Of a stretch of DNA of 64,000 nt, positions 1 to 64,000 are shown piece by piece. Position 1 is the stretch's first letter. Each line of letters opens with the position of its first letter. The DNA is from Stenotrophomonas raiganjensis (SeqCode). Lineage in GTDB: Bacteria; Pseudomonadota; Gammaproteobacteria; Xanthomonadales; Xanthomonadaceae. Location of the stretch: the NCBI RefSeq assembly GCF_030658505.1, contig NZ_JAUTXR010000181.1, forward strand, positions 1-64,000, read 5' to 3'. Position numbers and translations under genes: made by a program. A model generated the notes under the pieces. The model was not told the DNA's origin and searched no databases. It was given only the letters and a program-made list of their open reading frames with translations.

Positions 1-263
1 CTAACCGATGGCTGAGACCTCGCGCAAAAAGCCCCGTTCAGGTGGGGGGGCTCTCTGCAGGGCTGCGCCCTGCACCCGCAGAGGCCAAAGCGACGTCAAC
101 GTCAAAAGCGGGTTTCCTGAGGGATGGCGGGGTGGGCCCGGGGGCGGGAGACGCCGTAACCCCGTCCAGGGGGGCTTGGCCGCGGCATCCATGCCGCGGA
201 CACTCCCGCCCCCGGACCAACCCCGCCTTCGACAGTTTTCCGCGAGCGGTTGCGAATGCCGAT

Positions 264-304
264 GGGGTCATATCCGTTTTCCTTTGGAAAACGGATCTGA
301 CCCC
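264..304. repeat. 19-bp-arm palindrome inside the compound element
   Basis: The arms GGGGTCATATCCGTTTTCC (264-282) and GGAAAACGGATCTGACCCC (286-304) pair with one mismatch around a TTT loop. It separates the two large hairpins of the surrounding element and could be an independent small repeat nested in it. Confidence 0.75.
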
Positions 305-330
305 GGAATTCCATTCGATATCTGACCAAT

Positions 331-350
331 GTGTCGACCAAGGTCGACAC
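331..350. repeat. SMAG/REP-type short palindrome
   Basis: GTGTCGACC-AA-GGTCGACAC is a perfect 9-bp stem followed by CCCACCA, the pattern seen in the other short repeats of this window (for example 34544-34564). Confidence 0.6.
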
Positions 351-660
351 CCACCAACAGTCGCCGGAATCTGTCGAAGGCGGGGCGGTGTCGGATTGCG
401 GGGTGTCCGCGGCATGGATGCCGCGGCCAAGCCTACAGGGACGTACTTGCGGCGTCCCCGCAATCCGACACCGCCCCGACAACCCACGGAAAGCCCGCTG
501 TTGCTGTTGCCGTTGCCGTTGCATTGAGCAGGTGCAGGGCTGCAAGCCCTGCCGAAGCCCCCACTACGGTAGGGTGGGCCGATGCCGCGCTGCAGCTTGG
601 CGTCGCCGCATATTTGATTACACTTGAAACTTGTTTGCCCACGACTCCGGACACCCACCC

Positions 661-1650
661 ATGAAGCTTGGTTCTTTGAAGGAAGGCGGCCGCGACGGCA
701 CCCTGATCGTCGTCTCGCGTGACCTGCGCCACGGCGTGCGCGCCATCGGCATTGCCGCCACCCTGCAGCAGGCCCTGGAGGACTGGAGCCACATCGCACC
801 GCGCCTGAATGCCCTGTACGAGTCGCTCAACGCCGGTGACGCTGATGGCGTGTTCGACCTTGACCCGCAGGCGCTGGCCGCGCCGATGCCGCGCGCCTAT
901 GAATTCGTCGACGGCAGCGCCTACCTGCCGCACGTCGAGCGCGTGCGCCGTGCCCGTGGCGCCGAGGTGCCGGAGAGCTTCTACACCGACCCGCTGATGT
1001 ACCAGGCCACCAGTGCCGGGTTCTACGGCCCGCGTGATGCGGTCAAGGTGGTCAGCGAGGACTACGGCATCGACCTGGAAGCGGAGATCGTGGTGATCAC
1101 CGACGACGTGCCGATGGCCGCTACCCCGGAACAGGCCGCGGGCCATATCCAGCTGGTCGGCCTGGTCAACGACGTCTCGCTGCGCAACCTGATTCCGGGT
1201 GAGCTGGCCAAGGGCTTCGGCTTCCTGCAGTCCAAGCCGCGCTCGGCGCTGTCGCCGGTGTTCGTCACCCCCGACGAGCTGGGTGACGCCTGGCAGGACA
1301 GCAAGGTGCACCTGCCACTGCTGACCCACATCAACGGCCAGTGGTTCGGCGCGCCGGAAGCCGGCGTGGACATGCAGTTCAACTTCGCCCAGCTGGTCGC
1401 GCATGCGGCCAAGACCCGCCCGCTGGGTGCTGGCACCATCGTCGGCTCCGGCACCATCGCCAACGAAGACACCAGCAAGGGGGCATCGTGCTTCGCCGAG
1501 CAGCGCGTGGTCGAGACCCTGCGCGATGGCAAGCCGAGCACGCCGTTCATGTCCTTCGGCGACGTGGTCCGCATCGAGATGCTCGACGCTGCAGGCAACA
1601 GCATTTTCGGTGCGATCGAGCAGCGCATCGAACAGGCGGCCAAGCCCTGA
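661..1650 (+). CDS. Fumarylacetoacetate hydrolase family protein
   Basis: A 329-residue protein of the FAH superfamily, expected to cleave fumarylacetoacetate to fumarate and acetoacetate as the last step of tyrosine/homogentisate breakdown in the cytosol. The central LEAEIVVITDD stretch (about residues 139-149) fits the acidic metal-binding loop of the family, and the C-terminal half has the GSGTI and SFGD...IEM segments typical of these enzymes. I took the ATG at 661 rather than an upstream in-frame start because the protein then begins MKLGSLKEGG, as in Xanthomonad relatives; no clear ribosome site precedes it. maiA follows 14 bases downstream and supplies the preceding reaction, so the two form a catabolic operon. 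The exact substrate is inferred from this pairing. Confidence 0.9.
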   Translation: MKLGSLKEGGRDGTLIVVSRDLRHGVRAIGIAATLQQALEDWSHIAPRLNALYESLNAGDADGVFDLDPQALAAPMPRAYEFVDGSAYLPHVERVRRARGAEVPESFYTDPLMYQATSAGFYGPRDAVKVVSEDYGIDLEAEIVVITDDVPMAATPEQAAGHIQLVGLVNDVSLRNLIPGELAKGFGFLQSKPRSALSPVFVTPDELGDAWQDSKVHLPLLTHINGQWFGAPEAGVDMQFNFAQLVAHAAKTRPLGAGTIVGSGTIANEDTSKGASCFAEQRVVETLRDGKPSTPFMSFGDVVRIEMLDAAGNSIFGAIEQRIEQAAKP

Positions 1651-1664
1651 GCATGGAGGCGGCG

Positions 1665-2333
1665 ATGGACATCCTGGGTGACGACGGCATCGTGCTGTAC
1701 ACCTACTGGCGATCCAGCGCCGCCTACCGCGTGCGCATCGGCCTGGAGCTGAAGGGCCTGGCCTGGGAGGCCCGGCCGGTGCACCTGGTGCGCGACGGTG
1801 GCGAGCAGCACCTTGAAGTCTATCGCGCGCTCAATCCGCAGCAGCTGGTACCGACCCTGCTGCACGAGGGGCATGCGTTGACCCAGTCGCTGGCGATCCT
1901 TGAATACCTGGATGAGCGCTTCCCGCAGGTGCCGCTGCTGCCGGCCGACGCCGCCGGCCGTGCGCGGGTGCGGGCGCTGGCCCAGCTGGTGGCCTGCGAT
2001 ATCCATCCGATCAACAACCTGCGGGTGATGCAGTACCTGGAGCGCGACCTGCAACTGCCGGCCGACGCGCGCACGCAATGGACCCTGCACTGGATCGCCG
2101 AAGGCTTTGCGGCGATGGAAGCGATGCTGGCCAACAGTCGCGACACCGGCATCTTCTGCCACGGCGACCGCCCCGGGTTGGCCGACCTCTGCCTGATGCC
2201 GCAGCTCTACAACGCGCATCGCTTCGGCCTGGACCTGACGCCGTATCCAACGTTGCGCCGGATTGAAGCGGCCTGCCAGGCGCTGGACGCCTTCGACCGC
2301 GCACGCCCGGAAAACCAGCCCGACGCCGCCTGA
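1665..2333 (+). CDS. maiA: Maleylacetoacetate isomerase (zeta-class GST)
   Basis: A 222-residue glutathione S-transferase of the zeta class, which uses glutathione to isomerise maleylacetoacetate to fumarylacetoacetate. The N-terminal thioredoxin-fold half has YWRSSAAYRVRIGLELKG, matching the zeta active-site region but with SSA where many homologues have SSC. NPQQLVPTL and TQSLAILEYLDE are the glutathione-binding segments, and the helical C-terminal half follows. The ATG at 1665 is preferred over 1653 because GGAGG (1655-1659) sits five bases before it. It lies directly behind the hydrolase gene, so the operon runs the pathway's last two steps. Confidence 0.93.
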   Translation: MDILGDDGIVLYTYWRSSAAYRVRIGLELKGLAWEARPVHLVRDGGEQHLEVYRALNPQQLVPTLLHEGHALTQSLAILEYLDERFPQVPLLPADAAGRARVRALAQLVACDIHPINNLRVMQYLERDLQLPADARTQWTLHWIAEGFAAMEAMLANSRDTGIFCHGDRPGLADLCLMPQLYNAHRFGLDLTPYPTLRRIEAACQALDAFDRARPENQPDAA

Positions 2334-2347
2334 CGGGCCGCTTCGCT

Positions 2348-2409
2348 CGCCGGGCGCGGCCCGGCGCTACCGGTCCCCGGCCCGTGGTAGCGCCGGGCCA
2401 TGCCCGGCG
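2348..2409. repeat. Head-to-head pair of SMAG/REP palindromes (GTAG type)
   Basis: Two inverted units, 2348-2370 and 2387-2409, each read GTAGCGCCGGGC..GCCCGGCG on opposite strands. The pair lies between convergent maiA and the uracil-DNA glycosylase gene and probably works as a two-way terminator or mRNA-stabilising structure. The stop codon of the glycosylase gene lies inside the first unit. Confidence 0.85.
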
Positions 2410-3863
2410 GATGCCCCATCCCCTCGCAGCATCTGCCGAAGGTCTTCCCGGAACAGCTGATAGCCGGCCTCGCGGCGCGCATCATCGCCCTGCCGCAGCA
2501 CCCACGCCGGATGCACGGTGCCGTAGCCGCGGGTGCCGTCCTCCAGCGTGTGCCAGCGTCCACGGTCGCGCGACAGATTGAAATCACGGCCAAATACCGA
2601 GACTGCAGCGGTTGCGCCCAGGCAGACGATGACCTGCGGCCGCACCCGCGCGATCTCGCCCATCAGCCACGGCCGGCAGGCCTGGATGTGGCGGCTTTCC
2701 GGACGCTTGTGCAGCCGGATCTTGCCGCGGCGCTCATGGTGGAAGTGCTTCACCGCATTGGTCAGGTACAGCGTGGCGCGATCGATTCCCAGCTCGGCCA
2801 GGGCTCGGTCCAGCAGCTGGCCAGCCGGGCCGGCGAATGGCTGGCCGCGCAGATCCTCGGTATCACCCGGCTGCTCGCCGATCACCATCACCCGCGCATC
2901 GGCCGGCCCCTGGCCGAACACCGCCTGGGTGGCGGTCTCCCACAGTGGGCACTGGCGGCAGGCGCTGGCCTGCTGTCGCAGTGTCTGCAGGCCGCCGGTA
3001 TCGGGGGGTGCCGACGCAGCGTCCCCACGCATGGGAATCCTGCGTTGCGGTGCCTGCGCGGGCCGGTCATGCATTTCCTGCACGCGATCACCCGCATCGC
3101 GCACCAGGCGCGGCAGCAGCTGCGCCTCGGGCAGGTGGCGCCAGTACTTGGCCGGCATCTCCTGCATCATCATCCGCGTGTTGAGCCGGGCCGGATTGAA
3201 GATGCTGGCGTAATAGGTCTGCCACAGCGCCTCGCGCGCATCTTCTGCCGGGGCGTCCTCACACCGTGCACCCGGCCCGAACGCCAGTGCCTGCCCATCC
3301 CACGCCACGCTGCGTGACGGTGTCAGGATGGCCCAGCGCATGCCGGTGAAGCGGCGCACGAAAAACGGCGCCACCCGATCGACGATGTGGTGCTGAGGCT
3401 CGAACCACGCGATGAACGCCTCGGGCTGGCCGGGAACCTCGCGGAAGCGCACGAACGCCTTCATCTTGTGGGTATCGCGGCGAACGGCCTGGGCGAGTGC
3501 GGTTGCGCGCAACACGTCGGCATCGGCGGGATTCGACAGCACCGAGCGCTCGCCATTGGTGATGCGCCACAGCAGCCGGTACAGCAGGGCCATGCGTTGC
3601 ACATCGCGGTGACAGAGGCAGTTGGCCGCCAGTTCAAGGAAGTCGCGCGGGACGTTCGGCACGCCGGCATCGGCCAGCACGGGCGCGGAGCTGACTGCGG
3701 GCGCATCCAGCAGTGATGCCTCGCCGCCCTCCAGCCAGTCCAGCTGTTCCGGTGCGATGCCACGCAACAGGGCATCGCGCGCACCGTTGCGCCAGGCCTC
3801 CAGCGACCACGGCGGGTCCACCCGCAGCGACCAGCGCTGTGCGTCAGGCTGACGGTGGGGCAT
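2367..3863 (-). CDS. UdgX-type uracil-DNA glycosylase with N-terminal DUF4130 domain
   Basis: A 498-residue two-domain protein. The N-terminal half (to about residue 260) matches the DUF4130 domain often fused to these enzymes; the C-terminal part is a family 4-like UDG. Visible motifs are GEQPGDTEDLRGQPFAGPAG (uracil pocket), CRQC plus two later cysteines that can hold a 4Fe-4S cluster, GKIRLHKRP, which corresponds to the KRRIH loop of UdgX whose histidine binds uracil-DNA covalently, and VHPAW near the end. It probably recognises uracil in DNA and may form a covalent adduct. The start codon overlaps the end of the radical-SAM gene by 20 bases, so the two are translated together. The last residues are encoded by a SMAG repeat. 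Confidence 0.88.
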   Translation of the reverse strand: MPHRQPDAQRWSLRVDPPWSLEAWRNGARDALLRGIAPEQLDWLEGGEASLLDAPAVSSAPVLADAGVPNVPRDFLELAANCLCHRDVQRMALLYRLLWRITNGERSVLSNPADADVLRATALAQAVRRDTHKMKAFVRFREVPGQPEAFIAWFEPQHHIVDRVAPFFVRRFTGMRWAILTPSRSVAWDGQALAFGPGARCEDAPAEDAREALWQTYYASIFNPARLNTRMMMQEMPAKYWRHLPEAQLLPRLVRDAGDRVQEMHDRPAQAPQRRIPMRGDAASAPPDTGGLQTLRQQASACRQCPLWETATQAVFGQGPADARVMVIGEQPGDTEDLRGQPFAGPAGQLLDRALAELGIDRATLYLTNAVKHFHHERRGKIRLHKRPESRHIQACRPWLMGEIARVRPQVIVCLGATAAVSVFGRDFNLSRDRGRWHTLEDGTRGYGTVHPAWVLRQGDDARREAGYQLFREDLRQMLRGDGASAGHGPALPRAGDR

Positions 3864-5127
3864 CGAACAGCGATCCCTGACGGGGCGGTGGGGCCAATTG
3901 GGCGCGCAGCGCCGCCGGATCGTCCAGCGCCCTGCGCGGGTGGTGGTCGGCCAGCAGCACGAATGGCAGCAGTTTGCTCATCGGCGCCTTCAGGCGTGCC
4001 ACGTCGGCAACCCGCAGGCGACCGTGGCGGCGCGCCATCAGCACCCGCTTCACATTGCGCACGCCCAGCCCGGGTACGCGCAGCAGCATTTCCTTCGGCG
4101 CGCGGTTGAGATCCACGGGGAAGCGTTCGGGGTGGCGGATCGCCCAGGCCATCTTCGGGTCGATGTCCAGATCGAGCATGCCGGCCTGGGTGGTATCGGT
4201 GATTTCATCCACGCCATAGCCGTAGAAGCGCAGCAGCCAGTCGGCCTGGTAGAGGCGGTGCTCGCGCTGCAGTGGCGGCGGCTGCAGCGGCAGCTGGCGG
4301 CTGGCATCCGGAATCGGGCTGAAGGCGGAGTAGTACACCCGGCGCATCCGGTAGTTGCCGTAGAGCGCATCGGCGCTGGCGAGGATCTGCCGGTCGTTGG
4401 CGCCGTCGGCGCCGACGATCATCTGCGTGCTCTGCCCGGCCGGTGCGAAACGGGGAGGGCGCGGACGCGCGCTGCGGGTGGACACCGGCGCGACCACCGC
4501 TGGCGCCTTGCACGCCTCCTTGGCTTCCTCGATGCGCCAGCGCAGCTCGCCCATCGCACCACGGATCGAATGCACCGTCTTCTCCGGCGCCAAGGCGCTC
4601 AGGCTGGCTTCGGTGGGCAGCTCCACGTTGATCGACAGGCGGTCGGCGTAGCGCCCGGCACTGGCCAGCAGTTCCGGCGACGCTTCGGGAATGGTCTTGA
4701 GGTGGATGTAACCGGCGTAGCGGTGTTCCTCGCGCAGTTGCCGCGCTACTTCCACCATCTGCTCCATGGTGTAGTCCGCATTGCGGATGATGCCGCTGGA
4801 AAGAAACAGGCCCTCGATGTAGTTGCGCTTGTAGAAGTCCAGCGTCAGCGCGACCACCTCGTCCACGCTGAAGCGCGCGCGGGGCACATTGCTGGACACG
4901 CGGTTCACGCAGTACGCGCAGTCGTAGACGCAGAAGTTGGTCAGCAGGATCTTCAACAACGAAACGCAACGGCCATCCGGCGTATAGCTGTGGCAGATGC
5001 CCATGCCTTCGGTGCTGCCGATGCCGCCGCTGGCGCGTGAGTCGCGCTTGCCCGAGCCGCTGGAGGCGCAGGAAGCATCGTACTTGGCGGCGTCAGCCAG
5101 GATGGCAAGCTTGCGGACGGTTTCCAT
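3844..5127 (-). CDS. Putative DNA modification/repair radical-SAM protein
   Basis: A 427-residue radical-SAM enzyme with the cluster motif CVYDCAYC (Cys66, Cys70, Cys73) in an otherwise typical barrel. A C-terminal helix-hairpin-helix (RVPGLGVRNVKRV, about residues 345-358) is a DNA-binding element. Extra cysteines at 45 and 54 precede the cluster motif. This family is known to be encoded next to UDG-fold proteins, as here, where the UdgX gene overlaps its 3' end. The reaction is unknown; a radical-based DNA base or backbone repair is inferred from partner and HhH only. The gene is first in the operon, and the upstream 129 bases hold palindromes rather than an obvious promoter. Confidence 0.88.
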   Translation of the reverse strand: METVRKLAILADAAKYDASCASSGSGKRDSRASGGIGSTEGMGICHSYTPDGRCVSLLKILLTNFCVYDCAYCVNRVSSNVPRARFSVDEVVALTLDFYKRNYIEGLFLSSGIIRNADYTMEQMVEVARQLREEHRYAGYIHLKTIPEASPELLASAGRYADRLSINVELPTEASLSALAPEKTVHSIRGAMGELRWRIEEAKEACKAPAVVAPVSTRSARPRPPRFAPAGQSTQMIVGADGANDRQILASADALYGNYRMRRVYYSAFSPIPDASRQLPLQPPPLQREHRLYQADWLLRFYGYGVDEITDTTQAGMLDLDIDPKMAWAIRHPERFPVDLNRAPKEMLLRVPGLGVRNVKRVLMARRHGRLRVADVARLKAPMSKLLPFVLLADHHPRRALDDPAALRAQLAPPPRQGSLFDAPPSA

Positions 5128-5149
5128 TGAGGAAACCTACGGATGAGGG

Positions 5150-5166
5150 GTCTCATTGGATGAGAC
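5150..5166. repeat. Short hairpin GTCTCAT-TGG-ATGAGAC
   Basis: A perfect 7-bp inverted repeat just upstream of the radical-SAM gene (minus strand). It may be an operator or part of the neighbouring terminator structure; nothing in the sequence decides this. Confidence 0.45.
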
Positions 5167-5185
5167 GGCCCCTGAATTCTTCAGG

Positions 5186-5249
5186 AAAAGGGACGGAGGG
5201 GATCAAGTCGTAAGTGCATATACGACTTAATCCCCTCCGTCCCCTTTTT
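5186..5249. terminator. Large bidirectional terminator-like palindrome downstream of pilU
   Basis: Left arm 5186-5212 and right arm 5221-5249 read TACGACTT(A/G)ATCCCCTCC and its complement, pairing over about 27 bases with one mismatch and one bulge. T-runs follow on both sides (CCTTTTT on plus, CCCTTTTCC on minus). On the minus strand it lies directly behind the pilU stop and should end that transcript. A smaller hairpin CCTGAATTCTTCAGG (5171-5185) abuts it. Confidence 0.75.
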
Positions 5250-5256
5250 CGCGCGG

Positions 5257-6384
5257 TCAGAAGCCGTGGGTGATGCTGGGCGCGCCCGCCGAGAAATCGG
5301 CGTACGGGTCGTGCTCGCCGCTGCTGCCCTCGGACAGGCGGAACTTCAGGGCCAGGCCATCGCGCGAGTCGGCCGCGCGCAGCGCTTCCTCCTGCTCGAT
5401 GATGCCGGCCTTGGCCAGCCGGAACAGGCACTGGTCGAAGCTCTCCATGCCTTCCTCCAGCGAGCCTTCCATCGCTGCCTTGATCTCGTGCACCTGGCCG
5501 CGGCGCAGCAGGTCACGGATCATCGGCGTGTTGATCAGCACTTCGGTGGCCGGCAGGCGACGGCCCTCCTTGTTCTTCACCAGGCGTTGGCTGATCACTG
5601 CGCGCAGGTTCAGCGCCAGGTTCATCAGCACGTTCTTGTGCGCGCTTTCCGGGAAGAAGTTGAGGATGCGCTCGATGGTCTGGTCCGCGTTGTTGGAGTG
5701 CAGCGTGGCCAGGCACAGGTGGCCGGTTTCGGCGAAGGCGATCGCCGCCTCCATCGTTTCCGCATCCAGGATTTCACCGATCAGGATCACGTCCGGCGCT
5801 TCACGCATCGCGTTCTTCAGCGCGTTGTGGAAGGCATGGGTATCCAGCCCGACCTCGCGCTGGTTGACGATCGACATCTTGTGCTTGTGCAGGTACTCGA
5901 TCGGGTCCTCGATGGTGAGGATGTGGCCGGTGGTGGTGCTGTTGCGGTGGTCGATCATCGACGCCAGCGAGGTGGACTTGCCGGAACCGGTGGACCCCAC
6001 CACCAGCACCAGCCCGCGCGGGGTCATGATGACGTCCTTCAGCACCTGCGGCAGGTTCAGCTCCTCGATGCTCGGGATGCGGCTGCGGATGGCGCGGATG
6101 ACCATGCCGACTTCGCCCCGCTGCTTGAACACGTTGACGCGGAAGCGCCCGGCGTCGGGCAGGGCGATGGCCATGTTGAGCTCCAGCTCGCGTTCGAACT
6201 GCGGCACCTGGCCTTCGTCCATCAGCGAGTAGGCGATCTTCTTGACCATGCCCGGCGGCAGGCCGGTGTTGCCCAGCGGATAGAGCTTCCCCTCGATCTT
6301 GATGTAGACCGGTGCTCCGGTGGTCAGGAACATGTCCGAAGCGTTCTTTTCGGTCATCAGCTTCAGGAAGTAGCCGATATCCAT
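5257..6384 (-). CDS. pilU: Type IV pilus retraction ATPase PilU
   Basis: A 375-residue hexameric ATPase of the PilT/PilU family that helps power pilus retraction (twitching motility) at the inner-membrane base of the pilus. Walker A is GSTGSGKST (130-138). The Walker B region is VILIGEI, and the His box GHLCLATLHSNNA is characteristic of PilU rather than PilT. The C-terminal sequence FDQCLFRLAKAGII...ALRAADS is also PilU-like. GGGGAAAA lies before the ATG at 6384; longer upstream starts would overlap the divergent gene. No pilT is adjacent, so this copy stands alone. Confidence 0.95.
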   Translation of the reverse strand: MDIGYFLKLMTEKNASDMFLTTGAPVYIKIEGKLYPLGNTGLPPGMVKKIAYSLMDEGQVPQFERELELNMAIALPDAGRFRVNVFKQRGEVGMVIRAIRSRIPSIEELNLPQVLKDVIMTPRGLVLVVGSTGSGKSTSLASMIDHRNSTTTGHILTIEDPIEYLHKHKMSIVNQREVGLDTHAFHNALKNAMREAPDVILIGEILDAETMEAAIAFAETGHLCLATLHSNNADQTIERILNFFPESAHKNVLMNLALNLRAVISQRLVKNKEGRRLPATEVLINTPMIRDLLRRGQVHEIKAAMEGSLEEGMESFDQCLFRLAKAGIIEQEEALRAADSRDGLALKFRLSEGSSGEHDPYADFSAGAPSITHGF

Positions 6385-6481
6385 TGCGAATTTTCCCCAA
6401 CGAAACGGCCGACGCCCGTTGCCAGCACGGTGTCGGCTTGACGACAATGGCCGTGAACCGACAACCGGTACGGCCTCCCCA

Positions 6482-6871
6482 ATGAAACGACCTAGCTTCG
6501 CACGAATGCGCCATGGCCTGTATGTGATGGCGTTTGCATTCGCACTGTCTGCCCCCGCCTGGGCGCAGGATGCTGCCCTGGAACTGGCGCAGGCCCGGCA
6601 GGCGGTCGACAAGGCCACCCAGGCCGATGCCGACCAGTACGCCCCGGACCTGATCGGGCTGGCCCGGCAGGGGCTGGAGCAGGCCCAGCGCGCTGCCGGC
6701 GACCGCCGCGAGCGCAAGAATGCCCCGGCCATGGCCCTGCGTGCCGCCGCCGATGCCGACCTGGCCCGCGTGCGCAGCGAGGAAGCCACCGTGACCGCGC
6801 AGCTGCAGCTGCGCCGCAACGAGGTCAACCAGCTGCAACGCCAGCTCTCGACCGGGGAGGACCGCCGGTGA
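6482..6871 (+). CDS. DUF4398 family exported protein
   Basis: A 129-residue protein beginning with a signal peptide (MKRPSFARMRHGLYVMAFAF...SAPAWA, cleavage near AWA-QD) followed by a single helical segment rich in Ala, Gln and Glu, probably a coiled coil. It matches the DUF4398 family, small periplasmic or lipid-anchored proteins of unknown role that are usually encoded before an OmpA-domain gene. Here the downstream OmpA gene starts on a GTG that overlaps its stop codon. The pair probably forms one envelope complex. There is no lipobox cysteine. Confidence 0.75.
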   Translation: MKRPSFARMRHGLYVMAFAFALSAPAWAQDAALELAQARQAVDKATQADADQYAPDLIGLARQGLEQAQRAAGDRRERKNAPAMALRAAADADLARVRSEEATVTAQLQLRRNEVNQLQRQLSTGEDRR

Positions 6872-7752
6872 AGCCGATGACCGCTGCAACCCTGGCTGCG
6901 CTGCTGGCGCTGCCGCCCCTGGCCTTGGCCGCCGACAACCCGATGGTGGCGCAATTGAACCAGCGGCTGATGGCCATCCAGGCCAACCCCGACACGGCTG
7001 AGCTGGGCGCCTTCGAGCGCATGCAGGCCCAGCAGGCCATCGCCACCCTGGACAAGGCCAAGCGCCGCGACCAGGAATTGGCGACTTACCTCGCCGAGCG
7101 CCGGGTGGAGATCGCCGAGACGGCCGTGCGTACCGCGTTGGCGGCGCGCGAGGTCGACCGCCTCGAGCGGACCCGCAGCGACCTGCTGATCGAGGCCAGC
7201 CGCCGCGATGCCGCCCGTGCCCGCCAGGAAGCCGAGCAGCTGCGCATGCAGGCGCAGATGCAGGCCGAGGAGGCCGAGCGCCTGCGCCAGGCGGCCGAGG
7301 CCGAGACCCTGGCCCGCCAGGATGCCGAGAACGCCCTGACCAGCGTGGCCGGCAAGCAGCAGCAGCGCCTCAGCGCCGCCCAGCAGAACGCTGCCAGGCT
7401 GGCCCGCGAGGAAGCCGAGCTGGTGTCCGGGCAGAAGCTGCCGGGTTCGAGGTTCGATGGTCGCGGCGAGGTCTTCACCTTCGGGGGTGATGCATTCGCC
7501 ACCGGCGCCTCAAGCCTGTCCGGTGGGGCCCGCAACCAGGCCAAGGCCCTGGCCGAGTACCTGAACATCGGCAAGAAGGGCCGCCTGCGCATCGAGGCTT
7601 ACGACAGTGCCAACGGCGTCGGCCAGAAGCGCGCCGAAGCCCTGCGCGATGCCCTGGTCGCGGCCGGTGTTGCCAGCAACCGGATCCAGGTCAGCGGCAA
7701 GAAGGCTGCCTCGACCCGGGCGCGCTCGGCCGAGGTCATCATCGCCCCGTAA
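6868..7752 (+). CDS. Periplasmic coiled-coil protein with C-terminal OmpA domain
   Basis: A 294-residue exported protein with a signal peptide (residues 1-22, ending ALAA), a long Ala/Glu/Arg-rich helical region (about 30-175) and a C-terminal OmpA-like peptidoglycan-binding domain (about 195-294: FTFGGDAFATGA...RIEAYDSANG...RAEALRDALVAAGV). The domain is slightly divergent, with little of the usual NxxLSxxRA core. The GTG start at 6868 overlaps the upstream stop by four bases (GTGA); an ATG nine bases later is the alternative. It probably tethers the outer membrane or a partner complex to peptidoglycan. A strong terminator follows. Confidence 0.8.
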   Translation: MKPMTAATLAALLALPPLALAADNPMVAQLNQRLMAIQANPDTAELGAFERMQAQQAIATLDKAKRRDQELATYLAERRVEIAETAVRTALAAREVDRLERTRSDLLIEASRRDAARARQEAEQLRMQAQMQAEEAERLRQAAEAETLARQDAENALTSVAGKQQQRLSAAQQNAARLAREEAELVSGQKLPGSRFDGRGEVFTFGGDAFATGASSLSGGARNQAKALAEYLNIGKKGRLRIEAYDSANGVGQKRAEALRDALVAAGVASNRIQVSGKKAASTRARSAEVIIAP

Positions 7753-8076
7753 TTGCTTGATATTGTTTGTTTTTCGTTGTGATGAGCATTCAGCCTGAAC
7801 CCCGCCCCGGCGGGGTTCGGTCTTTTTGACGCAGGGGTCTTGTACCCCGCCTTGAGCAGGCGTAGGGTCAATCGTCCGGGACGCAATGCCGCGGACCGGA
7901 CGATGGGAGGGCCGGGCCGATGCAAGCAGGGCGCGAACCGCAGCAGATCGACGTGCGCAGGCCAGTGCCGCAGGTCGTTGCAGGCGTCCAGGTGGCCATC
8001 GACCGGCGCTCCTCCATGAACAACGCCCCGTGCCTTGCGGCCGGGGCGTTCGTGTATCTGTCGAAGGAGGTCCATC
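7753..8076. other. Gap between the OmpA and YdcH genes
   Basis: It holds a rho-independent terminator (7797-7827), an inverted repeat TCGTCCGG/CCGGACGA (7872-7903), and a hairpin AACGCCCCG/CGGGGCGTT (about 8024-8051) just upstream of the YdcH ribosome site. A 54-codon frame (7920-8084), preceded by GGGAGG and overlapping the YdcH start, could be a leader peptide but resembles nothing I know. Confidence 0.55.
7797..7827 (+). terminator. Rho-independent terminator after the OmpA gene
   Basis: GAACCCCGCC (7797-7806) pairs with GGCGGGGTTC (7809-7818), followed by GGTCTTTTT. It ends the DUF4398/OmpA transcript. Confidence 0.85.
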
Positions 8077-8313
8077 ATGTTTGAAGATCAGCCCCAGAGC
8101 GAGATCGACGCACGTCGCGCGCGTGATCCGGAGTTCAGGGCACTCCATGACCAGCACCGCAAGTTGAACAAGAAGTGCATGGACGCGGAGTTGGGTGTAC
8201 TCCCGATCGATGATGTCACCCTGGGTCGCATGAAGCGCGAGAAGCTGCTGGCCAAGCAACGACTTCTGCGAATGTACGAAACACCGCTCCCAACGACGTC
8301 CCCCACGCTTTGA
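8077..8313 (+). CDS. YdcH family (DUF465) small protein
   Basis: A 78-residue soluble, charged, helical protein of the YdcH/DUF465 family: the core DPEFRALHDQHRKLNK is followed by a second helix with LGRMKREKLLAKQRL. The two helices probably form a coiled-coil hairpin. The function of the family is not established. An ideal ribosome site, AAGGAGG (8064-8070), lies six bases before the ATG. It is a single-gene unit with structured leader and trailer. Confidence 0.85.
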   Translation: MFEDQPQSEIDARRARDPEFRALHDQHRKLNKKCMDAELGVLPIDDVTLGRMKREKLLAKQRLLRMYETPLPTTSPTL

Positions 8314-8411
8314 CGCACCCCGTCACGCCCGGAACGGCGTGACCCGGCCATCGATGGCCCCGCTGGGCGCTCCTGCCCCGGCATCGCGGCACCGCCGATG
8401 AGGCGGCCGCG

Positions 8412-8440
8412 CCAAGGCACCACAGGCGGTGGTGCCTTGG
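8412..8440 (+). terminator. Strong hairpin, probable terminator of the YdcH gene
   Basis: A perfect 11-bp stem (8412-8422 with 8430-8440) and a 7-base loop. No U-tract follows, so it may be a processing or stabilising structure rather than an intrinsic terminator. Confidence 0.4.
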
Positions 8441-8542
8441 CCTGCAGGCACAACTCACCGATGCGGGCGGTACCGGTCTCCTCGTCGATCCGGGGCCGTC
8501 CGCATCCCTTTTTGCGGGCTTGCGGCCCGTCTCCGCGCCGAC

Positions 8543-8571
8543 CTGACTTTCATCGCCATCCGACGGATAAT
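8543..8571 (+). promoter_or_regulatory. Sigma-70 type promoter for the cystathionine beta-synthase gene
   Basis: CTGACT (8543-8548), a 17-base spacer and GATAAT (8566-8571) stand about 40 bases before the ATG at 8614. Both boxes are close to consensus and the spacing is ideal. Confidence 0.6.
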
Positions 8572-8613
8572 CATCGGTCCGGCCCTGCGTGGCGCGAACC
8601 GAAAGTCCTCCGA

Positions 8614-9984
8614 ATGCCCATCCATTCTTCCGTCCTCGAACTCATCGGCCAGACCCCGATCGTCAAGGCCCAGCGCCTGGATACCGGTGTCTGCGAGCTC
8701 TACCTGAAGCTGGAGAGCGCCAACCCGGGCGGATCGATCAAGGACCGCATCGGCCTGTCGATGATCGAAGCAGCGGAACAGCGTGGCGACCTGAAGCCGG
8801 GCGCGACCCTGGTCGAGGGTACCGCCGGCAACACCGGCCTGGGTCTGGCTTTGGTGGCCCAGCAGAAGGGCTACAAGCTGATCCTGGTCGTTCCCGACAA
8901 GATGAGCCGCGAGAAGATCTTCAACCTGAAGGCGATGGGCGCCGAAGTGCGCCTGACCCGCTCGGACGTGGCCAAGGGCCATCCCGAGTACTACCAGGAC
9001 CTGGCCAAGACCATCGCCGAGCAGACGCCGGGGGCTTACTTCATCAACCAGTTCGGCAACCCGGACAACCCGGCCGCGCATGAGTTCGGCACCGGCCCGG
9101 AGATCCTGGAGCAGATGGGTGGCGATCTCGATGCCATCGTGTTCGGCTGCGGCAGCTCCGGCACCATGACCGGCCTTTCGCGTGCCTTCGCCAAGCTGTC
9201 GCCGAAGACCGAGCTGGTGCTGGCCGATCCGGTCGGCTCGATCCTGGCCGAGTACATCAACGACGGCAATCTCAACGACAAGTCGGGCAGCTGGCTGGTG
9301 GAGGGCATCGGCGAGGACTTCCTGCCGTCGATCTCTGATTTCAGCCGGGTGAAGAAGGCCTATGCGATCAGCGACGCCGAGAGCTTCCACACCGCGCGCG
9401 AACTGCTGGGCAAGGAAGGCATCCTGGGGGGTTCGTCCACCGGCACCCTGCTGGCCGCCGGCCTGAAGTACTGCAAGGAGCAGGCCACGCCGAAGAAGGT
9501 GCTGGTGCTGGTGCCGGATACCGGCAACAAGTACCTGTCGAAGATGTACAACGACTACTGGATGCTGGACAACGGCTTCCTGCAGCGCCCGCAGCACGGC
9601 GACCTGCGCGACCTGATCCTGCGTCCGTACGGCCAGCGCGACACCGTGGTGATCGGTCCGAACGACCTGCTGACCACCGCCTACCAGCGCATGAAGCTGT
9701 ACGACGTGTCGCAGCTGCCGGTGATGGACGGCGAGCAGCTCGTCGGCATCGTCGACGAGAGCGACGTGCTGCTGCACGTCTATGGCGATGAGGCACGCTT
9801 CCGCGACACCGTCGCCACCGCGATGGTCAGCAAGCTGGACCGGCTGGACGTGAAGTCGCCGATCGAGGCGCTGTTGCCGGTGTTCGACCGCGGCCAGGTG
9901 GCGATCGTGATGGACGGCAACGCCTTCCTGGGCCTGATCACCCGTATCGATCTGCTGAACTATCTGCGCCGTCGCGTGCAGTAA
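8614..9984 (+). CDS. Cystathionine beta-synthase with C-terminal CBS domain pair
   Basis: A 456-residue PLP enzyme that condenses serine (or O-acetylserine) with homocysteine to cystathionine. The N-terminal fold type II domain has SANPGGSIKDRIG with the PLP lysine at 43 and EGTAGNTGLGLA as the phosphate/substrate loop, where CysK-like relatives normally have EPTSGNTG. GCGSSGTMTGL and GGSSTGTLLA follow. Residues about 335-456 form two CBS motifs (VIGPNDLLTTAYQRMKLYDVSQLPVMD...; VATAMVSKLDRLDVKSPIEALLPVF...) that may bind an adenosyl ligand. The next gene, a gamma-lyase/synthase, completes transsulfuration. A cysteine synthase role cannot be excluded. Confidence 0.9.
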   Translation: MPIHSSVLELIGQTPIVKAQRLDTGVCELYLKLESANPGGSIKDRIGLSMIEAAEQRGDLKPGATLVEGTAGNTGLGLALVAQQKGYKLILVVPDKMSREKIFNLKAMGAEVRLTRSDVAKGHPEYYQDLAKTIAEQTPGAYFINQFGNPDNPAAHEFGTGPEILEQMGGDLDAIVFGCGSSGTMTGLSRAFAKLSPKTELVLADPVGSILAEYINDGNLNDKSGSWLVEGIGEDFLPSISDFSRVKKAYAISDAESFHTARELLGKEGILGGSSTGTLLAAGLKYCKEQATPKKVLVLVPDTGNKYLSKMYNDYWMLDNGFLQRPQHGDLRDLILRPYGQRDTVVIGPNDLLTTAYQRMKLYDVSQLPVMDGEQLVGIVDESDVLLHVYGDEARFRDTVATAMVSKLDRLDVKSPIEALLPVFDRGQVAIVMDGNAFLGLITRIDLLNYLRRRVQ

Positions 9985-10107
9985 GCCGCTGATCGCTGCA
10001 GATCGCCGCTGAATTCCGGTTTATTTGCGTCAAAGCTTGTTAAGGCTGCGCTGATAGACTCCCGATCCTTTGACGGCGCCGCACGTCGGCGCCATTCAGG
10101 AAACGAC

Positions 10108-11292
10108 ATGTCCAATTTCTCTTCGCCCGACCGCGCGCTAGCCCTGGCCACGCTGGCCATCCACGGCGGCCAGTCGCCCGATCCCAGCACCGGTGCGGTG
10201 ATGCCGCCGATCTACGCCACCTCGACCTATGCCCAGTCCAGCCCGGGCGAGCATCAGGGCTTCGAGTACTCGCGTACCCACAATCCGACCCGCTTCGCCT
10301 ATGAGCGCTGCGTGGCCTCGCTGGAAGGTGGCACCCGTGGCTTCGCCTTCGCCTCGGGCATGGCGGCCAGCTCGACCGTGATCGAACTGCTGGACGCCGG
10401 CAGCCACGTGGTGGCGATGGACGACATCTACGGCGGCAGCTTCCGCCTGTTCGAGCGCGTGCGTCGCCGCACCGCTGGGTTGGACTTCAGTTTCGTAGAC
10501 CTGACTGATCTGGCTGCATTTGAAGCCTCCATCACGTCGAAGACGAAGATGGTGTGGATCGAGACCCCGACCAACCCGATGCTGAAGATCGTCGACATCG
10601 CCGCGGTCGCCGCCATCGCCAAGCGCCATGGCCTGATCGTGGTGGTAGACAACACCTTCGCCTCGCCGATGCTGCAGCGCCCGCTGGAGCTGGGCGCGGA
10701 CCTGGTCCTGCATTCGGCCACCAAGTACCTCAACGGCCACTCGGACATGGTCGGTGGCATGGTCGTGGTCGGTGACAACGCCGAGCTGGCCGAACAGATG
10801 GCCTTCCTGCAGAACTCGGTCGGTGGCGTGCAGGGTCCGTTCGACAGCTTCCTGGCCCTGCGTGGGTTGAAGACCCTGCCGCTGCGCATGAAGGCGCACT
10901 GCGCCAATGCGCTGGCGCTGGCGCAGTGGCTGGAAAAGCACCCGGCGGTGGAAAAGGTGATCTACCCGGGCCTGCCGTCGCACCCGCAGCATGAACTGGC
11001 CGGCAAGCAGATGGCCGGCTACGGCGGCATCGTCTCGATCGTGCTCAAGGGCGGTTTCGAGGCGGCCAAGCGTTTCTGCGAGAAGACCGAACTGTTCACC
11101 CTGGCCGAATCGCTGGGCGGCGTGGAAAGCCTGGTCAACCACCCGGCGGTGATGACGCACGCCTCGATCCCGGTCGCGCGGCGGGAACAGCTTGGCATCA
11201 GCGATGCGCTGGTGCGGCTGAGCGTGGGTGTTGAGGATCTGGGCGATCTGCAGGTGGATCTGGAACGGGCGTTGGCGGGCGCCGCGGAATGA
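10108..11292 (+). CDS. metB: Cystathionine gamma-synthase/gamma-lyase (MetB-like)
   Basis: A 394-residue PLP enzyme of the Cys/Met metabolism family. The PLP lysine is Lys206 in HSATKYLNGH, with ETPTNP and VVVDNTFASP as the usual cofactor segments and YSRTHNPTR near residues 54-62. Together with the upstream beta-synthase it favours a gamma-lyase (cystathionine to cysteine, ammonia and 2-oxobutyrate), but gamma-synthase activity is not separable by eye. AGGAAA precedes the ATG, and a hairpin GGCGCC/GGCGCC (10075-10093) sits in the leader. In Xanthomonas this gene marks the left border of the O-antigen locus; here its stop overlaps the first O-antigen export gene by four bases, so the two may be co-translated. 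Confidence 0.93.
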   Translation: MSNFSSPDRALALATLAIHGGQSPDPSTGAVMPPIYATSTYAQSSPGEHQGFEYSRTHNPTRFAYERCVASLEGGTRGFAFASGMAASSTVIELLDAGSHVVAMDDIYGGSFRLFERVRRRTAGLDFSFVDLTDLAAFEASITSKTKMVWIETPTNPMLKIVDIAAVAAIAKRHGLIVVVDNTFASPMLQRPLELGADLVLHSATKYLNGHSDMVGGMVVVGDNAELAEQMAFLQNSVGGVQGPFDSFLALRGLKTLPLRMKAHCANALALAQWLEKHPAVEKVIYPGLPSHPQHELAGKQMAGYGGIVSIVLKGGFEAAKRFCEKTELFTLAESLGGVESLVNHPAVMTHASIPVARREQLGISDALVRLSVGVEDLGDLQVDLERALAGAAE

Positions 11293-12119
11293 GCGGCATC
11301 CAAGCCGAGTTCGGCAGTTCGCCGGGTGCGCTCGTCCGCAGCTTGGTCTCCAATCGCATGCTGATCTGGCAGTTGACCCAGCGTGAGGTCATCAGCCGAT
11401 ATCGTGGTTCGGTCTTCGGGCTGGCGTGGTCCTTCTTCAATCCATTGTTGATGCTGGCGGTCTACACCTTCGTTTTCTCGGTGGTGTTCAAGGCGCGCTG
11501 GGGCGTGGAAACCAGCAGCCATGGTGATTTCGCCGTCATCCTGTTCGTCGGCATCATCGTCCACGGCGTGTTCGCCGAGTGCATCAACCGTGCCCCGGGG
11601 CTGATACTCAACAGTGCCAGCTACGTGAAGCGCGTCGTGTTCCCTCTGGAGACCCTGCCGTGGGTCGCGATGGGTGCCACCCTGTTCCATTCGATGGTTT
11701 CGGTGGTGGTCCTGCTGATCGCCCAGCTGCTCCTGCGCGGCTCGATCCCGCTGACCGCACTGTGGCTGCCGGTGGTGATCCTCCCGCTGGTGGTCGGCAC
11801 CATGGGTGTGTCCTGGCTGCTGGCGGCACTGGGTGTCTACCTGCGTGACATCGGCCAGGTCACCGGCATCGTCACCACGGTGATGCTGTTCATGGCACCG
11901 GTGCTTTATCCGGTGCAGGCCCTGCCGGAGACGCTGCAGCCGTACATCTATCTCAACCCGCTCACGTTCATCATCGAACAGGCACGTGAGGTCCTGCTGT
12001 GGGGTCATGTCCCGGACTTCATCGGGCTGGGCAAGTACGCAGTAGGCGCTGCGCTTGTCGCGTGGTTCGGTTTTGCGACGTTCCAGAAAATGCGCCGGGG
12101 GTTTGCCGATGTCCTCTGA
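11289..12119 (+). CDS. wzm: O-antigen ABC exporter, permease subunit
   Basis: A 276-residue inner-membrane protein of the ABC-2 type with about six transmembrane helices. The N-terminal LIWQLTQREVISRYRGS amphipathic segment before the first helix and the LNPLTFIIEQAR stretch near the C-terminus are typical of Wzm. With Wzt it exports undecaprenyl-linked O-polysaccharide completed in the cytoplasm. The start overlaps the metB stop (ATGA), and wzt begins 11 bases before its own stop. Its presence means the O-chain is made by the ABC-dependent rather than the Wzx/Wzy route; no wzx or wzy is seen nearby. Confidence 0.95.
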   Translation: MSGIQAEFGSSPGALVRSLVSNRMLIWQLTQREVISRYRGSVFGLAWSFFNPLLMLAVYTFVFSVVFKARWGVETSSHGDFAVILFVGIIVHGVFAECINRAPGLILNSASYVKRVVFPLETLPWVAMGATLFHSMVSVVVLLIAQLLLRGSIPLTALWLPVVILPLVVGTMGVSWLLAALGVYLRDIGQVTGIVTTVMLFMAPVLYPVQALPETLQPYIYLNPLTFIIEQAREVLLWGHVPDFIGLGKYAVGAALVAWFGFATFQKMRRGFADVL

Positions 12120-13467
12120 TCCCTCCAGCGATGTCGCCATCCGGGTCAGCGGCGTCACCAAGTGTTTCCAGATCTATGGCCAGCCGCACCAGCGGCTGAA
12201 GCAGGCCGTGCTGCCGCGCCTGCGTCGTGCCGCGGGCCTTGCGCCGCGCCGCTACTACGACGAATTCTGGGCGCTGAAGGGTGTCGATTTCGAAGTGAAG
12301 CGCGGCGACACGGTCGGCATCATCGGCCGCAACGGGTCGGGCAAGTCCACGCTGCTGCAGATCATCTGCGGCACCCTGCAGGCCACTTCTGGAACGGTCG
12401 AGGTCAAGGGGCGCGTGGCGGCCCTGCTGGAGCTCGGCGCGGGGTTCAACCCGGAATTCAGCGGGCGCGAGAACGTCTACCTGAGCGCCTCGATCCTCGG
12501 CCTGACCCGCCAGCAGATCGACACGCGCTTCGACGACATCATCGCCTTCGCCGACATCGGCAATTTCGTCGACCGGCCGGTGAAGACCTACTCCAGCGGC
12601 ATGTACGTGCGACTGGCGTTCGCGGTCATCGCGCACGTCGATGCGGACATCCTGGTCATCGACGAAGCGCTGGCCGTGGGCGATGCCATCTTCGTGCAGA
12701 AGTGCATGCGCTTCCTGCGCAAGTTCCGCGAAACCGGCACGCTGCTGTTCGTCAGCCATGACACCTCCTCGGTGCTCAATTTCTGCCAGAGCGCGGTGTG
12801 GCTCAACCGTGGCGACATGGTCATGCACGGTACTGCCGAAGACACCTGCAACGCCTACATCGAGTACTGCTCGCAGGAGGTGTACGGCGACACGGTGAAG
12901 CTGACCTCGCGCCAGGCCTCGCGTGATGCGGCGCCGGCAAAGCCGCGGTCCAAGGCCCAGGTGGAGCAGGACACGCGTCTGGAAATGTTCGATAACGTTG
13001 CCAATTCGGCTGGCTGGCAGTCCGGTGTCGCCAGCATTGATTCGGTGCTGCTCAGCGATCCCCAGGGCGAAACCCTCACCTCGTTCGCCGGTGGCGAGGA
13101 TGTGCTGCTGCGCGTGCGGGCCACTGCACACCAGGCGCTGTCCAGCCCGTTGATTGGTTTCTTCGTGAAGGACCGGCTGGGTCAGTCGCTGTTCGGCGAG
13201 CACACCTTCACCTACATCCAGCCGCCGATGCAGGTCGAGGCCGGGACGACGCTTGAGGCCAGTTTCCGCTTCACGTTGCCGATGCTGCCCAACGGCGATT
13301 ACTCGATGACCGTTTCCATTGCCGACGGTGATCCGTTCGCCAACACCCAGCATGCGTGGCTGCATGACGCGGTGCTGATCAAGGTCGCCTCGCCCAAGTT
13401 GCGTTATGGCCTGGTGGGCATCCCCTTCGATGAGGTCACCATGAAGCGGGTAGGGGGAGCGGAATGA
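12109..13467 (+). CDS. wzt: O-antigen ABC exporter, ATPase with C-terminal carbohydrate-binding domain
   Basis: A 452-residue ATP-binding subunit. Walker A is GRNGSGKST (73-81), the signature is [11 protein letters not shown] (the SGG motif reads SSGM, as usual in Wzt), and Walker B is [13 protein letters not shown] linker (about 255-295) leads to a beta-rich C-terminal domain (about 300-445) of the Wzt kind, which in known systems binds the modified non-reducing end of the O-chain and so decides which polymers are exported. The acyltransferase and methyltransferase genes directly downstream are candidates for making that terminal cap. Overlaps with wzm (11 bases) and the next gene (4 bases) indicate coupling. 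Confidence 0.95.
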
Positions 13468-14045
13468 ACCATGGCTTTATTCCGCCGCTGACCATTGACG
13501 ACACGCGCGTCAGCATCGGCCGCTTCACCTACGGCGGTGCCAAGTTCAAGCTGTGGAGCGCAGGCGAGCGCATCGAAGTGGGTGCGTTCTGTTCCTTCGC
13601 AGAAGACGTGCTGATCTTCGGCGGCGGCGAGCACCGCATGGACTGGGTCACCACCCATCCGTTGCGCATCGCGTTCAATTCGCCGGGTGCGGGCCAGGAC
13701 GGGCATCCGCACAGCAAGGGCGTGACCCGAATCGGCAACGATGTGTGGATTGGCCATGGCGCGCTGGTTCTCTCCGGAGTGACGGTGGGCCACGGCGCCT
13801 GTATCGGGGCCGGTGCTGTGGTCAGCAGGGACGTCCCGCCCTACGCTATCGTCGCGGGCAACCCCGGCCGTGTTGTGCGCATGCGCTTCAGTGAGGCGCA
13901 GATCGAGCAGTTGCTGCAGATAGCCTGGTGGACCTGGCCGGTGGAGCGGATCAAGCAGTTCGAATCGCTGCTGTGCAGCCCAAGCATCGACGCATTCATT
14001 ACGGCCGCACTGGCCGACCCGGACGCTGCGGCGTCGCTCACGTGA
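13464..14045 (+). CDS. CatB-like hexapeptide-repeat O-acyltransferase
   Basis: A 193-residue left-handed beta-helix transferase. Imperfect hexapeptide repeats run from about residue 15 to 140 ([36 protein letters not shown]), followed by the [17 protein letters not shown] closing segment and a helical tail. EHRMDW near residue 55 lies where the CatB/xenobiotic acyltransferase group has its active-site loop. It probably acetylates a sugar of the O-antigen, using acetyl-CoA in the cytoplasm. It overlaps wzt by ATGA. The acyl donor and acceptor are inferred from context. Confidence 0.85.
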
Positions 14046-14056
14046 TAGAGACTGAG

Positions 14057-15094
14057 ATGATCGATTTCCCGTTGTCGCCGAACATGCTGATGATGCCCCG
14101 CAAGCTCCCGCACAGCGCGTGGCTTGGGCACATTCCGTTCGCCAGCTGGCTGGTGGAAGTGGTGCGGCCAAAGAGCATCGTGGAGCTGGGTACGCACAAC
14201 GGCGCCTCGTTCCTTGCCTTCTGCCAAGCGGTGGAAACCCAGCAGGTCAGTGCGCGGGTGTTCGCGGTGGATACCTGGGAAGGCGACGAGCATGCCGGTT
14301 TCTACGGCAATGAGATCTATGCCGAGCTCCGCGATTACCAGCAGCGCCACTACGCTGGCATTTCCGAGATGATGCGGATGCGCTTCAACCAGGCGCTGGA
14401 GTACTTCGCGGATGGATCGGTCGACGTCCTGCATGTGGACGGTCTGCACACCTACGAAGCCGTCCGCGAAGACTTCGAGACGTGGCGCAGAAAGCTGTCG
14501 CCGCGCGCGGTGGTGTTGTTCCACGACAGCTGCGTGCGCGAGCGCGGATTTGGCGTGTGGCAGTACTGGAGCGAGATATCCTCGCAGTTCCCGTCGTTTG
14601 AATTCACCCACACCCATGGGCTCGGCGTGCTGCTGGTGGGCGAGGAGCAGCCGCAGGCACTGCTGCAACTCGCCCAGGCTGCGCGTGATGGCCTGTTCGC
14701 TACCATCAACCAGTTCTTCGATGCCTTGGGTCGCAACATCAAGAACGTGGAAGAGATCGAACGGGTGAACCACGGCCTGGCCGCCGCCCATGGCGAGATC
14801 GGGCGGCTCAACGCCGAGGAAGCACGCCTGCGCGCACTGCTGGAAAAGAGCAGCTACGCCACCGAGGAGCATTACGCGATAGTGGAGTCGCAGTTGCCGA
14901 GCCTGGCCCAGGGCCTGTCACTGCTGGAGCGTCGCGTTATCGAAGGGATGAGCGAGACGCGCCAGGCACTGGACCATTCCCGTGAAGCCTCGGTCGCCAA
15001 TGTGGTGGCGTCGGTGATCCCGCGCTTGGACGAGCAGGACCGGAAACTCAATCTCCTCGTGCGCCCGTGGTGGCGCCGTGCCCTTGGCCGCTGA
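14057..15094 (+). CDS. SAM-dependent methyltransferase with C-terminal coiled coil
   Basis: A 345-residue protein. The N-terminal domain (to about 205) is a class I methyltransferase: SIVELGTHNGASFLAF is the SAM-binding motif I, followed by VFAVDTWEGD and VDVLHVDGLHTYE. The remaining 140 residues are helical and heptad-like (IEERVNHGLAAAHGEIGRLN-type, then RRVIEGMSETRQALDH), suggesting a coiled coil. This layout recalls chain-terminating methyltransferases with a coiled-coil ruler in ABC-dependent O-antigen systems, a role inferred here from its place behind wzm-wzt. ATG at 14057 has GAGA before it; a GTG at 14042 overlapping the upstream stop is an alternative. Confidence 0.8.
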   Translation: MIDFPLSPNMLMMPRKLPHSAWLGHIPFASWLVEVVRPKSIVELGTHNGASFLAFCQAVETQQVSARVFAVDTWEGDEHAGFYGNEIYAELRDYQQRHYAGISEMMRMRFNQALEYFADGSVDVLHVDGLHTYEAVREDFETWRRKLSPRAVVLFHDSCVRERGFGVWQYWSEISSQFPSFEFTHTHGLGVLLVGEEQPQALLQLAQAARDGLFATINQFFDALGRNIKNVEEIERVNHGLAAAHGEIGRLNAEEARLRALLEKSSYATEEHYAIVESQLPSLAQGLSLLERRVIEGMSETRQALDHSREASVANVVASVIPRLDEQDRKLNLLVRPWWRRALGR

Positions 15095-15121
15095 ACAAAC
15101 AGGATCCCGCAAGGCACCTAC

Positions 15122-17872
15122 ATGTCCATCGACAAGACCCTACTCAAGCGTGGCCTCAAGCGGGTGGCGGCAAAGGTGCTGTCCATCAACTGGTTCGCAC
15201 CGGTTCCCGATCGCCTGAAGCTGCTGGTTGCCCGTCGGGCGGGGTGCTGTGACTGGCACTGGTACGCGCGCTTCATCCTGCGTTCGCCCGGGGCGGCCGC
15301 CGAAGGCCCCAGCCACTTCCTGTCCTTTGGCAATGCCGAAGGGAAATCACCGAGCCCGCTGTTCGATCCGGCCTGGTACTGCGCACGTTTCGGCCTCAGG
15401 GCGTCCCCACTTGATGCCCTGATGCAGTACGTCTGCATCGGCGACCGCCTCGGCCTGGCACCCAGCCCGTGGTTCGATCCGCGCTACTGCCGGCGCACCG
15501 CACCGTCGTCCAGCGGCCTGCGGCCGGTGCTCGGCCAGTACCTGGTGGATTACCACAACTCGGGAACGCCACACCCATTGTTCGACCAGGACTGGTACCT
15601 CAACCAGTACCCGGACGTGCGCGACAGCGGCGCCAATCCGTTGGTGCATTTCCTCTATGACGGCATTCCCGAAGGACGCCTGCCCAATCCGTACTTCGCG
15701 CCGGCGTGGTATCTGGAAACCTATCCGGATGTGGGAGGCAACGACCCGTTCGCACATTTCTTCGCGCATGGCGCGGCGGAAGGACGCAGCCCGGGGCCAG
15801 AATTCAACGCGCGACAGTATCTGGACCAGAATCCGGATGTTGCGCTGACCGGCATGAACGCGCTGGCGCACTACCTGGCGGTGGGTCGCCGCGGTGGTCG
15901 CGAGCTGGGCAAGCGTCCCTTCTCGCTGTGCGATCTTGCCGCGCCCGTGGCGCCTGCCGACGCGCCGCTCCAGGACGGCGTGGTCGACATCGTCCTGCCG
16001 GTCTACCGCGGCCTGGAAGAGACGCGCAACTGCATCGATTCGGTGCTGCGCTCGCACAACCGCAGCCGTACCCGGCTGCACATCTACAACGACTGCTCGC
16101 CCGAGCCGGAAGTGACCGCCTACCTGCGTGAGCTGGCCAGCCGCGAGCAGTCGGTACGCCTGGTCGAGAACCCGCAGAACCTGGGCTTCGTGCTGACCGT
16201 CAATGCCGGCATGGCGCACGCCCTGCAGCAGGCCGACAGCATCGGTGCTCTCCTGCTCAACAGTGACACGATCGTGACCGGTGACTGGGTCGACCGCATG
16301 GTTGCCCACCTAGGGGCCAATGTCGGCTCGGTCACGGCGCTTTCCAACAACGCTACGATCTGCAGCTATCCCCAGCTGGGCGCCAACGCGCTGCCGAAGG
16401 AGATGGATGCGTCGGCGCTGGACCACCTGACCCGCCGCATCAATGCCGGTGTGGCCGTGGATGTTCCCACCGGCGTCGGCTTCTGCATGCTGATCTCCCG
16501 CGCCGCGCTGGAAAAGGCCGGCCTGTTCGATGCCGAGGCTTTCGGCAAGGGCTACGGCGAGGAGAACGACTTCTGCATGCGCTCGGGTCGTCTCGGTTTC
16601 CGCCATCGCTTGGCCATGGACGTGTTCGTCGAACACGTGGGTGAAGTGAGCTTCGCCGACGACAGCAAGCCCGGCAAGATCATCGCGCAGAAGATCATCG
16701 ACGAGCGCTACCCCGATTACGGTTCGCAAGTTGCCCGGTTCTGTTCGATGGATCCGGGCTTCTCGGCGCGCGTGCGGCTGACCCTGGAGGTCTGGAAGGC
16801 GAGGGCGCGTCCGGTCTCGGTGCTGTTGACCCACACCTGGGGCGGAGGCACCGAGCGTGCCGTGCAGGCCATGCGTGCCTCGCTGGCCGAAACCGGCGAA
16901 GTGGTGATCGTACGGCCGATGGAGGACAACAACGGGTCGGGGCTGGTCAGCGTCAGCCATGCATCGGACTTCGATGGCTTCGAGTTCCTGTTTCGCTACC
17001 GCACGCCCGACGAGCTGGCCGGGATGCTGCAGGCACTGGGCACCGGGACGCTGCAGATCCACCATCTGGTCGGGTTTGGCCCGTCGGTGCGTCGCGCGGT
17101 GGCGCTGACCGGGCTGCCCTACAGCTTCCACGTGCATGACAACTATGCGATCTGCCCGCAGATCACCCTGACCGACGCTCGCGGCAACTACTGCGGCGAG
17201 CCTGGTGAAAACGGCTGTGACAGTTGCATCGCCGAGCGCCCGTCCAACGGCGCGGCGGACATCCGCAACTGGCGCGCCAACAACCAGTGGCCGCTGCTGG
17301 GTGCACAGGCAGTGTTCGCACCGAGCCGGGATGCGGCGCAGCGCATGCAGCGCTACACCGGCATTTCCGTGCAGACCGTTTACCACGAGTCGAGCATCGA
17401 CACGAATCCGGGCCGGCTTGGGCGAGGCGCGCGGCCGTACCGGGTGCTGCTGCTGGGTGTGATGGCCGCGCACAAGGGCTTGAATCACCTGCTGGCCATT
17501 GCCGAGGAAGCGCGACGTATGCGTGCACCGCTCGCGTTCCACGTGATCGGCTATCCACAGACGGACGTACCCAAGAACCCGGGATTCAGCTGGAGCGGTC
17601 CCTATGCGGAGCAGGACCTGGACGAGCTGATCGAGGCGCACGACCCCGATGCGTTCCTGTTTCTTTCCCAGGCCCCGGAAACCTATTCCTACACCCTGTC
17701 GCACGCCCTGCGCGATGGCCGGCCGATTGCCGCCAACCGCCTCGGTGCGTTCACCGAGCGGCTGGAAGGCGTCCCCAATGCACTGATGCTGGCCCATGAC
17801 GCGACTGCGGCCGATGCGGTACAGGCGCTGGTGACGTGGCTGGAAGGTCTGTACGAAAAGGAAACCGCATGA
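15122..17872 (+). CDS. Large glycosyltransferase: six N-terminal repeats, GT2 and GT4 domains
   Basis: A 916-residue protein with three parts. Residues about 43-263 are six roughly 37-residue repeats built on FDxxWYLxxYPDV..NPLxHFLxxGxxEGRxPxP, clearest at 153-190, 191-226 and 227-262. Residues about 286-560 form a GT2 (GT-A fold) domain: VDIVLPVYRGLEETRNCIDS, LLLNSDTIV as the DxD-like site, and GFCMLISRAALEKAGLFD. Residues about 575-916 resemble a GT4 (GT-B) domain: LLTHTWGGGTERAV, LLLGVMAAHKGLNHLL, and a C-terminal acidic-site region near QAPETYSYTLSHALRDGRPIAA. It should add two sugars of the O-chain in the cytoplasm. The substrate cannot be read from sequence. Confidence 0.88.
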   Translation: MSIDKTLLKRGLKRVAAKVLSINWFAPVPDRLKLLVARRAGCCDWHWYARFILRSPGAAAEGPSHFLSFGNAEGKSPSPLFDPAWYCARFGLRASPLDALMQYVCIGDRLGLAPSPWFDPRYCRRTAPSSSGLRPVLGQYLVDYHNSGTPHPLFDQDWYLNQYPDVRDSGANPLVHFLYDGIPEGRLPNPYFAPAWYLETYPDVGGNDPFAHFFAHGAAEGRSPGPEFNARQYLDQNPDVALTGMNALAHYLAVGRRGGRELGKRPFSLCDLAAPVAPADAPLQDGVVDIVLPVYRGLEETRNCIDSVLRSHNRSRTRLHIYNDCSPEPEVTAYLRELASREQSVRLVENPQNLGFVLTVNAGMAHALQQADSIGALLLNSDTIVTGDWVDRMVAHLGANVGSVTALSNNATICSYPQLGANALPKEMDASALDHLTRRINAGVAVDVPTGVGFCMLISRAALEKAGLFDAEAFGKGYGEENDFCMRSGRLGFRHRLAMDVFVEHVGEVSFADDSKPGKIIAQKIIDERYPDYGSQVARFCSMDPGFSARVRLTLEVWKARARPVSVLLTHTWGGGTERAVQAMRASLAETGEVVIVRPMEDNNGSGLVSVSHASDFDGFEFLFRYRTPDELAGMLQALGTGTLQIHHLVGFGPSVRRAVALTGLPYSFHVHDNYAICPQITLTDARGNYCGEPGENGCDSCIAERPSNGAADIRNWRANNQWPLLGAQAVFAPSRDAAQRMQRYTGISVQTVYHESSIDTNPGRLGRGARPYRVLLLGVMAAHKGLNHLLAIAEEARRMRAPLAFHVIGYPQTDVPKNPGFSWSGPYAEQDLDELIEAHDPDAFLFLSQAPETYSYTLSHALRDGRPIAANRLGAFTERLEGVPNALMLAHDATAADAVQALVTWLEGLYEKETA

Positions 17873-18921
17873 AACAGCGATTCGGCAAGGAGCTGCGTCC
17901 TGCGCTGCGCTCGCAGTACGCCTTGCGGATTGCAGTGATCCCCGAGCGCTACGGCACGGTGATGTCGCCGTGCGCGAGCATCCGTCTGCACGCGTTCACC
18001 GAGCGCTTCGCTGCCGATGTCCGCTACCTGATGCCGGAAGAGATCGCTGCATTCAAACCGCACGCCATCCTGTGGAACCGGGGAGCGATCGAGGACGCCG
18101 ACCGGATCGAGCAGATGGCCGTACTGGCCAGAAGGATCGGCGCGCGGCTGATCTATGACATCGACGACAACCTGTTGGCGATGGATGAGCACCCCGAGCG
18201 CGATGCATACGCAAAGCTGATCAGCGCCGTGCGTGCGTCGATCGACGTGGCTGATGAAGTCTGGTGCTCGACGGAGATACTGGCATCTGAAATCCGGTCT
18301 GCCGGCGGTAACGCCGTTCTCATGCCAAACGCCCTGGATCCGGACCTATGGGGTGCCCCGCGCACGCCAGTGCAACCAATGCCGAAGTTGAAACTGGTGT
18401 ACATGGGTACAAGGACCCACGACGAGGACTACGCATTCCTGCAGAGGGTGCTGGGTCGTCTGCAGGCATCGCGCCCTGGCAGCTTTTCGTTGACCCTGAT
18501 CGGGGTGAATGCGGCGTCGGTAGCACTGCCTGACTGGGTCGATGTGCAGTCGCCGCCAGCTCATGTAGGAGCATCTTATCCCGCGTTCGTGCGCTGGTTC
18601 GTCGGCCAAGGCCCATTTGACCTCGGCCTGGCACCGTTGATGGCCACCACGTTCAATCGGGCAAAGAGCGGCATCAAGGTGCTTGATTACGCCGCGATCG
18701 GCGTGCCTACGCTTGCGTCGGACGTCCCTGCATACAGTGCCGGGGCAGTCGGTGACTGCTTGCTGGTCGAGAACGACGAAGGGGCATGGCTGGATGTCCT
18801 GCAGCAGGTGGTCGACAGCAGGGCCATCCTGGAGCCGATCCGGCAACGTATCCAGCATTGCGTTGGTGAAGGGCATTTTGCCGAGGCGGTTGAACGGCGT
18901 TGGTTGCGCATCACTGCCTGA
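17869..18921 (+). CDS. GT4-like glycosyltransferase
   Basis: A 350-residue soluble protein with GT-B character. The N-terminal half has AILWNRGAIEDADRI and LIYDIDDNLLAMDEHPERD, a YDIDDN motif common in glycosyltransferases of O-antigen loci. The C-terminal half has LVYMGTRTHDEDYAFL, FDLGLAPLMATTFNRAKSGIK and YAAIGVPTLASDVPAY, the GT4 donor-site region. It overlaps the preceding GT gene by four bases and is the last gene of the plus-strand operon. Its codons use more A/T than its neighbours, which fits import with the variable O-antigen block. Acceptor and donor are unknown. Confidence 0.82.
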   Translation: MKQRFGKELRPALRSQYALRIAVIPERYGTVMSPCASIRLHAFTERFAADVRYLMPEEIAAFKPHAILWNRGAIEDADRIEQMAVLARRIGARLIYDIDDNLLAMDEHPERDAYAKLISAVRASIDVADEVWCSTEILASEIRSAGGNAVLMPNALDPDLWGAPRTPVQPMPKLKLVYMGTRTHDEDYAFLQRVLGRLQASRPGSFSLTLIGVNAASVALPDWVDVQSPPAHVGASYPAFVRWFVGQGPFDLGLAPLMATTFNRAKSGIKVLDYAAIGVPTLASDVPAYSAGAVGDCLLVENDEGAWLDVLQQVVDSRAILEPIRQRIQHCVGEGHFAEAVERRWLRITA

Positions 18922-18926
18922 CGTGA

Positions 18927-18955
18927 CGCCACCTGCGGGAGATCCGCAGGTGGCG
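18927..18955. terminator. Bidirectional hairpin between convergent O-antigen operons
   Basis: CGCCACCTGCGG (18927-18938) pairs perfectly with CCGCAGGTGGCG (18944-18955) across a GAGAT loop, in the 41-base gap between the two converging operons. There is no T-run on either side. Confidence 0.6.
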
Positions 18956-18962
18956 CCTTGGA

Positions 18963-21044
18963 TCAAGGCGTCAGGTTCGGCATTGCGATCCACAGAAACG
19001 AACAGGCGCCCAGTACCACGGCTGCAGCCACGGCATGATGTGCCAGCCGCTCGAGTTGCGAGCCTGGTCTCAGGTGTGAGAGTTGGGCGCCGAGCAGTAC
19101 ACAGATGCCGAGCACGTACCTGCCTTGTGCCTGGAAATCATAGGTCCAGCTGTGCAGCAGGGACGCGCCCAGCAGGCTGACCGCCGCGCCGGCAGCCAGC
19201 AGGAGCTGGCTGCGTCCCAGTTGCAGCGGCTGCGACGTCGCTGCAGTGCATAGCGCCAGAAGCACCAGCAGCGTAGTCAGTCCCCAGATCGCCTGGTAAT
19301 AGGCCAGTGGAGCGTAGTACTGCATGTAGCCGTAGACGCCGAACAGGCTTTTGGCCGTGGCCACCTGCCATAGCAGGGGAGGCTGGAGCATCTGCGGGAG
19401 CGAATAGCCCTGTTCGTACATGCGAAGGCCGGGGGACGGTGCCGCGTCGCTGGGCTTGAAACCGGGAGCTGCATGGACTTCACGTAGATGATCGACCAGC
19501 TCCGCCTTCTGCGAGCCACTGCCGTTGCGCAGGACATCCACTGCGATCCATGGAGCTGCCAACGCCAGAGCCAGCGCAAACAGCGCGCCGAGGCGGTAGG
19601 CAGGCGCCAGCATCCGGCTGCGGGCAAGTCTCCAGCCGTCGTAAGCCAGGATCATCACCGAAGTGGCGGACAGGACGGCCAGGAGCCAGCCGAGTCCGTA
19701 AGCTTGATGAAGTGCGTGTCCTCCGGCCGCCCACAGAATTCCCGACGTGCAGACGATCGCCATGGCGAGCGACGAGCGGACGGGCAGGCGCAATCCGGCT
19801 GATGCCAGCGTGGTGGCGATGAAGACCGCGACTGGCCAATAGTTCCGCTTGGAGATGATAAGCAGGCCCAGGCACAGCGCGAACAGCAGGGCGTGCACGA
19901 TCACCACCCGCTCGGCGTGGCGCTCACCCAGCAGGTAGCTGCGCAGCGGACTCTCGCGTGTCAACGCAATGCCTGCAGCAAGGCTTGCGGCGGCCAGAGG
20001 AAGCGCATCGCCGTTCATGTACGAAAAGACATACCACGCCTGCGGCGTGACCAGGACCGGTACGAGAGTGAACGGCGAGAGACGCAGCAGGAAAACGGCT
20101 GCGATCAGTAATAGCAATATCGATGCCTGATAGAGCCTGAATCCCTGACGTTCGGTCAGACCAGCCTGCGCTGCGACGTTGCTCGCTTTGCCTGCGAACA
20201 AATACGTCACGTTCCATTCGGCGAGATAGCTGACGCCGTAGGGACTCGCCTGGTACGAGGGCAGCATCTCCGGCGAATCAAGCGCCGGCGGCAGCCAATG
20301 ACTGTTGAAATAACGTGCACCCGCCTCATGCAGATCCTCGTCAGGGCTGACCGAGGGAGAGAGGGTGGCAAACCCTGCGAGCGCGAGCACCAGCGATGCG
20401 CAGATCAGTGATGGCCATGCATAGCTACCGGTATGAGCCATCTGCAGGCCCATCGCAATCGCAAGACAAAGGCCGAGGCCGACCCAGGCCAGCCGGGCAA
20501 GTCGATGCTGCAAGCGCGATGCATTTTCCGCAGGCGTGGGAAGTGCCATCACCAGTTGCGGGTCGCCAGCATCTGGCAGCAACTGGTAGCGCCCATCCTG
20601 GCCTAGCGCTTCGATGGGAACGAGCTCGTTCAGATGGGTCGGGACAAGCGGGGCCACAGCCGAGGGCATTGAGCCCTCGATCCGCACATCGCGTACAGCG
20701 ACGGTCGACGCGCTGGTGGGAGGATCCAGGCGAAGCGTGAATGTACGTCCCGGTGGGAGCTGCAGCTGCAGATGCGAGCTGCCTGCGGGCAGCTCCCGCG
20801 TCACTGACCCGGCCTCGGAGAAACCATTGCCCTGGTCGAAGAAGACCTGAAATGAGCCGGCAGCCGGCAGTTCCACGTCGAGCGTGAGCTCGGCATTGCT
20901 GTACCGGCGGGAGCCCGCCAGCACGACCAGCAACGCGGCGATGACCAGAACGATTAGTTGGCCTCTACGGAACCGAGCCAACCCCTGCCACCAGCTGGAA
21001 CACTGATGGAGCAATCCGGCGGCCGGTTGGGAGGCGCTTGTCAT
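18963..21044 (-). CDS. Large multi-pass membrane protein, possible GT-C glycosyltransferase (DUF2142-like)
   Basis: A 693-residue inner-membrane protein. One helix (about 28-44) leads to a 135-residue beta-rich extracytoplasmic domain (about 50-180), then some 11-12 further helices from residue 185 on. The motif SPDEDLHEAGARYF (233-246) after the second helix resembles the PDE..H motif of DUF2142 proteins and sits where GT-C enzymes carry catalytic acidic residues in the first large periplasmic loop. As last gene of an operon that also encodes a polyprenyl-phosphate glycosyltransferase and a flippase-like protein, it is a good candidate for the periplasmic transferase that moves the sugar from lipid carrier to glycan. 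This role is inferred. The start overlaps rffA (ATGA). Confidence 0.65.
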   Translation of the reverse strand: MTSASQPAAGLLHQCSSWWQGLARFRRGQLIVLVIAALLVVLAGSRRYSNAELTLDVELPAAGSFQVFFDQGNGFSEAGSVTRELPAGSSHLQLQLPPGRTFTLRLDPPTSASTVAVRDVRIEGSMPSAVAPLVPTHLNELVPIEALGQDGRYQLLPDAGDPQLVMALPTPAENASRLQHRLARLAWVGLGLCLAIAMGLQMAHTGSYAWPSLICASLVLALAGFATLSPSVSPDEDLHEAGARYFNSHWLPPALDSPEMLPSYQASPYGVSYLAEWNVTYLFAGKASNVAAQAGLTERQGFRLYQASILLLLIAAVFLLRLSPFTLVPVLVTPQAWYVFSYMNGDALPLAAASLAAGIALTRESPLRSYLLGERHAERVVIVHALLFALCLGLLIISKRNYWPVAVFIATTLASAGLRLPVRSSLAMAIVCTSGILWAAGGHALHQAYGLGWLLAVLSATSVMILAYDGWRLARSRMLAPAYRLGALFALALALAAPWIAVDVLRNGSGSQKAELVDHLREVHAAPGFKPSDAAPSPGLRMYEQGYSLPQMLQPPLLWQVATAKSLFGVYGYMQYYAPLAYYQAIWGLTTLLVLLALCTAATSQPLQLGRSQLLLAAGAAVSLLGASLLHSWTYDFQAQGRYVLGICVLLGAQLSHLRPGSQLERLAHHAVAAAVVLGACSFLWIAMPNLTP

Positions 21045-22174
21045 TCCGCCATGCCCAGGACTTCATCGGCGGCTGCGAAGATCGCATCGAGATGATCCTC
21101 AACGCCGATCCACAACGGCATGCGGACCAGCCGCTCGCTGAGCTCGTTGGTGTTGCGCAGATCGCCGTGTGTACGCCCTGCCTGCAGTCCAGCCGGGGCG
21201 GAATGCAGCGGGATGTAATGGAACACGGTCTGCACGCCGCGGGCCTTCATTTCGCTTATGAATCGCGTGCGGGCATCGAGGTCCGGGACCAGCATGTAGA
21301 ACATATGCGCGTTGTGCTGGCAGTCGTCCGGCACGACCGGCCGACGCAGGTGGCCGGCGGCCTCATGCGGAGCCGCCCACTGCTGATACCGCTCCCAGAT
21401 TGCCAGTCGACGCGCGGTGATCTGGTCTGCTTCCTCTATCTGCGCGCAGAGGAACGCCGCGGTGATCTCACCGGGAAGGAACGATGAGCCAACATCGACC
21501 CAGGTGTACTTATCGACCTGTCCGCGGAAGAAGCGGCTGCGATTCGTGCCCTTCTCGCGCAGGATCTCGGCGCGCTCGCCAAACTCAGCGTCACGACAGA
21601 GAAGAGCACCGCCTTCCCCCGAGATGATGTTCTTGGTCTCATGGAAGCTGAAGGCGCCCAGCTCCCCGATGGTGCCCAGTGGCCGCCCCTTGTAGCTGGA
21701 CATGATGGCCTGGGCAGCATCTTCGACAAGCGCCAGCCCATGACGTGCAGCGATGTCGACCAGGGTATCCATCTCACATGCGACGCCCGCATAGTGGACT
21801 GCGCAGATGGCCCGGGTGCGCGGGGTGATCGCTGCTTCGACCAGGCGTTCATCCAGGTTCAAGGTGTCTTCACGGATGTCGACGAACACCGGGACCGCGC
21901 CCCGCAGAACAAACGCGTTGGCGGTGGAAACGAAGGTGTAGGACGGCATGATCACTTCGTCACCGGGCTGCAGGTCGAGCAGCAGCGCCGCCATCTCCAG
22001 CGCGGCCGTGCAACTGTGGGTCAGCAGCGCCCGCTGCGCCCCGGTGCGCTGTTCAAGCCAGGCGTGGCTGCGCTTGGTGAACTGACCGTCGCCGGACAGG
22101 TGGCCGTTGGCGTGCGCCTGCGCAATGTGCCAGAGCTCACGACCAGTCATGAAGGGCTTGTTGAAGGGAATCAA
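21041..22174 (-). CDS. rffA: dTDP-4-keto-6-deoxyglucose 4-aminotransferase (RffA/WecE)
   Basis: A 377-residue PLP enzyme of the DegT/DnrJ/EryC1 family that converts dTDP-4-keto-6-deoxy-D-glucose to dTDP-4-amino-4,6-dideoxy-D-galactose (Fuc4N). Similarity to E. coli WecE/RffA is obvious along the whole length: IPSYTFVSTANAFVLRGA-type substrate loop, VHYAGVACEMDT, EDAAQ and FHETKN with the PLP lysine at 181, then REKGTNRSQFFRG-like and HYIPLH segments. I chose a TTG start at 22174 because the protein then begins (M)IPFNKPF like the enterobacterial enzyme; the first ATG in frame (22240) would add 22 residues overlapping the gene before. GAGG lies eight bases upstream. RmlA and RmlB, encoded 9-10 kb away, make its substrate. 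Confidence 0.9.
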   Translation of the reverse strand: MIPFNKPFMTGRELWHIAQAHANGHLSGDGQFTKRSHAWLEQRTGAQRALLTHSCTAALEMAALLLDLQPGDEVIMPSYTFVSTANAFVLRGAVPVFVDIREDTLNLDERLVEAAITPRTRAICAVHYAGVACEMDTLVDIAARHGLALVEDAAQAIMSSYKGRPLGTIGELGAFSFHETKNIISGEGGALLCRDAEFGERAEILREKGTNRSRFFRGQVDKYTWVDVGSSFLPGEITAAFLCAQIEEADQITARRLAIWERYQQWAAPHEAAGHLRRPVVPDDCQHNAHMFYMLVPDLDARTRFISEMKARGVQTVFHYIPLHSAPAGLQAGRTHGDLRNTNELSERLVRMPLWIGVEDHLDAIFAAADEVLGMAE

Positions 22175-22208
22175 GAGTGTGCCTCGCAGGGTGGGCGTTG
22201 GAATGGTG

Positions 22209-22574
22209 TCAGGCGACCGATCGTGACAGCACGACCACACCCAGCATGATGATCAGCGTTCCGGCGATCTTGTATCCATCCAGCTGCTCACGGAAGATCA
22301 CGCTGGCAAACAGCGCAACCAGGAAGAAATTGATCGCCATGTACGGGTAGGCCCGGCTGATCGGCATCTTGCTGATGGCCGCCATCCAGCACAGCGATGC
22401 ACCGAAGGCTGCCGCAAAGGCGGAAATGACCCATGGCTTGAGCAGCAGTTGCAGCACGTTCAACGGCTGCAGCGGCGCGGAAAGCAGGTGGCCGTGGACG
22501 CCTACCTGCCACTTCAGGATCAGCTGGCCGTAGACCGTCAGCATGATCGTCAACGCGATGAAGAGGTAGCTCAT
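22209..22574 (-). CDS. Small four-helix DMT/EamA-type membrane protein, putative lipid-linked sugar flippase subunit
   Basis: A 121-residue inner-membrane protein with four predicted helices, resembling ArnE/ArnF and small multidrug resistance proteins (LTVYGQLILKWQ at helix 1, PYMAINFFLVALFASVIFREQL at helix 3, GTLIIMLGVVVLS at the end). Inside an operon with a GtrB/ArnC-like transferase and a GT-C-like protein, the likely job is to flip an undecaprenyl-phosphate sugar to the periplasmic face, as ArnE/F do for aminoarabinose. A drug exporter is less likely here. It may work as a homodimer because no second small subunit is encoded. Confidence 0.75.
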   Translation of the reverse strand: MSYLFIALTIMLTVYGQLILKWQVGVHGHLLSAPLQPLNVLQLLLKPWVISAFAAAFGASLCWMAAISKMPISRAYPYMAINFFLVALFASVIFREQLDGYKIAGTLIIMLGVVVLSRSVA

Positions 22575-22578
22575 CGTC

Positions 22579-23805
22579 TCAGTTCCCTGGCAGGGTGATC
22601 TTGCGGGTCAGCACGTCCAGCAGGTCGGTGCCGTCCCAGACCGGGTGGAAGTCGAGTGCGCGGCCGAAAGGCACGATGCGGTCGATGGCACGATTACCGA
22701 GCCGGTCAAGCAGCTTGATCAGCGATTCCCGCGGGAAACCCTGCACGACGAGCGTCTGGTCGCGATCATCCAGCTGTGGCGCCAGTGCTTCCAGCGTGTC
22801 CAACTGAACGTCCACCACCAGCCCGTGGCCACTCTGCAGCTCGCGCAGGTTTCCATCGGCGCGGGCAGCATCGAGCGTAAGGGGATAGGTGCCCAGTGAC
22901 GTGCCCGAATGCAGCCCATCGGAGGAGAGTGCGGCCATCAGGTGGGCATCGGTCACCCGGGCCATCATCGCGGCGGGCTCATCTGCGACGGCGCCGGATT
23001 GCGAGCGTACCGCAGGCCAGAACCGTGCACGCGCGGCCTCCACTGTTTCCTGCGCGCCAACCCAGTACAGGGTGCGGGGTGAAGAGCACGCCTGCTGGCC
23101 GAACCAGAGAACATCGTTGACGAACCGGTGGGCAAGCTGCTGCAGGTCCGCGTCGCTGCTCTGCAGTACATGCGCGGCATCGATGGCTGCCACACCGAAT
23201 CGATCCGGGAAGGCGAGTTCAACGGCCAACGGCGCCAGCGGCAAGGAACGGATCTTGGCGACCGTTGCGTCGCCGCCCCAGATGATCCGCGCATGGCAGC
23301 TGCGGGAGATCAACGTAGTCACCGCGTCATCATGCGGATAGGTCAGTAGCACGCTGCGCTGCAGGACGTCGGCATGCAGCCCTTCCTCGCGCATGGCGTG
23401 CAGGATCGAGACCAGTGCCTCGCGTTGGGGACTGTGCTTCTGCGACAGGCGGGCTACGTTGCGATTGCCGGCCAGCACGGACATCAGCCAGGCATAGGCG
23501 AACAGCACATCGACGTTGGCCGGCGCAAGATGGAACACCAGGCCACGTGCCAGCAGGTGTTCGGTGGACGGCGCCAGCAGGCGCCGCGACAGCTGCTCCT
23601 GCGCCGCCGGACGGAACCAGTGCGCCAGCGTCGCCAGTTCGGGATGCTCGCGCAGCACCGGCAGCGCGAACACACGTCGTGCGAAATCGGCAACGAACGC
23701 GCGCGCCTCCGCACTGAAGGGTGACAGCGGCGGCAGCGTGGCCAGGCGCGCCAGCTGATCCGGCAGCGCCGCGTCTGCGTCAATGGAGAACAGGATCTGT
23801 GTCAT
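22579..23805 (-). CDS. LuxC-like acyl-CoA/acyl-protein reductase
   Basis: A 408-residue member of the LuxC family (aldehyde-dehydrogenase fold). The nucleophile is very probably Cys240 in WFGQQACSSPR, the typical LuxC site; FHLAPANVDVLFAYAW (about 91-106) and GNRNVARLS are NADPH-fold segments. In luminous bacteria LuxC takes an acyl group from LuxE and reduces it to an aldehyde. No luciferase genes exist here, and the gene lies in a sugar operon and overlaps the LuxE-like gene by ATGA, so it must process an acyl group for glycan modification. Whether it releases aldehyde or only carries the acyl group is unknown. Confidence 0.85.
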   Translation of the reverse strand: MTQILFSIDADAALPDQLARLATLPPLSPFSAEARAFVADFARRVFALPVLREHPELATLAHWFRPAAQEQLSRRLLAPSTEHLLARGLVFHLAPANVDVLFAYAWLMSVLAGNRNVARLSQKHSPQREALVSILHAMREEGLHADVLQRSVLLTYPHDDAVTTLISRSCHARIIWGGDATVAKIRSLPLAPLAVELAFPDRFGVAAIDAAHVLQSSDADLQQLAHRFVNDVLWFGQQACSSPRTLYWVGAQETVEAARARFWPAVRSQSGAVADEPAAMMARVTDAHLMAALSSDGLHSGTSLGTYPLTLDAARADGNLRELQSGHGLVVDVQLDTLEALAPQLDDRDQTLVVQGFPRESLIKLLDRLGNRAIDRIVPFGRALDFHPVWDGTDLLDVLTRKITLPGN

Positions 23806-24905
23806 GCGCGGGGTACCGTTCGTGTGTCGCTGCAGCCGCGGACTTCAACGTTCTTGATGCGGCCCAGTACGCTGAAATGCTTCCCGAGTCGACCGCAAGG
23901 GCAATCGTCCTCGCCGTGGATCACGCCCAGGTCTTCGGTGAGCAGGCTGTGCCCCGGGTAACTGCCAGGCAGCAGGCTCAGCACCTGCACGGCACCTGCG
24001 GTTCCATTGGCTGTTGGGCTGAGATCCTGCAGGTCACGAATGATCACATCGGCATAAGCCGGTGCATGAAGATGACCGTGCTCGCACTCGAAGAAAATCG
24101 ATCCGACCTGCTCGACCATGCCGTAATAATTGTGGACGCGATCAATACCGAAGGTGCTGGAGAGCGAGGCCTTGTAAGCGGCATTGTCGACCTTCTGTTC
24201 GTCCATCTTCTTCCAGCCGCCGCCATGCACCAGCATGCTGCCTTCGGGGAAGCGCAGCGTTACGCCGTCGCGTGCGGCAGCCTGGACAAAGGACTGCCAG
24301 ACGATGAAGGTGAAGCCGAACAGCAGTACCGGTTCGTCCGGGGCGTTGGCCAGCCAGTGCGCCAGAGCTGCCCAGTCGGGCTGCAGCTGTTCGTCGAGCA
24401 GGTACAGATGGTCGCGGCCGAAGTTGGAGAAGCCCAGGATGCCGGCTGCGCGCGCGTTGAAGCGGCTGCGATCGCGCAGGAACGAGTCGTCGTCGATCAC
24501 CAGCATGCGCATCCGGCGGTTGCCGGCAAAGTGGGAGAAGATCCGCGTCAGGGCGCGGGTCTGCGCGCGTGCGGTTTCCGCGTCGAGGAAGATCCTCGAG
24601 ACGGCAGCGCCCGTGGTGCCGCTGGAAACCAGCGTGCGCAGTACCTGGTCGTCGGCGACGCTCTTCAGGTCGATCTGCTTGAACAGCCGGACCGGCAGCC
24701 AGGGCAGCGATTCCAGCGAGTCCGCCTGGCCGCCGCGCCACAATGCATCGAGCATGGCGCGGTAGGGCGGGCAGGACAGGTGGTGATGCCGGGTGAGCGA
24801 CTGCAGGCCGTCCAGCAGCCATTCGCGCTTGGCCTGGCGGCCCAGCCCATAGACCTCCGCTTCCAGCGCAGCCGCTGCCAGCGAACTGTCCGTGCCTGCG
24901 TTCAT
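23802..24905 (-). CDS. LuxE-like acyl-protein synthetase
   Basis: A 367-residue ANL-type protein of the LuxE family, which activates a carboxylic acid as acyl-AMP and moves it to its own cysteine or to a partner. LVSSGTTGAAVSRIFLD (about 90-106) is the nucleotide-binding loop, HNYYGMVEQVGSIFFEC the central motif, and a cysteine-containing tail (DDCPCGRLGKHFSVLGRIK) follows near residue 340. It overlaps both neighbours by four bases. LuxE-LuxC pairs are recurrent outside luminescence in surface-polysaccharide loci, but their substrate is unresolved. A second adenylating enzyme is encoded next to it. Confidence 0.85.
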   Translation of the reverse strand: MNAGTDSSLAAAALEAEVYGLGRQAKREWLLDGLQSLTRHHHLSCPPYRAMLDALWRGGQADSLESLPWLPVRLFKQIDLKSVADDQVLRTLVSSGTTGAAVSRIFLDAETARAQTRALTRIFSHFAGNRRMRMLVIDDDSFLRDRSRFNARAAGILGFSNFGRDHLYLLDEQLQPDWAALAHWLANAPDEPVLLFGFTFIVWQSFVQAAARDGVTLRFPEGSMLVHGGGWKKMDEQKVDNAAYKASLSSTFGIDRVHNYYGMVEQVGSIFFECEHGHLHAPAYADVIIRDLQDLSPTANGTAGAVQVLSLLPGSYPGHSLLTEDLGVIHGEDDCPCGRLGKHFSVLGRIKNVEVRGCSDTRTVPRA

Positions 24906-26299
24906 TGACGTGCTCCTTGCGCGGCGAGCTGCCGCAGCGACAGATAGTCGATCTTGCCGCTGGACAGCAGCGGCAGCGAATCCAGATGGATGCAGCGGAC
25001 CAGACCGCCGAACAGCTTGTAGCGCGCCTGCACCAGTTGGCGGACGTTGTCCTGCGCAGCGGGGGCATCGCCATGGCTGAATACGACCAGATCGTCGTCA
25101 TTGCCCGAGCAGGCGATCTGACGGCCGAGCGCGGTCGACAGCATCGCTTCCACTTCGTCGAGATTGACGCGGTTGCCGGAGATCTTCAGGAACCGTTTGG
25201 CGCGCCCGGTGATGTAATGGAACCCTTCGTCATCCACACGGGCCAGATCGCCCGTGCGAAGCAGGCCGTGCAGTTCGTCGGGGCGCGCAAGTCCTTCGCG
25301 CGAGGTGGCATAGCCCATCATGACATTGGGCCCCTCGTAGACCAGTTCACTGCTTTCCGCATCGACATGCATACGACCACCCGGCACCGCAATGCCGATG
25401 CTGCCGATCTTGTCCAGCAGCCGCTCGGAGGGAACATAGCTGATGCGGGGCGAGGCTTCGGTCTGGCCGTACATGACGAAGAACTGCAGGCCGTGGTCCT
25501 TGGCAGACTCGGCAAAATGCTGGACCAGTTCGTCGCGCAGGCGGCCACCGGCCTGGGTCAGCATGCGCAGGCTGGGCAGCTGCAGGCGCGCAAGGCCCAT
25601 GCGGCGCAGTATTTCGTAGGTGGCCGGAACCCCGGACAGGGAGGTGACCGCATTGCCGCGTGCGGCTTCCCAGAACTCGCGGGTCATCAGGCTGTCTTCG
25701 CTCAGCACCACGCAGCCACCACAGCCCAGATGGCTGTTGAGGATGGACATGCCAAACGAATAGGCCAACGGCAATGTGGTGATGGCGCGGTCTTCGGGAC
25801 CCAGGCCGAGATAGGCAACGATCGATGCCGTGTTCGCGGCCAGGCCCTGCGCGGACAACCGCACCAGCTTGGATGAACCCGTACTGCCCGATGTGCTCAG
25901 CAGCAGCGCCAGGTCGCCATGCGGCGATGGGAGCGTGAGGTGGGTTTCGCGCAGGTGGATGCCCAGAGTGCCTGCGACATGCACCGTCCGGTAACCCGCC
26001 GGCGCCGTGCCCGGCATGGCAAGCCAGTCCGGCGCGTACTGGGTCAGCAGCGCGTCCAGCAGCTCCGGGTCGACATCGGGCTGGATCAGCAGGGGTACCT
26101 GACGGGTACTGCGCAGGGCGCCCAGATAGAGCGCGACCGCGTCGATCGTGCTGGGCATCGCCAGCACGCCCATGCCCCGCCCGGCGGGCAGGTGCGTGGC
26201 CAGGGTATCGGCCAGCACGCCCAGTTCGTCATAACTGAGCGTCCGTGTTCCCTCGATGAGCGCAGTGCGGTTGCCGTGCGCCAACTGCCAGAACTGCAT
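24902..26299 (-). CDS. AMP-dependent acyl ligase (ANL family)
   Basis: A 465-residue adenylating enzyme. The P-loop is STSGSTGSSK (135-144), the A5 motif MYGQTEAS near residue 275, GRAKRFLKISGNRVNLDEVE the hinge/A8 region (about 384-403), and SSGKIDYL near 455 carries the catalytic lysine. With 465 residues it is shorter than most acetyl-CoA synthetases and resembles acyl-ACP ligases of biosynthetic clusters. It most likely loads a carboxylic acid on the acyl carrier protein encoded two genes upstream. The start abuts the FabG-like stop directly. The acid is unknown; a short hydroxy- or keto-acid is plausible given the reductase. Confidence 0.85.
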   Translation of the reverse strand: MQFWQLAHGNRTALIEGTRTLSYDELGVLADTLATHLPAGRGMGVLAMPSTIDAVALYLGALRSTRQVPLLIQPDVDPELLDALLTQYAPDWLAMPGTAPAGYRTVHVAGTLGIHLRETHLTLPSPHGDLALLLSTSGSTGSSKLVRLSAQGLAANTASIVAYLGLGPEDRAITTLPLAYSFGMSILNSHLGCGGCVVLSEDSLMTREFWEAARGNAVTSLSGVPATYEILRRMGLARLQLPSLRMLTQAGGRLRDELVQHFAESAKDHGLQFFVMYGQTEASPRISYVPSERLLDKIGSIGIAVPGGRMHVDAESSELVYEGPNVMMGYATSREGLARPDELHGLLRTGDLARVDDEGFHYITGRAKRFLKISGNRVNLDEVEAMLSTALGRQIACSGNDDDLVVFSHGDAPAAQDNVRQLVQARYKLFGGLVRCIHLDSLPLLSSGKIDYLSLRQLAAQGARQ

Positions 26300-27046
26300 T
26301 CAGACCACCATCTGTCCGTCGATGCCGATGATCTGGCCTGTGATGTAGGCGGAGCTGTCGCCGAGCAGGAACGCGACCAGCTCGGCCACTTCGCGCGGCG
26401 TTCCTGCGCGGCCCATGCCGATCGATTCCACCCGCTTGGCGTGGGCGGCCTGCGGCATGGCGCGGGTCATGTCGGTATCGATGAAACCCGGCGAAATCGC
26501 ATTCACGCGAATGCCCTTGGCAGCCAGTTCCTTCGACGCGGATCGGGTTGCACCGACCAGTGCCGCCTTGCTTGCCGAATACAGGCTCAATCCTGCAGCG
26601 CCATTGACGCCCATGATCGAGACGAGGTTGACGATGCTGCCCTTCCGGGTTCGCGCCATCAACCGGCTTGCATACTGCATCATCATCAACGGCGCTTTGA
26701 CATTCACCGCCAGCACGCGGTCGATGTCTTCGGCACGGATCATGCCCAGAAGACCTTCGTGCAGGACCCCTGCGTTGTTCACCAGCCCATCCAGGCGGCC
26801 GAACTGGTTGAATATCTGCTTGAACACGGCGGCCACCGCATCGACGTCGGCCAGATCGATGACCGCGACCATCGGTTCCGGTGCCCCCTGTGCGGTGACC
26901 TCGGCGGCGAGCGCGCGCAGCGCGTCGTCATCGCGCGCGACGATCACCAGCTGGACGTGCTGTGCTGCCAGCAGTTCGCAGATGGCCCGGCCGATGCCTC
27001 GCGAGGCCCCGGTAACCACGACAACGGGAGCGTGGGTGCCCGTCAT
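26300..27046 (-). CDS. FabG-like 3-oxoacyl-ACP reductase (SDR)
   Basis: A 248-residue classical short-chain dehydrogenase. TGASRGIG (about 12-19) binds NADP(H), NNAG is at about 90, the catalytic Ser-Tyr-Lys set lies in VSIMGVNGAAGLSLYSASKAAL-type sequence, and PGFIDTDMT is the usual product-side loop. Between an acyl carrier protein and an acyl-AMP ligase it probably reduces a 3-oxoacyl-ACP to the 3-hydroxyacyl form. This would give a hydroxyacyl group to be placed on an amino sugar. It lies two bases after the carrier-protein stop. General fatty-acid FabG would not be expected at this place. Confidence 0.88.
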   Translation of the reverse strand: MTGTHAPVVVVTGASRGIGRAICELLAAQHVQLVIVARDDDALRALAAEVTAQGAPEPMVAVIDLADVDAVAAVFKQIFNQFGRLDGLVNNAGVLHEGLLGMIRAEDIDRVLAVNVKAPLMMMQYASRLMARTRKGSIVNLVSIMGVNGAAGLSLYSASKAALVGATRSASKELAAKGIRVNAISPGFIDTDMTRAMPQAAHAKRVESIGMGRAGTPREVAELVAFLLGDSSAYITGQIIGIDGQMVV

Positions 27047-27048
27047 TG

Positions 27049-27297
27049 TCAGACAGCAGCGCCGTGCTTGCGCAGGATTTCGCGCGCCTTGCCGACCGAG
27101 CTCATGTCGATCACTTCGTCCATGTCGATCATGACGTTGAACGCTTCTTCCAGTGCGGCGACCACGGACATGTGCGCGATCGAATCCCACTGCGGAATGG
27201 TGTTGTAGCGCAGTTCGTCAGTCACCTGGGAGGCATCGATGCCCAACACGCGGGCGAACACGGCTACAACCTGGTCTTCGTTGCTGGAGTTGCTCAT
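27049..27297 (-). CDS. Dedicated acyl carrier protein
   Basis: An 82-residue acidic four-helix protein. The phosphopantetheine serine is Ser39 in PQWDSIAHMS (a DSxxH rather than the DSLxx of fatty-acid ACP), followed by the recognition helix and FNVMIDMDEVIDM. Such divergent ACPs are common in secondary pathways and in O-antigen loci that attach unusual acyl groups. Its start overlaps the GNAT gene stop by four bases, so it is co-translated with its likely consumer, the WecD-like acyltransferase. Confidence 0.92.
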   Translation of the reverse strand: MSNSSNEDQVVAVFARVLGIDASQVTDELRYNTIPQWDSIAHMSVVAALEEAFNVMIDMDEVIDMSSVGKAREILRKHGAAV

Positions 27298-28055
27298 AGG
27301 AATTTCCGGAACCCGTTAAGAGATGAATTGAATTGGAAGCCAAGCCGGGCATACAGATTGATGATGCCGGTATTGGCGGCGGACACCAGCGTCGTGCAGC
27401 GCTGGATATCCCTGGTAGCCAGCGATTGCAGGGCAGTGACCCATAGCGGCATGGCCAGCATGGCGTACGGGGCGGCTGCACCTGTCAGCAGCAGCTCTGC
27501 CCTGTGCTCGTCGGCGAAGACTCGTTCTGCATGGAAGCCAATGACACGGCCGCGTGATTCCGCGGTTTGGACCAGCTGGGCGTTGACCAGGTCCTCGATC
27601 CAGTTGGCGGTGCGAAGACGTGCGTGTGCAGGGTCGATGGCAGGGTCTTCCAGAAAACGGCCATGCCCGAAGTCGTCGGCGGCGATGGACCGCAGCAACG
27701 GAATGTCCGCAGCAATGGCCGGCCGCAGCGTAGGCAGCATCCCGCGCGGGACCGCAGGCAGTTGCCCCATGCCGCTGCGTGACACGGTCAGTGACGTTTC
27801 AACGAACTGGAAGCCACAGCCGAGCACCGCAGCACGCAACGCATGCGCATTGGCATCGATGCGACCGAACAGGTAGTGGACACCCTGCTGCCTGGCCCAG
27901 GCCTGGGCCTGGTCGAGCATTGCGGCCGCCTGGTCCGTGGTGGCCGCATCCAAACGGACGATCTCGGCAGTGGTGCAGCCCAGCGCGCGCTCATCCCAGG
28001 GCGTCAGGCGCGCCTCGACCACGCTGCCGCCTGCCTGCAGAGACAAGTGGCTCAT
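27294..28055 (-). CDS. WecD/RffC-like GNAT N-acyltransferase
   Basis: A 253-residue protein that resembles E. coli WecD (dTDP-Fuc4N N-acetyltransferase): an N-terminal domain opening LTPWDERALGCTTAEIVRLD and a GNAT domain with LRPAIAADIPLLRSIA, GHGRFLEDP..DPAHARLRTANWIED and a C-terminal NTGIINLYARLGFQF acyl-donor helix and strand. WecD acylates the 4-amino group of dTDP-Fuc4N, the product of RffA from the same operon. With an ACP and a loading system encoded beside it, this version may use an acyl-ACP instead of acetyl-CoA. That switch is inferred. The overlap with the GT2 gene is ATGA. Confidence 0.75.
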   Translation of the reverse strand: MSHLSLQAGGSVVEARLTPWDERALGCTTAEIVRLDAATTDQAAAMLDQAQAWARQQGVHYLFGRIDANAHALRAAVLGCGFQFVETSLTVSRSGMGQLPAVPRGMLPTLRPAIAADIPLLRSIAADDFGHGRFLEDPAIDPAHARLRTANWIEDLVNAQLVQTAESRGRVIGFHAERVFADEHRAELLLTGAAAPYAMLAMPLWVTALQSLATRDIQRCTTLVSAANTGIINLYARLGFQFNSSLNGFRKFL

Positions 28056-29023
28056 GGAGCTTCTCCGCGAACGGTCGTTTCAGAGACGATGTAGTAGGGG
28101 CGCCGTTGCACATTGCGGAAGACCTGGCCGACGTACAGCCCCACAACGCCCATGGAGAACATCATCAATCCGCCAATCAGCCAGATTGCGGCGATGATCG
28201 AGGTGTAACCCGCAACCTGGATGTCGCCGTCCCACCATCGCCAGATGCTGATGGCCACCATGACGAAGGCGACCAGCGCGCAGAACATGCCAGTGCCGGC
28301 CACCATGCGCAGCGGCTTCTCCGAGTAACCCAGGGCGATGTTCATGGCCAGCCGCAACAGGCGCCGCAGGGTGTAGGACGATTCACCCTCTGCGCGCTGC
28401 TGGTGGCGTACGGGAAGCTTGCCCGTGCGGAAGCCGGCCCATTTCACCATCAGCGGGAACGAGCGATCACGTTCCGGCATTGCACAGACCGCGTCGATGA
28501 CCTTGCGGTGGAATATGCCGAAATTGGCCGTGGAAGGGTCCTGCGGCACGCCGGTCAGCCAGCCCAGCACCGCAAAGAACCCCCACGACGAGAGGCGCTT
28601 GAGCGGGGTGTCCATGCGCTGTATCCGCTGCGCGAACACGGCTTCAAACTGCTCATCCACCGCCTTGCGGTACAGGCCGGGAATTTCTGCAGGAACATCC
28701 TGCAGGTCGCAATCCATGACGACCGTCCAACGGCCCTGGGCATGCTCGATGCCGGCTGAAATGGCCGAGTGCTGCCCGAAATTTCGCGAGAGCTTCAGGC
28801 CCTTGAGCCAAGGCCGGCTGGCGGCCAGCTCCTCGATGCGCGGCCATGCGCCGTCAGGGCTGGCGTCGTCGACCAGGATCATCTCGAACGACACGCCCAT
28901 GGATCCTGCCGCAGCCTGGACCTGATCGACGAGATCTTCCAGGCACCCTTTACAGCCATAGACAGGCGCGACGACCGACAGTTCGACCGGCGGCTGCGGA
29001 GGGGAAGGCGGAACAGCGGTCAT
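28052..29023 (-). CDS. GT2 polyprenyl-phosphate glycosyltransferase (GtrB/ArnC-like)
   Basis: A 323-residue DPM1-like enzyme. The GT-A domain (to about 215) shows LSVVAPVYGCKGCLEDLV, ILVDDASPDG, DCDLQD (the DxD metal site) and the QRAEGESSY motif; two C-terminal helices (about 236-258 and 270-292) anchor it to the inner membrane. This family moves a sugar from a nucleotide to undecaprenyl phosphate for use in the periplasm. It is the first gene of the ten-gene minus-strand operon. The ATG at 29023 is preferred because an earlier in-frame start would give an unrelated Arg-rich extension. Its donor is probably the N-acylated dTDP-amino sugar made by the neighbours. Confidence 0.88.
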   Translation of the reverse strand: MTAVPPSPPQPPVELSVVAPVYGCKGCLEDLVDQVQAAAGSMGVSFEMILVDDASPDGAWPRIEELAASRPWLKGLKLSRNFGQHSAISAGIEHAQGRWTVVMDCDLQDVPAEIPGLYRKAVDEQFEAVFAQRIQRMDTPLKRLSSWGFFAVLGWLTGVPQDPSTANFGIFHRKVIDAVCAMPERDRSFPLMVKWAGFRTGKLPVRHQQRAEGESSYTLRRLLRLAMNIALGYSEKPLRMVAGTGMFCALVAFVMVAISIWRWWDGDIQVAGYTSIIAAIWLIGGLMMFSMGVVGLYVGQVFRNVQRRPYYIVSETTVRGEAP

Positions 29024-29178
29024 GGAGTGGTGGGCCTCGGCGCCATCTTCAGGGAAATCGGAACCATCGCGCCGGCGCATCCGCCTGCAGGGGGTAAATC
29101 CGACAACGGAAGAGTATAGACGCCCGGGCAGGGTCCGGCATGACGGCGGCGGCGCAGGCGCCGCCGCCGTCGCTTGAG
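29024..29178. other. Gap between etfA and the acyl-sugar operon
   Basis: It holds the probable start of the minus-strand operon. TATACT (complement of 29112-29117) is a good -10 on the minus strand, but no clear -35 stands 17 bases before it, so the promoter call is weak. A 14-bp GC-rich hairpin behind etfA is listed separately. Confidence 0.4.
29142..29171 (-). terminator. GC-rich hairpin after etfA
   Basis: GACGGCGGCGGCGC (29142-29155) pairs perfectly with GCGCCGCCGCCGTC (29158-29171). It follows the etfA stop by seven bases. No U-tract follows. Confidence 0.55.
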
Positions 29179-30117
29179 TCAGAGCGCCTTTTCCAGCTCC
29201 GGCAGGATCGCAAACAGATCCCCCACCAGGCCGATATCGGCAATCTCGAAGATCGGCGCATCGCCGTCCTTGTTGATCGCGACGATCGTGCCGGCATCCT
29301 TGATGCCGGTCAGGTGCTGGATCGCACCGCTGATGCCGACGGCCACGTACAGTTCCGGCGCGATGATCTTGCCGGTCTGGCCGACCTGCAGGTCGCTGGG
29401 CACGTAGCCGGCATCGACCGCGGCGCGCGAGGCGCCGACGGCGGCACCGAGCTTGTCGGCCAGCTGGAAGATGACCTTGAAGTTCTCTTCCGAGCCGACG
29501 CCACGGCCGCCGGAGACCACGCGCTTGGCGCTCTGCAGGTCCGGGCGGTCGCTGGCACCGGCGGCCAGGCCGACGAAGCGGGTGTGGGTCGGCAGCGCAG
29601 CGTCAACGCTGGCCGCTTCGATGGCGGCACTGCCGCCCTGGGCGGCTTCCGGCCACGACGCGGCGCGCACGGTGGCGACCACGATCTGGTCGGCCGGGGC
29701 TTCCACGGTGATGATCGCGTTGCCGGCGTAGATCGGGCGCTTGAAGGTATGGCTGCCTTCAACGCTCATCAGGTCGGAGACCTGGTTGACGCCGAGCAGG
29801 GCAGCCACGCACGGCATCAGGTCCTTGCCGAAGGTGGTGGACGGGCCGAACACGTGGGTGTAGCCCTTGGCCAGCTGTGCGATCTGCGGCGCCAGTACCT
29901 GGGCGATGGCCTGCGCGTTGGCGGCGTTGGCGACGGTCAGGACCTTGGCGACGCCGGCGATCTTCGCGGCCTCGGCGGCGACCGCGGCCGGGTCGGCGGC
30001 CAGCACCAGCACGTCGATGCTGGCGCCGCTGATGGCGGCAGCAGCGCTGACGGTCTTGGCGGTGGCGGCGTTGAGCTTGCCGTCGTGGTGCTCGGCGATG
30101 ACGAGAATCCTGCTCAT
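29179..30117 (-). CDS. etfA: Electron transfer flavoprotein alpha subunit
   Basis: A 312-residue FAD-binding subunit of the heterodimeric electron carrier that passes electrons from acyl-CoA dehydrogenases to ETF-ubiquinone oxidoreductase. The C-terminal FAD domain has [33 protein letters not shown] and [18 protein letters not shown], the family signature. It overlaps etfB by one base (TAATG), so both are made together. In Xanthomonas the etf genes mark the right border of the O-antigen locus, exactly as here. Confidence 0.97.
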
Positions 30118-30863
30118 TACAGCAACCCCTTCTGCTTGAGTGCGGCAACCAGTTCGGCCGCGTCCTTGACCATCACGCCCTTGCTGCGCTTGGACGGCGC
30201 GGCGTACTGGGTGGTCTTGAAGGTGTCGGCGGCTTCAACACCGAGGTCGGCCAGCTGCAGGGTTTCCAGCGGCTTGGCCTTGGCCTTCATGATGTCCGGC
30301 AGCTTGATGAAGCGCGGCTCGTTCAGGCGCAGGTCGGTGGTGACTACGGCCGGCAGGTCCACTTCCAGCGTTTCCAGGCCGGCGTCGACTTCACGGGTCA
30401 CCGTGGCCTTGCCGTCGGCAATGTCCAGCTTGCTGGCGAAGGTCGCCTGCGGGCGGCCCCACAGCGTGGCCAGCATCTGGCCGGTCTGGTTGGCGTCGTC
30501 GTCGATGGCCTGCTTGCCGAGGATCACCAGGTCCGGCTGCTCCTTCTCGATCAGCTTGAGCAGGGTGCGTGCGGCGGTCAGCGGCTGGATGGCCTGGTCG
30601 GTGACCACATGGACCGCGCGGTTGGCGCCCATGGCCAGGCCGTTGCGCAGATGCGCCTGGGCATCGGCCGGAGCAATGGTGGCGACCACGACTTCGCTGG
30701 CGATGCCCTTATCGCGCAGGCGCAGGGCTTCTTCCAGGGCGATTTCATCGAAGGGGTTGGGGGACAGCTTGACGCCGTCGGTGACCACGCCGGAACCGTC
30801 CGGCTTGACCTGAATGCGGACGTTGTAGTCCACCACGCGCTTGTACGCGACGAGGATTTTCAT
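30117..30863 (-). CDS. etfB: Electron transfer flavoprotein beta subunit
   Basis: A 248-residue AMP-binding subunit of ETF. MKILVAYKRVVDYNVRI and SPNPFDEIALEEALRL at the N-terminus, LGKQAIDDDANQTGQML in the middle, and VTREVDAGLETLEVDLPAVVTTDLRLNEPR (recognition-loop region) are conserved. It is first in the etfBA operon, divergent from rmlB across 265 bases. Confidence 0.97.
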   Translation of the reverse strand: MKILVAYKRVVDYNVRIQVKPDGSGVVTDGVKLSPNPFDEIALEEALRLRDKGIASEVVVATIAPADAQAHLRNGLAMGANRAVHVVTDQAIQPLTAARTLLKLIEKEQPDLVILGKQAIDDDANQTGQMLATLWGRPQATFASKLDIADGKATVTREVDAGLETLEVDLPAVVTTDLRLNEPRFIKLPDIMKAKAKPLETLQLADLGVEAADTFKTTQYAAPSKRSKGVMVKDAAELVAALKQKGLL

Positions 30864-30938
30864 CTGGTACGGGGTCCTTCACTAAACAGAGAGAACATCC
30901 GGTCCTGGAACAGCAACCGGTTCGGGGGTGGGACCCCG

Positions 30939-30968
30939 ATTCTAGCTGGCTTGGGGCGACCATGCGAA
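30939..30968 (-). promoter_or_regulatory. Candidate promoter of etfBA
   Basis: On the minus strand TTCGCA (complement of 30963-30968) and TAGAAT (complement of 30939-30944) are spaced by 18 bases, about 75 bases before the etfB ATG. A palindromic CGGGGTCCCACCCCCG lies near the expected transcription start. Confidence 0.4.
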
Positions 30969-31128
30969 TGCGTATGGTGACTGCTTCGGCTGTTGCGATG
31001 CAGCAATGCAGTCGGCCTGAGTTCACTTGTGTGATCGCGTGTTACCGCAGGCCCGTTGTATCCTTAAACGTTGCATTGTCGTGGCCATGAAGGCCCCGTC
31101 TCACGAATCACGATCAGGAGAACAGGTA

Positions 31129-32184
31129 GTGCCTACATGGCTTGTCACCGGCGGCGCCGGATTCATTGGCGGTAACTTCGTTCTCGAGGCCGTCGCGCGC
31201 GGCGTCAAGGTCATCAACCTCGATGTGCTGACCTACGCCGGCAACCTGAAGACCCTGTCCAGTCTGGACGGCAACCCCAACCACCTGTTCGTGCAGGGCG
31301 ACATCGGCGACCGTGATCTGGTCGCCCGCCTGCTGGCCGAACATCGGCCGGATGCCGTGGTGAATTTCGCCGCTGAAAGCCACGTTGATCGCTCCATCGA
31401 CGGTCCCGGCGCCTTCATCCAGACCAACGTGGTCGGCACCCTGGGCCTGCTGGAGGCCGTGCGCGATTACTGGAAGGCGCTGCCGGCCGAGCAGGGCACG
31501 GCGTTCCGCTTCCTGCACGTGTCCACTGACGAGGTGTACGGCACCCTGGGCGAGACCGGCAAATTCAGCGAAACCACCCCGTACGCCCCGAATTCGCCGT
31601 ACTCGGCCTCGAAGGCGGCTTCGGATCACCTGGTCCGTGCCTTCCACCACACCTACGGGCTGCCGGTGCTGACCACCAACTGCTCCAACAATTACGGCCC
31701 GTACCACTTCCCCGAGAAGCTGATCCCGCTGGTGATCGCCAAGGCGCTGGCTGGCGAGCCGCTGCCGGTGTACGGCGATGGCAAGCAGGTGCGCGACTGG
31801 CTGTTCGTGTCCGACCACTGCGAAGCGATCCGCACCGTGCTGGCCAAGGGCCAGGTCGGCGAGACCTACAATGTCGGCGGCAACTCGGAAAAGCAGAACA
31901 TTGAAGTGGTGCAGGCCATCTGCGCACTGCTGGACCAGCGCCGCCCGCGCGCGGATGGCCAGCCGCGCAGCAGTCAGATCACCTATGTCACCGACCGCCC
32001 CGGCCATGACCGCCGCTATGCGATCGATGCGTCCAAGCTGAAGAACGACCTGGGCTGGGAACCGGCCTACACCTTCGAGCAGGGCATCACCTTCACCGTC
32101 GACTGGTACCTGGACAACCAGGAATGGGTCAACGGCGTGCTGGATGGCAGCTACCGCCTGCAGCGCATCGGCACTGCCGCCTGA
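31129..32184 (+). CDS. rmlB: dTDP-glucose 4,6-dehydratase
   Basis: A 351-residue extended SDR enzyme making dTDP-4-keto-6-deoxyglucose from dTDP-glucose. [10 protein letters not shown] binds NAD, STDEVYG carries the catalytic Thr-Asp-Glu, and YSASKA the Tyr-Lys pair. I chose GTG at 31129 because AGGAG (31116-31120) sits eight bases before it and the Rossmann motif then begins at residue 7; the in-frame start upstream adds an unconserved tail. The product feeds both RmlC/D (dTDP-rhamnose) and RffA of the nearby acyl-sugar operon. Confidence 0.95.
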
Positions 32185-32198
32185 GGCTGGGAGAGAAC

Positions 32199-33086
32199 AT
32201 GACGCAACGCAAGGGCATCATCCTGGCCGGCGGTTCCGGCACCCGGCTGTACCCGATCACCAAGGGCGTCAGCAAGCAGCTGCTGCCGGTGTACGACAAG
32301 CCGATGATCTATTACCCGCTCAGCGTGTTGATGCTGGCGGGCATCCGCGAAGTGTTGATCATCAATACCCCGCACGAACAGGCGCTGTTCCAGCAGCTGC
32401 TGGGCGACGGCTCGCAGTGGGGCATGGACATCCAGTACGCGGTGCAGCCGAGCCCGGACGGCCTGGCCCAGGCCTACCTGATCGGCCGCGACTTCGTGGC
32501 CGGCAAGCCGAGCTGCCTGGTGCTGGGCGACAACATCTTCCACGGCCACGGCCTGCGCGACGTGCTCAAGCGTGCCGATGAACGCGTGGATGGCTCGACT
32601 GTGTTCGGCTACTGGGTCAATGATCCGGAACGTTACGGCGTGGCCGAGTTCGACATCAGCGGCAAGGTCATCGACCTGGTGGAGAAGCCGGAGAACCCGC
32701 GCTCGAACTATGCGGTGACCGGCCTGTATTTCTACGACGGCAACGCCAGCGATTACGCGGCCGAACTGAAGCCGTCGCCGCGTGGCGAACTGGAGATCAC
32801 CGATCTCAACAAGCGCTACCTGGCCGAGGGCAACCTGCACCTGGAAGCGCTCGGCCGTGGCTATGCGTGGCTGGATACGGGCACCCACCAGTCGCTGCTG
32901 GAAGCCTCAAACTTCATCGAGACCATCCAGACCCGCCAGGGGCTGCAGGTGTGCTGCCCGGAGGAAATCGCCTTCGGCAAGGGCTGGATCAACGCCGAGC
33001 AGCTGGAAGCACTGGCCGCACCGCTGATCAAGAATGGTTACGGCCAGTACCTGCATAAGCTCGCGCTGCGTGGAGTCGTTCCGTGA
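32199..33086 (+). CDS. rmlA: Glucose-1-phosphate thymidylyltransferase
   Basis: A 295-residue nucleotidyltransferase producing dTDP-glucose from dTTP and glucose 1-phosphate. [20 protein letters not shown] is the nucleotide-binding signature; [10 protein letters not shown] and [20 protein letters not shown] are substrate-site motifs. GGGAGAGAAC precedes the ATG by a good distance. It follows rmlB after 14 bases and overlaps rmlC by GTGA. The gene order BACD is the one found in Xanthomonas. Confidence 0.97.
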
Positions 33087-33640
33087 AAGTGATTGAAACC
33101 AGATTGCCCGGCTGCGTGGTGATCGAGCCGGCGGTGTTCGGTGATGCCCGTGGCTATTTCTTCGAAACCTGGAACGCCGAGCGCTTCGCTGCGCTGGGCC
33201 TGCCGGACCGCTTCGTGCAGAGCAATGTATCCACCTCGGCAAAGGACGTGCTGCGCGGCCTGCATTACCAGTGGCCGCGTCCGCAGGGCAAGCTGGTCAG
33301 CGTGCTCGAAGGCGAGGTCTATGACGTGGCTGTCGACATCCGCCGTGGCTCGCCGACCTTTGGCCAGTGGGAAGCGGTGGTGCTGAGCGCCGAGAACCGG
33401 AAGCAGTTCTGGATTCCCGAAGGCTTCGCCCACGGATTTGCCGTACTGTCCGAGCGCGCGCTGTTCAGCTACCTGTGCACGGATGTCTACGTCAAGGAAG
33501 CCGACGCGGGCATCCGCTGGAACGATGCGGATATCGCCGTGGACTGGCCGGTCAGTGCACCGACCTTGTCGGCCAAGGACGAGAATGCTCCCTTCCTGAA
33601 GGACATTGCTGAAGACCGCCTGCCGGTTTACGTGCCATGA
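33083..33640 (+). CDS. rmlC: dTDP-4-dehydrorhamnose 3,5-epimerase
   Basis: A 185-residue cupin-fold epimerase. [20 protein letters not shown] with the catalytic histidine, [18 protein letters not shown] and IPEGFAHGF are the family landmarks. It starts on GTG overlapping the rmlA stop by four bases and overlaps rmlD in the same way. Confidence 0.97.
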
Positions 33641-34530
33641 CCGTTCTGGTTTTCGGTGGCAATGGCCAGGTCGGCCAGGAGCTGCTGCGCGCGCTGGCCC
33701 CCCTTGGCAAGGTGGTCGCGACCACCCGCAGCGGTGTCCTGCCCGATGGCAGCCCCTGCGAAACCGCCGATTTCGGCCAGCCCGACAGCCTGCCGGCACT
33801 GCTGGATCGCCTGCAGCCGTCGGTGGTGGTGAATGCTGCGGCCTATACCGCAGTTGATCGCGCCGAGCAGGACGTGGAAGCCGCGTTTGCGGCCAACGCG
33901 CAGGCGCCTGGCGTGATCGCGCGCTGGTGCGCGGCGCACGGCGTGCCGTTCGTGCATTACTCCACCGACTACGTGTTCGATGGCCAGGGCACCGCGCCGT
34001 ACCGCGAGAACGAGCCGACCGCGCCGCTGGGGGTGTATGGCACCAGCAAGCGTGATGGCGAGGATGCGGTGCGTGCGGCCGCTGGCCGCCACCTGATCTT
34101 CCGCACGGCGTGGGTATATGCCTCACATGGCGCCAATTTCCTGCGCACGATGCTGCGCGTCGGCGCCGAGCGCGACCAGCTGCGCGTGGTCGCCGATCAG
34201 ATCGGCACGCCGACGCCGGCGGCGCTGATCGCGGATGTCACTGCGCAGGTGCTGCAGCATCCGGGCCACTTGTCTGGAACCTGGCATCTGACGGCCAGTG
34301 GCCAGACCAGTTGGCACGGTTTTGCCGAGGCGATCTTCGCCGAAGCGCTGGCTACCGGCGTGTTGGCGAAGGTGCCGACCGTCGACGCGATTCCCAGTTC
34401 CGAGTATCCGACCCCGGCCAAGCGCCCGGCCTGGTCGGTGCTGGACAACCGCAAGCTGCAGCAGGATTTCGGCATCACCCTGCCGAGCTGGCAGGACGGC
34501 CTGAAGCGGGTGATGGCGGAAATTGCCTGA
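33637..34530 (+). CDS. rmlD: dTDP-4-dehydrorhamnose reductase
   Basis: A 297-residue extended SDR that reduces the RmlC product to dTDP-L-rhamnose. GGNGQVGQEL binds NADPH, HYSTDYVFDG and YGTSKRDGE contain the catalytic Thr-Tyr-Lys residues, and FRTAWVYASHGANFLRTML is conserved. Last gene of rmlBACD; the operon ends in SMAG palindromes. dTDP-rhamnose is a standard component of O-antigen in this group. Confidence 0.97.
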   Translation: MTVLVFGGNGQVGQELLRALAPLGKVVATTRSGVLPDGSPCETADFGQPDSLPALLDRLQPSVVVNAAAYTAVDRAEQDVEAAFAANAQAPGVIARWCAAHGVPFVHYSTDYVFDGQGTAPYRENEPTAPLGVYGTSKRDGEDAVRAAAGRHLIFRTAWVYASHGANFLRTMLRVGAERDQLRVVADQIGTPTPAALIADVTAQVLQHPGHLSGTWHLTASGQTSWHGFAEAIFAEALATGVLAKVPTVDAIPSSEYPTPAKRPAWSVLDNRKLQQDFGITLPSWQDGLKRVMAEIA

Positions 34531-34543
34531 CCCGTTAGGCGAT

Positions 34544-34584
34544 GTGCCGACCAACGGTCGGCACCCACCCCGACCAACGGTCGG
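34544..34584. repeat. Two SMAG/REP-type palindromes between rmlD and xanB
   Basis: GTGCCGACC-AAC-GGTCGGCAC (34544-34564) is followed by a shorter copy CCGACCAACGGTCGG (34570-34584). They lie at the convergent rmlD/xanB junction and can act as a two-way terminator. Confidence 0.8.
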
Positions 34585-34605
34585 CAGCCTCCAGTGGGCG
34601 CGGGG

Positions 34606-36009
34606 TCAGCTGCGCCCGTAGGTATCCTCGAACCGCACGATGTCATCTTCGCCCAGGTAGCTGCCCGACTGCACTTCGATCAGTTCCAGCGGCAGCTTGC
34701 CCGGGTTGCGCAGGCGATGGGTCACGCCCAGCGGGATGTACGTGCTCTGGTTCTCGCTGAGCAGGATCACTTCGTCGCCGCGGGTCACTTCGGCGGTGCC
34801 GCTGACCACGATCCAGTGCTCGGCGCGATGGTGGTGCATCTGCAGGCTCAGCGTGCCGCCGGGCTTGACGGTGATGCGCTTGACCTGGAAACGCTCGCCG
34901 TTGTCGATCGAATCGTAGGCGCCCCAGGGGCGATACACTTTGCGGTGCCAGGTGGCCTCGCTGCGGCCTTCGGCCTTCAGCTGAGCGACTACGGTCTTGA
35001 CCTCCTGCATGCGGTCGGCCTTGCCGACCAGCACCGCGTCGTCGGTCTCGACCACGATCACGTCATCCAGGCCGACCAGTGCGACCAGGCGCTGGGCATA
35101 GGCATAGGTGTTGCGGCAGTCAATGGCGATCACATCACCCTGATGCGCATTGCCATCACCGTCCTGCTGCGAGACATCGCGCAGCGCCGTCCACGACCCG
35201 ACATCGTTCCAGCCCGCGTTCAGCGGAATCACGACTGCATCGGCGGTCTTTTCCATCACCGCGTAGTCGATCGAGTCGGACGCAACGGCAGTGAAGGTAG
35301 CCTTGTCCAGACGGGTGAAGTCGGCATCGCGGCGTGCCTGCTGCCAGGCCTGGCGGCTGCCGGCCAGCATCGCCGGCTGGAAACGCTCCAGCTCCTGCAG
35401 GTAACGCGAGGCCTTGAACAGGAACATGCCACTGTTCCAGTAGTACTGGCCGCTGCTGACGTAACCGGTGGCGGTGTCAAGGTCGGGCTTCTCGACAAAG
35501 CGCTCGACCGCGCGCAGGCCCTGGCCGTCGGCGGCCTTGATGTAGCCGTAGCCGGTTTCCGGACCGGTCGGCACGATGCCGAAAGTGACCAGCTTGCCGG
35601 CTTCGGCGGCACTGGCTGCAGCCTTCACGGCTGCACGGAACGCGGCCTCGTCGGTGATCACGTGATCCGAGGGCAGCACCAGCAGCAGCGCATCGGCGCC
35701 GTCGCGGGTGGCCTCCAGCGCGGCCACGGCGATGGCCGGGGCGGTGTTGCGGCCGACCGGCTCAAGGATGATCGCAGCCGGCTCGGCGCCGACCTGCTGC
35801 AGCTGTTCGGCAGCGACGAAGCGGTGCTCCTCGTTGGCGATCACCAGTGGACCGTGCGCGGCGATGGCAGCGATGCGTTGCCACGTGGCCTGCAGCATCG
35901 TCAGTTCTCCCGCCAATGGCAGGAACTGCTTCGGGTACGCCTCGCGCGACAGTGGCCACAGGCGGGTACCGGAACCACCGGACAGGATGACGGGCTGGAT
36001 GTTGCTCAT
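34606..36009 (-). CDS. xanB: Mannose-1-phosphate guanylyltransferase / mannose-6-phosphate isomerase
   Basis: A 467-residue bifunctional type II enzyme. The N-terminal pyrophosphorylase domain opens [21 protein letters not shown] and contains LPSDHVI and VEKPDLDTA. The C-terminal cupin isomerase domain (about 350-467) has [36 protein letters not shown] and the [15 protein letters not shown] segment. It makes GDP-mannose for LPS and exopolysaccharide. It lies 12 bases behind xanA, in the xanAB operon known from Xanthomonas. Confidence 0.95.
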
Positions 36010-36021
36010 GATCTTCCTTGA

Positions 36022-37368
36022 TTACTGCTGGATAAGGCGGGAAATTTCGTCGGTGCGCGCCTGCATCAGCGCGGCATCAGCGCGGGCTTCGACGTTCAGT
36101 CGCAGCAGCGGCTCGGTATTGGAGCTGCGCAGATTGAAGCGCCAGCCACCGAAGTCGGCGCTGATGCCGTCGGTGTGGTCCAGCGCGGGTGACTGCGCGG
36201 CGAAGTGCTCCATCACGCGAGCCACGGCGGCCTTGGCATCGGCCACCTTGAAGTTGATCTCGCCACTGCACGGATAGGCCGCCATGCGGTCTTCCACCCA
36301 GTCGGCCAGCGAGCGGCCGCTCTCGGAAACCAGCTGCGCGATCAGCAGCCACGGGATCATGCCGGAGTCGGCATAGGCGAATTCGCGGAAGTAGTGGTGG
36401 GCGCTCATCTCGCCGCCATACACGGCATCTTCGGCGCGCATCTTTTCCTTGATGAAGGCGTGGCCGCTCTTGCACAGCACCGGCACGCCGCCCGCCTGCT
36501 CCACCATCTCCACGGTATTCCAGACCAGGCGCGGGTCATGCACGATCTTGCCGCCGGGGTTGCGCGCCAGGATGGCCTTGGCCAGCAGGCCGACCAGGTA
36601 ATAGCCCTCGATGAAGCGGCCAGTATGGTCGAAGAAGAAGCAGCGGTCGAAGTCACCGTCCCAGGCGATGCCGAAGTCGGCGCCGTGTTCGCGCACCGCT
36701 TCGGCGGTGGCGGCACGGTTTTCCGGCAGCAGTGGGTTGGGGATGCCGTTGGGGAAGCTGCCGTCGGGTTCGTGGCAGATACGGATGAACTCGAACGGCA
36801 GGTGGCCGGCCAGCAGGTCGACGATGACGCCCGCGCCGCCGTTGCCGGCATTCACCACCAGCTTCAGCGGCTTGAGCCTGCTGGCATCGACATAGCTCAG
36901 CAGGTGCTGGATATAGGCGGTCTTGTCGTGCTGGGCAACCTGCCCGGCGCGCGGCGGCTGGGCCTCGGACGTATCGGCGGCGACCGCATCGGAGATCGCG
37001 AACAGGCCAGTATCGGAGCTGATCGGCCGCGCGTTCTCCTTGACCAGCTTCATGCCGTTGTAATCCATCGGGTTGTGGCTGGCGGTCACCATCACGCCAC
37101 CGGCCGCGCCGAGGTGATCGGTCTGGAAGTAGACCTCTTCGGTACCGCACAGGCCGATGTCGATCACCTCACGGCCGGTACCACGCAGGCCTGCGGCCAG
37201 TGCATCCTGCAGTGCCGGGCTGGTCAGGCGCACATCGTGGCCGAGGACCACCGGGCCGGGAGCCAGCTGCGCGGCCAGGGCGACGCCGATGCGGCGGGCC
37301 AGGTCGTCGTTCAGTTCTTCCGGCACGCGGCCGCGGATGTCGTAGGCCTTGAAGGCGGGCAGGGGCAT
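36022..37368 (-). CDS. xanA: Phosphomannomutase/phosphoglucomutase
   Basis: A 448-residue alpha-D-phosphohexomutase with activity expected on both mannose and glucose phosphates. The phosphoserine is Ser97 in VTASHNP, DGDFDRC binds magnesium, [10 protein letters not shown] is the sugar-recognition loop, and [12 protein letters not shown] the phosphate-binding loop. It is the counterpart of SpgM in S. maltophilia and XanA in Xanthomonas and supplies glucose 1-phosphate to RmlA and mannose 1-phosphate to XanB. AAGGA precedes the ATG. Confidence 0.95.
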
Positions 37369-37464
37369 CGATCAGATCCTTTGTGAGCTCAGCCTTCAAT
37401 TGTAGTCCCTGTCCCGTATGGGAATCGTTTCCATCGGAGAACGCCACCTGACTGGCGCCTCGGA

Positions 37465-40095
37465 TCAGGCCTGCGGCGATCGCCGGCCTGGCCGGCGGGT
37501 GCGCTTGGCCGGCAGGCCCGGCAATGGCGCCAGCAGCGCCTGGACGTCTTCCTCGCTGAAACGCGGCCCCGTACTGCCGCCGCCTTCGAGAATCGAGTCG
37601 GCCAGCATGGCCTTGCGTTCCTGCAGTTCGGCGATCCGTTCTTCGATGCTGCCTGCGGCGATCAACCGGTAAACGAACACCGGCTGCTGCTGGCCAATGC
37701 GATGGGCGCGGTCACTGGCCTGGTTTTCGGCGGCCGGGTTCCACCAGGGATCGAAGTGGATGACGGTGTCGGCGACCGTCAGGTTCAACCCCACGCCACC
37801 GGCCTTCAGGCTGATCAGGAACACCGGTACTTCGCCCTGCATGAAGCGCTGCACCGGCATGGCCCGGTCCTGGGTGTCGCCGGTCAGGGTCACATAGGCC
37901 AGCCCCAGCTCGTCCAGCGCCTGCGCGATCAGCGAAAGCATGCCGGCGAACTGCGAGAACACCAGGATGCGCCGGCCTTCCTCGACCATCGAAGGCAGCA
38001 TCTCGCGCAGCAGCTCCAGCTTGGCCGAACCGACGTTCCGGGCCGGGGCATCGCCCGGCAGCAGGCGCGGATCACAGCAGACCTGCCGCAGCTTCAGCAG
38101 CGCATCCAGCACCCTGATGTGGTTGCGCGCCAGTCCGCTGTCGTTGATCGCCTCGCGAACCTGCTGCTCCATCGCTGCACGCACCGTCTCATAGAGATCA
38201 CGCTGCCCGCCCTCCATCGCTACCGCACGGGTGATGAGGGTCTTCGGTGGCAGTTCGGCGGCGACCTGGTCCTTGCGCCTGCGCAGGATGAAGGGGCGCA
38301 GCCGCTGCGCCAGCAGCTGGGCACGGCGCTGGTCGCTGCCACGCTCGATCGGGTGGCGCCAATGCTGGTTGAACTGCTTTTCGCTGCCGAGCAGGCCAGG
38401 CAGCAGGAAGTCGAACTGCGTCCACAGTTCGCCCAGGTGGTTTTCCAGCGGCGTGCCGGTCAGGCACAGCCGGTGGCGCGCCTGCAGCGTGCGCAGGGTG
38501 ATCGCCGCGCGCGACTTTGGATTCTTCACCTGCTGGGCCTCGTCGAGGATCAGCAGGTGGTAGGCATGGGCCTTCAAGGCTTCTTCGTCGCGCCAGAGCA
38601 GCGGATAGGTGGTGATCACCAGGTCATGCTCGGGGATGGACGCGAACGAGGCTTCACGTGCCGGCCCGTGCAGGATCAGCACGCGCAGGCCCGGGGTGAA
38701 GCGTGCCGCCTCGCTCTGCCAGTTGTGCAGCAGCGAGGTCGGCACCACCAGCAGCGCCGGCCGGTCCAGGCGGCCGCTTTCCTTTTCGACCAGCAGATGG
38801 GCCAGGGTCTGCAGGGTCTTGCCCAGCCCCATGTCATCGGCCAGCACCCCGCCCAGACCCTGCTGGCGCAGGTACTGCAGCCACGACAGGCCTTCACGCT
38901 GATAGGGACGCAGCGTTGCCATCAGCCCCGTCGGCGGAGGCACTTCACCCAGCGCGGGGGCCTGTATCAGCCGCTGCACCCGCGCCTGGGTATCCTCGTG
39001 TGCACGGAACTGCAGGCGAGCGGTGTCCTGCAGCGCCTGCAGGCGGCCACGGTCAAGCGCTGACAAGCGCAGCGGCCCGCCACGCTGGGCGAACAGGTCC
39101 GCCAACAGGGCCATGATCGGCTTCAGTCGCGCGGCCCGCAGTGCCAGGCGGATGTTGTCGCCTGCCATCAACAGGATGTTCTCCTCGTCGCCGATGGCGT
39201 CCAGCTGACCACGCATCCAGCGGGGATCGGACTGCAGCACCTGCTGCAGCAGCGGAACCATCGACACGTTGCGGCCGTCCACCTGGATGTCCAGCCCCAG
39301 GTTGAACCAGCCCGCATCCGCCGGGTCGGCCTGGATGTCCAGTCCGATCTCATCCACCCGGGTGATGCGATGGCGGAAGTCGTCGTCCGTCTCCACCTTC
39401 CAGCCCAGGGCTTCCAGGCGCGGCACGCCGTCCAGCAGGAACCGTGTCCAGTCATGGGTGCGCAGCTGGAACTGCGGGCCTGCGCCGTCCAATGGCGCCC
39501 GCGGCTCCTTGTCGCGATGCAGTCCCACCGTGCGCAGCTCGGCCTCACGCCGTGACTCCTCACCCAGGTCACGGGGCAGCAGGGCGAGCTGGCCTTCCGG
39601 ATCGTGTGCGAACAGGCTCGGATCATCCAGGAACCGGACGTGCTCGTCGTATTCGAAGGCCACGGTCGCGATATCGGCCCATTGCGAAGGGTCGCGGGGG
39701 CCGAGCCACGGCGGCCGGAACTCGACCGTGTGCAGGCGCAGGACGGGAGTCATCGAGCTGACCAGCAGCGTTGGCAGCGTGCTGCTGTCGTCGGGCATGG
39801 GGGGCGTACGGTCGATCTGCTGCAGCATCTGCGCCAGCACAGCCGCCACGTGCATGCAGTCGTGGCCGAGCAGGCAGGAACACCGGTTCCGTAGCGGGCT
39901 GTGCCGAGGGCGGAGGCTGGCGGCCAGGTCGATCTCCACCCGGTAGGAGTACTTGGCCGCGATCTTTACCTCAGCGACCAGCATGTCACCGAACAGACGC
40001 ATGCTGTGGACTTCCGACGGGCAATGATCGCTCATTTCCAGCGTCCGGCCGTCCATCCAACGGAGCAGGTCTTCTTCGGTGTAGGTATGGGCCAT
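37465..40095 (-). CDS. SNF2-family helicase with SWIM zinc finger
   Basis: An 876-residue ATP-dependent DNA translocase. The N-terminal SWIM finger is CSCLLGHDCMH (CxC...CxH, about residues 70-80). After a DUF-rich middle part, the SNF2 domains begin near 400: DDMGLGKTLQT (motif I), LDEAQQVKNP (motif II, DEAQ), CLTGTPLENHLGELW (III), and the helicase C domain with VFLISLKAGGVGLNLT and SDRAHRIGQ (VI). It remodels protein-DNA complexes; exact role unknown. The ATG at 40095 is my choice; two in-frame ATGs further up (40176, 40128) lie in poorly conserved sequence. Confidence 0.88.
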   Translation of the reverse strand: MAHTYTEEDLLRWMDGRTLEMSDHCPSEVHSMRLFGDMLVAEVKIAAKYSYRVEIDLAASLRPRHSPLRNRCSCLLGHDCMHVAAVLAQMLQQIDRTPPMPDDSSTLPTLLVSSMTPVLRLHTVEFRPPWLGPRDPSQWADIATVAFEYDEHVRFLDDPSLFAHDPEGQLALLPRDLGEESRREAELRTVGLHRDKEPRAPLDGAGPQFQLRTHDWTRFLLDGVPRLEALGWKVETDDDFRHRITRVDEIGLDIQADPADAGWFNLGLDIQVDGRNVSMVPLLQQVLQSDPRWMRGQLDAIGDEENILLMAGDNIRLALRAARLKPIMALLADLFAQRGGPLRLSALDRGRLQALQDTARLQFRAHEDTQARVQRLIQAPALGEVPPPTGLMATLRPYQREGLSWLQYLRQQGLGGVLADDMGLGKTLQTLAHLLVEKESGRLDRPALLVVPTSLLHNWQSEAARFTPGLRVLILHGPAREASFASIPEHDLVITTYPLLWRDEEALKAHAYHLLILDEAQQVKNPKSRAAITLRTLQARHRLCLTGTPLENHLGELWTQFDFLLPGLLGSEKQFNQHWRHPIERGSDQRRAQLLAQRLRPFILRRRKDQVAAELPPKTLITRAVAMEGGQRDLYETVRAAMEQQVREAINDSGLARNHIRVLDALLKLRQVCCDPRLLPGDAPARNVGSAKLELLREMLPSMVEEGRRILVFSQFAGMLSLIAQALDELGLAYVTLTGDTQDRAMPVQRFMQGEVPVFLISLKAGGVGLNLTVADTVIHFDPWWNPAAENQASDRAHRIGQQQPVFVYRLIAAGSIEERIAELQERKAMLADSILEGGGSTGPRFSEEDVQALLAPLPGLPAKRTRRPGRRSPQA

Positions 40096-40252
40096 CAACG
40101 AGGGTGGGCCGGGCACGGGGCCGGCCATTGGCAGGGAACCGGGCATTCTACGGAACCCAGTGCAATGCCCGTGCAATGCTGCGGCGCATCCAGGCCCTTC
40201 GCCGCCCTCCAGCTAGAATGCGGTCATCCTCAACGTGCAGGGTAGTACAGCA

Positions 40253-40984
40253 ATGCAGCAATCGACTTCCACCGGCAAGCGCAGCAAGCGCTTCGCCAGT
40301 GCGGCGGAGGCCCTGCAAGGGGTGGTCGCCGATGGCCAGACGCTGGCCGTGGGCGGCTTCGGCCTGTGTGGCATTCCCGAGGCACTGATCGCCGCGCTGC
40401 GCGACAGCGGCGCCAAGGGCCTGACCGTGATCTCCAACAATGCCGGCGTCGACGGTTTCGGCCTGGGCCAGCTGCTGGAAACCCGCCAGATCAAGAAGAT
40501 GATTTCGTCCTACGTGGGCGAGAACAAGGAGTTCGAGCGCCAGTTCCTGGCCGGCGAGCTCGAGCTGGAATTCAACCCGCAGGGCACCCTGGCCGAACGC
40601 CTGCGTGCCGGCGGTGCGGGCATTCCGGCGTTCTTCACCGCCACCGGCTACGGCACGGTGGTGGCCGAAGGCAAGGAAACCCGCGAGTTCGACGGCAAGC
40701 ACTATGTGATGGAGACTGCGCTGCGCGCCGACGTGGCGCTGGTCAAGGCGTGGAAGGCCGACGAAGCGGGCAATCTGGTGTTCCGCAAGACCGCGCGCAA
40801 CTTCAACCCGGCCTGTGCGATGGCCGGCAAGGTCTGCATCGTGGAAGTGGAGGAGGTGGTACCGGTCGGTGCCATCGATCCGGACCAGGTGCACCTGCCA
40901 GGCATCTACGTGCACCGCATCGTGCACAACCCGCATCCTGAAAAACGCATCGAACAGCGCACCATCCGCGCGGAGGGCAACTGA
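40253..40984 (+). CDS. scoA: Succinyl-CoA:3-ketoacid CoA transferase subunit A
   Basis: A 243-residue subunit of the class I CoA transferase that activates acetoacetate with succinyl-Co[14 protein letters not shown] binds CoA, and [16 protein letters not shown] and [18 protein letters not shown] are conserved. Acetoacetate is also the product of the tyrosine pathway at 661-2333, so the two modules fit together metabolically. scoB follows after one base. Confidence 0.95.
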
Positions 40985-40985
40985 C

Positions 40986-41611
<626 letters not shown>

Positions 41612-41615
<4 letters not shown>

Positions 41616-44437
41616 TCCTGGGGGTTCGCGCTGACCGTGCCGCGGCCGGTGAAGGCGTCTTCGGTGGCGAGCTGGGCAAGTACATGGTCGGCATTCCATC
41701 GCCCATTGCCCAGGCATTCGAGTGGAACCTGGACGCCCTCGGCGTCCAGGACCAGCTCGGCGACGTCCTCATGGAGCGTATCGCAGGCTTCGTCGATGAA
41801 GGTCAGTGTCCCGGCATGGACCTCGGCGAGAATCTCCAGGGCGGACGTTGGAAGCTCAATGGAGCCGAAGCGGGGCCTCTCCAGGCCCTCGCTGCTTTCA
41901 GTGAAGCCGTTGAACTGGCCGTGCGGAGCTGCCAGCAGTGACTCCAGCAGCAGGTCATTGGCGAGGATGGGGGAGTCTGTGTCATTGCCGCCATTGCGGC
42001 CGTCGAAGTACCGTGCCTCGGCCCAGCCCTGCGATGCCAGCGCGCTGGCGCCCGCGCGCAGGGCCATGTAGCAGCCGCCCAGTGGTGTGCCGAGCAAGCG
42101 AGCGAGGTTGCGCTGGATGCTGCCGGCGTAGCCCACATCGATCACCATCGGCGTCGATGAGCCGACGGTGCGGGCCCAGTACGCCTGATAGGCCTTGCGA
42201 TGGCGGGCAGCCAGCGACAGAAGCGCATCCCCGGCCGGCTGCAGCCAACGCTGTACCTCGTCGGCCATTTCGGGCAGGAAGACGTCGCGCTCCATCAGCG
42301 CCGGCTGCAGTGCGGCCACCTGTGCCGCGGCATCTTCGCCGAGCCGTGCCTGCAGCAGGCCGCGCAGCGACCCGTTGAATGTGCCCTGCATGAGCAGTGC
42401 AAGATCTGAGGCGTCGAGCTGGGCGGGCAGCAGCGTTGCCCGACGCGACGCCAGAAAGTAACTGCTCTTGATCGTGGCGGCGAATGGGTGTGCGGCCTGC
42501 AGCCGTGTGAATGCCTGCTCCAGCAGATAGCCTTCGCGGCTCAGAAACAGCAGGTGGTCCACCCCGCGGCGGCGCGCTACGCCGATGGCATGCAGCAGGA
42601 AGTCCAGGACCAATGGGCCGAGTACCGTATAGCCCAGCGTACGTGCATCGAACTGCGGACGACCCAGCAGCCGCTGCGGAGAGGTGTCGGCGATCGCAGC
42701 GAAGCTGTTTGCCAGCAGGCCGCGCCAGAGCTGCTCAGACCATGGTGCCTGGGTGCCCTGGGGATGGCGGAGCGGGCGAAGGCCCGGTACGACGTCCAGC
42801 AGGGTGGCCGGGCGCAGCACGTGTACGGGCGTAAGCAGGCCGCCCAGCTGCGGCATCTGGATGTCGGCGTGTTCGTTGTCACCCACATGTAGCCAGCGGC
42901 CATCTTCGCGCCCTTCCTGACGCGCCAGCTGCTTCCAACTGTCGGCAGAGTCCTTGCGCAGGCCTGTCTCGCAGGAAATCCACCACCGTGAAATGAGCCG
43001 CTGCACTCCATCGGGCAGCACCTGCCGCATGTCCTCGCTGGACAGGTACATATCGGAGAATGCCGTCAGCGGAGTCACTTTCGCATCTGCAAGCGCTGTC
43101 AGCAGACCCTGTCGCGGCCGGAGTATCGCGCGCTCGTGCAGGCGCTCGGCATTGGCGAGCATGTCCGCATCCACGCCAGGTAACGCGAGGCGCCCGGCAA
43201 GCTCGATGTGGATCTCGGAGAGGGTGGGGTCCCGCTGCAAGGTTTCGCGCAGGCAGCTTTCCGCGTCGGCGCGATGCCGGGAGAAATCACCTATGCCCCA
43301 CTGCCGCTCCAGTCGCCAGGCGAGATGCTCACGAGCCGCCGTCGGAGTCAGGAACACGCGGGTGACCAGCGTATCGAAAATATCGACCGTGACCATGCGT
43401 GCATCCAGCGCGGCCAGCGTCAAACGGTCAGACAGGCCGGTTTGAAGTGCCTCACTGATATTACGTTCACCTTCGGTAGCAAGAGCTAGGCGACCATCGG
43501 GTGGCAGTATGCCCAGGCGGAAACCCTGGTGACGGGTGATGACACCAAACAGGCGCTCGACGGCGTGCTGCAGCGTTCCATCCACCTGGCCCTGTTCCAC
43601 CGGGAAGGCATCCAGTGGAAGGTTCAGATCGTACAGCGGCCGAAGCGCATCGACGCGCGCCCAGAACATCGAGCCGGCGGGGAAGTCGATGTAACGCTGC
43701 GCGTCCAGAGCGATTCCAAGCTTCTGCGCGAGTGCGTCGCACGCGGGGCCATTGCTCAACCACGTGTGCGCCCAGAGTGGTACACCCACGTAGCTCTCCG
43801 GATAGACCAGGCCCAGCTTCGGGTCGGCCTGGAAGGTGCCCAGGATCCAGGCGATGCGTTCTCGCGAGCCCAGAAGGCTGTCCAACAGGTAGTGGCGCCA
43901 CGTCTGCTGTTCGCTACCGGTATAGAGCGATTTCTTGGTGTGGATATGGCACACCAGATCCAGTGCCTTGATCTCTTCGCGGAACGTCACCAGGAGAGGA
44001 GCAATATCGCGACCACGATTCTGGACCTGGCGGACAACAAGTGTCTGAACGTTCGGCAGGCGTCCGAACGCTTCACGTGCCTGTGCTTCGGCAGCGGCGT
44101 CCATCACCGAAACCAGCAATGTGAATCGCAGCGGCATACGCGAGAGCGTGGTGGCGAACTCGTTGATCAGGTCGGGATAGAACACGTGCGCCATCACACC
44201 CACGCTTAAACGCAGCTGTTCCAGCGGGACCGGTGCGGGTAGCGCAGGCGCATCGAAGGGTTCACTGGCGCGGGTGCGGACCACGCTGGCCGAGCGAAGG
44301 CGCGCAATGAAACCGCGTACGCCCATGGCGTGCACCACCTTCATGGCGCGTAGCAGCACCGACCCCAAGCCTGCGATACCACCACCATGACGCTGTACCG
44401 ACCGCCGCACGGTGGCGAGATAACGTCCGAAACTCAT
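41612..44437 (-). CDS. Rhamnan synthesis F (RgpF)-HAD fusion, probable glycan biosynthesis protein
   Basis: A 941-residue cytoplasmic protein. Residues about 73-330 are an RgpF-type domain: [20 protein letters not shown] (140-149) and CHIHTKKS (163-170), a glycosyltransferase-like region known from rhamnan and capsule synthesis. From about 345 a HAD-like phosphatase domain starts with [11 protein letters not shown] (351-361) and continues with [10 protein letters not shown] and [10 protein letters not shown], its later motifs. The last 350 residues ([33 protein letters not shown]) accompany such HAD domains in surface-polysaccharide loci. The substrate is unknown; a rhamnose polymer is suggested by rmlBACD nearby. 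AGAGG precedes the ATG. Confidence 0.8.
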
Positions 44438-44597
44438 GGCTGGCCTCTGCGGGGCCGTGGGAGATGCATCAGGGGAGAGGGGCGCGGCATCAGGTGCATT
44501 GGACAGTAGCGCTGTAGTTCCCTGTCATTCTCCCGTTTGCGCCTGAACCGGGCAAATCAGGCATGCTTGTGGCCGTTCCTGCCCGGTACCCGGTTCA

Positions 44598-45185
44598 ATG
44601 ATGTTCCCGCCTGAACTGCCTGACGCTGACGTCCGCCATCTGTCCGGCTGGCTGCCCGCCGGCACGGCCACTGCGCTGCTGCTGGCCCTGCAGACGGAAG
44701 TCCCTTGGGAAATCCACCGCATCCGCATGTTCGGCAACTGGGTGGATTCTCCGCGGCTGAGCTACTGGATCGGTGATCCGCAGGCGCGCTACCGCTATTC
44801 GGGTGCCGAATTCGTGCCGCACCCGTGGCTGCCTGCGCTGCAGGCCGTGCGCGACCGCCTGGAAACCGAGGGCCTCGACCGCTTCAACAGCGTGCTGCTG
44901 AACCGCTATCGCGGCGGCAGCGACTACATGGGCTGGCACAGCGATGACGAACCCGAGCTGGGGCCGGCCCCCGTCATCGCCTCGCTGAGCCTGGGAGCGT
45001 CACGCCGCTTTCTTCTGCGCCGCCGCGACGATCCGATGCGGAAGGCCGAGTTCCTGCTCGGTCATGGCGATCTGCTGGTGATGGCCGGGCAGACGCAGAG
45101 GTTCTACCAGCACGCGCTACCGAAGATGGCGCGCGTGCAGGGCGAGCGTATCAACCTGACGTTCCGCTGGATTGCGCCACGCTGA
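44598..45185 (+). CDS. alkB: AlkB-type alpha-ketoglutarate-dependent DNA dioxygenase
   Basis: A 195-residue Fe(II)/2-oxoglutarate enzyme that removes alkyl groups from damaged bases. The iron ligands are His114 and Asp116 in WHSDDE and His172 in FYQHALPK; Arg184 and Arg190 in ERINLTFR hold oxoglutarate. LNRYRGGSDYMGWH and ASLSLGASRRFLLR are typical. It resembles the ALKBH2/3-type short bacterial proteins more than E. coli AlkB. It stands alone; an upstream 160-base gap shared with the divergent RgpF gene carries the promoters. Confidence 0.93.
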   Translation: MMFPPELPDADVRHLSGWLPAGTATALLLALQTEVPWEIHRIRMFGNWVDSPRLSYWIGDPQARYRYSGAEFVPHPWLPALQAVRDRLETEGLDRFNSVLLNRYRGGSDYMGWHSDDEPELGPAPVIASLSLGASRRFLLRRRDDPMRKAEFLLGHGDLLVMAGQTQRFYQHALPKMARVQGERINLTFRWIAPR

Positions 45186-45192
45186 TACGGCG

Positions 45193-45211
45193 CCGCCGGG
45201 CCATGCCCGGC
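45193..45211. repeat. SMAG/REP-type palindrome between alkB and the MCE operon
   Basis: CGCCGGGC-CAT-GCCCGGCG at a convergent junction. The GTAG head is missing. Confidence 0.65.
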
Positions 45212-45229
45212 GAGCAAAGCTGGGATGCA

Positions 45230-45871
45230 TCAGCGCTTGGCCGCCACGGTGTCGTTCTGGCCGCTGACCAGCGTCCAGCCCACCACGTCCTGCGCCAGCT
45301 GCTGCAGGCCACGCTCGAACGCGGCGGTCACCGCCGGTACGTCGGTGCTGCCGACCGGCTGCGCCTGGCGGAACGTACGGTCGGCGACCACGCGCTGGTC
45401 GGCGACGTGGATCAGCTTGGCGTTGACCTCGATCACCACCGTCGGCGTCGCTTGGCCCTGATAGTCCGATTCGAAGCGGCGCACGTCAGTGGACAGCTTG
45501 TAGTCGGCGCGGATGCCAGCGGTGCTGCGGGCGACGCCGCGGATGCGGCCGGAGTCCTCGAAGCCACGCAACAAGGTGTCCTCGATCATGTCGGTGGCCG
45601 GCTGTGCCCAGCTGGCGCCCTTGTAGATCTCCATCTGCGACGGTGTCGGCCGCACGTTGATGCGTGGGCTGTCGACCAGGCGCGCGGCGCTGGGCTTGGC
45701 CAGCACCAGCTGCCAGTTGGCCTGCGGCCACGCCGGATCAGCTTTCACCTGTACAGAGGGCGAGTACAGCGTCACCGCCGTCTTTTCGCTGCTGCCAAGG
45801 ATGGAACAACCGCCCAGCAGGCTGACCATCGAAGCAGCCAGCAGCAGGCGCGGAAGGGTGGTCGGGCTCAT
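45230..45871 (-). CDS. ABC-type transport auxiliary lipoprotein (PqiC/MCE-associated)
   Basis: A 213-residue lipoprotein: the signal peptide ends in SLLGGCS with the lipid-modified cysteine near residue 22. The mature part matches the ABC_trans_aux family (VTLYSPSVQVKADP..., ...YKGASWAQPATDMIEDTLLRGFEDSGRI). These proteins sit on the outer membrane and receive lipid from MCE-domain tubes. It is the last gene of the operon and overlaps the MCE gene by ATGA. Confidence 0.9.
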   Translation of the reverse strand: MSPTTLPRLLLAASMVSLLGGCSILGSSEKTAVTLYSPSVQVKADPAWPQANWQLVLAKPSAARLVDSPRINVRPTPSQMEIYKGASWAQPATDMIEDTLLRGFEDSGRIRGVARSTAGIRADYKLSTDVRRFESDYQGQATPTVVIEVNAKLIHVADQRVVADRTFRQAQPVGSTDVPAVTAAFERGLQQLAQDVVGWTLVSGQNDTVAAKR

Positions 45872-46794
45872 TTGGGTTCGAACTCCTTCGGTGCGTCGCG
45901 GCCCAGCAGGTAGCGCGCGGGATTGTTCTCGAGGCGGTCGCTGACCCGGCGCAGATCGCGGATCAGGCCGCGCAGTTCGGTCAGCGTCGGGCCCAGCTGG
46001 CCGAGGCCATCGTTGGCGAAGCTGTTGATCGCGGCGCGGTTCTCGCCGAGGATCGAGTCGGCATTGCCGGCCGCCGAATCGAGCTTGGCCAGGGTGCCGT
46101 CGAGCTTGTCGATGATGCCGGGCAGCTGCTGCACCAGGTTCTTGTCCAGGCGCTCGATGGTGCCGTTGGTGGTCTTCAGCGTGGTGTCCAGGCTGCGCGC
46201 GGCATCGCGCGCGCTGAGCAGCAGCGCCTGCGTGCCCTGGTCGCGGTCGGCCAGGCCGCCGCTGATGGTTTCCAGGTTGGCCAGCGTCGCGTTGATCGAG
46301 GCCACGTTGCGGTCGCTGAGGATCTGGTCCATGCGCTCGACGATGCGGTTGGCGACGTCGGTGATGTTCTGCAGTGCCGACGGCGTGGTCGGAATGATCG
46401 GCGCCGGGTCCTTGTTGACGGTGGTCAGCGCCGGCGACTGTGGCGTGCCGCCGCTGAGCTGGATGATCGAGGGACCGGTGAGGCTGGTGATCGCCAGCTT
46501 GGCGCGGGTATCGGTCTTGACCGGTGTGGTCGAGTTCAGGCGGATGCGCGCGACCACCTGGCGCGGGTCGTCCGGCACCAGGTTCAGTTCGATGATCGAA
46601 CCGACCGCGATGCCGTTGTACTGCACCGGGCTGCCCACCGACAGGCCGGTCACCGCTTCGCGGAAGACCACGCGGTACTCCTGCCAGGTACGGTCGGAGG
46701 AGTACTTGGCGGCCCACAGGCCGAAGGCCAGCAGGGCCAGGCCGGTGATCAGGGTGAACGCGCCGATCAGCACGTAGTTGGCTTTGGTTTCCAT
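45868..46794 (-). CDS. MCE-domain (MlaD-like) periplasmic lipid-binding protein
   Basis: A 308-residue protein anchored by one N-terminal helix (ANYVLIGAFTLITGLALLAFGLW). A single MCE domain (about 40-120) contains FREAVTGLSVGSPVQYNGIAVGSI; a long helical segment (about 150-300) may form a tube or needle as in longer MCE proteins, unlike short MlaD. It carries lipids between membranes, working with the ATPase and permease encoded upstream. Confidence 0.92.
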   Translation of the reverse strand: METKANYVLIGAFTLITGLALLAFGLWAAKYSSDRTWQEYRVVFREAVTGLSVGSPVQYNGIAVGSIIELNLVPDDPRQVVARIRLNSTTPVKTDTRAKLAITSLTGPSIIQLSGGTPQSPALTTVNKDPAPIIPTTPSALQNITDVANRIVERMDQILSDRNVASINATLANLETISGGLADRDQGTQALLLSARDAARSLDTTLKTTNGTIERLDKNLVQQLPGIIDKLDGTLAKLDSAAGNADSILGENRAAINSFANDGLGQLGPTLTELRGLIRDLRRVSDRLENNPARYLLGRDAPKEFEPK

Positions 46795-46797
46795 GGC

Positions 46798-47625
46798 TCA
46801 GGCACTCTCGATCTGTTCGCCACGCGCGGCGCGCGCGCGGGGTCCGTGGAAGTATTCCTGGATCCACGGATGATCCAGTTTCTCGATCTCCGGCAGGGGC
46901 GCGTTGGCCACCACCCTGCGGTCTGCCAGCACGGCGACGCGGTCGCAGATGGCGTACAGGGTGTCCAGGTCGTGGGTGATCAGGAACACGGTCAGCCCCA
47001 GTGCTTCCTGCAGGGTCTTGATCAGGCGGTCGAAGGCGGCCGCACCGATCGGGTCGAGGCCGGCGGTGGGCTCGTCCAGGAACAGCAGCGGCGGATCCAG
47101 CGCCAGCGCGCGGGCCAGGCCGGCGCGCTTGCGCATGCCGCCGGACAGCTGCGAGGGCAGCTTGTTGATCGCATCGGCGGGCAGGCCGGCCAGCTTGACC
47201 TTCAGCAGTGCGAGCTCGTAGTGCCAGCGCTCCGGCAGTTCGCGGTGGTGTTCCTTCAGCGGCACTTGCACGTTCTCGCCCACGGTCAATGAGGAGAACA
47301 GGGCGCCGTCCTGGAACAGCACGCCGGTATTGCGTTCGATGTGCAGGCGGCTCTCGGCATCGTCGGCGCGCGCGTCGCGGCCCAGCACTTCGATCCGGCC
47401 GGCATCGGGCACGCGCAGGCCGAGGATCGAGCGCATCAGCACCGATTTGCCGGTACCCGAACCACCCACCACGCCGAGGATTTCGCCCCGGCGTACGTCC
47501 AGGTCCAGGTCCTCGTGCACGGTCTGGCTGCCGAAGCGGTTGACCAGGCCACGCACGCGGATGGCCAGGTCGTGGCCGTCGTCGTCCTGCATGGGAATTT
47601 CTTCGGGCGTCGGATGCGTGCTCAT
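46798..47625 (-). CDS. Mla/MCE-type ABC transporter ATPase
   Basis: A 275-residue MlaF-like ATPase. Walker A is GGSGTGKS, the signature LSGGMRKRAGLARAL, Walker B LLFLDEPTAGLDP, and the switch histidine ITHDLD. It powers lipid movement by the MlaE-like permease in the inner membrane. It lies one base behind the permease gene and three bases before the MCE gene. Confidence 0.94.
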   Translation of the reverse strand: MSTHPTPEEIPMQDDDGHDLAIRVRGLVNRFGSQTVHEDLDLDVRRGEILGVVGGSGTGKSVLMRSILGLRVPDAGRIEVLGRDARADDAESRLHIERNTGVLFQDGALFSSLTVGENVQVPLKEHHRELPERWHYELALLKVKLAGLPADAINKLPSQLSGGMRKRAGLARALALDPPLLFLDEPTAGLDPIGAAAFDRLIKTLQEALGLTVFLITHDLDTLYAICDRVAVLADRRVVANAPLPEIEKLDHPWIQEYFHGPRARAARGEQIESA

Positions 47626-47626
47626 G

Positions 47627-48748
47627 TCACCAGTCCATGTGCATGAACCACAACGCCGCGAAGGCGTCGATGATGATCACCAGCGAGATCGTCTGCACCA
47701 CGCTGGAGGTGGTGCGTTCGCCGACCGACTGCGCCGTGCCTTCCACCTTCAGGCCTTCCAGGCAGCCGATCAGGCCGATCACCAGTGCGAACACCGGTGC
47801 CTTCGACAGGCCGACCAGCATGTGCCGTACTTCCATCGTCTCGTGCATGCGCGCGATGTACATCTGCGGCGGGATGTCGAGGTCGAACGCGCCGACGGTG
47901 ATGCCGCCGGCCAGGCCGGCCACCATCGCAATGAACGTCAGCAGCGGCAGCGTGACCAGCAGTGCCAGCAGCCGTGGCAGCACCAGCAGGTCGATCGGGT
48001 CCAGGCCCAGTGTGCGCATCGCATCGATTTCCTCGCGCGCCTTCATCGCACCGATCTGTGCAGTGAACGCACTGGCGGTGCGGCCGGCCAGCACGATTGC
48101 GGTCAGCAGCACGGCGAATTCGCGCAGGAAGGCGATGTTGACCAGTTCGACCACATAGATCTCGGCGCCGAAGTCGCGCAGGATGGTCGAGCCAAGGAAG
48201 GCGATCACTGCGCCGACCAGGTAGGACAGCAGTGCCACCAGCGGCACCGCATCCAGCCCGACCTGCTCCATCTGGTGCACCGTGGCGGTCATCCGGAAGC
48301 GGCGCGGTTCCTTGACCAGGCGCGCCGCCTTGACCAGGTTCTCGCCGAGGAAACTGCACAGCGCCTTGATGTTGTGGCCGGTGGCGTGGACGCTGACGCC
48401 CAGCCGCTCCAGCGCCGCCAGCACGCCGAAGTCGCGCTTGGGCTTGGGCCGGTCGTCAGCGACTTCCTCGATGGTGCACACCAGCGCCTGGTGGTCCGGG
48501 CGGAACGTCAGTGCGTCTTCGCCAAGGTCGGCGCGATGCGCCACGCGCAGCACCTGCAGCACGCCGGCTGAATCCATCTTCTCGATGGCGGTGGCATCGA
48601 TGCCGGTCAGCTTTTCGGGAACGCCGCGCAGGACTTCGGCCGCGGCCAGCGCGGTCTTCAAGGTCCAGGTGCCGGACAGGCGGATCAGGCCCGGGTCATG
48701 GGCATCCTGTTCGAGCTGGGGGGCGTGGTTCGGGGTCACTTGGGCCAT
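47627..48748 (-). CDS. MlaE-type permease fused to an N-terminal STAS domain
   Basis: A 373-residue inner-membrane protein. Residues about 1-110 form a STAS domain (GTWTLKTALAA...GIDATAIEKMDSAGVLQVLR), the part that is the separate protein MlaB in E. coli. The MlaE domain follows with about five helices and the GRTASAFTAQIGAMKAREEIDAMRTLGLDP coupling segment. The ATG at 48748 starts the STAS domain directly; an in-frame start far upstream lies inside the divergent gene region. First gene of the four-gene operon; no mlaC homologue is adjacent. Confidence 0.92.
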   Translation of the reverse strand: MAQVTPNHAPQLEQDAHDPGLIRLSGTWTLKTALAAAEVLRGVPEKLTGIDATAIEKMDSAGVLQVLRVAHRADLGEDALTFRPDHQALVCTIEEVADDRPKPKRDFGVLAALERLGVSVHATGHNIKALCSFLGENLVKAARLVKEPRRFRMTATVHQMEQVGLDAVPLVALLSYLVGAVIAFLGSTILRDFGAEIYVVELVNIAFLREFAVLLTAIVLAGRTASAFTAQIGAMKAREEIDAMRTLGLDPIDLLVLPRLLALLVTLPLLTFIAMVAGLAGGITVGAFDLDIPPQMYIARMHETMEVRHMLVGLSKAPVFALVIGLIGCLEGLKVEGTAQSVGERTTSSVVQTISLVIIIDAFAALWFMHMDW

Positions 48749-48840
48749 TCGGGTCGCAGCATAACCGTTCTGTCCTGGGCATCGCGTCGAACTCGGATGA
48801 ATTTCTCCGGTAAGGCCCAGCCTAGGTAATACTACGGCGC

Positions 48841-50100
48841 ATGTCCGCAGACGCTCACACGATCCCCACGCCCCAGGCCACCTACGCGCAGCGCGTGGCC
48901 TTCGTTTCCGAGATCGCCGGACGCCTGCACAGCTATGGCACAACGGCCCAGCGCCTGGAAACCGCTGTGGTGGCACTGGCGCGCCAGCTCGACCTGGATT
49001 GTGAACCGTGGTCGAATCCCACCGGTATCATCCTCAGTTTCAGCGACCCGGCACAGGCGATCGGCTCCAGCGACATCACCCGCGTGATCCGCCTGGCACC
49101 CGGTGAGAATGACCTGCACAAGCTCAGCGTCGCCGACCATATCGCCGAGGAAGTCGCCAATGGGCGGATGAGCATCGCCCAGGGCCACACCGCGCTGCGC
49201 CAGCTGGACAAGGATCCGGGCCGGCGCGGCAAGCTGCGCACCATCCTTTCATTCACCCTGGGCGCGGCCGGCGTCGCCGGCATGTGGAAGCTGCCGTGGC
49301 TGGACATCGCCACCGCTGGCGTCATCGGCCTGATGATCGGCCTGCTCGGCATGGTGACCGATCGCCGCCCGGCCACCCGCGAAGCCGCCGAGGCACTGGC
49401 CGCGCTGCTGGCCGGCATGGTCGCCACCCTGGTGGCGTCGTTCATCGGCGCGCTCAATCTCAACACGGTGATCATTGCATCGCTGGTGGTGCTGCTGCCA
49501 GGCATGTCGTTGACCAACGCCGTCAACGAGCTGGCCAGCCAGCACTGGGTGTCGGGGACCGCGCGCTTCGCCGGTGCGCTGACCACCATCATGAAGCTCA
49601 GCGTCGGCGCGATGATCGCGGTGACCCTGGCCGATGTGCTCGGGCTGGACCCGGTGATTCGTGCCACCCGGCCGCAGGGGCCGTGGGTGGAATGGGGCTC
49701 GCTGCTGACCGCGGCGTTCGCCTTCGCGATGCTGTTCAAGGCCAACCGCCGCGATTACCCATGGGTGATCGCCGCCTCGGTGGCCGGTTATGCGATCTCC
49801 AAGTTCGGCGGCCATGCCTGGGGTGCGCCGGCCGGCATCTTCCTGTCGGCAATGCTGCTGACCGCCGGTGGCAATCTGTTCGGTCGCCTGGTCGGGCGCC
49901 CGGGCGCGATCATCCGCTTGCCCGGCATCATCATGATGGTGCCCGGCAGCACCAGCCTGCGTGGCGTGCTCACCCTGGTCCAGCAGCAGGACGTGGGCGC
50001 CGGCCAGAGCGTGTTCCTCACCGTGCTCAATGTGGTGATGGCGCTGGTCGCGGGCCTGCTGTTCGGCAACCTGCTGATGCCGGCACGCAAAACCCTGTAG
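48841..50100 (+). CDS. ThrE-type threonine/serine exporter family protein
   Basis: A 419-residue inner-membrane protein combining the two ThrE halves: an N-terminal soluble region (about 1-125) and roughly ten helices. VSEIAGRLHSYGTTAQRLE opens the family domain, LLPGMSLTNAVNELASQHWVSG is the conserved cytoplasmic loop, and PGIIMMVPGSTSLRG ends the second domain. It probably exports small neutral amino acids. A possible -10 (TAATAC) lies only nine bases before the ATG, so the mRNA may have almost no leader. Confidence 0.85.
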   Translation: MSADAHTIPTPQATYAQRVAFVSEIAGRLHSYGTTAQRLETAVVALARQLDLDCEPWSNPTGIILSFSDPAQAIGSSDITRVIRLAPGENDLHKLSVADHIAEEVANGRMSIAQGHTALRQLDKDPGRRGKLRTILSFTLGAAGVAGMWKLPWLDIATAGVIGLMIGLLGMVTDRRPATREAAEALAALLAGMVATLVASFIGALNLNTVIIASLVVLLPGMSLTNAVNELASQHWVSGTARFAGALTTIMKLSVGAMIAVTLADVLGLDPVIRATRPQGPWVEWGSLLTAAFAFAMLFKANRRDYPWVIAASVAGYAISKFGGHAWGAPAGIFLSAMLLTAGGNLFGRLVGRPGAIIRLPGIIMMVPGSTSLRGVLTLVQQQDVGAGQSVFLTVLNVVMALVAGLLFGNLLMPARKTL

Positions 50101-50138
50101 ATGGTGGGTGTGGATCATTGGTCCACATGCCAGACAAA

Positions 50139-50166
50139 AAAGAAGCCGGCTTTCGCCGGCGTCTTT
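50139..50166. terminator. Bidirectional rho-independent terminator
   Basis: AAAGA(A)GCCGGC pairs with GCCGGC(G)TCTTT around TTTC, with an A-run before and T-run after. It ends both the ThrE gene (plus) and the H-NS gene (minus). Confidence 0.85.
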
Positions 50167-50188
50167 CATTCCAACCTGATATTTGGCC

Positions 50189-50572
50189 TTACGCCTTCTT
50201 GATCAGGAAATCTTCCGGCTTCTTGTTGCCCTTGGCGGTCAGCTCGGCCATCCAGCGCGGCTGCTTGCCACGGCCGGTCCAGGTTTCCTTCGGGTTGGCC
50301 GGGTTGCGGTACTTCGGCGCAACCTTGCCCAGCTTGCGGCCGGCGGCCTTGGACGGAGCCTTGGTAGCGGAGGCCACCTTGCGCGCGCGCGGGGCCGGGG
50401 CGTCGCCGAACAATTCCTCGATGGTGTAACCCTCGGTCTTGGCCAGCTTGGTCAGCTGGGCCCGGACCTTGGTGATCGGCCGGCGCTTGGCGACGATGGT
50501 CTGTTGCTTCTTGGCGGTACGGATCAGGGCGCCCAGCTCGCGTGCCGACAGGCCGGTCAGGTCAATGCTCAT
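50189..50572 (-). CDS. H-NS family nucleoid-associated protein
   Basis: A 127-residue basic DNA-binding protein. The N-terminal helix (about 10-60) is the oligomerisation part, a flexible Ala/Lys/Pro linker follows (about 65-85), and the C-terminal domain has KYRNP...ETWTGRGKQPRWM (87-108), the H-NS DNA-binding hook (consensus W-T-G-x-G-x-x-P). Such proteins silence AT-rich acquired DNA, for instance variable surface loci. A very good promoter precedes it and it is a single gene with its own terminator. Confidence 0.93.
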   Translation of the reverse strand: MSIDLTGLSARELGALIRTAKKQQTIVAKRRPITKVRAQLTKLAKTEGYTIEELFGDAPAPRARKVASATKAPSKAAGRKLGKVAPKYRNPANPKETWTGRGKQPRWMAELTAKGNKKPEDFLIKKA

Positions 50573-50633
50573 TTACGGTTACTCCGGAAACTAATGTGTG
50601 GACGGGACGAGCCAGTCCATGGCGTCGGCCGAC

Positions 50634-50662
50634 AGAATAAAGATGAATTAATCAGAGTACAA
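50634..50662 (-). promoter_or_regulatory. Sigma-70 promoter of the H-NS family gene
   Basis: On the minus strand TTGTAC (complement of 50657-50662), a 17-base AT-rich spacer and TATTCT (complement of 50634-50639) give a near-consensus promoter. The leader would be about 55 bases. The high A/T content could also allow self-binding by H-NS. Confidence 0.65.
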
Positions 50663-50760
50663 ATGCAGGCAGGACAGGGCATGGCGACATGCCGGCCGCA
50701 TTGCGTCGATTTTGACCGGATTATGTCCGCTGCAATATCGAATGAAGGATTGGGCGGGAA

Positions 50761-50792
50761 AAAAAAGACCGGGGCGTGCCCCGGTCTTTTTT
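50761..50792. terminator. Strong terminator behind proS
   Basis: AAAAAAGACCGGGGC (50761-50775) pairs perfectly with GCCCCGGTCTTTTTT (50778-50792). It ends the proS transcript on the minus strand and blocks reading from the plus strand. Confidence 0.9.
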
Positions 50793-50796
50793 CCGA

Positions 50797-52500
50797 TCAG
50801 CCCTGCAGGCGCTGCAGCAGGGTGGCCTTGTCCAGGCTCTCGGCTTCGCTGGCGCGGCGCGAGCGATACTCGTAGGTGCCGGCGGCCAGGCCACGTTCGC
50901 TCACCACCACGCGGTGCGGGATGCCGATCAGTTCCATGTCGGCAAACATCGCGCCGGGGCGCAGGCCGCGGTCGTCGAGCGCCGCGTCCAGGCCGGCATC
51001 GCGCAGTTCCTGCAGCAGCCTGGCGGCGGCGTCGGCCACGGCGGCGTCGCCCTTCGGGTTGATCACGCACACCACCACCTGCCAAGGCGCCATCGCGTCC
51101 GGCCAGATGATGCCGGCTTCATCATGGTTCTGTTCGATCGCGGCAGCCACTACGCGCGAAATGCCGATGCCGTAGCAGCCCATCGCCATCACCGCCGCCT
51201 TGCCGTTCTCGTCCAGTACGGTGGCATCCAGCGCTTCAGCGTACTTGCGGCCCAGCTGGAACACGTGGCCGACTTCGATGCCTCGGGCGATTTTCAGCTC
51301 GCCACCGTCCAGTGCGCGGTCACCAGCGCGCACGTTGCGGATGTCGGCCACTTCCGGCTCCGGCAGGTCACGGCCCCAGTTGACGCCGGCCAGGTGGAAA
51401 CCGGCTTCGTTGGCGCCGACGACGAAGTCGGACATGGCGGCCACTTCGCGATCAGCCACCACGCGGATGGCCTTGGCCGGGGCGACCGGGCCGAGGAAGC
51501 CCGGCACGGCGCCCAGATGGTCGGCGATTTCCGCTTCGCTGGCGAAGCGCTGCTCGTCCAGGCCGGCGACCTTGGCCAGCTTGATCTCGTTGACCTCGTG
51601 GTCACCGCGCACCAGCACCAGCACGAACTGCTGTGCCTCGCCTTCACCGGCGATCAGCGCCACCGACTTCACCGTGCGCTGCAGGGCAATGCCGAGCAGG
51701 GCCGCGACGTCTTCGCAGGTCTTCTGGGTGGGCGTGTCGACCTTGCGCATCGCTTCGCTGGCGGCCGCACGGGGTGCCGGATCGGCGGCGATCGCCGCTT
51801 CCATGTTCGCGGCGTAGTCCGAGCCGGTGGAGAACACCAACGCGTCTTCGCCGGAATCGGCGATCACGTGGAATTCCTGCGAGGCGTCACCGCCGATCGC
51901 GCCGGAGTCGGCCTGCACCATGCGGAAATCCAGGCCGAGGCGGGTGAAGATGCGGCTGTAGGCCGACTTCATGTTCTCGTATTCGCGCACCAGGCACTCA
52001 TCGTGCAGGTGGAACGAGTAGGCGTCCTTCATCAGGAACTCACGTGAGCGCATCACGCCGAAGCGCGGACGGATCTCGTCGCGGAACTTGGTCTGCACCT
52101 GGTAGAAGTTCACCGGCAGCTGCTTGTAGCTGGACAGCTCGCTGCGCGCGAAGTCGCAGGCGGCTTCTTCGGCGGTCGGGCTGTAGCAGAACACCTGGTC
52201 CTTGCGGTCCTTGATCTTCAGCAGCTGCGGGCCGAACTTCTGCCAGCGACCGGTCTGCTCCCACAGTTCCTTCGGCTGGATGGTCGGGATCTGGAATTCC
52301 ACGGCACCGGCGCGGTCCATTTCCTCGCGCACGATGCGTTCAACCTTGCGCAGCACGCGCAGGCCCAGCGGCGACCAGGTGTACAGGCCCGATGCCAGCT
52401 TGCGGATCATGCCCGCGCGCAGCATCAGCCGGTGGCTGGTGAGCTCGGCGTCGCTGGGGGTTTCCTTGGTGGTGTGCAGGTGGAACTGGGAGAGGCGCAT
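50797..52500 (-). CDS. proS: Prolyl-tRNA synthetase (bacterial type)
   Basis: A 567-residue class II synthetase. Motif 1 is [23 protein letters not shown] with the proline at the interface, motif 2 [26 protein letters not shown], and motif 3 [13 protein letters not shown]. An editing (INS) domain lies between motifs 2 and 3 (about 220-405), and the anticodon-binding domain is C-terminal (about 460-567). The ATG at 52500 begins [13 protein letters not shown] as in other gammaproteobacteria; upstream codons in the same frame belong to the repeat element. Confidence 0.97.
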
Positions 52501-52822
52501 CGTCGGCTTCGGATAACGGCAGAGGCGCCTATTCTGCCAGCCCGGCCGGGGGGAGGGGTATCGGCAGGGCTGCGCCCTGCACCCGTCTGAAGCAACGTCA
52601 ACTGCAACGGCAACAGCAAGAACGGGTTTCCTGGGAGATGGCGGGGTGGGTCCGGTTGCGGGGGCGCCGTGAATACGTCCATGTAGGCTCGGTCGCCGCA
52701 TCCATGCGGCTCACGCCCCCGCAACCCGACACCGCCCCGCCAAACCTACAGAAAGCCCAGAGCCGGCTGTTGCCCTTGCTGTTGCCTCTGCGGGTGCAGG
52801 GCTGCAAGCCCTGCCGATAACC
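52501..52822. other. Gap between proS and the DUF4124 gene, mostly repeat
   Basis: About 250 of the 322 bases are the second copy of the compound palindrome; the rest is the short leader of proS. A promoter for proS must lie at 52501-52560, but I see no clear boxes. No coding frame is credible. Confidence 0.65.
52563..52815. repeat. Long compound palindromic element, copy 2
   Basis: Outer arms GGCAGGGCTGCGCCCTGCACC (52563 on) and its inverted counterpart ending 52815 enclose CAACGGCAACAGCAAG and its approximate complement, then a large hairpin (arms 52640-52666 and 52714-52741) and at the tip GCCGCAT-CC-ATGCGGC. It shares arms, inner hairpin sequence and tip with 50-553, but has one hairpin instead of two. 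Confidence 0.82.
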
Positions 52823-53197
52823 TCACTCCGCCGGGCAGTAGGCCTTGATGGCGGCTTCCGCCAATCCCTTCTGCGCGCTGCGCTGTTCCGGGGTCAAGGC
52901 GGTATCGGCCTTGCCGTCGCCATTTGTGTCCTGCATCACCTGGCCGGAGCCTTCCAGCAGGACCAGGTTGGCACGGGCGGTGCTGCACTGCTCCGGCACG
53001 GGGGCGGCCGGGGTTTCGGCGCTGGCCGCGGCCTGCGGGCTGCGGGCCTGTTCGCGGGTCTCGAATTTCCTGCCCGCCGGCGGGGTCTCCGAATACTGGG
53101 TCACGCCATTGGCGTCCTTCCACTTGTAGACCGGGCCAGCCACGGCGTTGGCACTGGCCAACAACAGCAGGCATCCGAGGCAGGACAGGGTACGCAT
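52823..53197 (-). CDS. DUF4124 domain exported protein
   Basis: A 124-residue protein with a signal peptide (MRTLSCLGCLLLLASANAVA) and the short DUF4124 domain just behind it (YKWKDANGVTQYSETPPAG). The rest is a variable helical tail with one late cysteine pair (EQCSTARANL and AYCPAE). Function of the family is unknown; it is periplasmic by its signal. Its 3' end is immediately followed by the long repeat. Confidence 0.85.
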   Translation of the reverse strand: MRTLSCLGCLLLLASANAVAGPVYKWKDANGVTQYSETPPAGRKFETREQARSPQAAASAETPAAPVPEQCSTARANLVLLEGSGQVMQDTNGDGKADTALTPEQRSAQKGLAEAAIKAYCPAE

Positions 53198-53277
53198 GGC
53201 AAACTCCACGGAATGGGCGTAGAACGCCGATTGCAGCATTGGCGCCGAGCACTGGCAAGTCGATTAAACTGGATTCC

Positions 53278-54054
53278 ATGGACCCGATCACACCGCCGCC
53301 GCGTTCGCGCACGATTTACCTGCTGCCCAACCTGTTCACCACCGCCGGCCTGTTTGCCGGCTTCTACGCGATCATCGCCGCAGCCAACGGGGATTTCGTC
53401 AATGCCAGCATTGCCGTGTTCGTGGCGGCGGTCATGGATGGCCTGGACGGGCGCGTAGCGCGCCTGACCGGCACCAGCAGCGAATTCGGTGTCCAGTACG
53501 ACTCGCTGGCCGACCTGGTCAGCTTCGGCATGGCCCCGGCGCTGGTGATGTACCACTGGTCGCTGTCGTGGCTGAAATTCGATGACCCGTTGCTTGGCCG
53601 TGTCGGCTGGGCGGTGGCGTTCCTGTACGCCGCCTGCGCGGCGCTGCGCCTGGCCCGTTTCAATACCCAGGTGGCGGTGGTCGACAAGCGTTGGTTCGTT
53701 GGCCTGGCCAGCCCGGCTGCGGCCGGCCTGATGATGTCCTTTGTCTGGGCCTTCGCCGATGGCAACCTGGGCTGGGACGGCAACCAGCTGCGCTACGTGG
53801 CACTGGCGGTGACGATCGTCGCCGCACTGCTGATGGTCAGCCGCATCCGTTTCTGGAGCTTCAAGGGCGGTGCCGCCAAGGGCACCCGCTCCGACCGCGT
53901 GCCGTTCCTGGTGCTGGCGCTGGTGCCGGTGGCGATTGCCATCGCGGTCATTGATCTGCCGCGCGTGCTGTTCGCGGTGGGCATCCTGTACGCCTTGTCC
54001 GGCCCGGTGATGTGGGCCGTGCAGCGCCTGCGCAAGAAGCCCGAGGCCGCGTGA
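53278..54054 (+). CDS. pssA: CDP-diacylglycerol--serine O-phosphatidyltransferase
   Basis: A 258-residue inner-membrane enzyme making phosphatidylserine, precursor of phosphatidylethanolamine. The CDP-alcohol motif DGLDGRVARLTGT...FGVQYDSLADLVSFG (DG..AR...G...D...D) is complete; about eight helices are predicted. This is the type II, integral-membrane form rather than the soluble PssA of E. coli. A GTGA overlap links it to the next gene. Confidence 0.94.
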   Translation: MDPITPPPRSRTIYLLPNLFTTAGLFAGFYAIIAAANGDFVNASIAVFVAAVMDGLDGRVARLTGTSSEFGVQYDSLADLVSFGMAPALVMYHWSLSWLKFDDPLLGRVGWAVAFLYAACAALRLARFNTQVAVVDKRWFVGLASPAAAGLMMSFVWAFADGNLGWDGNQLRYVALAVTIVAALLMVSRIRFWSFKGGAAKGTRSDRVPFLVLALVPVAIAIAVIDLPRVLFAVGILYALSGPVMWAVQRLRKKPEAA

Positions 54055-54560
54055 GCCAGGACCTGCCCGTGCTGTGGTCACCGGCCCAGCAGGCCTGGCT
54101 GCAGGCCATGGGCTATACCGTGTACCACGACGGCCAGCTGGCCGCCGAACTGGACGCCGCGCTGCAGTTGAGCGTGGCCGAAGCCGAGGTGGCTGCCGCG
54201 CCCGCAGCGGAGCCGACGCGGGCGCGAACCGCACCCGTACGCGAACACCCGGCCGAAACCACGCCGGTGCCCCGTCAGGAACGCCCGGTGCCGCCGCGTC
54301 GCGAGACGCCGGTCACCGCACCGGATACCGCGCCCGCCTCCGGCCGTGCGCTACCGGGTGGCAATGCCCGGCAACCGGTGGTGCGCTTGCCGGATCGCCT
54401 GCAGATCGCTTTGCTGCGTGCGTCCGGCTGCAATCCCAATGATCCCGCCACACAGGCGCTGATGGACAGCTGGCCGCTGGACCGGCTTCGCCAGGACCCC
54501 GCCGCCAAGCGCGCGCTGTGGCCGCAGCTGCGTGCCCTGCGCAAGCGGGGCACGCCATGA
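54051..54560 (+). CDS. HolD-like protein (possible DNA polymerase III psi subunit)
   Basis: A 169-residue protein in three parts. The N-terminus (SPAQQAWLQAMGYTVYHDG) recalls the clamp-loader-facing part of HolD, a Pro/Ala/Arg/Glu-rich spacer runs from about 55 to 110, and the C-terminal 60 residues (LQIALLRASGC...LDRLRQDPAAKRALWPQLRAL) resemble the E. coli HolD end (LRANPTARAALWQQI). It lies directly before rimI, as holD does in E. coli. The resemblance is short and the spacer unusual. The GTG at 54051 overlaps the pssA stop; no closer ATG fits. Confidence 0.55.
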   Translation: MSQDLPVLWSPAQQAWLQAMGYTVYHDGQLAAELDAALQLSVAEAEVAAAPAAEPTRARTAPVREHPAETTPVPRQERPVPPRRETPVTAPDTAPASGRALPGGNARQPVVRLPDRLQIALLRASGCNPNDPATQALMDSWPLDRLRQDPAAKRALWPQLRALRKRGTP

Positions 54561-55054
54561 GTGCGGTCAGGCAGCCCGGTCCCACCAGCCTGCGCGCATT
54601 GCGCGAGAGCGATCTGAACGCGGTGATGGCGATTGAAGTGCGTGGCTATCCGTTCCCGTGGACCCGTGGCATCTTCGTCGACTGCCTGCGCGCGGGCTAT
54701 CCAGGCCTGGCCATGGAGCGCGATGGCCAGCTGATCGGCTATGGCGTGCTCAGCATCGCGGCCGATGAGGCGCATGTGCTCAACATCTGCATCGACCCGC
54801 TGGCGCAGTCGCGTGGGCTGGGGCGTCAGCTGCTGCGCGCGCTGGTGCAGCTGGCCAGCGGCCGCGGCGCGCAGCGCGTGTTCCTGGAAGTGCGGCCGTC
54901 CAACACGCCGGCGCTGGCGCTGTACCACAGCGAAGGCTTCAATGAGATCGGCCGCCGTCCGCGCTACTACCCGGCGGCACAGGGCCGCGAAGACGCTCTG
55001 GTGATGGCGATCGAACTGGTCGACGGTGACCTGCAGGCGATGCCGCCGCTGTAG
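54557..55054 (+). CDS. rimI: Ribosomal protein S18 alanine N-acetyltransferase
   Basis: A 165-residue GNAT enzyme. LRALRESDLNAVMAIEVRGYPFPWT is the typical RimI start, VLNICIDPLAQSRGLGRQLL the acetyl-CoA pyrophosphate loop, and RVFLEVRPSNTPALALYHSEGF the last conserved segment. It acetylates the N-terminus of ribosomal protein S18. The start overlaps the HolD-like gene by ATGA. Confidence 0.93.
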   Translation: MSAVRQPGPTSLRALRESDLNAVMAIEVRGYPFPWTRGIFVDCLRAGYPGLAMERDGQLIGYGVLSIAADEAHVLNICIDPLAQSRGLGRQLLRALVQLASGRGAQRVFLEVRPSNTPALALYHSEGFNEIGRRPRYYPAAQGREDALVMAIELVDGDLQAMPPL

Positions 55055-55063
55055 CGGAGAAGG

Positions 55064-55114
55064 GTTGCCGGCCAGCGGCCGGCACTACCGGTAGGTGCCA
55101 ACCTTGGTTGGCAC
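55064..55114. repeat. Head-to-head SMAG/REP palindromes after rimI
   Basis: One unit (55064-55088, complement reads GTAGTGCCGGCCGC...) faces a second unit GTAGGTGCCAACC-TT-GGTTGGCAC (55091-55114). They fill the convergent rimI/EamA junction. Confidence 0.85.
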
Positions 55115-55121
55115 GCTTTCT

Positions 55122-55943
55122 TCACGCCATCCGCAGCGCAAGCACCCCACCCACAATCAATGCCGCGGCCAGCCAACGCGCACGCGGGATCCGCTCGCGC
55201 AGCAGGAACACCGAGATCAGCAACGCGAACAGGATCGACGATTCGCGCAGCGCCGAGACCATTGCCACCGGTGCCTGGGTCATCGCCCACAGGGCCATTG
55301 CGTAGGAGGCCGTGGTGCCGACACCGCCGGCCAGGCCGAGTGGCCAGTGCTGGCGGGCATAGGCCAGCACCGCGCCCCGCCGGGTGTACAGCGCCCACAG
55401 CGGCAGTGGAATGCCCGACAGCAGGAACAACCACAGCGTGTAGCTGAGCGCACTGCCGGACTGGCGCGCGCCCTGCGCATCGACCACGGTGTAGGTGGCG
55501 ATCATCGCCGCGGTCAGCAGCGGCAGGCGCAGCTGTCCACCGCGCGCGCCCAGTGCCATGCACAGGATGCCGGCGCTCACCAGCACCACACCCAACCATG
55601 CGGCTGGGGGCAGCCGCTCGCCCAGCAGCGTGCCGGCCAGCGCGACCAGGATCGGCGCGCTGCCCCGCATCAGTGGATAGGCCAGGCTCATGTCGACCTG
55701 CTGGTAGCAGCGTGCCACCAGGCCGTAGTAGGTCACCTGCAGCAGCACGGATGCAGCCAACCAGGGCCAGCTGTGCGCGGCCGGGAACGGCAGGAAGGGC
55801 AGGGCGGCTGCCGACAGCAGCGAGGCGCTGCCGGTGACCAGCACGGTGCCGAGGAACTTGTCCGGCCCGCGTTTGACGATCGCATTCCAGCTGGCGTGCA
55901 GGGCCGCAGCCGCGAGGACCAGCAGGAAGATGGAAAGAGGCAT
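55122..55943 (-). CDS. EamA family (drug/metabolite superfamily) transporter
   Basis: A 273-residue inner-membrane protein with ten helices in two EamA repeats (first ALHASWNAIVKRG, second TYTVVDAQGARQ). It probably moves a small metabolite, but no substrate can be read. The family also includes lipid-linked sugar flippases, yet the gene lies far from the glycan loci. The ATG at 55943 gives the common start of the family; GGAAAGAGG surrounds that start on the opposite strand only. Confidence 0.8.
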   Translation of the reverse strand: MPLSIFLLVLAAAALHASWNAIVKRGPDKFLGTVLVTGSASLLSAAALPFLPFPAAHSWPWLAASVLLQVTYYGLVARCYQQVDMSLAYPLMRGSAPILVALAGTLLGERLPPAAWLGVVLVSAGILCMALGARGGQLRLPLLTAAMIATYTVVDAQGARQSGSALSYTLWLFLLSGIPLPLWALYTRRGAVLAYARQHWPLGLAGGVGTTASYAMALWAMTQAPVAMVSALRESSILFALLISVFLLRERIPRARWLAAALIVGGVLALRMA

Positions 55944-55969
55944 CGGGCGATGATGCCATGCCGGGAAAT

Positions 55970-55998
55970 GGAAACGCCGGGCAATGCCCGGCGTTTCC
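55970..55998. repeat. Hairpin behind valS
   Basis: GGAAACGCCGGGC-AAT-GCCCGGCGTTTCC is a 13-bp palindrome on the downstream side of valS, probably a terminator or REP-type element. Confidence 0.7.
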
Positions 55999-56035
55999 GA
56001 TTCCGCTTGGGTGGGTACCAACCTCTCCCGCCGTG

Positions 56036-56059
56036 GTAGGTGCCAACCGTGGTTGGCAC
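56036..56059. repeat. SMAG/REP palindrome behind valS
   Basis: GTAGGTGCCAACC-GT-GGTTGGCAC, the same unit as 55091-55114 with a different loop. Confidence 0.8.
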
Positions 56060-56075
56060 GCACCAGAGCGCGGCG

Positions 56076-58904
<2,829 letters not shown>

Positions 58905-58937
58905 GCGGGGGAACCGGTAATCAAGGCGGAAGGGAGA

Positions 58938-59129
58938 TCAGCGCGACCCGAGGGCGCGCCGGATCTTCTGGTCGGTGTGGTACTGGCTGACCGCGTAGGC
59001 GGCCCAGATCGCGGCGGGCAGCCAGCCGATCAGGGTGATCTGCAGGATCAGGCAGACGATGCCGGCCAGCGGCCGGCCGATGGTGAAGAAGGACAGCCAG
59101 GGAAGAATCAGGGCGATCAGCAGGCGCAT
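58938..59129 (-). CDS. YqaE/Pmp3 family small membrane protein
   Basis: A 63-residue protein with two helices (LLIALILPWLSFFTIG and IVCLILQITLIGWLPAAIWAAYAV) that matches the PMP3/YqaE family. Such proteins are linked to membrane potential and stress, without a known reaction. GAGGA precedes the ATG. It lies between holC and valS with short gaps, so it is in the same operon. Confidence 0.85.
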   Translation of the reverse strand: MRLLIALILPWLSFFTIGRPLAGIVCLILQITLIGWLPAAIWAAYAVSQYHTDQKIRRALGSR

Positions 59130-59149
59130 CAAGGGGGTCCTCGCTGGAC

Positions 59150-59575
59150 TTACATGTCGTGCTTGTTCAGGTCGTAACCGGCGGCCTTGTACTGGCGCCA
59201 GCGTTCGCGCAGCGGTTCGCGCGCGTCCGGATCGGCCGGGACCACTTCCAGCACGCGCTCGCACTGGCCCAGCCAGGGGGCGTCGCGCAGGTTGATCACC
59301 AGCGGGCGCGCCGGTGCCTCGGTGCCGGGCACCGCGATCAGCACCAGCGCCTCTTCCTCGTCCATGTCCTCGCCGGCGATCTGGTGCGGGATGTAGGCAT
59401 CGTCGTCGAACGCCCACAGCAGCTCGTCCAGCTCCTCGGCCTGGGCCTGGTCACGGGCCAGCACCAGGGTGAACAACCCGGCGTCGTTGGCCTTGCGCGC
59501 CAGCTCGCAGACCAGGCGCAGCGGCTCGGTCAGGAAGCGGGGCTTGGCGATCAGGTAGAAGTCGGCGCGGGGCAT
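59150..59575 (-). CDS. holC: DNA polymerase III chi subunit
   Basis: A 141-residue subunit linking the clamp loader to SSB. The sequence opens ADFYLIAKPRFLTEPLRLVCELARKA and contains LLWAFDDDAYIPHQI and the C-terminal RWRQYKAAGYDLNKHDM, all typical of HolC. It lies between pepA and valS, the usual place. Its partner psi may be the HolD-like protein at 54051-54560. Confidence 0.95.
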   Translation of the reverse strand: MPRADFYLIAKPRFLTEPLRLVCELARKANDAGLFTLVLARDQAQAEELDELLWAFDDDAYIPHQIAGEDMDEEEALVLIAVPGTEAPARPLVINLRDAPWLGQCERVLEVVPADPDAREPLRERWRQYKAAGYDLNKHDM

Positions 59576-59657
59576 GGCAGGATCCGGGTCAGGCAGGGGC
59601 CCGGTGCTGCCGGGCGAGGCCCCGGCCGGCGGGGGCCGGCCAGGGTCGGGTACGGCA

Positions 59658-61136
59658 TCAGGCGCGGGCAGCCTGGTCCAGCAGCCACTGGCTCAGCAGG
59701 CCGACCGGGCGGCCGGTGGCCATGCCACGCTTGCCTTCATCGCTGGCCACGCCGGCGATGTCCAAGTGGGCCCAGCGCTGGCCTTCGGCGAAGCGCGACA
59801 GGAAGCAGCCGGCGGTGATCGCACCGGCCCAGCGGCCACCGATGTTGTAGACGTCGGCGAAGGTCGAATCCAGCATCGGCTGATACTCGTCCCACAGGGG
59901 CAGGCGCCAGGCGCGGTCGAACACGTGCTCGCCTGCGGCCAGCAGCTCGTTGGCCAGGTCGTCGTGCTTGCTCATCAGGCCGGCGGTCTGGTGGCCCAGG
60001 GCGACCATGCAGGCACCGGTCAGGGTGGCGACGTCGACCAGCGCGGCCGGCTCGAAGCGCTGCGCGTAGGTCAGCGCGTCGCACAGGATCAGGCGGCCTT
60101 CGGCGTCGGTGTTGCCCACTTCGATGGTCTTGCCCGACATCGAAGTGATCACGTCGGACGGACGGTAGGCGTTGCCGTCGATGGCGTTTTCAACGGCCGG
60201 CACCACCACGACGAGGTTCAGCGGCAGCTTGGCCTTGACTGCGGCGACGAAGGTGCCGATGACGTTGGCGCCACCGCACATGTCGTACTTCATTTCCTCG
60301 ATGCCGCCCTGGGTCTTCAGGTTGACGCCACCGGTATCGAAGGTGATGCCCTTGCCGACCAGCACGTACGGCTTGGCGTCGCCGCCATTGTTCCACTTCA
60401 GCACCACCAGACGCGGGCGGTTGGCCGAGCCACGGGCCACGGCCAGCAGCGAACCCATGCCCAGCGCTTCCATCTGGTGCTCGTCGAGGATCTCGGCTTC
60501 GGCACCGTCGTGCTCGCCGGCGAACTTCACGCCCACTTCGGCCAGGTAGGCCGGGGTGCAGTAGTTCGGCGGCAGGTTGCCCAGCTCGCGGGCGAACTCG
60601 ACACCGGCGGCGATGGCCTGGCCCTGGGCCAGGGCCTGGGCGTCGTCACCGGCAACGGCCAGCTGGGCCAGGCCGGCATCGTCGGCCTTCTTCTTTCCCA
60701 GGGTGGCGGTGTAGCGGTAGGCGGCGTGATCGGCGGCGATCACCGCCTGGCGGATCGCCCAGGCCGCGTCGCGGTCCTTGATGGCCACTTCGGACAGGGT
60801 GAACAGTGCGCTGCGGGTTGCGCCGGCCTTCAGCGCGCGCACGGCGTCGCCGATGGCCTTCAGGTACTGCGGCACGCCGAAGCGGGCAGCTTCGCCGAGG
60901 CCGATCACCAGCACGCGCGGGGCGGTCACGCCCGGCAGGTCGTGCAGCAGGGTGGTGGCGCCGGTCTTGCCGGACAGGTCGCCGCGCTGGGCCAGGGCGG
61001 CCAGGCGGCCACCACTGGCAGCGTCCAGGGCCTGCGCGGCCGGGGTCAGGGTATGGTCGGCATACGCGCCGACCACCACGCAATCAACGGTGGCGGCGGC
61101 CGGAGCAACGTGGTTCAGGGTGAATTCGAGGGCCAT
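59658..61136 (-). CDS. pepA: Leucyl aminopeptidase
   Basis: A 492-residue M17 metallopeptidase. [15 protein letters not shown] provides metal ligands, and [14 protein letters not shown] is the PepA signature with the second metal site. The N-terminal regulatory/DNA-binding domain is present (residues 1-170), so a second role as a DNA-binding protein, known for E. coli PepA, is possible. The ATG at 61136 is 104 bases from the divergent lptF. Confidence 0.96.
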
Positions 61137-61240
61137 TGAGCAGATTCCATTGGCGAGTCCGTACAATCGCAGGCCGTTTACGCCCAGACAGTAGACTGGG
61201 CGGCACCGCGAACGAACCCCAGAGTTTAAACCACCGCCCC

Positions 61241-62323
61241 ATGCTGAAGCTCGACCGATACCTGCTGGGCGATTTCGTCCAGAGTTTCCTGGCTACCCTG
61301 ATCGTCCTGCTGGTGGTCAGCGTGGGCGGCGTGCTGGTGGACATCCTCGGCAACATCGCCGACGGGCGCCTGCCGGCCAAGCTGCTGTTCTCGCAGCTGG
61401 GCCTGCAGTTCATCGCCTACCTGCCGCTGATCCTGCCGCTGGCGCTGATGCTGGGCCTGCTGCTGGCCGTGGCGCGGCTGTACCGCGACTCGGAGATGGC
61501 GGTCATCACCGCGATCGGCGTGGGTCCCAAGCGCCTGCTGCGGCCGCTGCTGATGCTGGTAGTGCCGGTGGTGCTGCTGGTCGGCGCCTGCTCGCTGTGG
61601 CTGGGCCCGTGGGCCGGGCGGGTGGCCGAGCAGATGATCATCGAAGCCAACCGCAGCGTGCTGATGGCCGGCCTCGAGCCGGGCCGCTTCACCCCGCTGC
61701 CCAATGGTGGCGTGGTCTACCTGTCCTCGATCTCGCCCGATGGCACCGAGCTGGGCAAGGTGTTCCTGCAGCGGCAGAAGGATGACCGCCTGGAAGTGGT
61801 GTCGGCCAACAGTGGCCGCATGTTCTTCGAGGGCACCCGCCAGCGCTTCCTGGAGCTGGACGACGGCCACCAGGTGGAAGGCCCGGTGGCCGGCGCGCTG
61901 GATTACCGTCTGGCCACCTTTGCCCGCAACGACGTGGCGCTGCCTGACGGCGCACAGACCCGCACCGAGGACGACCCGGAACTGATGCCGACCCTGAAGC
62001 TGATCGGCGATGAGCGCCCGCAGGCGCAGGCGCAGCTGCACCGCCGTCTGGCACCGCCGCTGATCGCGCTGGCGTTCGCCCTGTTGACCGTGCCGCTGGG
62101 CCGCAGCTCGCCGCGCCAGCAGCGCTACGGCCGCATGATGCTGGCGCTGATGGCCTACATGGTGGGTACCAACCTGATGTTCATCGGCAGCGGCTGGATC
62201 GCCAACGGCAAGATTCCGCCCGCGCTCGGCCTGTGGTGGCTGACCCTGCCGCTGCTGGCGCTGGCGATCTGGATGTATGCACGTGATGGCCGCCTGGGCC
62301 GCTCGAAGGGAGCCCGCGCATGA
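61241..62323 (+). CDS. lptF: LPS export ABC transporter permease LptF
   Basis: A 360-residue inner-membrane permease. [20 protein letters not shown] starts the first helix, [22 protein letters not shown] is the coupling helix loop, and a periplasmic beta-jellyroll (about 140-260) is followed by three more helices. With LptG and LptB it lifts LPS from the inner membrane to the Lpt bridge. A hairpin CGCCCAG/CTGGGCG (61181-61202) lies in the shared upstream gap. Confidence 0.96.
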
Positions 62324-63426
62324 GGCTGCGCCCGATGCGTTTCGACCTGTACCTGGGCCAGTCGGTGTTCACCACGGTGCTGCTGACCTGGGCGGTGCTG
62401 GTCGGCCTGGACGTGGTGATGGCGTTTTCCGGCGAGTTCAAGGACATCGGCAAGAACGGCTACACCCTGGGCCATGCCGCCGCGTGGGTGCTGTACACGG
62501 TGCCGCGCCGCGCCTACACGATGTTCCCCACCGCTGCGGTGATCGGTGCGCTGATGGGCCTGGGCCAGCTGGCGGCGACCTCGGAGCTGACCGCGTTGCG
62601 CGCGCTGGGCCTGTCGCGCAAGCGCCTGAGCGTATCGGTGGCGATCGCGCTGTCGCTGTTGACTGCGGTGATGGTGCTCAGCGCCGAGACCCTGGGTCCC
62701 TGGGGCCAGGACCGCGCCGATGCACTGAAGTCCAGCGCCAAGTGGGGGCGGGATATCGCCACCAGCCGCTACTCCGGGCTGTGGGCGCGCGAAGGCGACA
62801 CCTTCCTCAATGCGCAGAGTGGCGAGGAGCAGCTGGTGGGCGACAAGGGGACGCGCCTGATCCTGCGTGACGTGCGCCTGTACCGTATCGCCGAAGACGG
62901 TGGGATCGCGTCGCTGACCCATGCCGACACCGCCGAGCATGACAAGGACGGTTGGGTGCTGACCGGGGTCCGCCGCGATACCTTCGGCGAGCGTTCGGCG
63001 ACCCGCCAGGAAGTCGCGCGCGAGCCGTGGAACTCGAAGCTGGACGCGGCCGCATTGGCTACCGGCATCGCCAAGCCACGCAACCTCAGCGTGGCCGAAC
63101 TCAGCACCAGCATCGCCTACCGCCAGCGCAACGGTCTGGATGCGCGCGATTTCGAGGATGTGTACTGGAGTCGCTGGTTCTACCCGGTGAACGTGCTGGC
63201 GCTGTGCCTGGCGGCGGTGCCGTTCGCGTTCGGATCACTGCGCAGCGGCGGCATGGGCAAGCGCCTGTTCCTGGGCATCCTGTTCGCACTGGGCTTCTGG
63301 CTGCTGCAGCTGTTCTTCGGCCGCATGGCCGGCGCGTTGAAGTTCGACTACCGCATCGCCTATGCGTTGCCCCCGATCGTGATGCTGGCGGTGTCCGGGC
63401 TGCTGTTCCGGCGAAAATCGGGGTGA
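62320..63426 (+). CDS. lptG: LPS export ABC transporter permease LptG
   Basis: A 368-residue partner of LptF with the same layout: helices 1-3, a periplasmic jellyroll (about 140-265) and helices 4-6. FDLYLGQSVFTTVLLTW, TSELTALRALGLSRKRL and the LFFGRMAGALK end segment are typical. The ATG overlaps the lptF stop (ATGA). It exports the LPS, including the O-antigen made by the genes at 11289-29023. Confidence 0.96.
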   Translation: MRLRPMRFDLYLGQSVFTTVLLTWAVLVGLDVVMAFSGEFKDIGKNGYTLGHAAAWVLYTVPRRAYTMFPTAAVIGALMGLGQLAATSELTALRALGLSRKRLSVSVAIALSLLTAVMVLSAETLGPWGQDRADALKSSAKWGRDIATSRYSGLWAREGDTFLNAQSGEEQLVGDKGTRLILRDVRLYRIAEDGGIASLTHADTAEHDKDGWVLTGVRRDTFGERSATRQEVAREPWNSKLDAAALATGIAKPRNLSVAELSTSIAYRQRNGLDARDFEDVYWSRWFYPVNVLALCLAAVPFAFGSLRSGGMGKRLFLGILFALGFWLLQLFFGRMAGALKFDYRIAYALPPIVMLAVSGLLFRRKSG

Positions 63427-63431
63427 CTCCT

Positions 63432-63458
63432 GGAGCCGGGCCAGTGCCCGGCTCCTTT
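63432..63458 (+). terminator. Hairpin behind lptG
   Basis: GGAGCCGGGC (63432-63441) pairs with GCCCGGCTCC (63446-63455), followed by TTTCC. A weak intrinsic terminator. Confidence 0.6.
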
Positions 63459-63510
63459 CCACGAGGCCGGGCGGGTGTCCGGCTGCTTTCCTTCACCTTC
63501 AAGGACGAAC

Positions 63511-64000
63511 ATGAATTACCGTTACTTGCTGCCGTGCATTGCGGCTGTACTGCTTTCAGCGGGCTGCAGCCGATCCCCCGTCGACTTCGAGATCGACAAC
63601 CCGACCGATGCGCCGGTGACCCTGTCGATCGATGATCAGCAGCACGTCATCGCGCCGCACACTGCGGTACCCATCAGCCTGGAACCCGGCCAGTACCGCC
63701 TGCAGAGCGAGAAGATCGGCAAGGTGCGCATGGTGGTCTATGCCGGCGGCAACGGCGGCCTGATCAACCCGACGCTGGGCGAGTACGTGATCGTCACCGA
63801 GCAGTACGTCACCAGCAAGACCAACTCCGGTGGCCTGGCGTCGAAAGTCGAGCTGAATGATGTGGAAATCGAAGGGCCGTATGTGAAGGCGACCGGCCTG
63901 TTGATTCCACGTCGCTGGGACGTGGGCCTGCTCGGCGAGCTGCCGAACATGGTGGTGTCCAACAGCCCGGATACTTCCTCCGATTACCGGAGCAAGCTCT
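63511..64000 (+). CDS. Putative lipoprotein, cut by the window end
   Basis: The first 163 codons of a gene that continues past 64000. A lipoprotein signal (MNYRYLLPCIAAVLLSAGCS) has its lipobox cysteine at residue 19. The following domain begins VDFEIDNPTDAPVTLSID and is beta-rich, resembling domains found in small outer-membrane lipoproteins. AAGGA lies before the ATG. I do not recognise a family. Confidence 0.75.
   Translation, partial: MNYRYLLPCIAAVLLSAGCSRSPVDFEIDNPTDAPVTLSIDDQQHVIAPHTAVPISLEPGQYRLQSEKIGKVRMVVYAGGNGGLINPTLGEYVIVTEQYVTSKTNSGGLASKVELNDVEIEGPYVKATGLLIPRRWDVGLLGELPNMVVSNSPDTSSDYRSKL

What the first reader, a model, noticed from the sequence alone, without database searches (positions are those of the whole stretch)
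18963..29023. Ten-gene operon that appears to make and attach an N-acylated 4-amino-4,6-dideoxy sugar
Seen: ten minus-strand genes with overlaps or gaps of 0-34 bases encode a GtrB/ArnC-like transferase, WecD-like N-acyltransferase, ACP, FabG, acyl-AMP ligase, LuxE, LuxC, ArnE/F-like protein, RffA and a GT-C-like membrane protein. Known: RffA makes dTDP-Fuc4N, WecD acylates it, GtrB-type enzymes load undecaprenyl phosphate. Inferred: the ACP set makes a special acyl group for the amino sugar, which is then flipped and added in the periplasm. I know of no described system with exactly this combination.
Basis: partly seen in the sequence, partly recalled or inferred. Interest (0 to 1): 0.9.

Follow-up and report, generated by a model that had tools for sequence, protein, structure and literature searches.

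The report
O-antigen operon with portable acyl module
A Stenotrophomonas bacterium carries ten genes that appear to make a rare amino sugar, attach an unusual small acyl group to it and hang it on the cell-surface polysaccharide, and the acyl-making gene set recurs beside other amino-sugar pathways in distant bacteria.

Summary

Outside this operon the module lies beside a classified acyltransferase in 15 of 19 loci that hold it: 8 PseH-like GNATs in pseudaminic acid loci, 7 hexapeptide enzymes.

My reading: a portable donor module for 4-amino-4,6-dideoxyhexoses that reduces one carboxyl of a diacid and loads the hydroxyacid on the ACP. Predicted group C4H6O3 (dihydroxybutanoyl), which fits the 376.14-Da pseudaminic acid of an Aeromonas with this gene order. 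No chemistry was tested.

The parts
28052..29023 (-). GtrB/ArnC/PgfS-like GT2 with two hydrophobic stretches: loads the sugar on undecaprenyl phosphate (inferred)
   Evidence: PF00535; PgfS 179.8 and ArnC 147.8 bits, both below cut-off; hydropathy count
27294..28055 (-). WecD-like GNAT N-acyltransferase
27049..27297 (-). acyl carrier protein; Ser39 carries the prosthetic group (inferred)
   Evidence: PF00550; Ser39 kept in at least 93% of 27 ACPs
26300..27046 (-). FabG-like SDR
   Evidence: TIGR01830 230.9 bits, below the 297.75 cut-off; S144, Y157, K161 kept in at least 93% of 25
24902..26299 (-). AMP-forming acyl ligase (acyl-ACP ligase, inferred)
   Evidence: PF00501; Arg285 in 28 of 28 module ligases
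23802..24905 (-). LuxE-type acyl-protein synthetase
   Evidence: PF04443 165.4 bits; C-terminal Cys358 kept in at least 93% of 28; only LuxE match of the genome
22579..23805 (-). LuxC-type acyl reductase
   Evidence: PF05893 90.5 bits; Cys240 kept in at least 93% of 28
22209..22574 (-). EamA / ArnE-F-like small membrane protein, putative flippase
   Evidence: PF00892; ArnF 41.7 bits, below cut-off 99; four hydrophobic stretches
21041..22174 (-). RffA/WecE, dTDP-4-amino-4,6-dideoxygalactose transaminase
   Evidence: NF008687 597.5 bits over cut-off 375; closest PDB 4piw/6blg; only copy over the TIGR02379 cut-off in the genome
18963..21044 (-). GT-C glycosyltransferase; residues 49-173 weakly resemble CBM60
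31027..33086 (+). rmlB and rmlA: supply dTDP-4-keto-6-deoxyglucose
   Evidence: TIGR01181 507.7 and TIGR01207 506.3 bits, over cut-offs
11289..13467 (+). wzm-wzt ABC exporter, taken as the O-antigen exporter
   Evidence: ABC2_membrane over cut-off; TagH/Wzt-like ATPase below curated cut-offs
29179..30117 (-). etfA, conserved border of the locus
   Evidence: next to GtrB in 11 of 12 other genomes, about 3 kb away in L108

Best explanation
The operon makes an N-acylated Fuc4N and hangs it on the O-antigen in the periplasm. Steps: RmlA/RmlB and RffA make dTDP-Fuc4N (well supported by family cut-offs). LuxE activates one carboxyl of a small diacid, LuxC reduces it to the aldehyde, the FabG-like SDR reduces that to an alcohol, and the AMP ligase loads the other carboxyl on the dedicated ACP (inferred). 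The WecD-like GNAT moves the acyl group from the ACP to the 4-amino group (inferred from linkage and divergence). A GtrB-like enzyme puts the sugar on undecaprenyl phosphate, the EamA protein flips it, and the GT-C transfers it to the exported polymer (inferred). The acyl module is portable and serves other 4-amino sugars through other acyltransferases.
For: Order kept in 13 distinct genomes, this one included. The GNAT changes with the module more than RffA does: 13 loci with RffA 63-74% identical but no module have GNATs only 24-32% identical; 6 of 6 loci with the module have GNAT 58-99% and RffA 75-94%. ACP, ligase, SDR, LuxE, LuxC and RffA keep catalytic residues. Outside this operon the module sits beside a classified acyltransferase in 15 of 19 loci; the 8 GNAT loci also carry PseI over its cut-off, 8 of 8. 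In another Stenotrophomonas (L106), also at etfA, the module is joined to GtrA, a DesI-like transaminase, GtrB and a VioB/PglD-like enzyme. V. [quoted passage not shown] The GT-C is exchanged while genes 1-8 stay 98-100% identical.
Against: No product, substrate or structure of this LPS was found. The GNAT/RffA contrast is confounded by relatedness: all module loci in it are Xanthomonadaceae, the others are not, and a GNAT may simply evolve faster; L051 has the module with RffA 74% and GNAT 46%. In 4 of 19 loci no acyltransferase was recognised beside the module (L056, L059, L080, L091). L082, L087 and L088 have no FabG hit in the stretch fetched. LuxE and LuxC also occur without ACP or acyltransferase (L060, L092-L095). 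Distances of the five genes correlate only weakly outside Xanthomonadaceae (r -0.03 to 0.47 over 11 loci). L006 has no GT-C on the same strand after RffA in the 1.6 kb held.
Confidence: 0.68

Rival explanations
1. Liposugar: the module makes or handles a medium- or long-chain fatty acyl group, as suggested for flagellin islands, and the O-antigen carries a lipid-like sugar.
For: LuxC, LuxE and FabG names come from fatty-acid chemistry; both flagellin-island papers suggest a liposugar.
Against: LuxE and LuxC score 59 and 29 bits against the bioluminescence models (cut-offs 550 and 750). No ketosynthase among the ten genes. The Aeromonas linking sugar of 376.14 Da fits one C4H6O3 group in place of an acetyl.
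Confidence: 0.12
2. 3-Hydroxybutanoyl route: FabG reduces acetoacetyl-ACP to 3-hydroxybutanoyl-ACP; LuxE and LuxC do something else.
For: (S)-3-hydroxybutanoyl on N-4 of QuiN4N is reported in several polysaccharides (PMC8074265 passages).
Against: Leaves LuxE, LuxC and the ligase without a role; no ketosynthase among the ten genes. Predicts 360.15 Da for pseudaminic acid, not 376.14.
Confidence: 0.15
3. The GNAT only acetylates (Fuc4NAc as in enterobacterial common antigen) and the ACP/Lux genes act on another part of the glycan.
For: WecD is its best structural match; that WecD uses acetyl-CoA is recalled.
Against: GNAT and ACP genes overlap here and are neighbours in all 13 genomes; the GNAT diverges with absence of the module.
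Confidence: 0.1
4. The product is not O-antigen but another envelope glycan or a glycoprotein modified by the GT-C.
For: GT-C folds include protein glycosyltransferases (Pmt4 is the best match).
Against: The locus is the metB...etfA locus with wzm/wzt; the GT-C varies between strains.
Confidence: 0.12

Closest known systems
Vibrio cholerae O1 tetronate genes (rfbKLMNO / VC0248-VC0252)
   Same: Carrier, AMP ligase (substrate given as 2,4-dihydroxybutanoate), alcohol dehydrogenase, LuxE-LuxC type protein RfbN and an acetyltransferase, N-acylating a 4-amino-4,6-dideoxyhexose (passages).
   Different: Perosamine backbone instead of Fuc4N; iron alcohol dehydrogenase instead of SDR; RfbN named as both synthase and reductase. 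A GtrB/EamA/GT-C set is not mentioned in the passages seen. No sequence comparison was made here.
Acyl set of Aeromonas group II and enterobacterial flagellin glycosylation islands
   Same: The same five kinds of gene, in A. piscicola directly after pseH (PMC7874193 passages; PMC4875605 section 9).
   Different: Linked there to pseudaminic acid and other flagellin sugars; RffA, a WecD-like GNAT and a GT-C are not mentioned in what I saw. Sequences not compared.
Gtr-type periplasmic O-antigen modification (GtrA-GtrB-Gtr; recalled)
   Same: GT2 loader, small membrane protein, exchangeable polytopic transferase.
   Different: EamA/ArnE-F-like protein instead of GtrA; own nucleotide-sugar and acyl synthesis.
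Enterobacterial common antigen WecE/WecD branch (recalled)
   Same: RffA/WecE over cut-off; WecD-like fold of the GNAT.
   Different: ACP-linked donor expected; sugar loaded by a GtrB-like enzyme rather than built into lipid III.
Pseudomonas syringae modified viosamine (recalled, no call)
   Same: N-(hydroxyacyl) 4-amino-4,6-dideoxyhexose with fatty-acid-synthesis-like genes.
   Different: 3-hydroxybutanoyl, ketosynthase-type gene; LuxE/LuxC not recalled there.

Membership tests
dTDP-Fuc4N synthesis (RffA/WecE) | transaminase over curated cut-off with catalytic Lys | tested here: met
   NF008687 and TIGR02379 over cut-off; Lys186 kept in at least 93% of 20
dTDP-Fuc4N synthesis (RffA/WecE) | supply of dTDP-4-keto-6-deoxyglucose | tested here: met
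   rmlA and rmlB over cut-offs nearby
WecD N-acetyltransferase | curated WecD model passed | tested here: not met
   TIGR02382 28.2 bits, cut-off 195.1
WecD N-acetyltransferase | WecD fold | tested here: met
   [not shown]
Tetronate-type acyl pathway (V. cholerae O1) | carrier, AMP ligase, acyl-protein synthetase, acyl reductase, reductase of the aldehyde, acyltransferase | tested here: met
   all six kinds present, the reductase of another family; compared by description only
Tetronate-type acyl pathway (V. cholerae O1) | product is 3-deoxy-tetronyl (2,4-dihydroxybutanoyl) | not testable with these tools
   no chemistry; mass argument only by analogy with Aeromonas
Tetronate-type acyl pathway (V. 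cholerae O1) | sequence kinship with RfbK, L, N | not tested
   no V. cholerae sequence was compared
Bioluminescence fatty acid reductase (LuxCDE) | LuxC and LuxE pass the bioluminescence models | tested here: not met
   29 of 750 and 59 of 550 bits
Gtr three-component system | GT2 undecaprenyl-phosphate loader of the GtrB/ArnC kind | tested here: inconclusive
   best hits PgfS and ArnC below cut-off
Gtr three-component system | GtrA-type flippase | tested here: not met
   the small membrane protein is EamA/ArnF-like; a GtrA is present in the variant L106
Gtr three-component system | polytopic GT-C transferase that varies with the acceptor | tested here: inconclusive
   GT-C fold and exchange between two families shown; acceptor not tested

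The most novel reading that the evidence does not exclude
One widespread five-gene module makes a single short hydroxyacyl-ACP (predicted 2,4-dihydroxybutanoyl, by reduction of one carboxyl of malate) and plugs into several 4-amino-4,6-dideoxyhexose pathways (Fuc4N, the pseudaminic acid precursor, Qui4N/bacillosamine-type sugars) through unrelated acyltransferases. It would explain the 376.14-Da pseudaminic acid of Aeromonas and predict N-(dihydroxybutanoyl)-Fuc4N as a side sugar of Stenotrophomonas O-antigen, transferred by an exchangeable GT-C.
Probability: 0.4. Interest if true: 0.72.

Novelty: new variant of a known kind. Interest (0 to 1): 0.6.

Why it matters
Genes for a 'fatty acid' set in flagellin and polysaccharide loci have been given no function beyond a guessed liposugar in the two papers I saw. 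If the module makes a small hydroxyacyl group for 4-amino sugars, unknown glycan masses and O-antigen loci become predictable from sequence. The operon also shows an O-antigen decoration system in which sugar, acyl group and acceptor specificity look like separate exchangeable parts.

Tried and rejected
PDB sequence searches with the GNAT (E up to 1), LuxC (0.01) and GT-C (1) gave nothing. A profile of the GNAT family finds only WecD, weakly (E 0.0038). Foldseek for the GT-C gave no match at E <= 0.001; the second look carries that claim. The idea that the five genes are inherited as one block everywhere was tested by distance correlation and is weak outside Xanthomonadaceae. GC content is even (0.63-0.67 per 2 kb), so no compositional sign of recent import. 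The promoter/terminator scan is at the level of shuffles. I looked for a ligase residue specific to the module: Arg285 is in 28 of 28 module ligases and absent at that place in three fused-type relatives, but the unlike ligase of L011 also shows an Arg there, so it is not diagnostic. My first ORF picker hid several genes by choosing wrong frames and was replaced. Fetched but not analysed: L054 and L055 (weak GNAT hits). L052 and L053 hold distant LuxE and no module; L060 has LuxE and LuxC only. Not fetched: G235, G675, G794, G809. Ten paper searches (open-licence PMC only) listed no description of the ten-gene set; subscription journals were not searched, and Stenotrophomonas O-antigen structures in them could settle the matter.
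Full report

Where it is. The contig belongs to a Stenotrophomonas: the same-genus genome G1044 has the contig length of S. maltophilia LMG 978. To the left lie a metB-like gene (cystathionine gamma-synthase model over cut-off), wzm, a TagH/Wzt-like ATPase gene, a hexapeptide acetyltransferase-like gene, a methyltransferase domain protein, a 916-residue protein with a GT2 domain and a weak GT4-like hit, and a 350-residue protein without a hit. To the right lie etfA, then genes I read as etfB, and rmlB, rmlA (over cut-offs) with genes I read as rmlC and rmlD (not scanned). metB and etfA border the variable LPS locus of Xanthomonas (PMC524487 and PMC2238763, seen in the search listing only). The genome has one LuxE match and one RffA over the cut-off.

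How widely it is kept. In the family the GNAT is found in 10 of 297 genomes, 8 of them strongly (E 5.2e-70 or better). In the genus LuxE is in 9 of 91 genomes at E <= 1e-30. One search examined 16 fetched loci; 15 hold GtrB-GNAT-ACP-FabG-ligase-LuxE-LuxC-EamA-RffA in that order. etfA lies directly upstream in 11 of the other 12 and about 3 kb upstream in L108. The sixteenth locus, L106, is the variant described below. A methyltransferase gene stands between EamA and RffA in 5 of the 13. The GT-C after RffA belongs to family A in 5 (window included) and to an unrelated or very distant family B in 7; in L006 none follows on the same strand in the stretch held.

A natural part swap. Against LMG 978 the 250-base blocks from 29255 to 22006 are 98-100% identical, fall to 83-86% inside rffA and to 34-69% over the end of rffA and the GT-C, whose proteins are 35% identical. 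The end of the operon has thus been exchanged by recombination, as expected for the part that chooses the acceptor (inference).

The GNAT changes with the acyl module. One search gave 26 loci with a GNAT relative. Six have the whole module, GNAT 58-99% and RffA 75-94% identical. Thirteen (L013-L016, L018-L022, L024-L027; Zoogloea, Gallionellaceae and others) have GtrB and an RffA 63-74% identical but no hit to ACP, ligase, LuxE or LuxC, and there the GNAT is only 24-32% identical. The remaining seven are L007 (see below), L009, L010 and L012 (RffA-like 32%), L011, L017 and L023 (no RffA in short contigs). A wider ACP/ligase probe of the 19 loci L009-L027 found a ligase in L011 and a weak one about 8 kb off in L025, and no ACP; some of these loci are short. 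Two cautions: the module loci here are all Xanthomonadaceae, so relatedness is mixed in, and L051, the most distant module locus, has RffA 74% with GNAT 46%. I read the pattern as a change of acyl donor from acetyl-CoA to acyl-ACP (inference).

The module elsewhere. LuxE relatives were found in 6 of 369 genomes of the class (E <= 1e-10), 22 of 398 of the phylum (E <= 1e-30) and 41 of 72,556 plasmid records. Of the 22 phylum genomes three were already in hand (window, G071, G641), 16 regions were fetched and three were not. Five plasmid-collection loci were read. Nineteen loci outside the ten-gene operon hold ACP, ligase, LuxE and LuxC (L044, L045, L056-L059, L080-L091, L106). In 15 a classified acyltransferase is the next gene or one gene away. 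Eight are GNATs (L044, L045, L081, L085-L088, L090): PseH is the best NCBIfam family in 8 of 8, 64-85 bits, none over the cut-off of 93.1, and the same eight loci carry a pseudaminic acid synthase PseI over its cut-off (8 of 8). Seven are hexapeptide enzymes (L057, L058, L082-L084, L089, L106); the NeuD/PglB/VioB model was scanned in four and is the best family in four, over the cut-off in one (L082). L080 has an unclassified 295-residue neighbour; in L056, L059 and L091 none was recognised. Left out of the nineteen because no ACP was found: L060 and L092-L095 (LuxE and LuxC, the latter four fused in frames of 820-825 residues). PseH, PglD, VioB and WecD act on the 4-amino group of a 4-amino-4,6-dideoxyhexose (recalled).

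L106 is the sharpest case: a Stenotrophomonas in which the locus at etfA carries GtrA, a DesI-like transaminase (178 bits, cut-off 650), a GtrB-like GT2, the five-gene module and a VioB/PglD-like enzyme, here running towards etfA instead of away from it. Sugar enzyme, acyltransferase and flippase differ; the module is of the same kind (ACP 59%, LuxE 51%).

What the module makes. Shown: ACP Ser39, LuxC Cys240, LuxE Cys358, the SDR Ser-Tyr-Lys and the ligase phosphate loop are kept in at least 93% of 25-28 sequences; that these cysteines are the acylated ones of LuxC and LuxE is recalled. From papers: RfbL of V. [quoted passage not shown] tetronate acylates perosamine (PMC3441752 passages); a LuxE domain in RfbN is noted in PMC4772473 (passages). 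The original pathway paper (Morona 1995) was seen only as a reference entry. Inferred: LuxE and LuxC reduce one carboxyl of a diacid to the aldehyde, the SDR makes the alcohol, the ligase loads the other end on the ACP. Malate would give 2,4-dihydroxybutanoyl, C4H6O3, 102.03 Da.

An outside check. A. piscicola AH-3 has five ORFs for such proteins directly after pseH (PMC7874193 passages). Its flagellin linking sugar is a pseudaminic acid derivative of 376.14 Da, and the glycan also holds an unknown 102-Da moiety. Pseudaminic acid with one acetyl replaced by C4H6O3 is 376.148 Da; with hydroxybutanoyl it would be 360.153. An O-methylglyceroyl group has the same formula, and the Aeromonas sequences were not compared here, so this is support, not proof.

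Other modules. L007 (Lysobacter prati) has GtrB, a GNAT 44% identical, an ACP-like protein (no Pfam hit), an SDR, another AMP ligase and EamA, but no hit to LuxE, LuxC or RffA; its ligase is 44% identical to one in L011. A different acyl group and sugar seem to be in use there.

Judgement. It is not a new kind of system: it joins known parts, and the module has been described without function. What is new to me is the module's place beside 4-amino-sugar acyltransferases of different folds, the GNAT change that goes with it, the exchangeable GT-C, and a concrete, testable product. Ten paper searches did not show this link in print, within an open-licence library.

Noticed in passing
L058, L082, L083, L089: Ligase, LuxE and LuxC sit with transketolase genes beside a PglD-like acyltransferase (annotated pair in L058, with a GMC oxidoreductase; read by eye in L082 and L083, one subunit in L089): perhaps a two-carbon extension of the aldehyde.
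   Followed up: no
   Followed up: partly
L007 10001-13469 and L011 2648-5980: Another SDR-ligase module (with an ACP-like protein in L007) serves the same GNAT family without LuxE and LuxC.
   Followed up: partly
L003, L004, L006, L047, L108: A methyltransferase gene lies between EamA and RffA, and EamA is 61-66% identical to the window's in these against 86-100% in six of the seven other loci (58% in L051): the flippase may follow methylation of the sugar.
   Followed up: partly
[not shown]
   Followed up: no
L059 (Nonomuraea gerenzanensis) and L057 (Deinococcus plasmid): The five-gene module also occurs in Actinomycetota and Deinococcota, in L057 beside glycosyltransferases and a PglD-like enzyme, in L059 near a DegT-type transaminase.
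   Followed up: partly
L056 (Ponticoccus plasmid): LuxC lies apart from the rest of the module on the other strand; no acyltransferase recognised.
   Followed up: no
L108 about 2600-5500: About 3 kb of unread sequence stands between etfA and the operon, unlike the other genomes.
   Followed up: no
window 15122-17872: A 916-residue protein with a GT2 domain and a GT4-like hit below cut-off in the plus-strand part of the locus.
   Followed up: no
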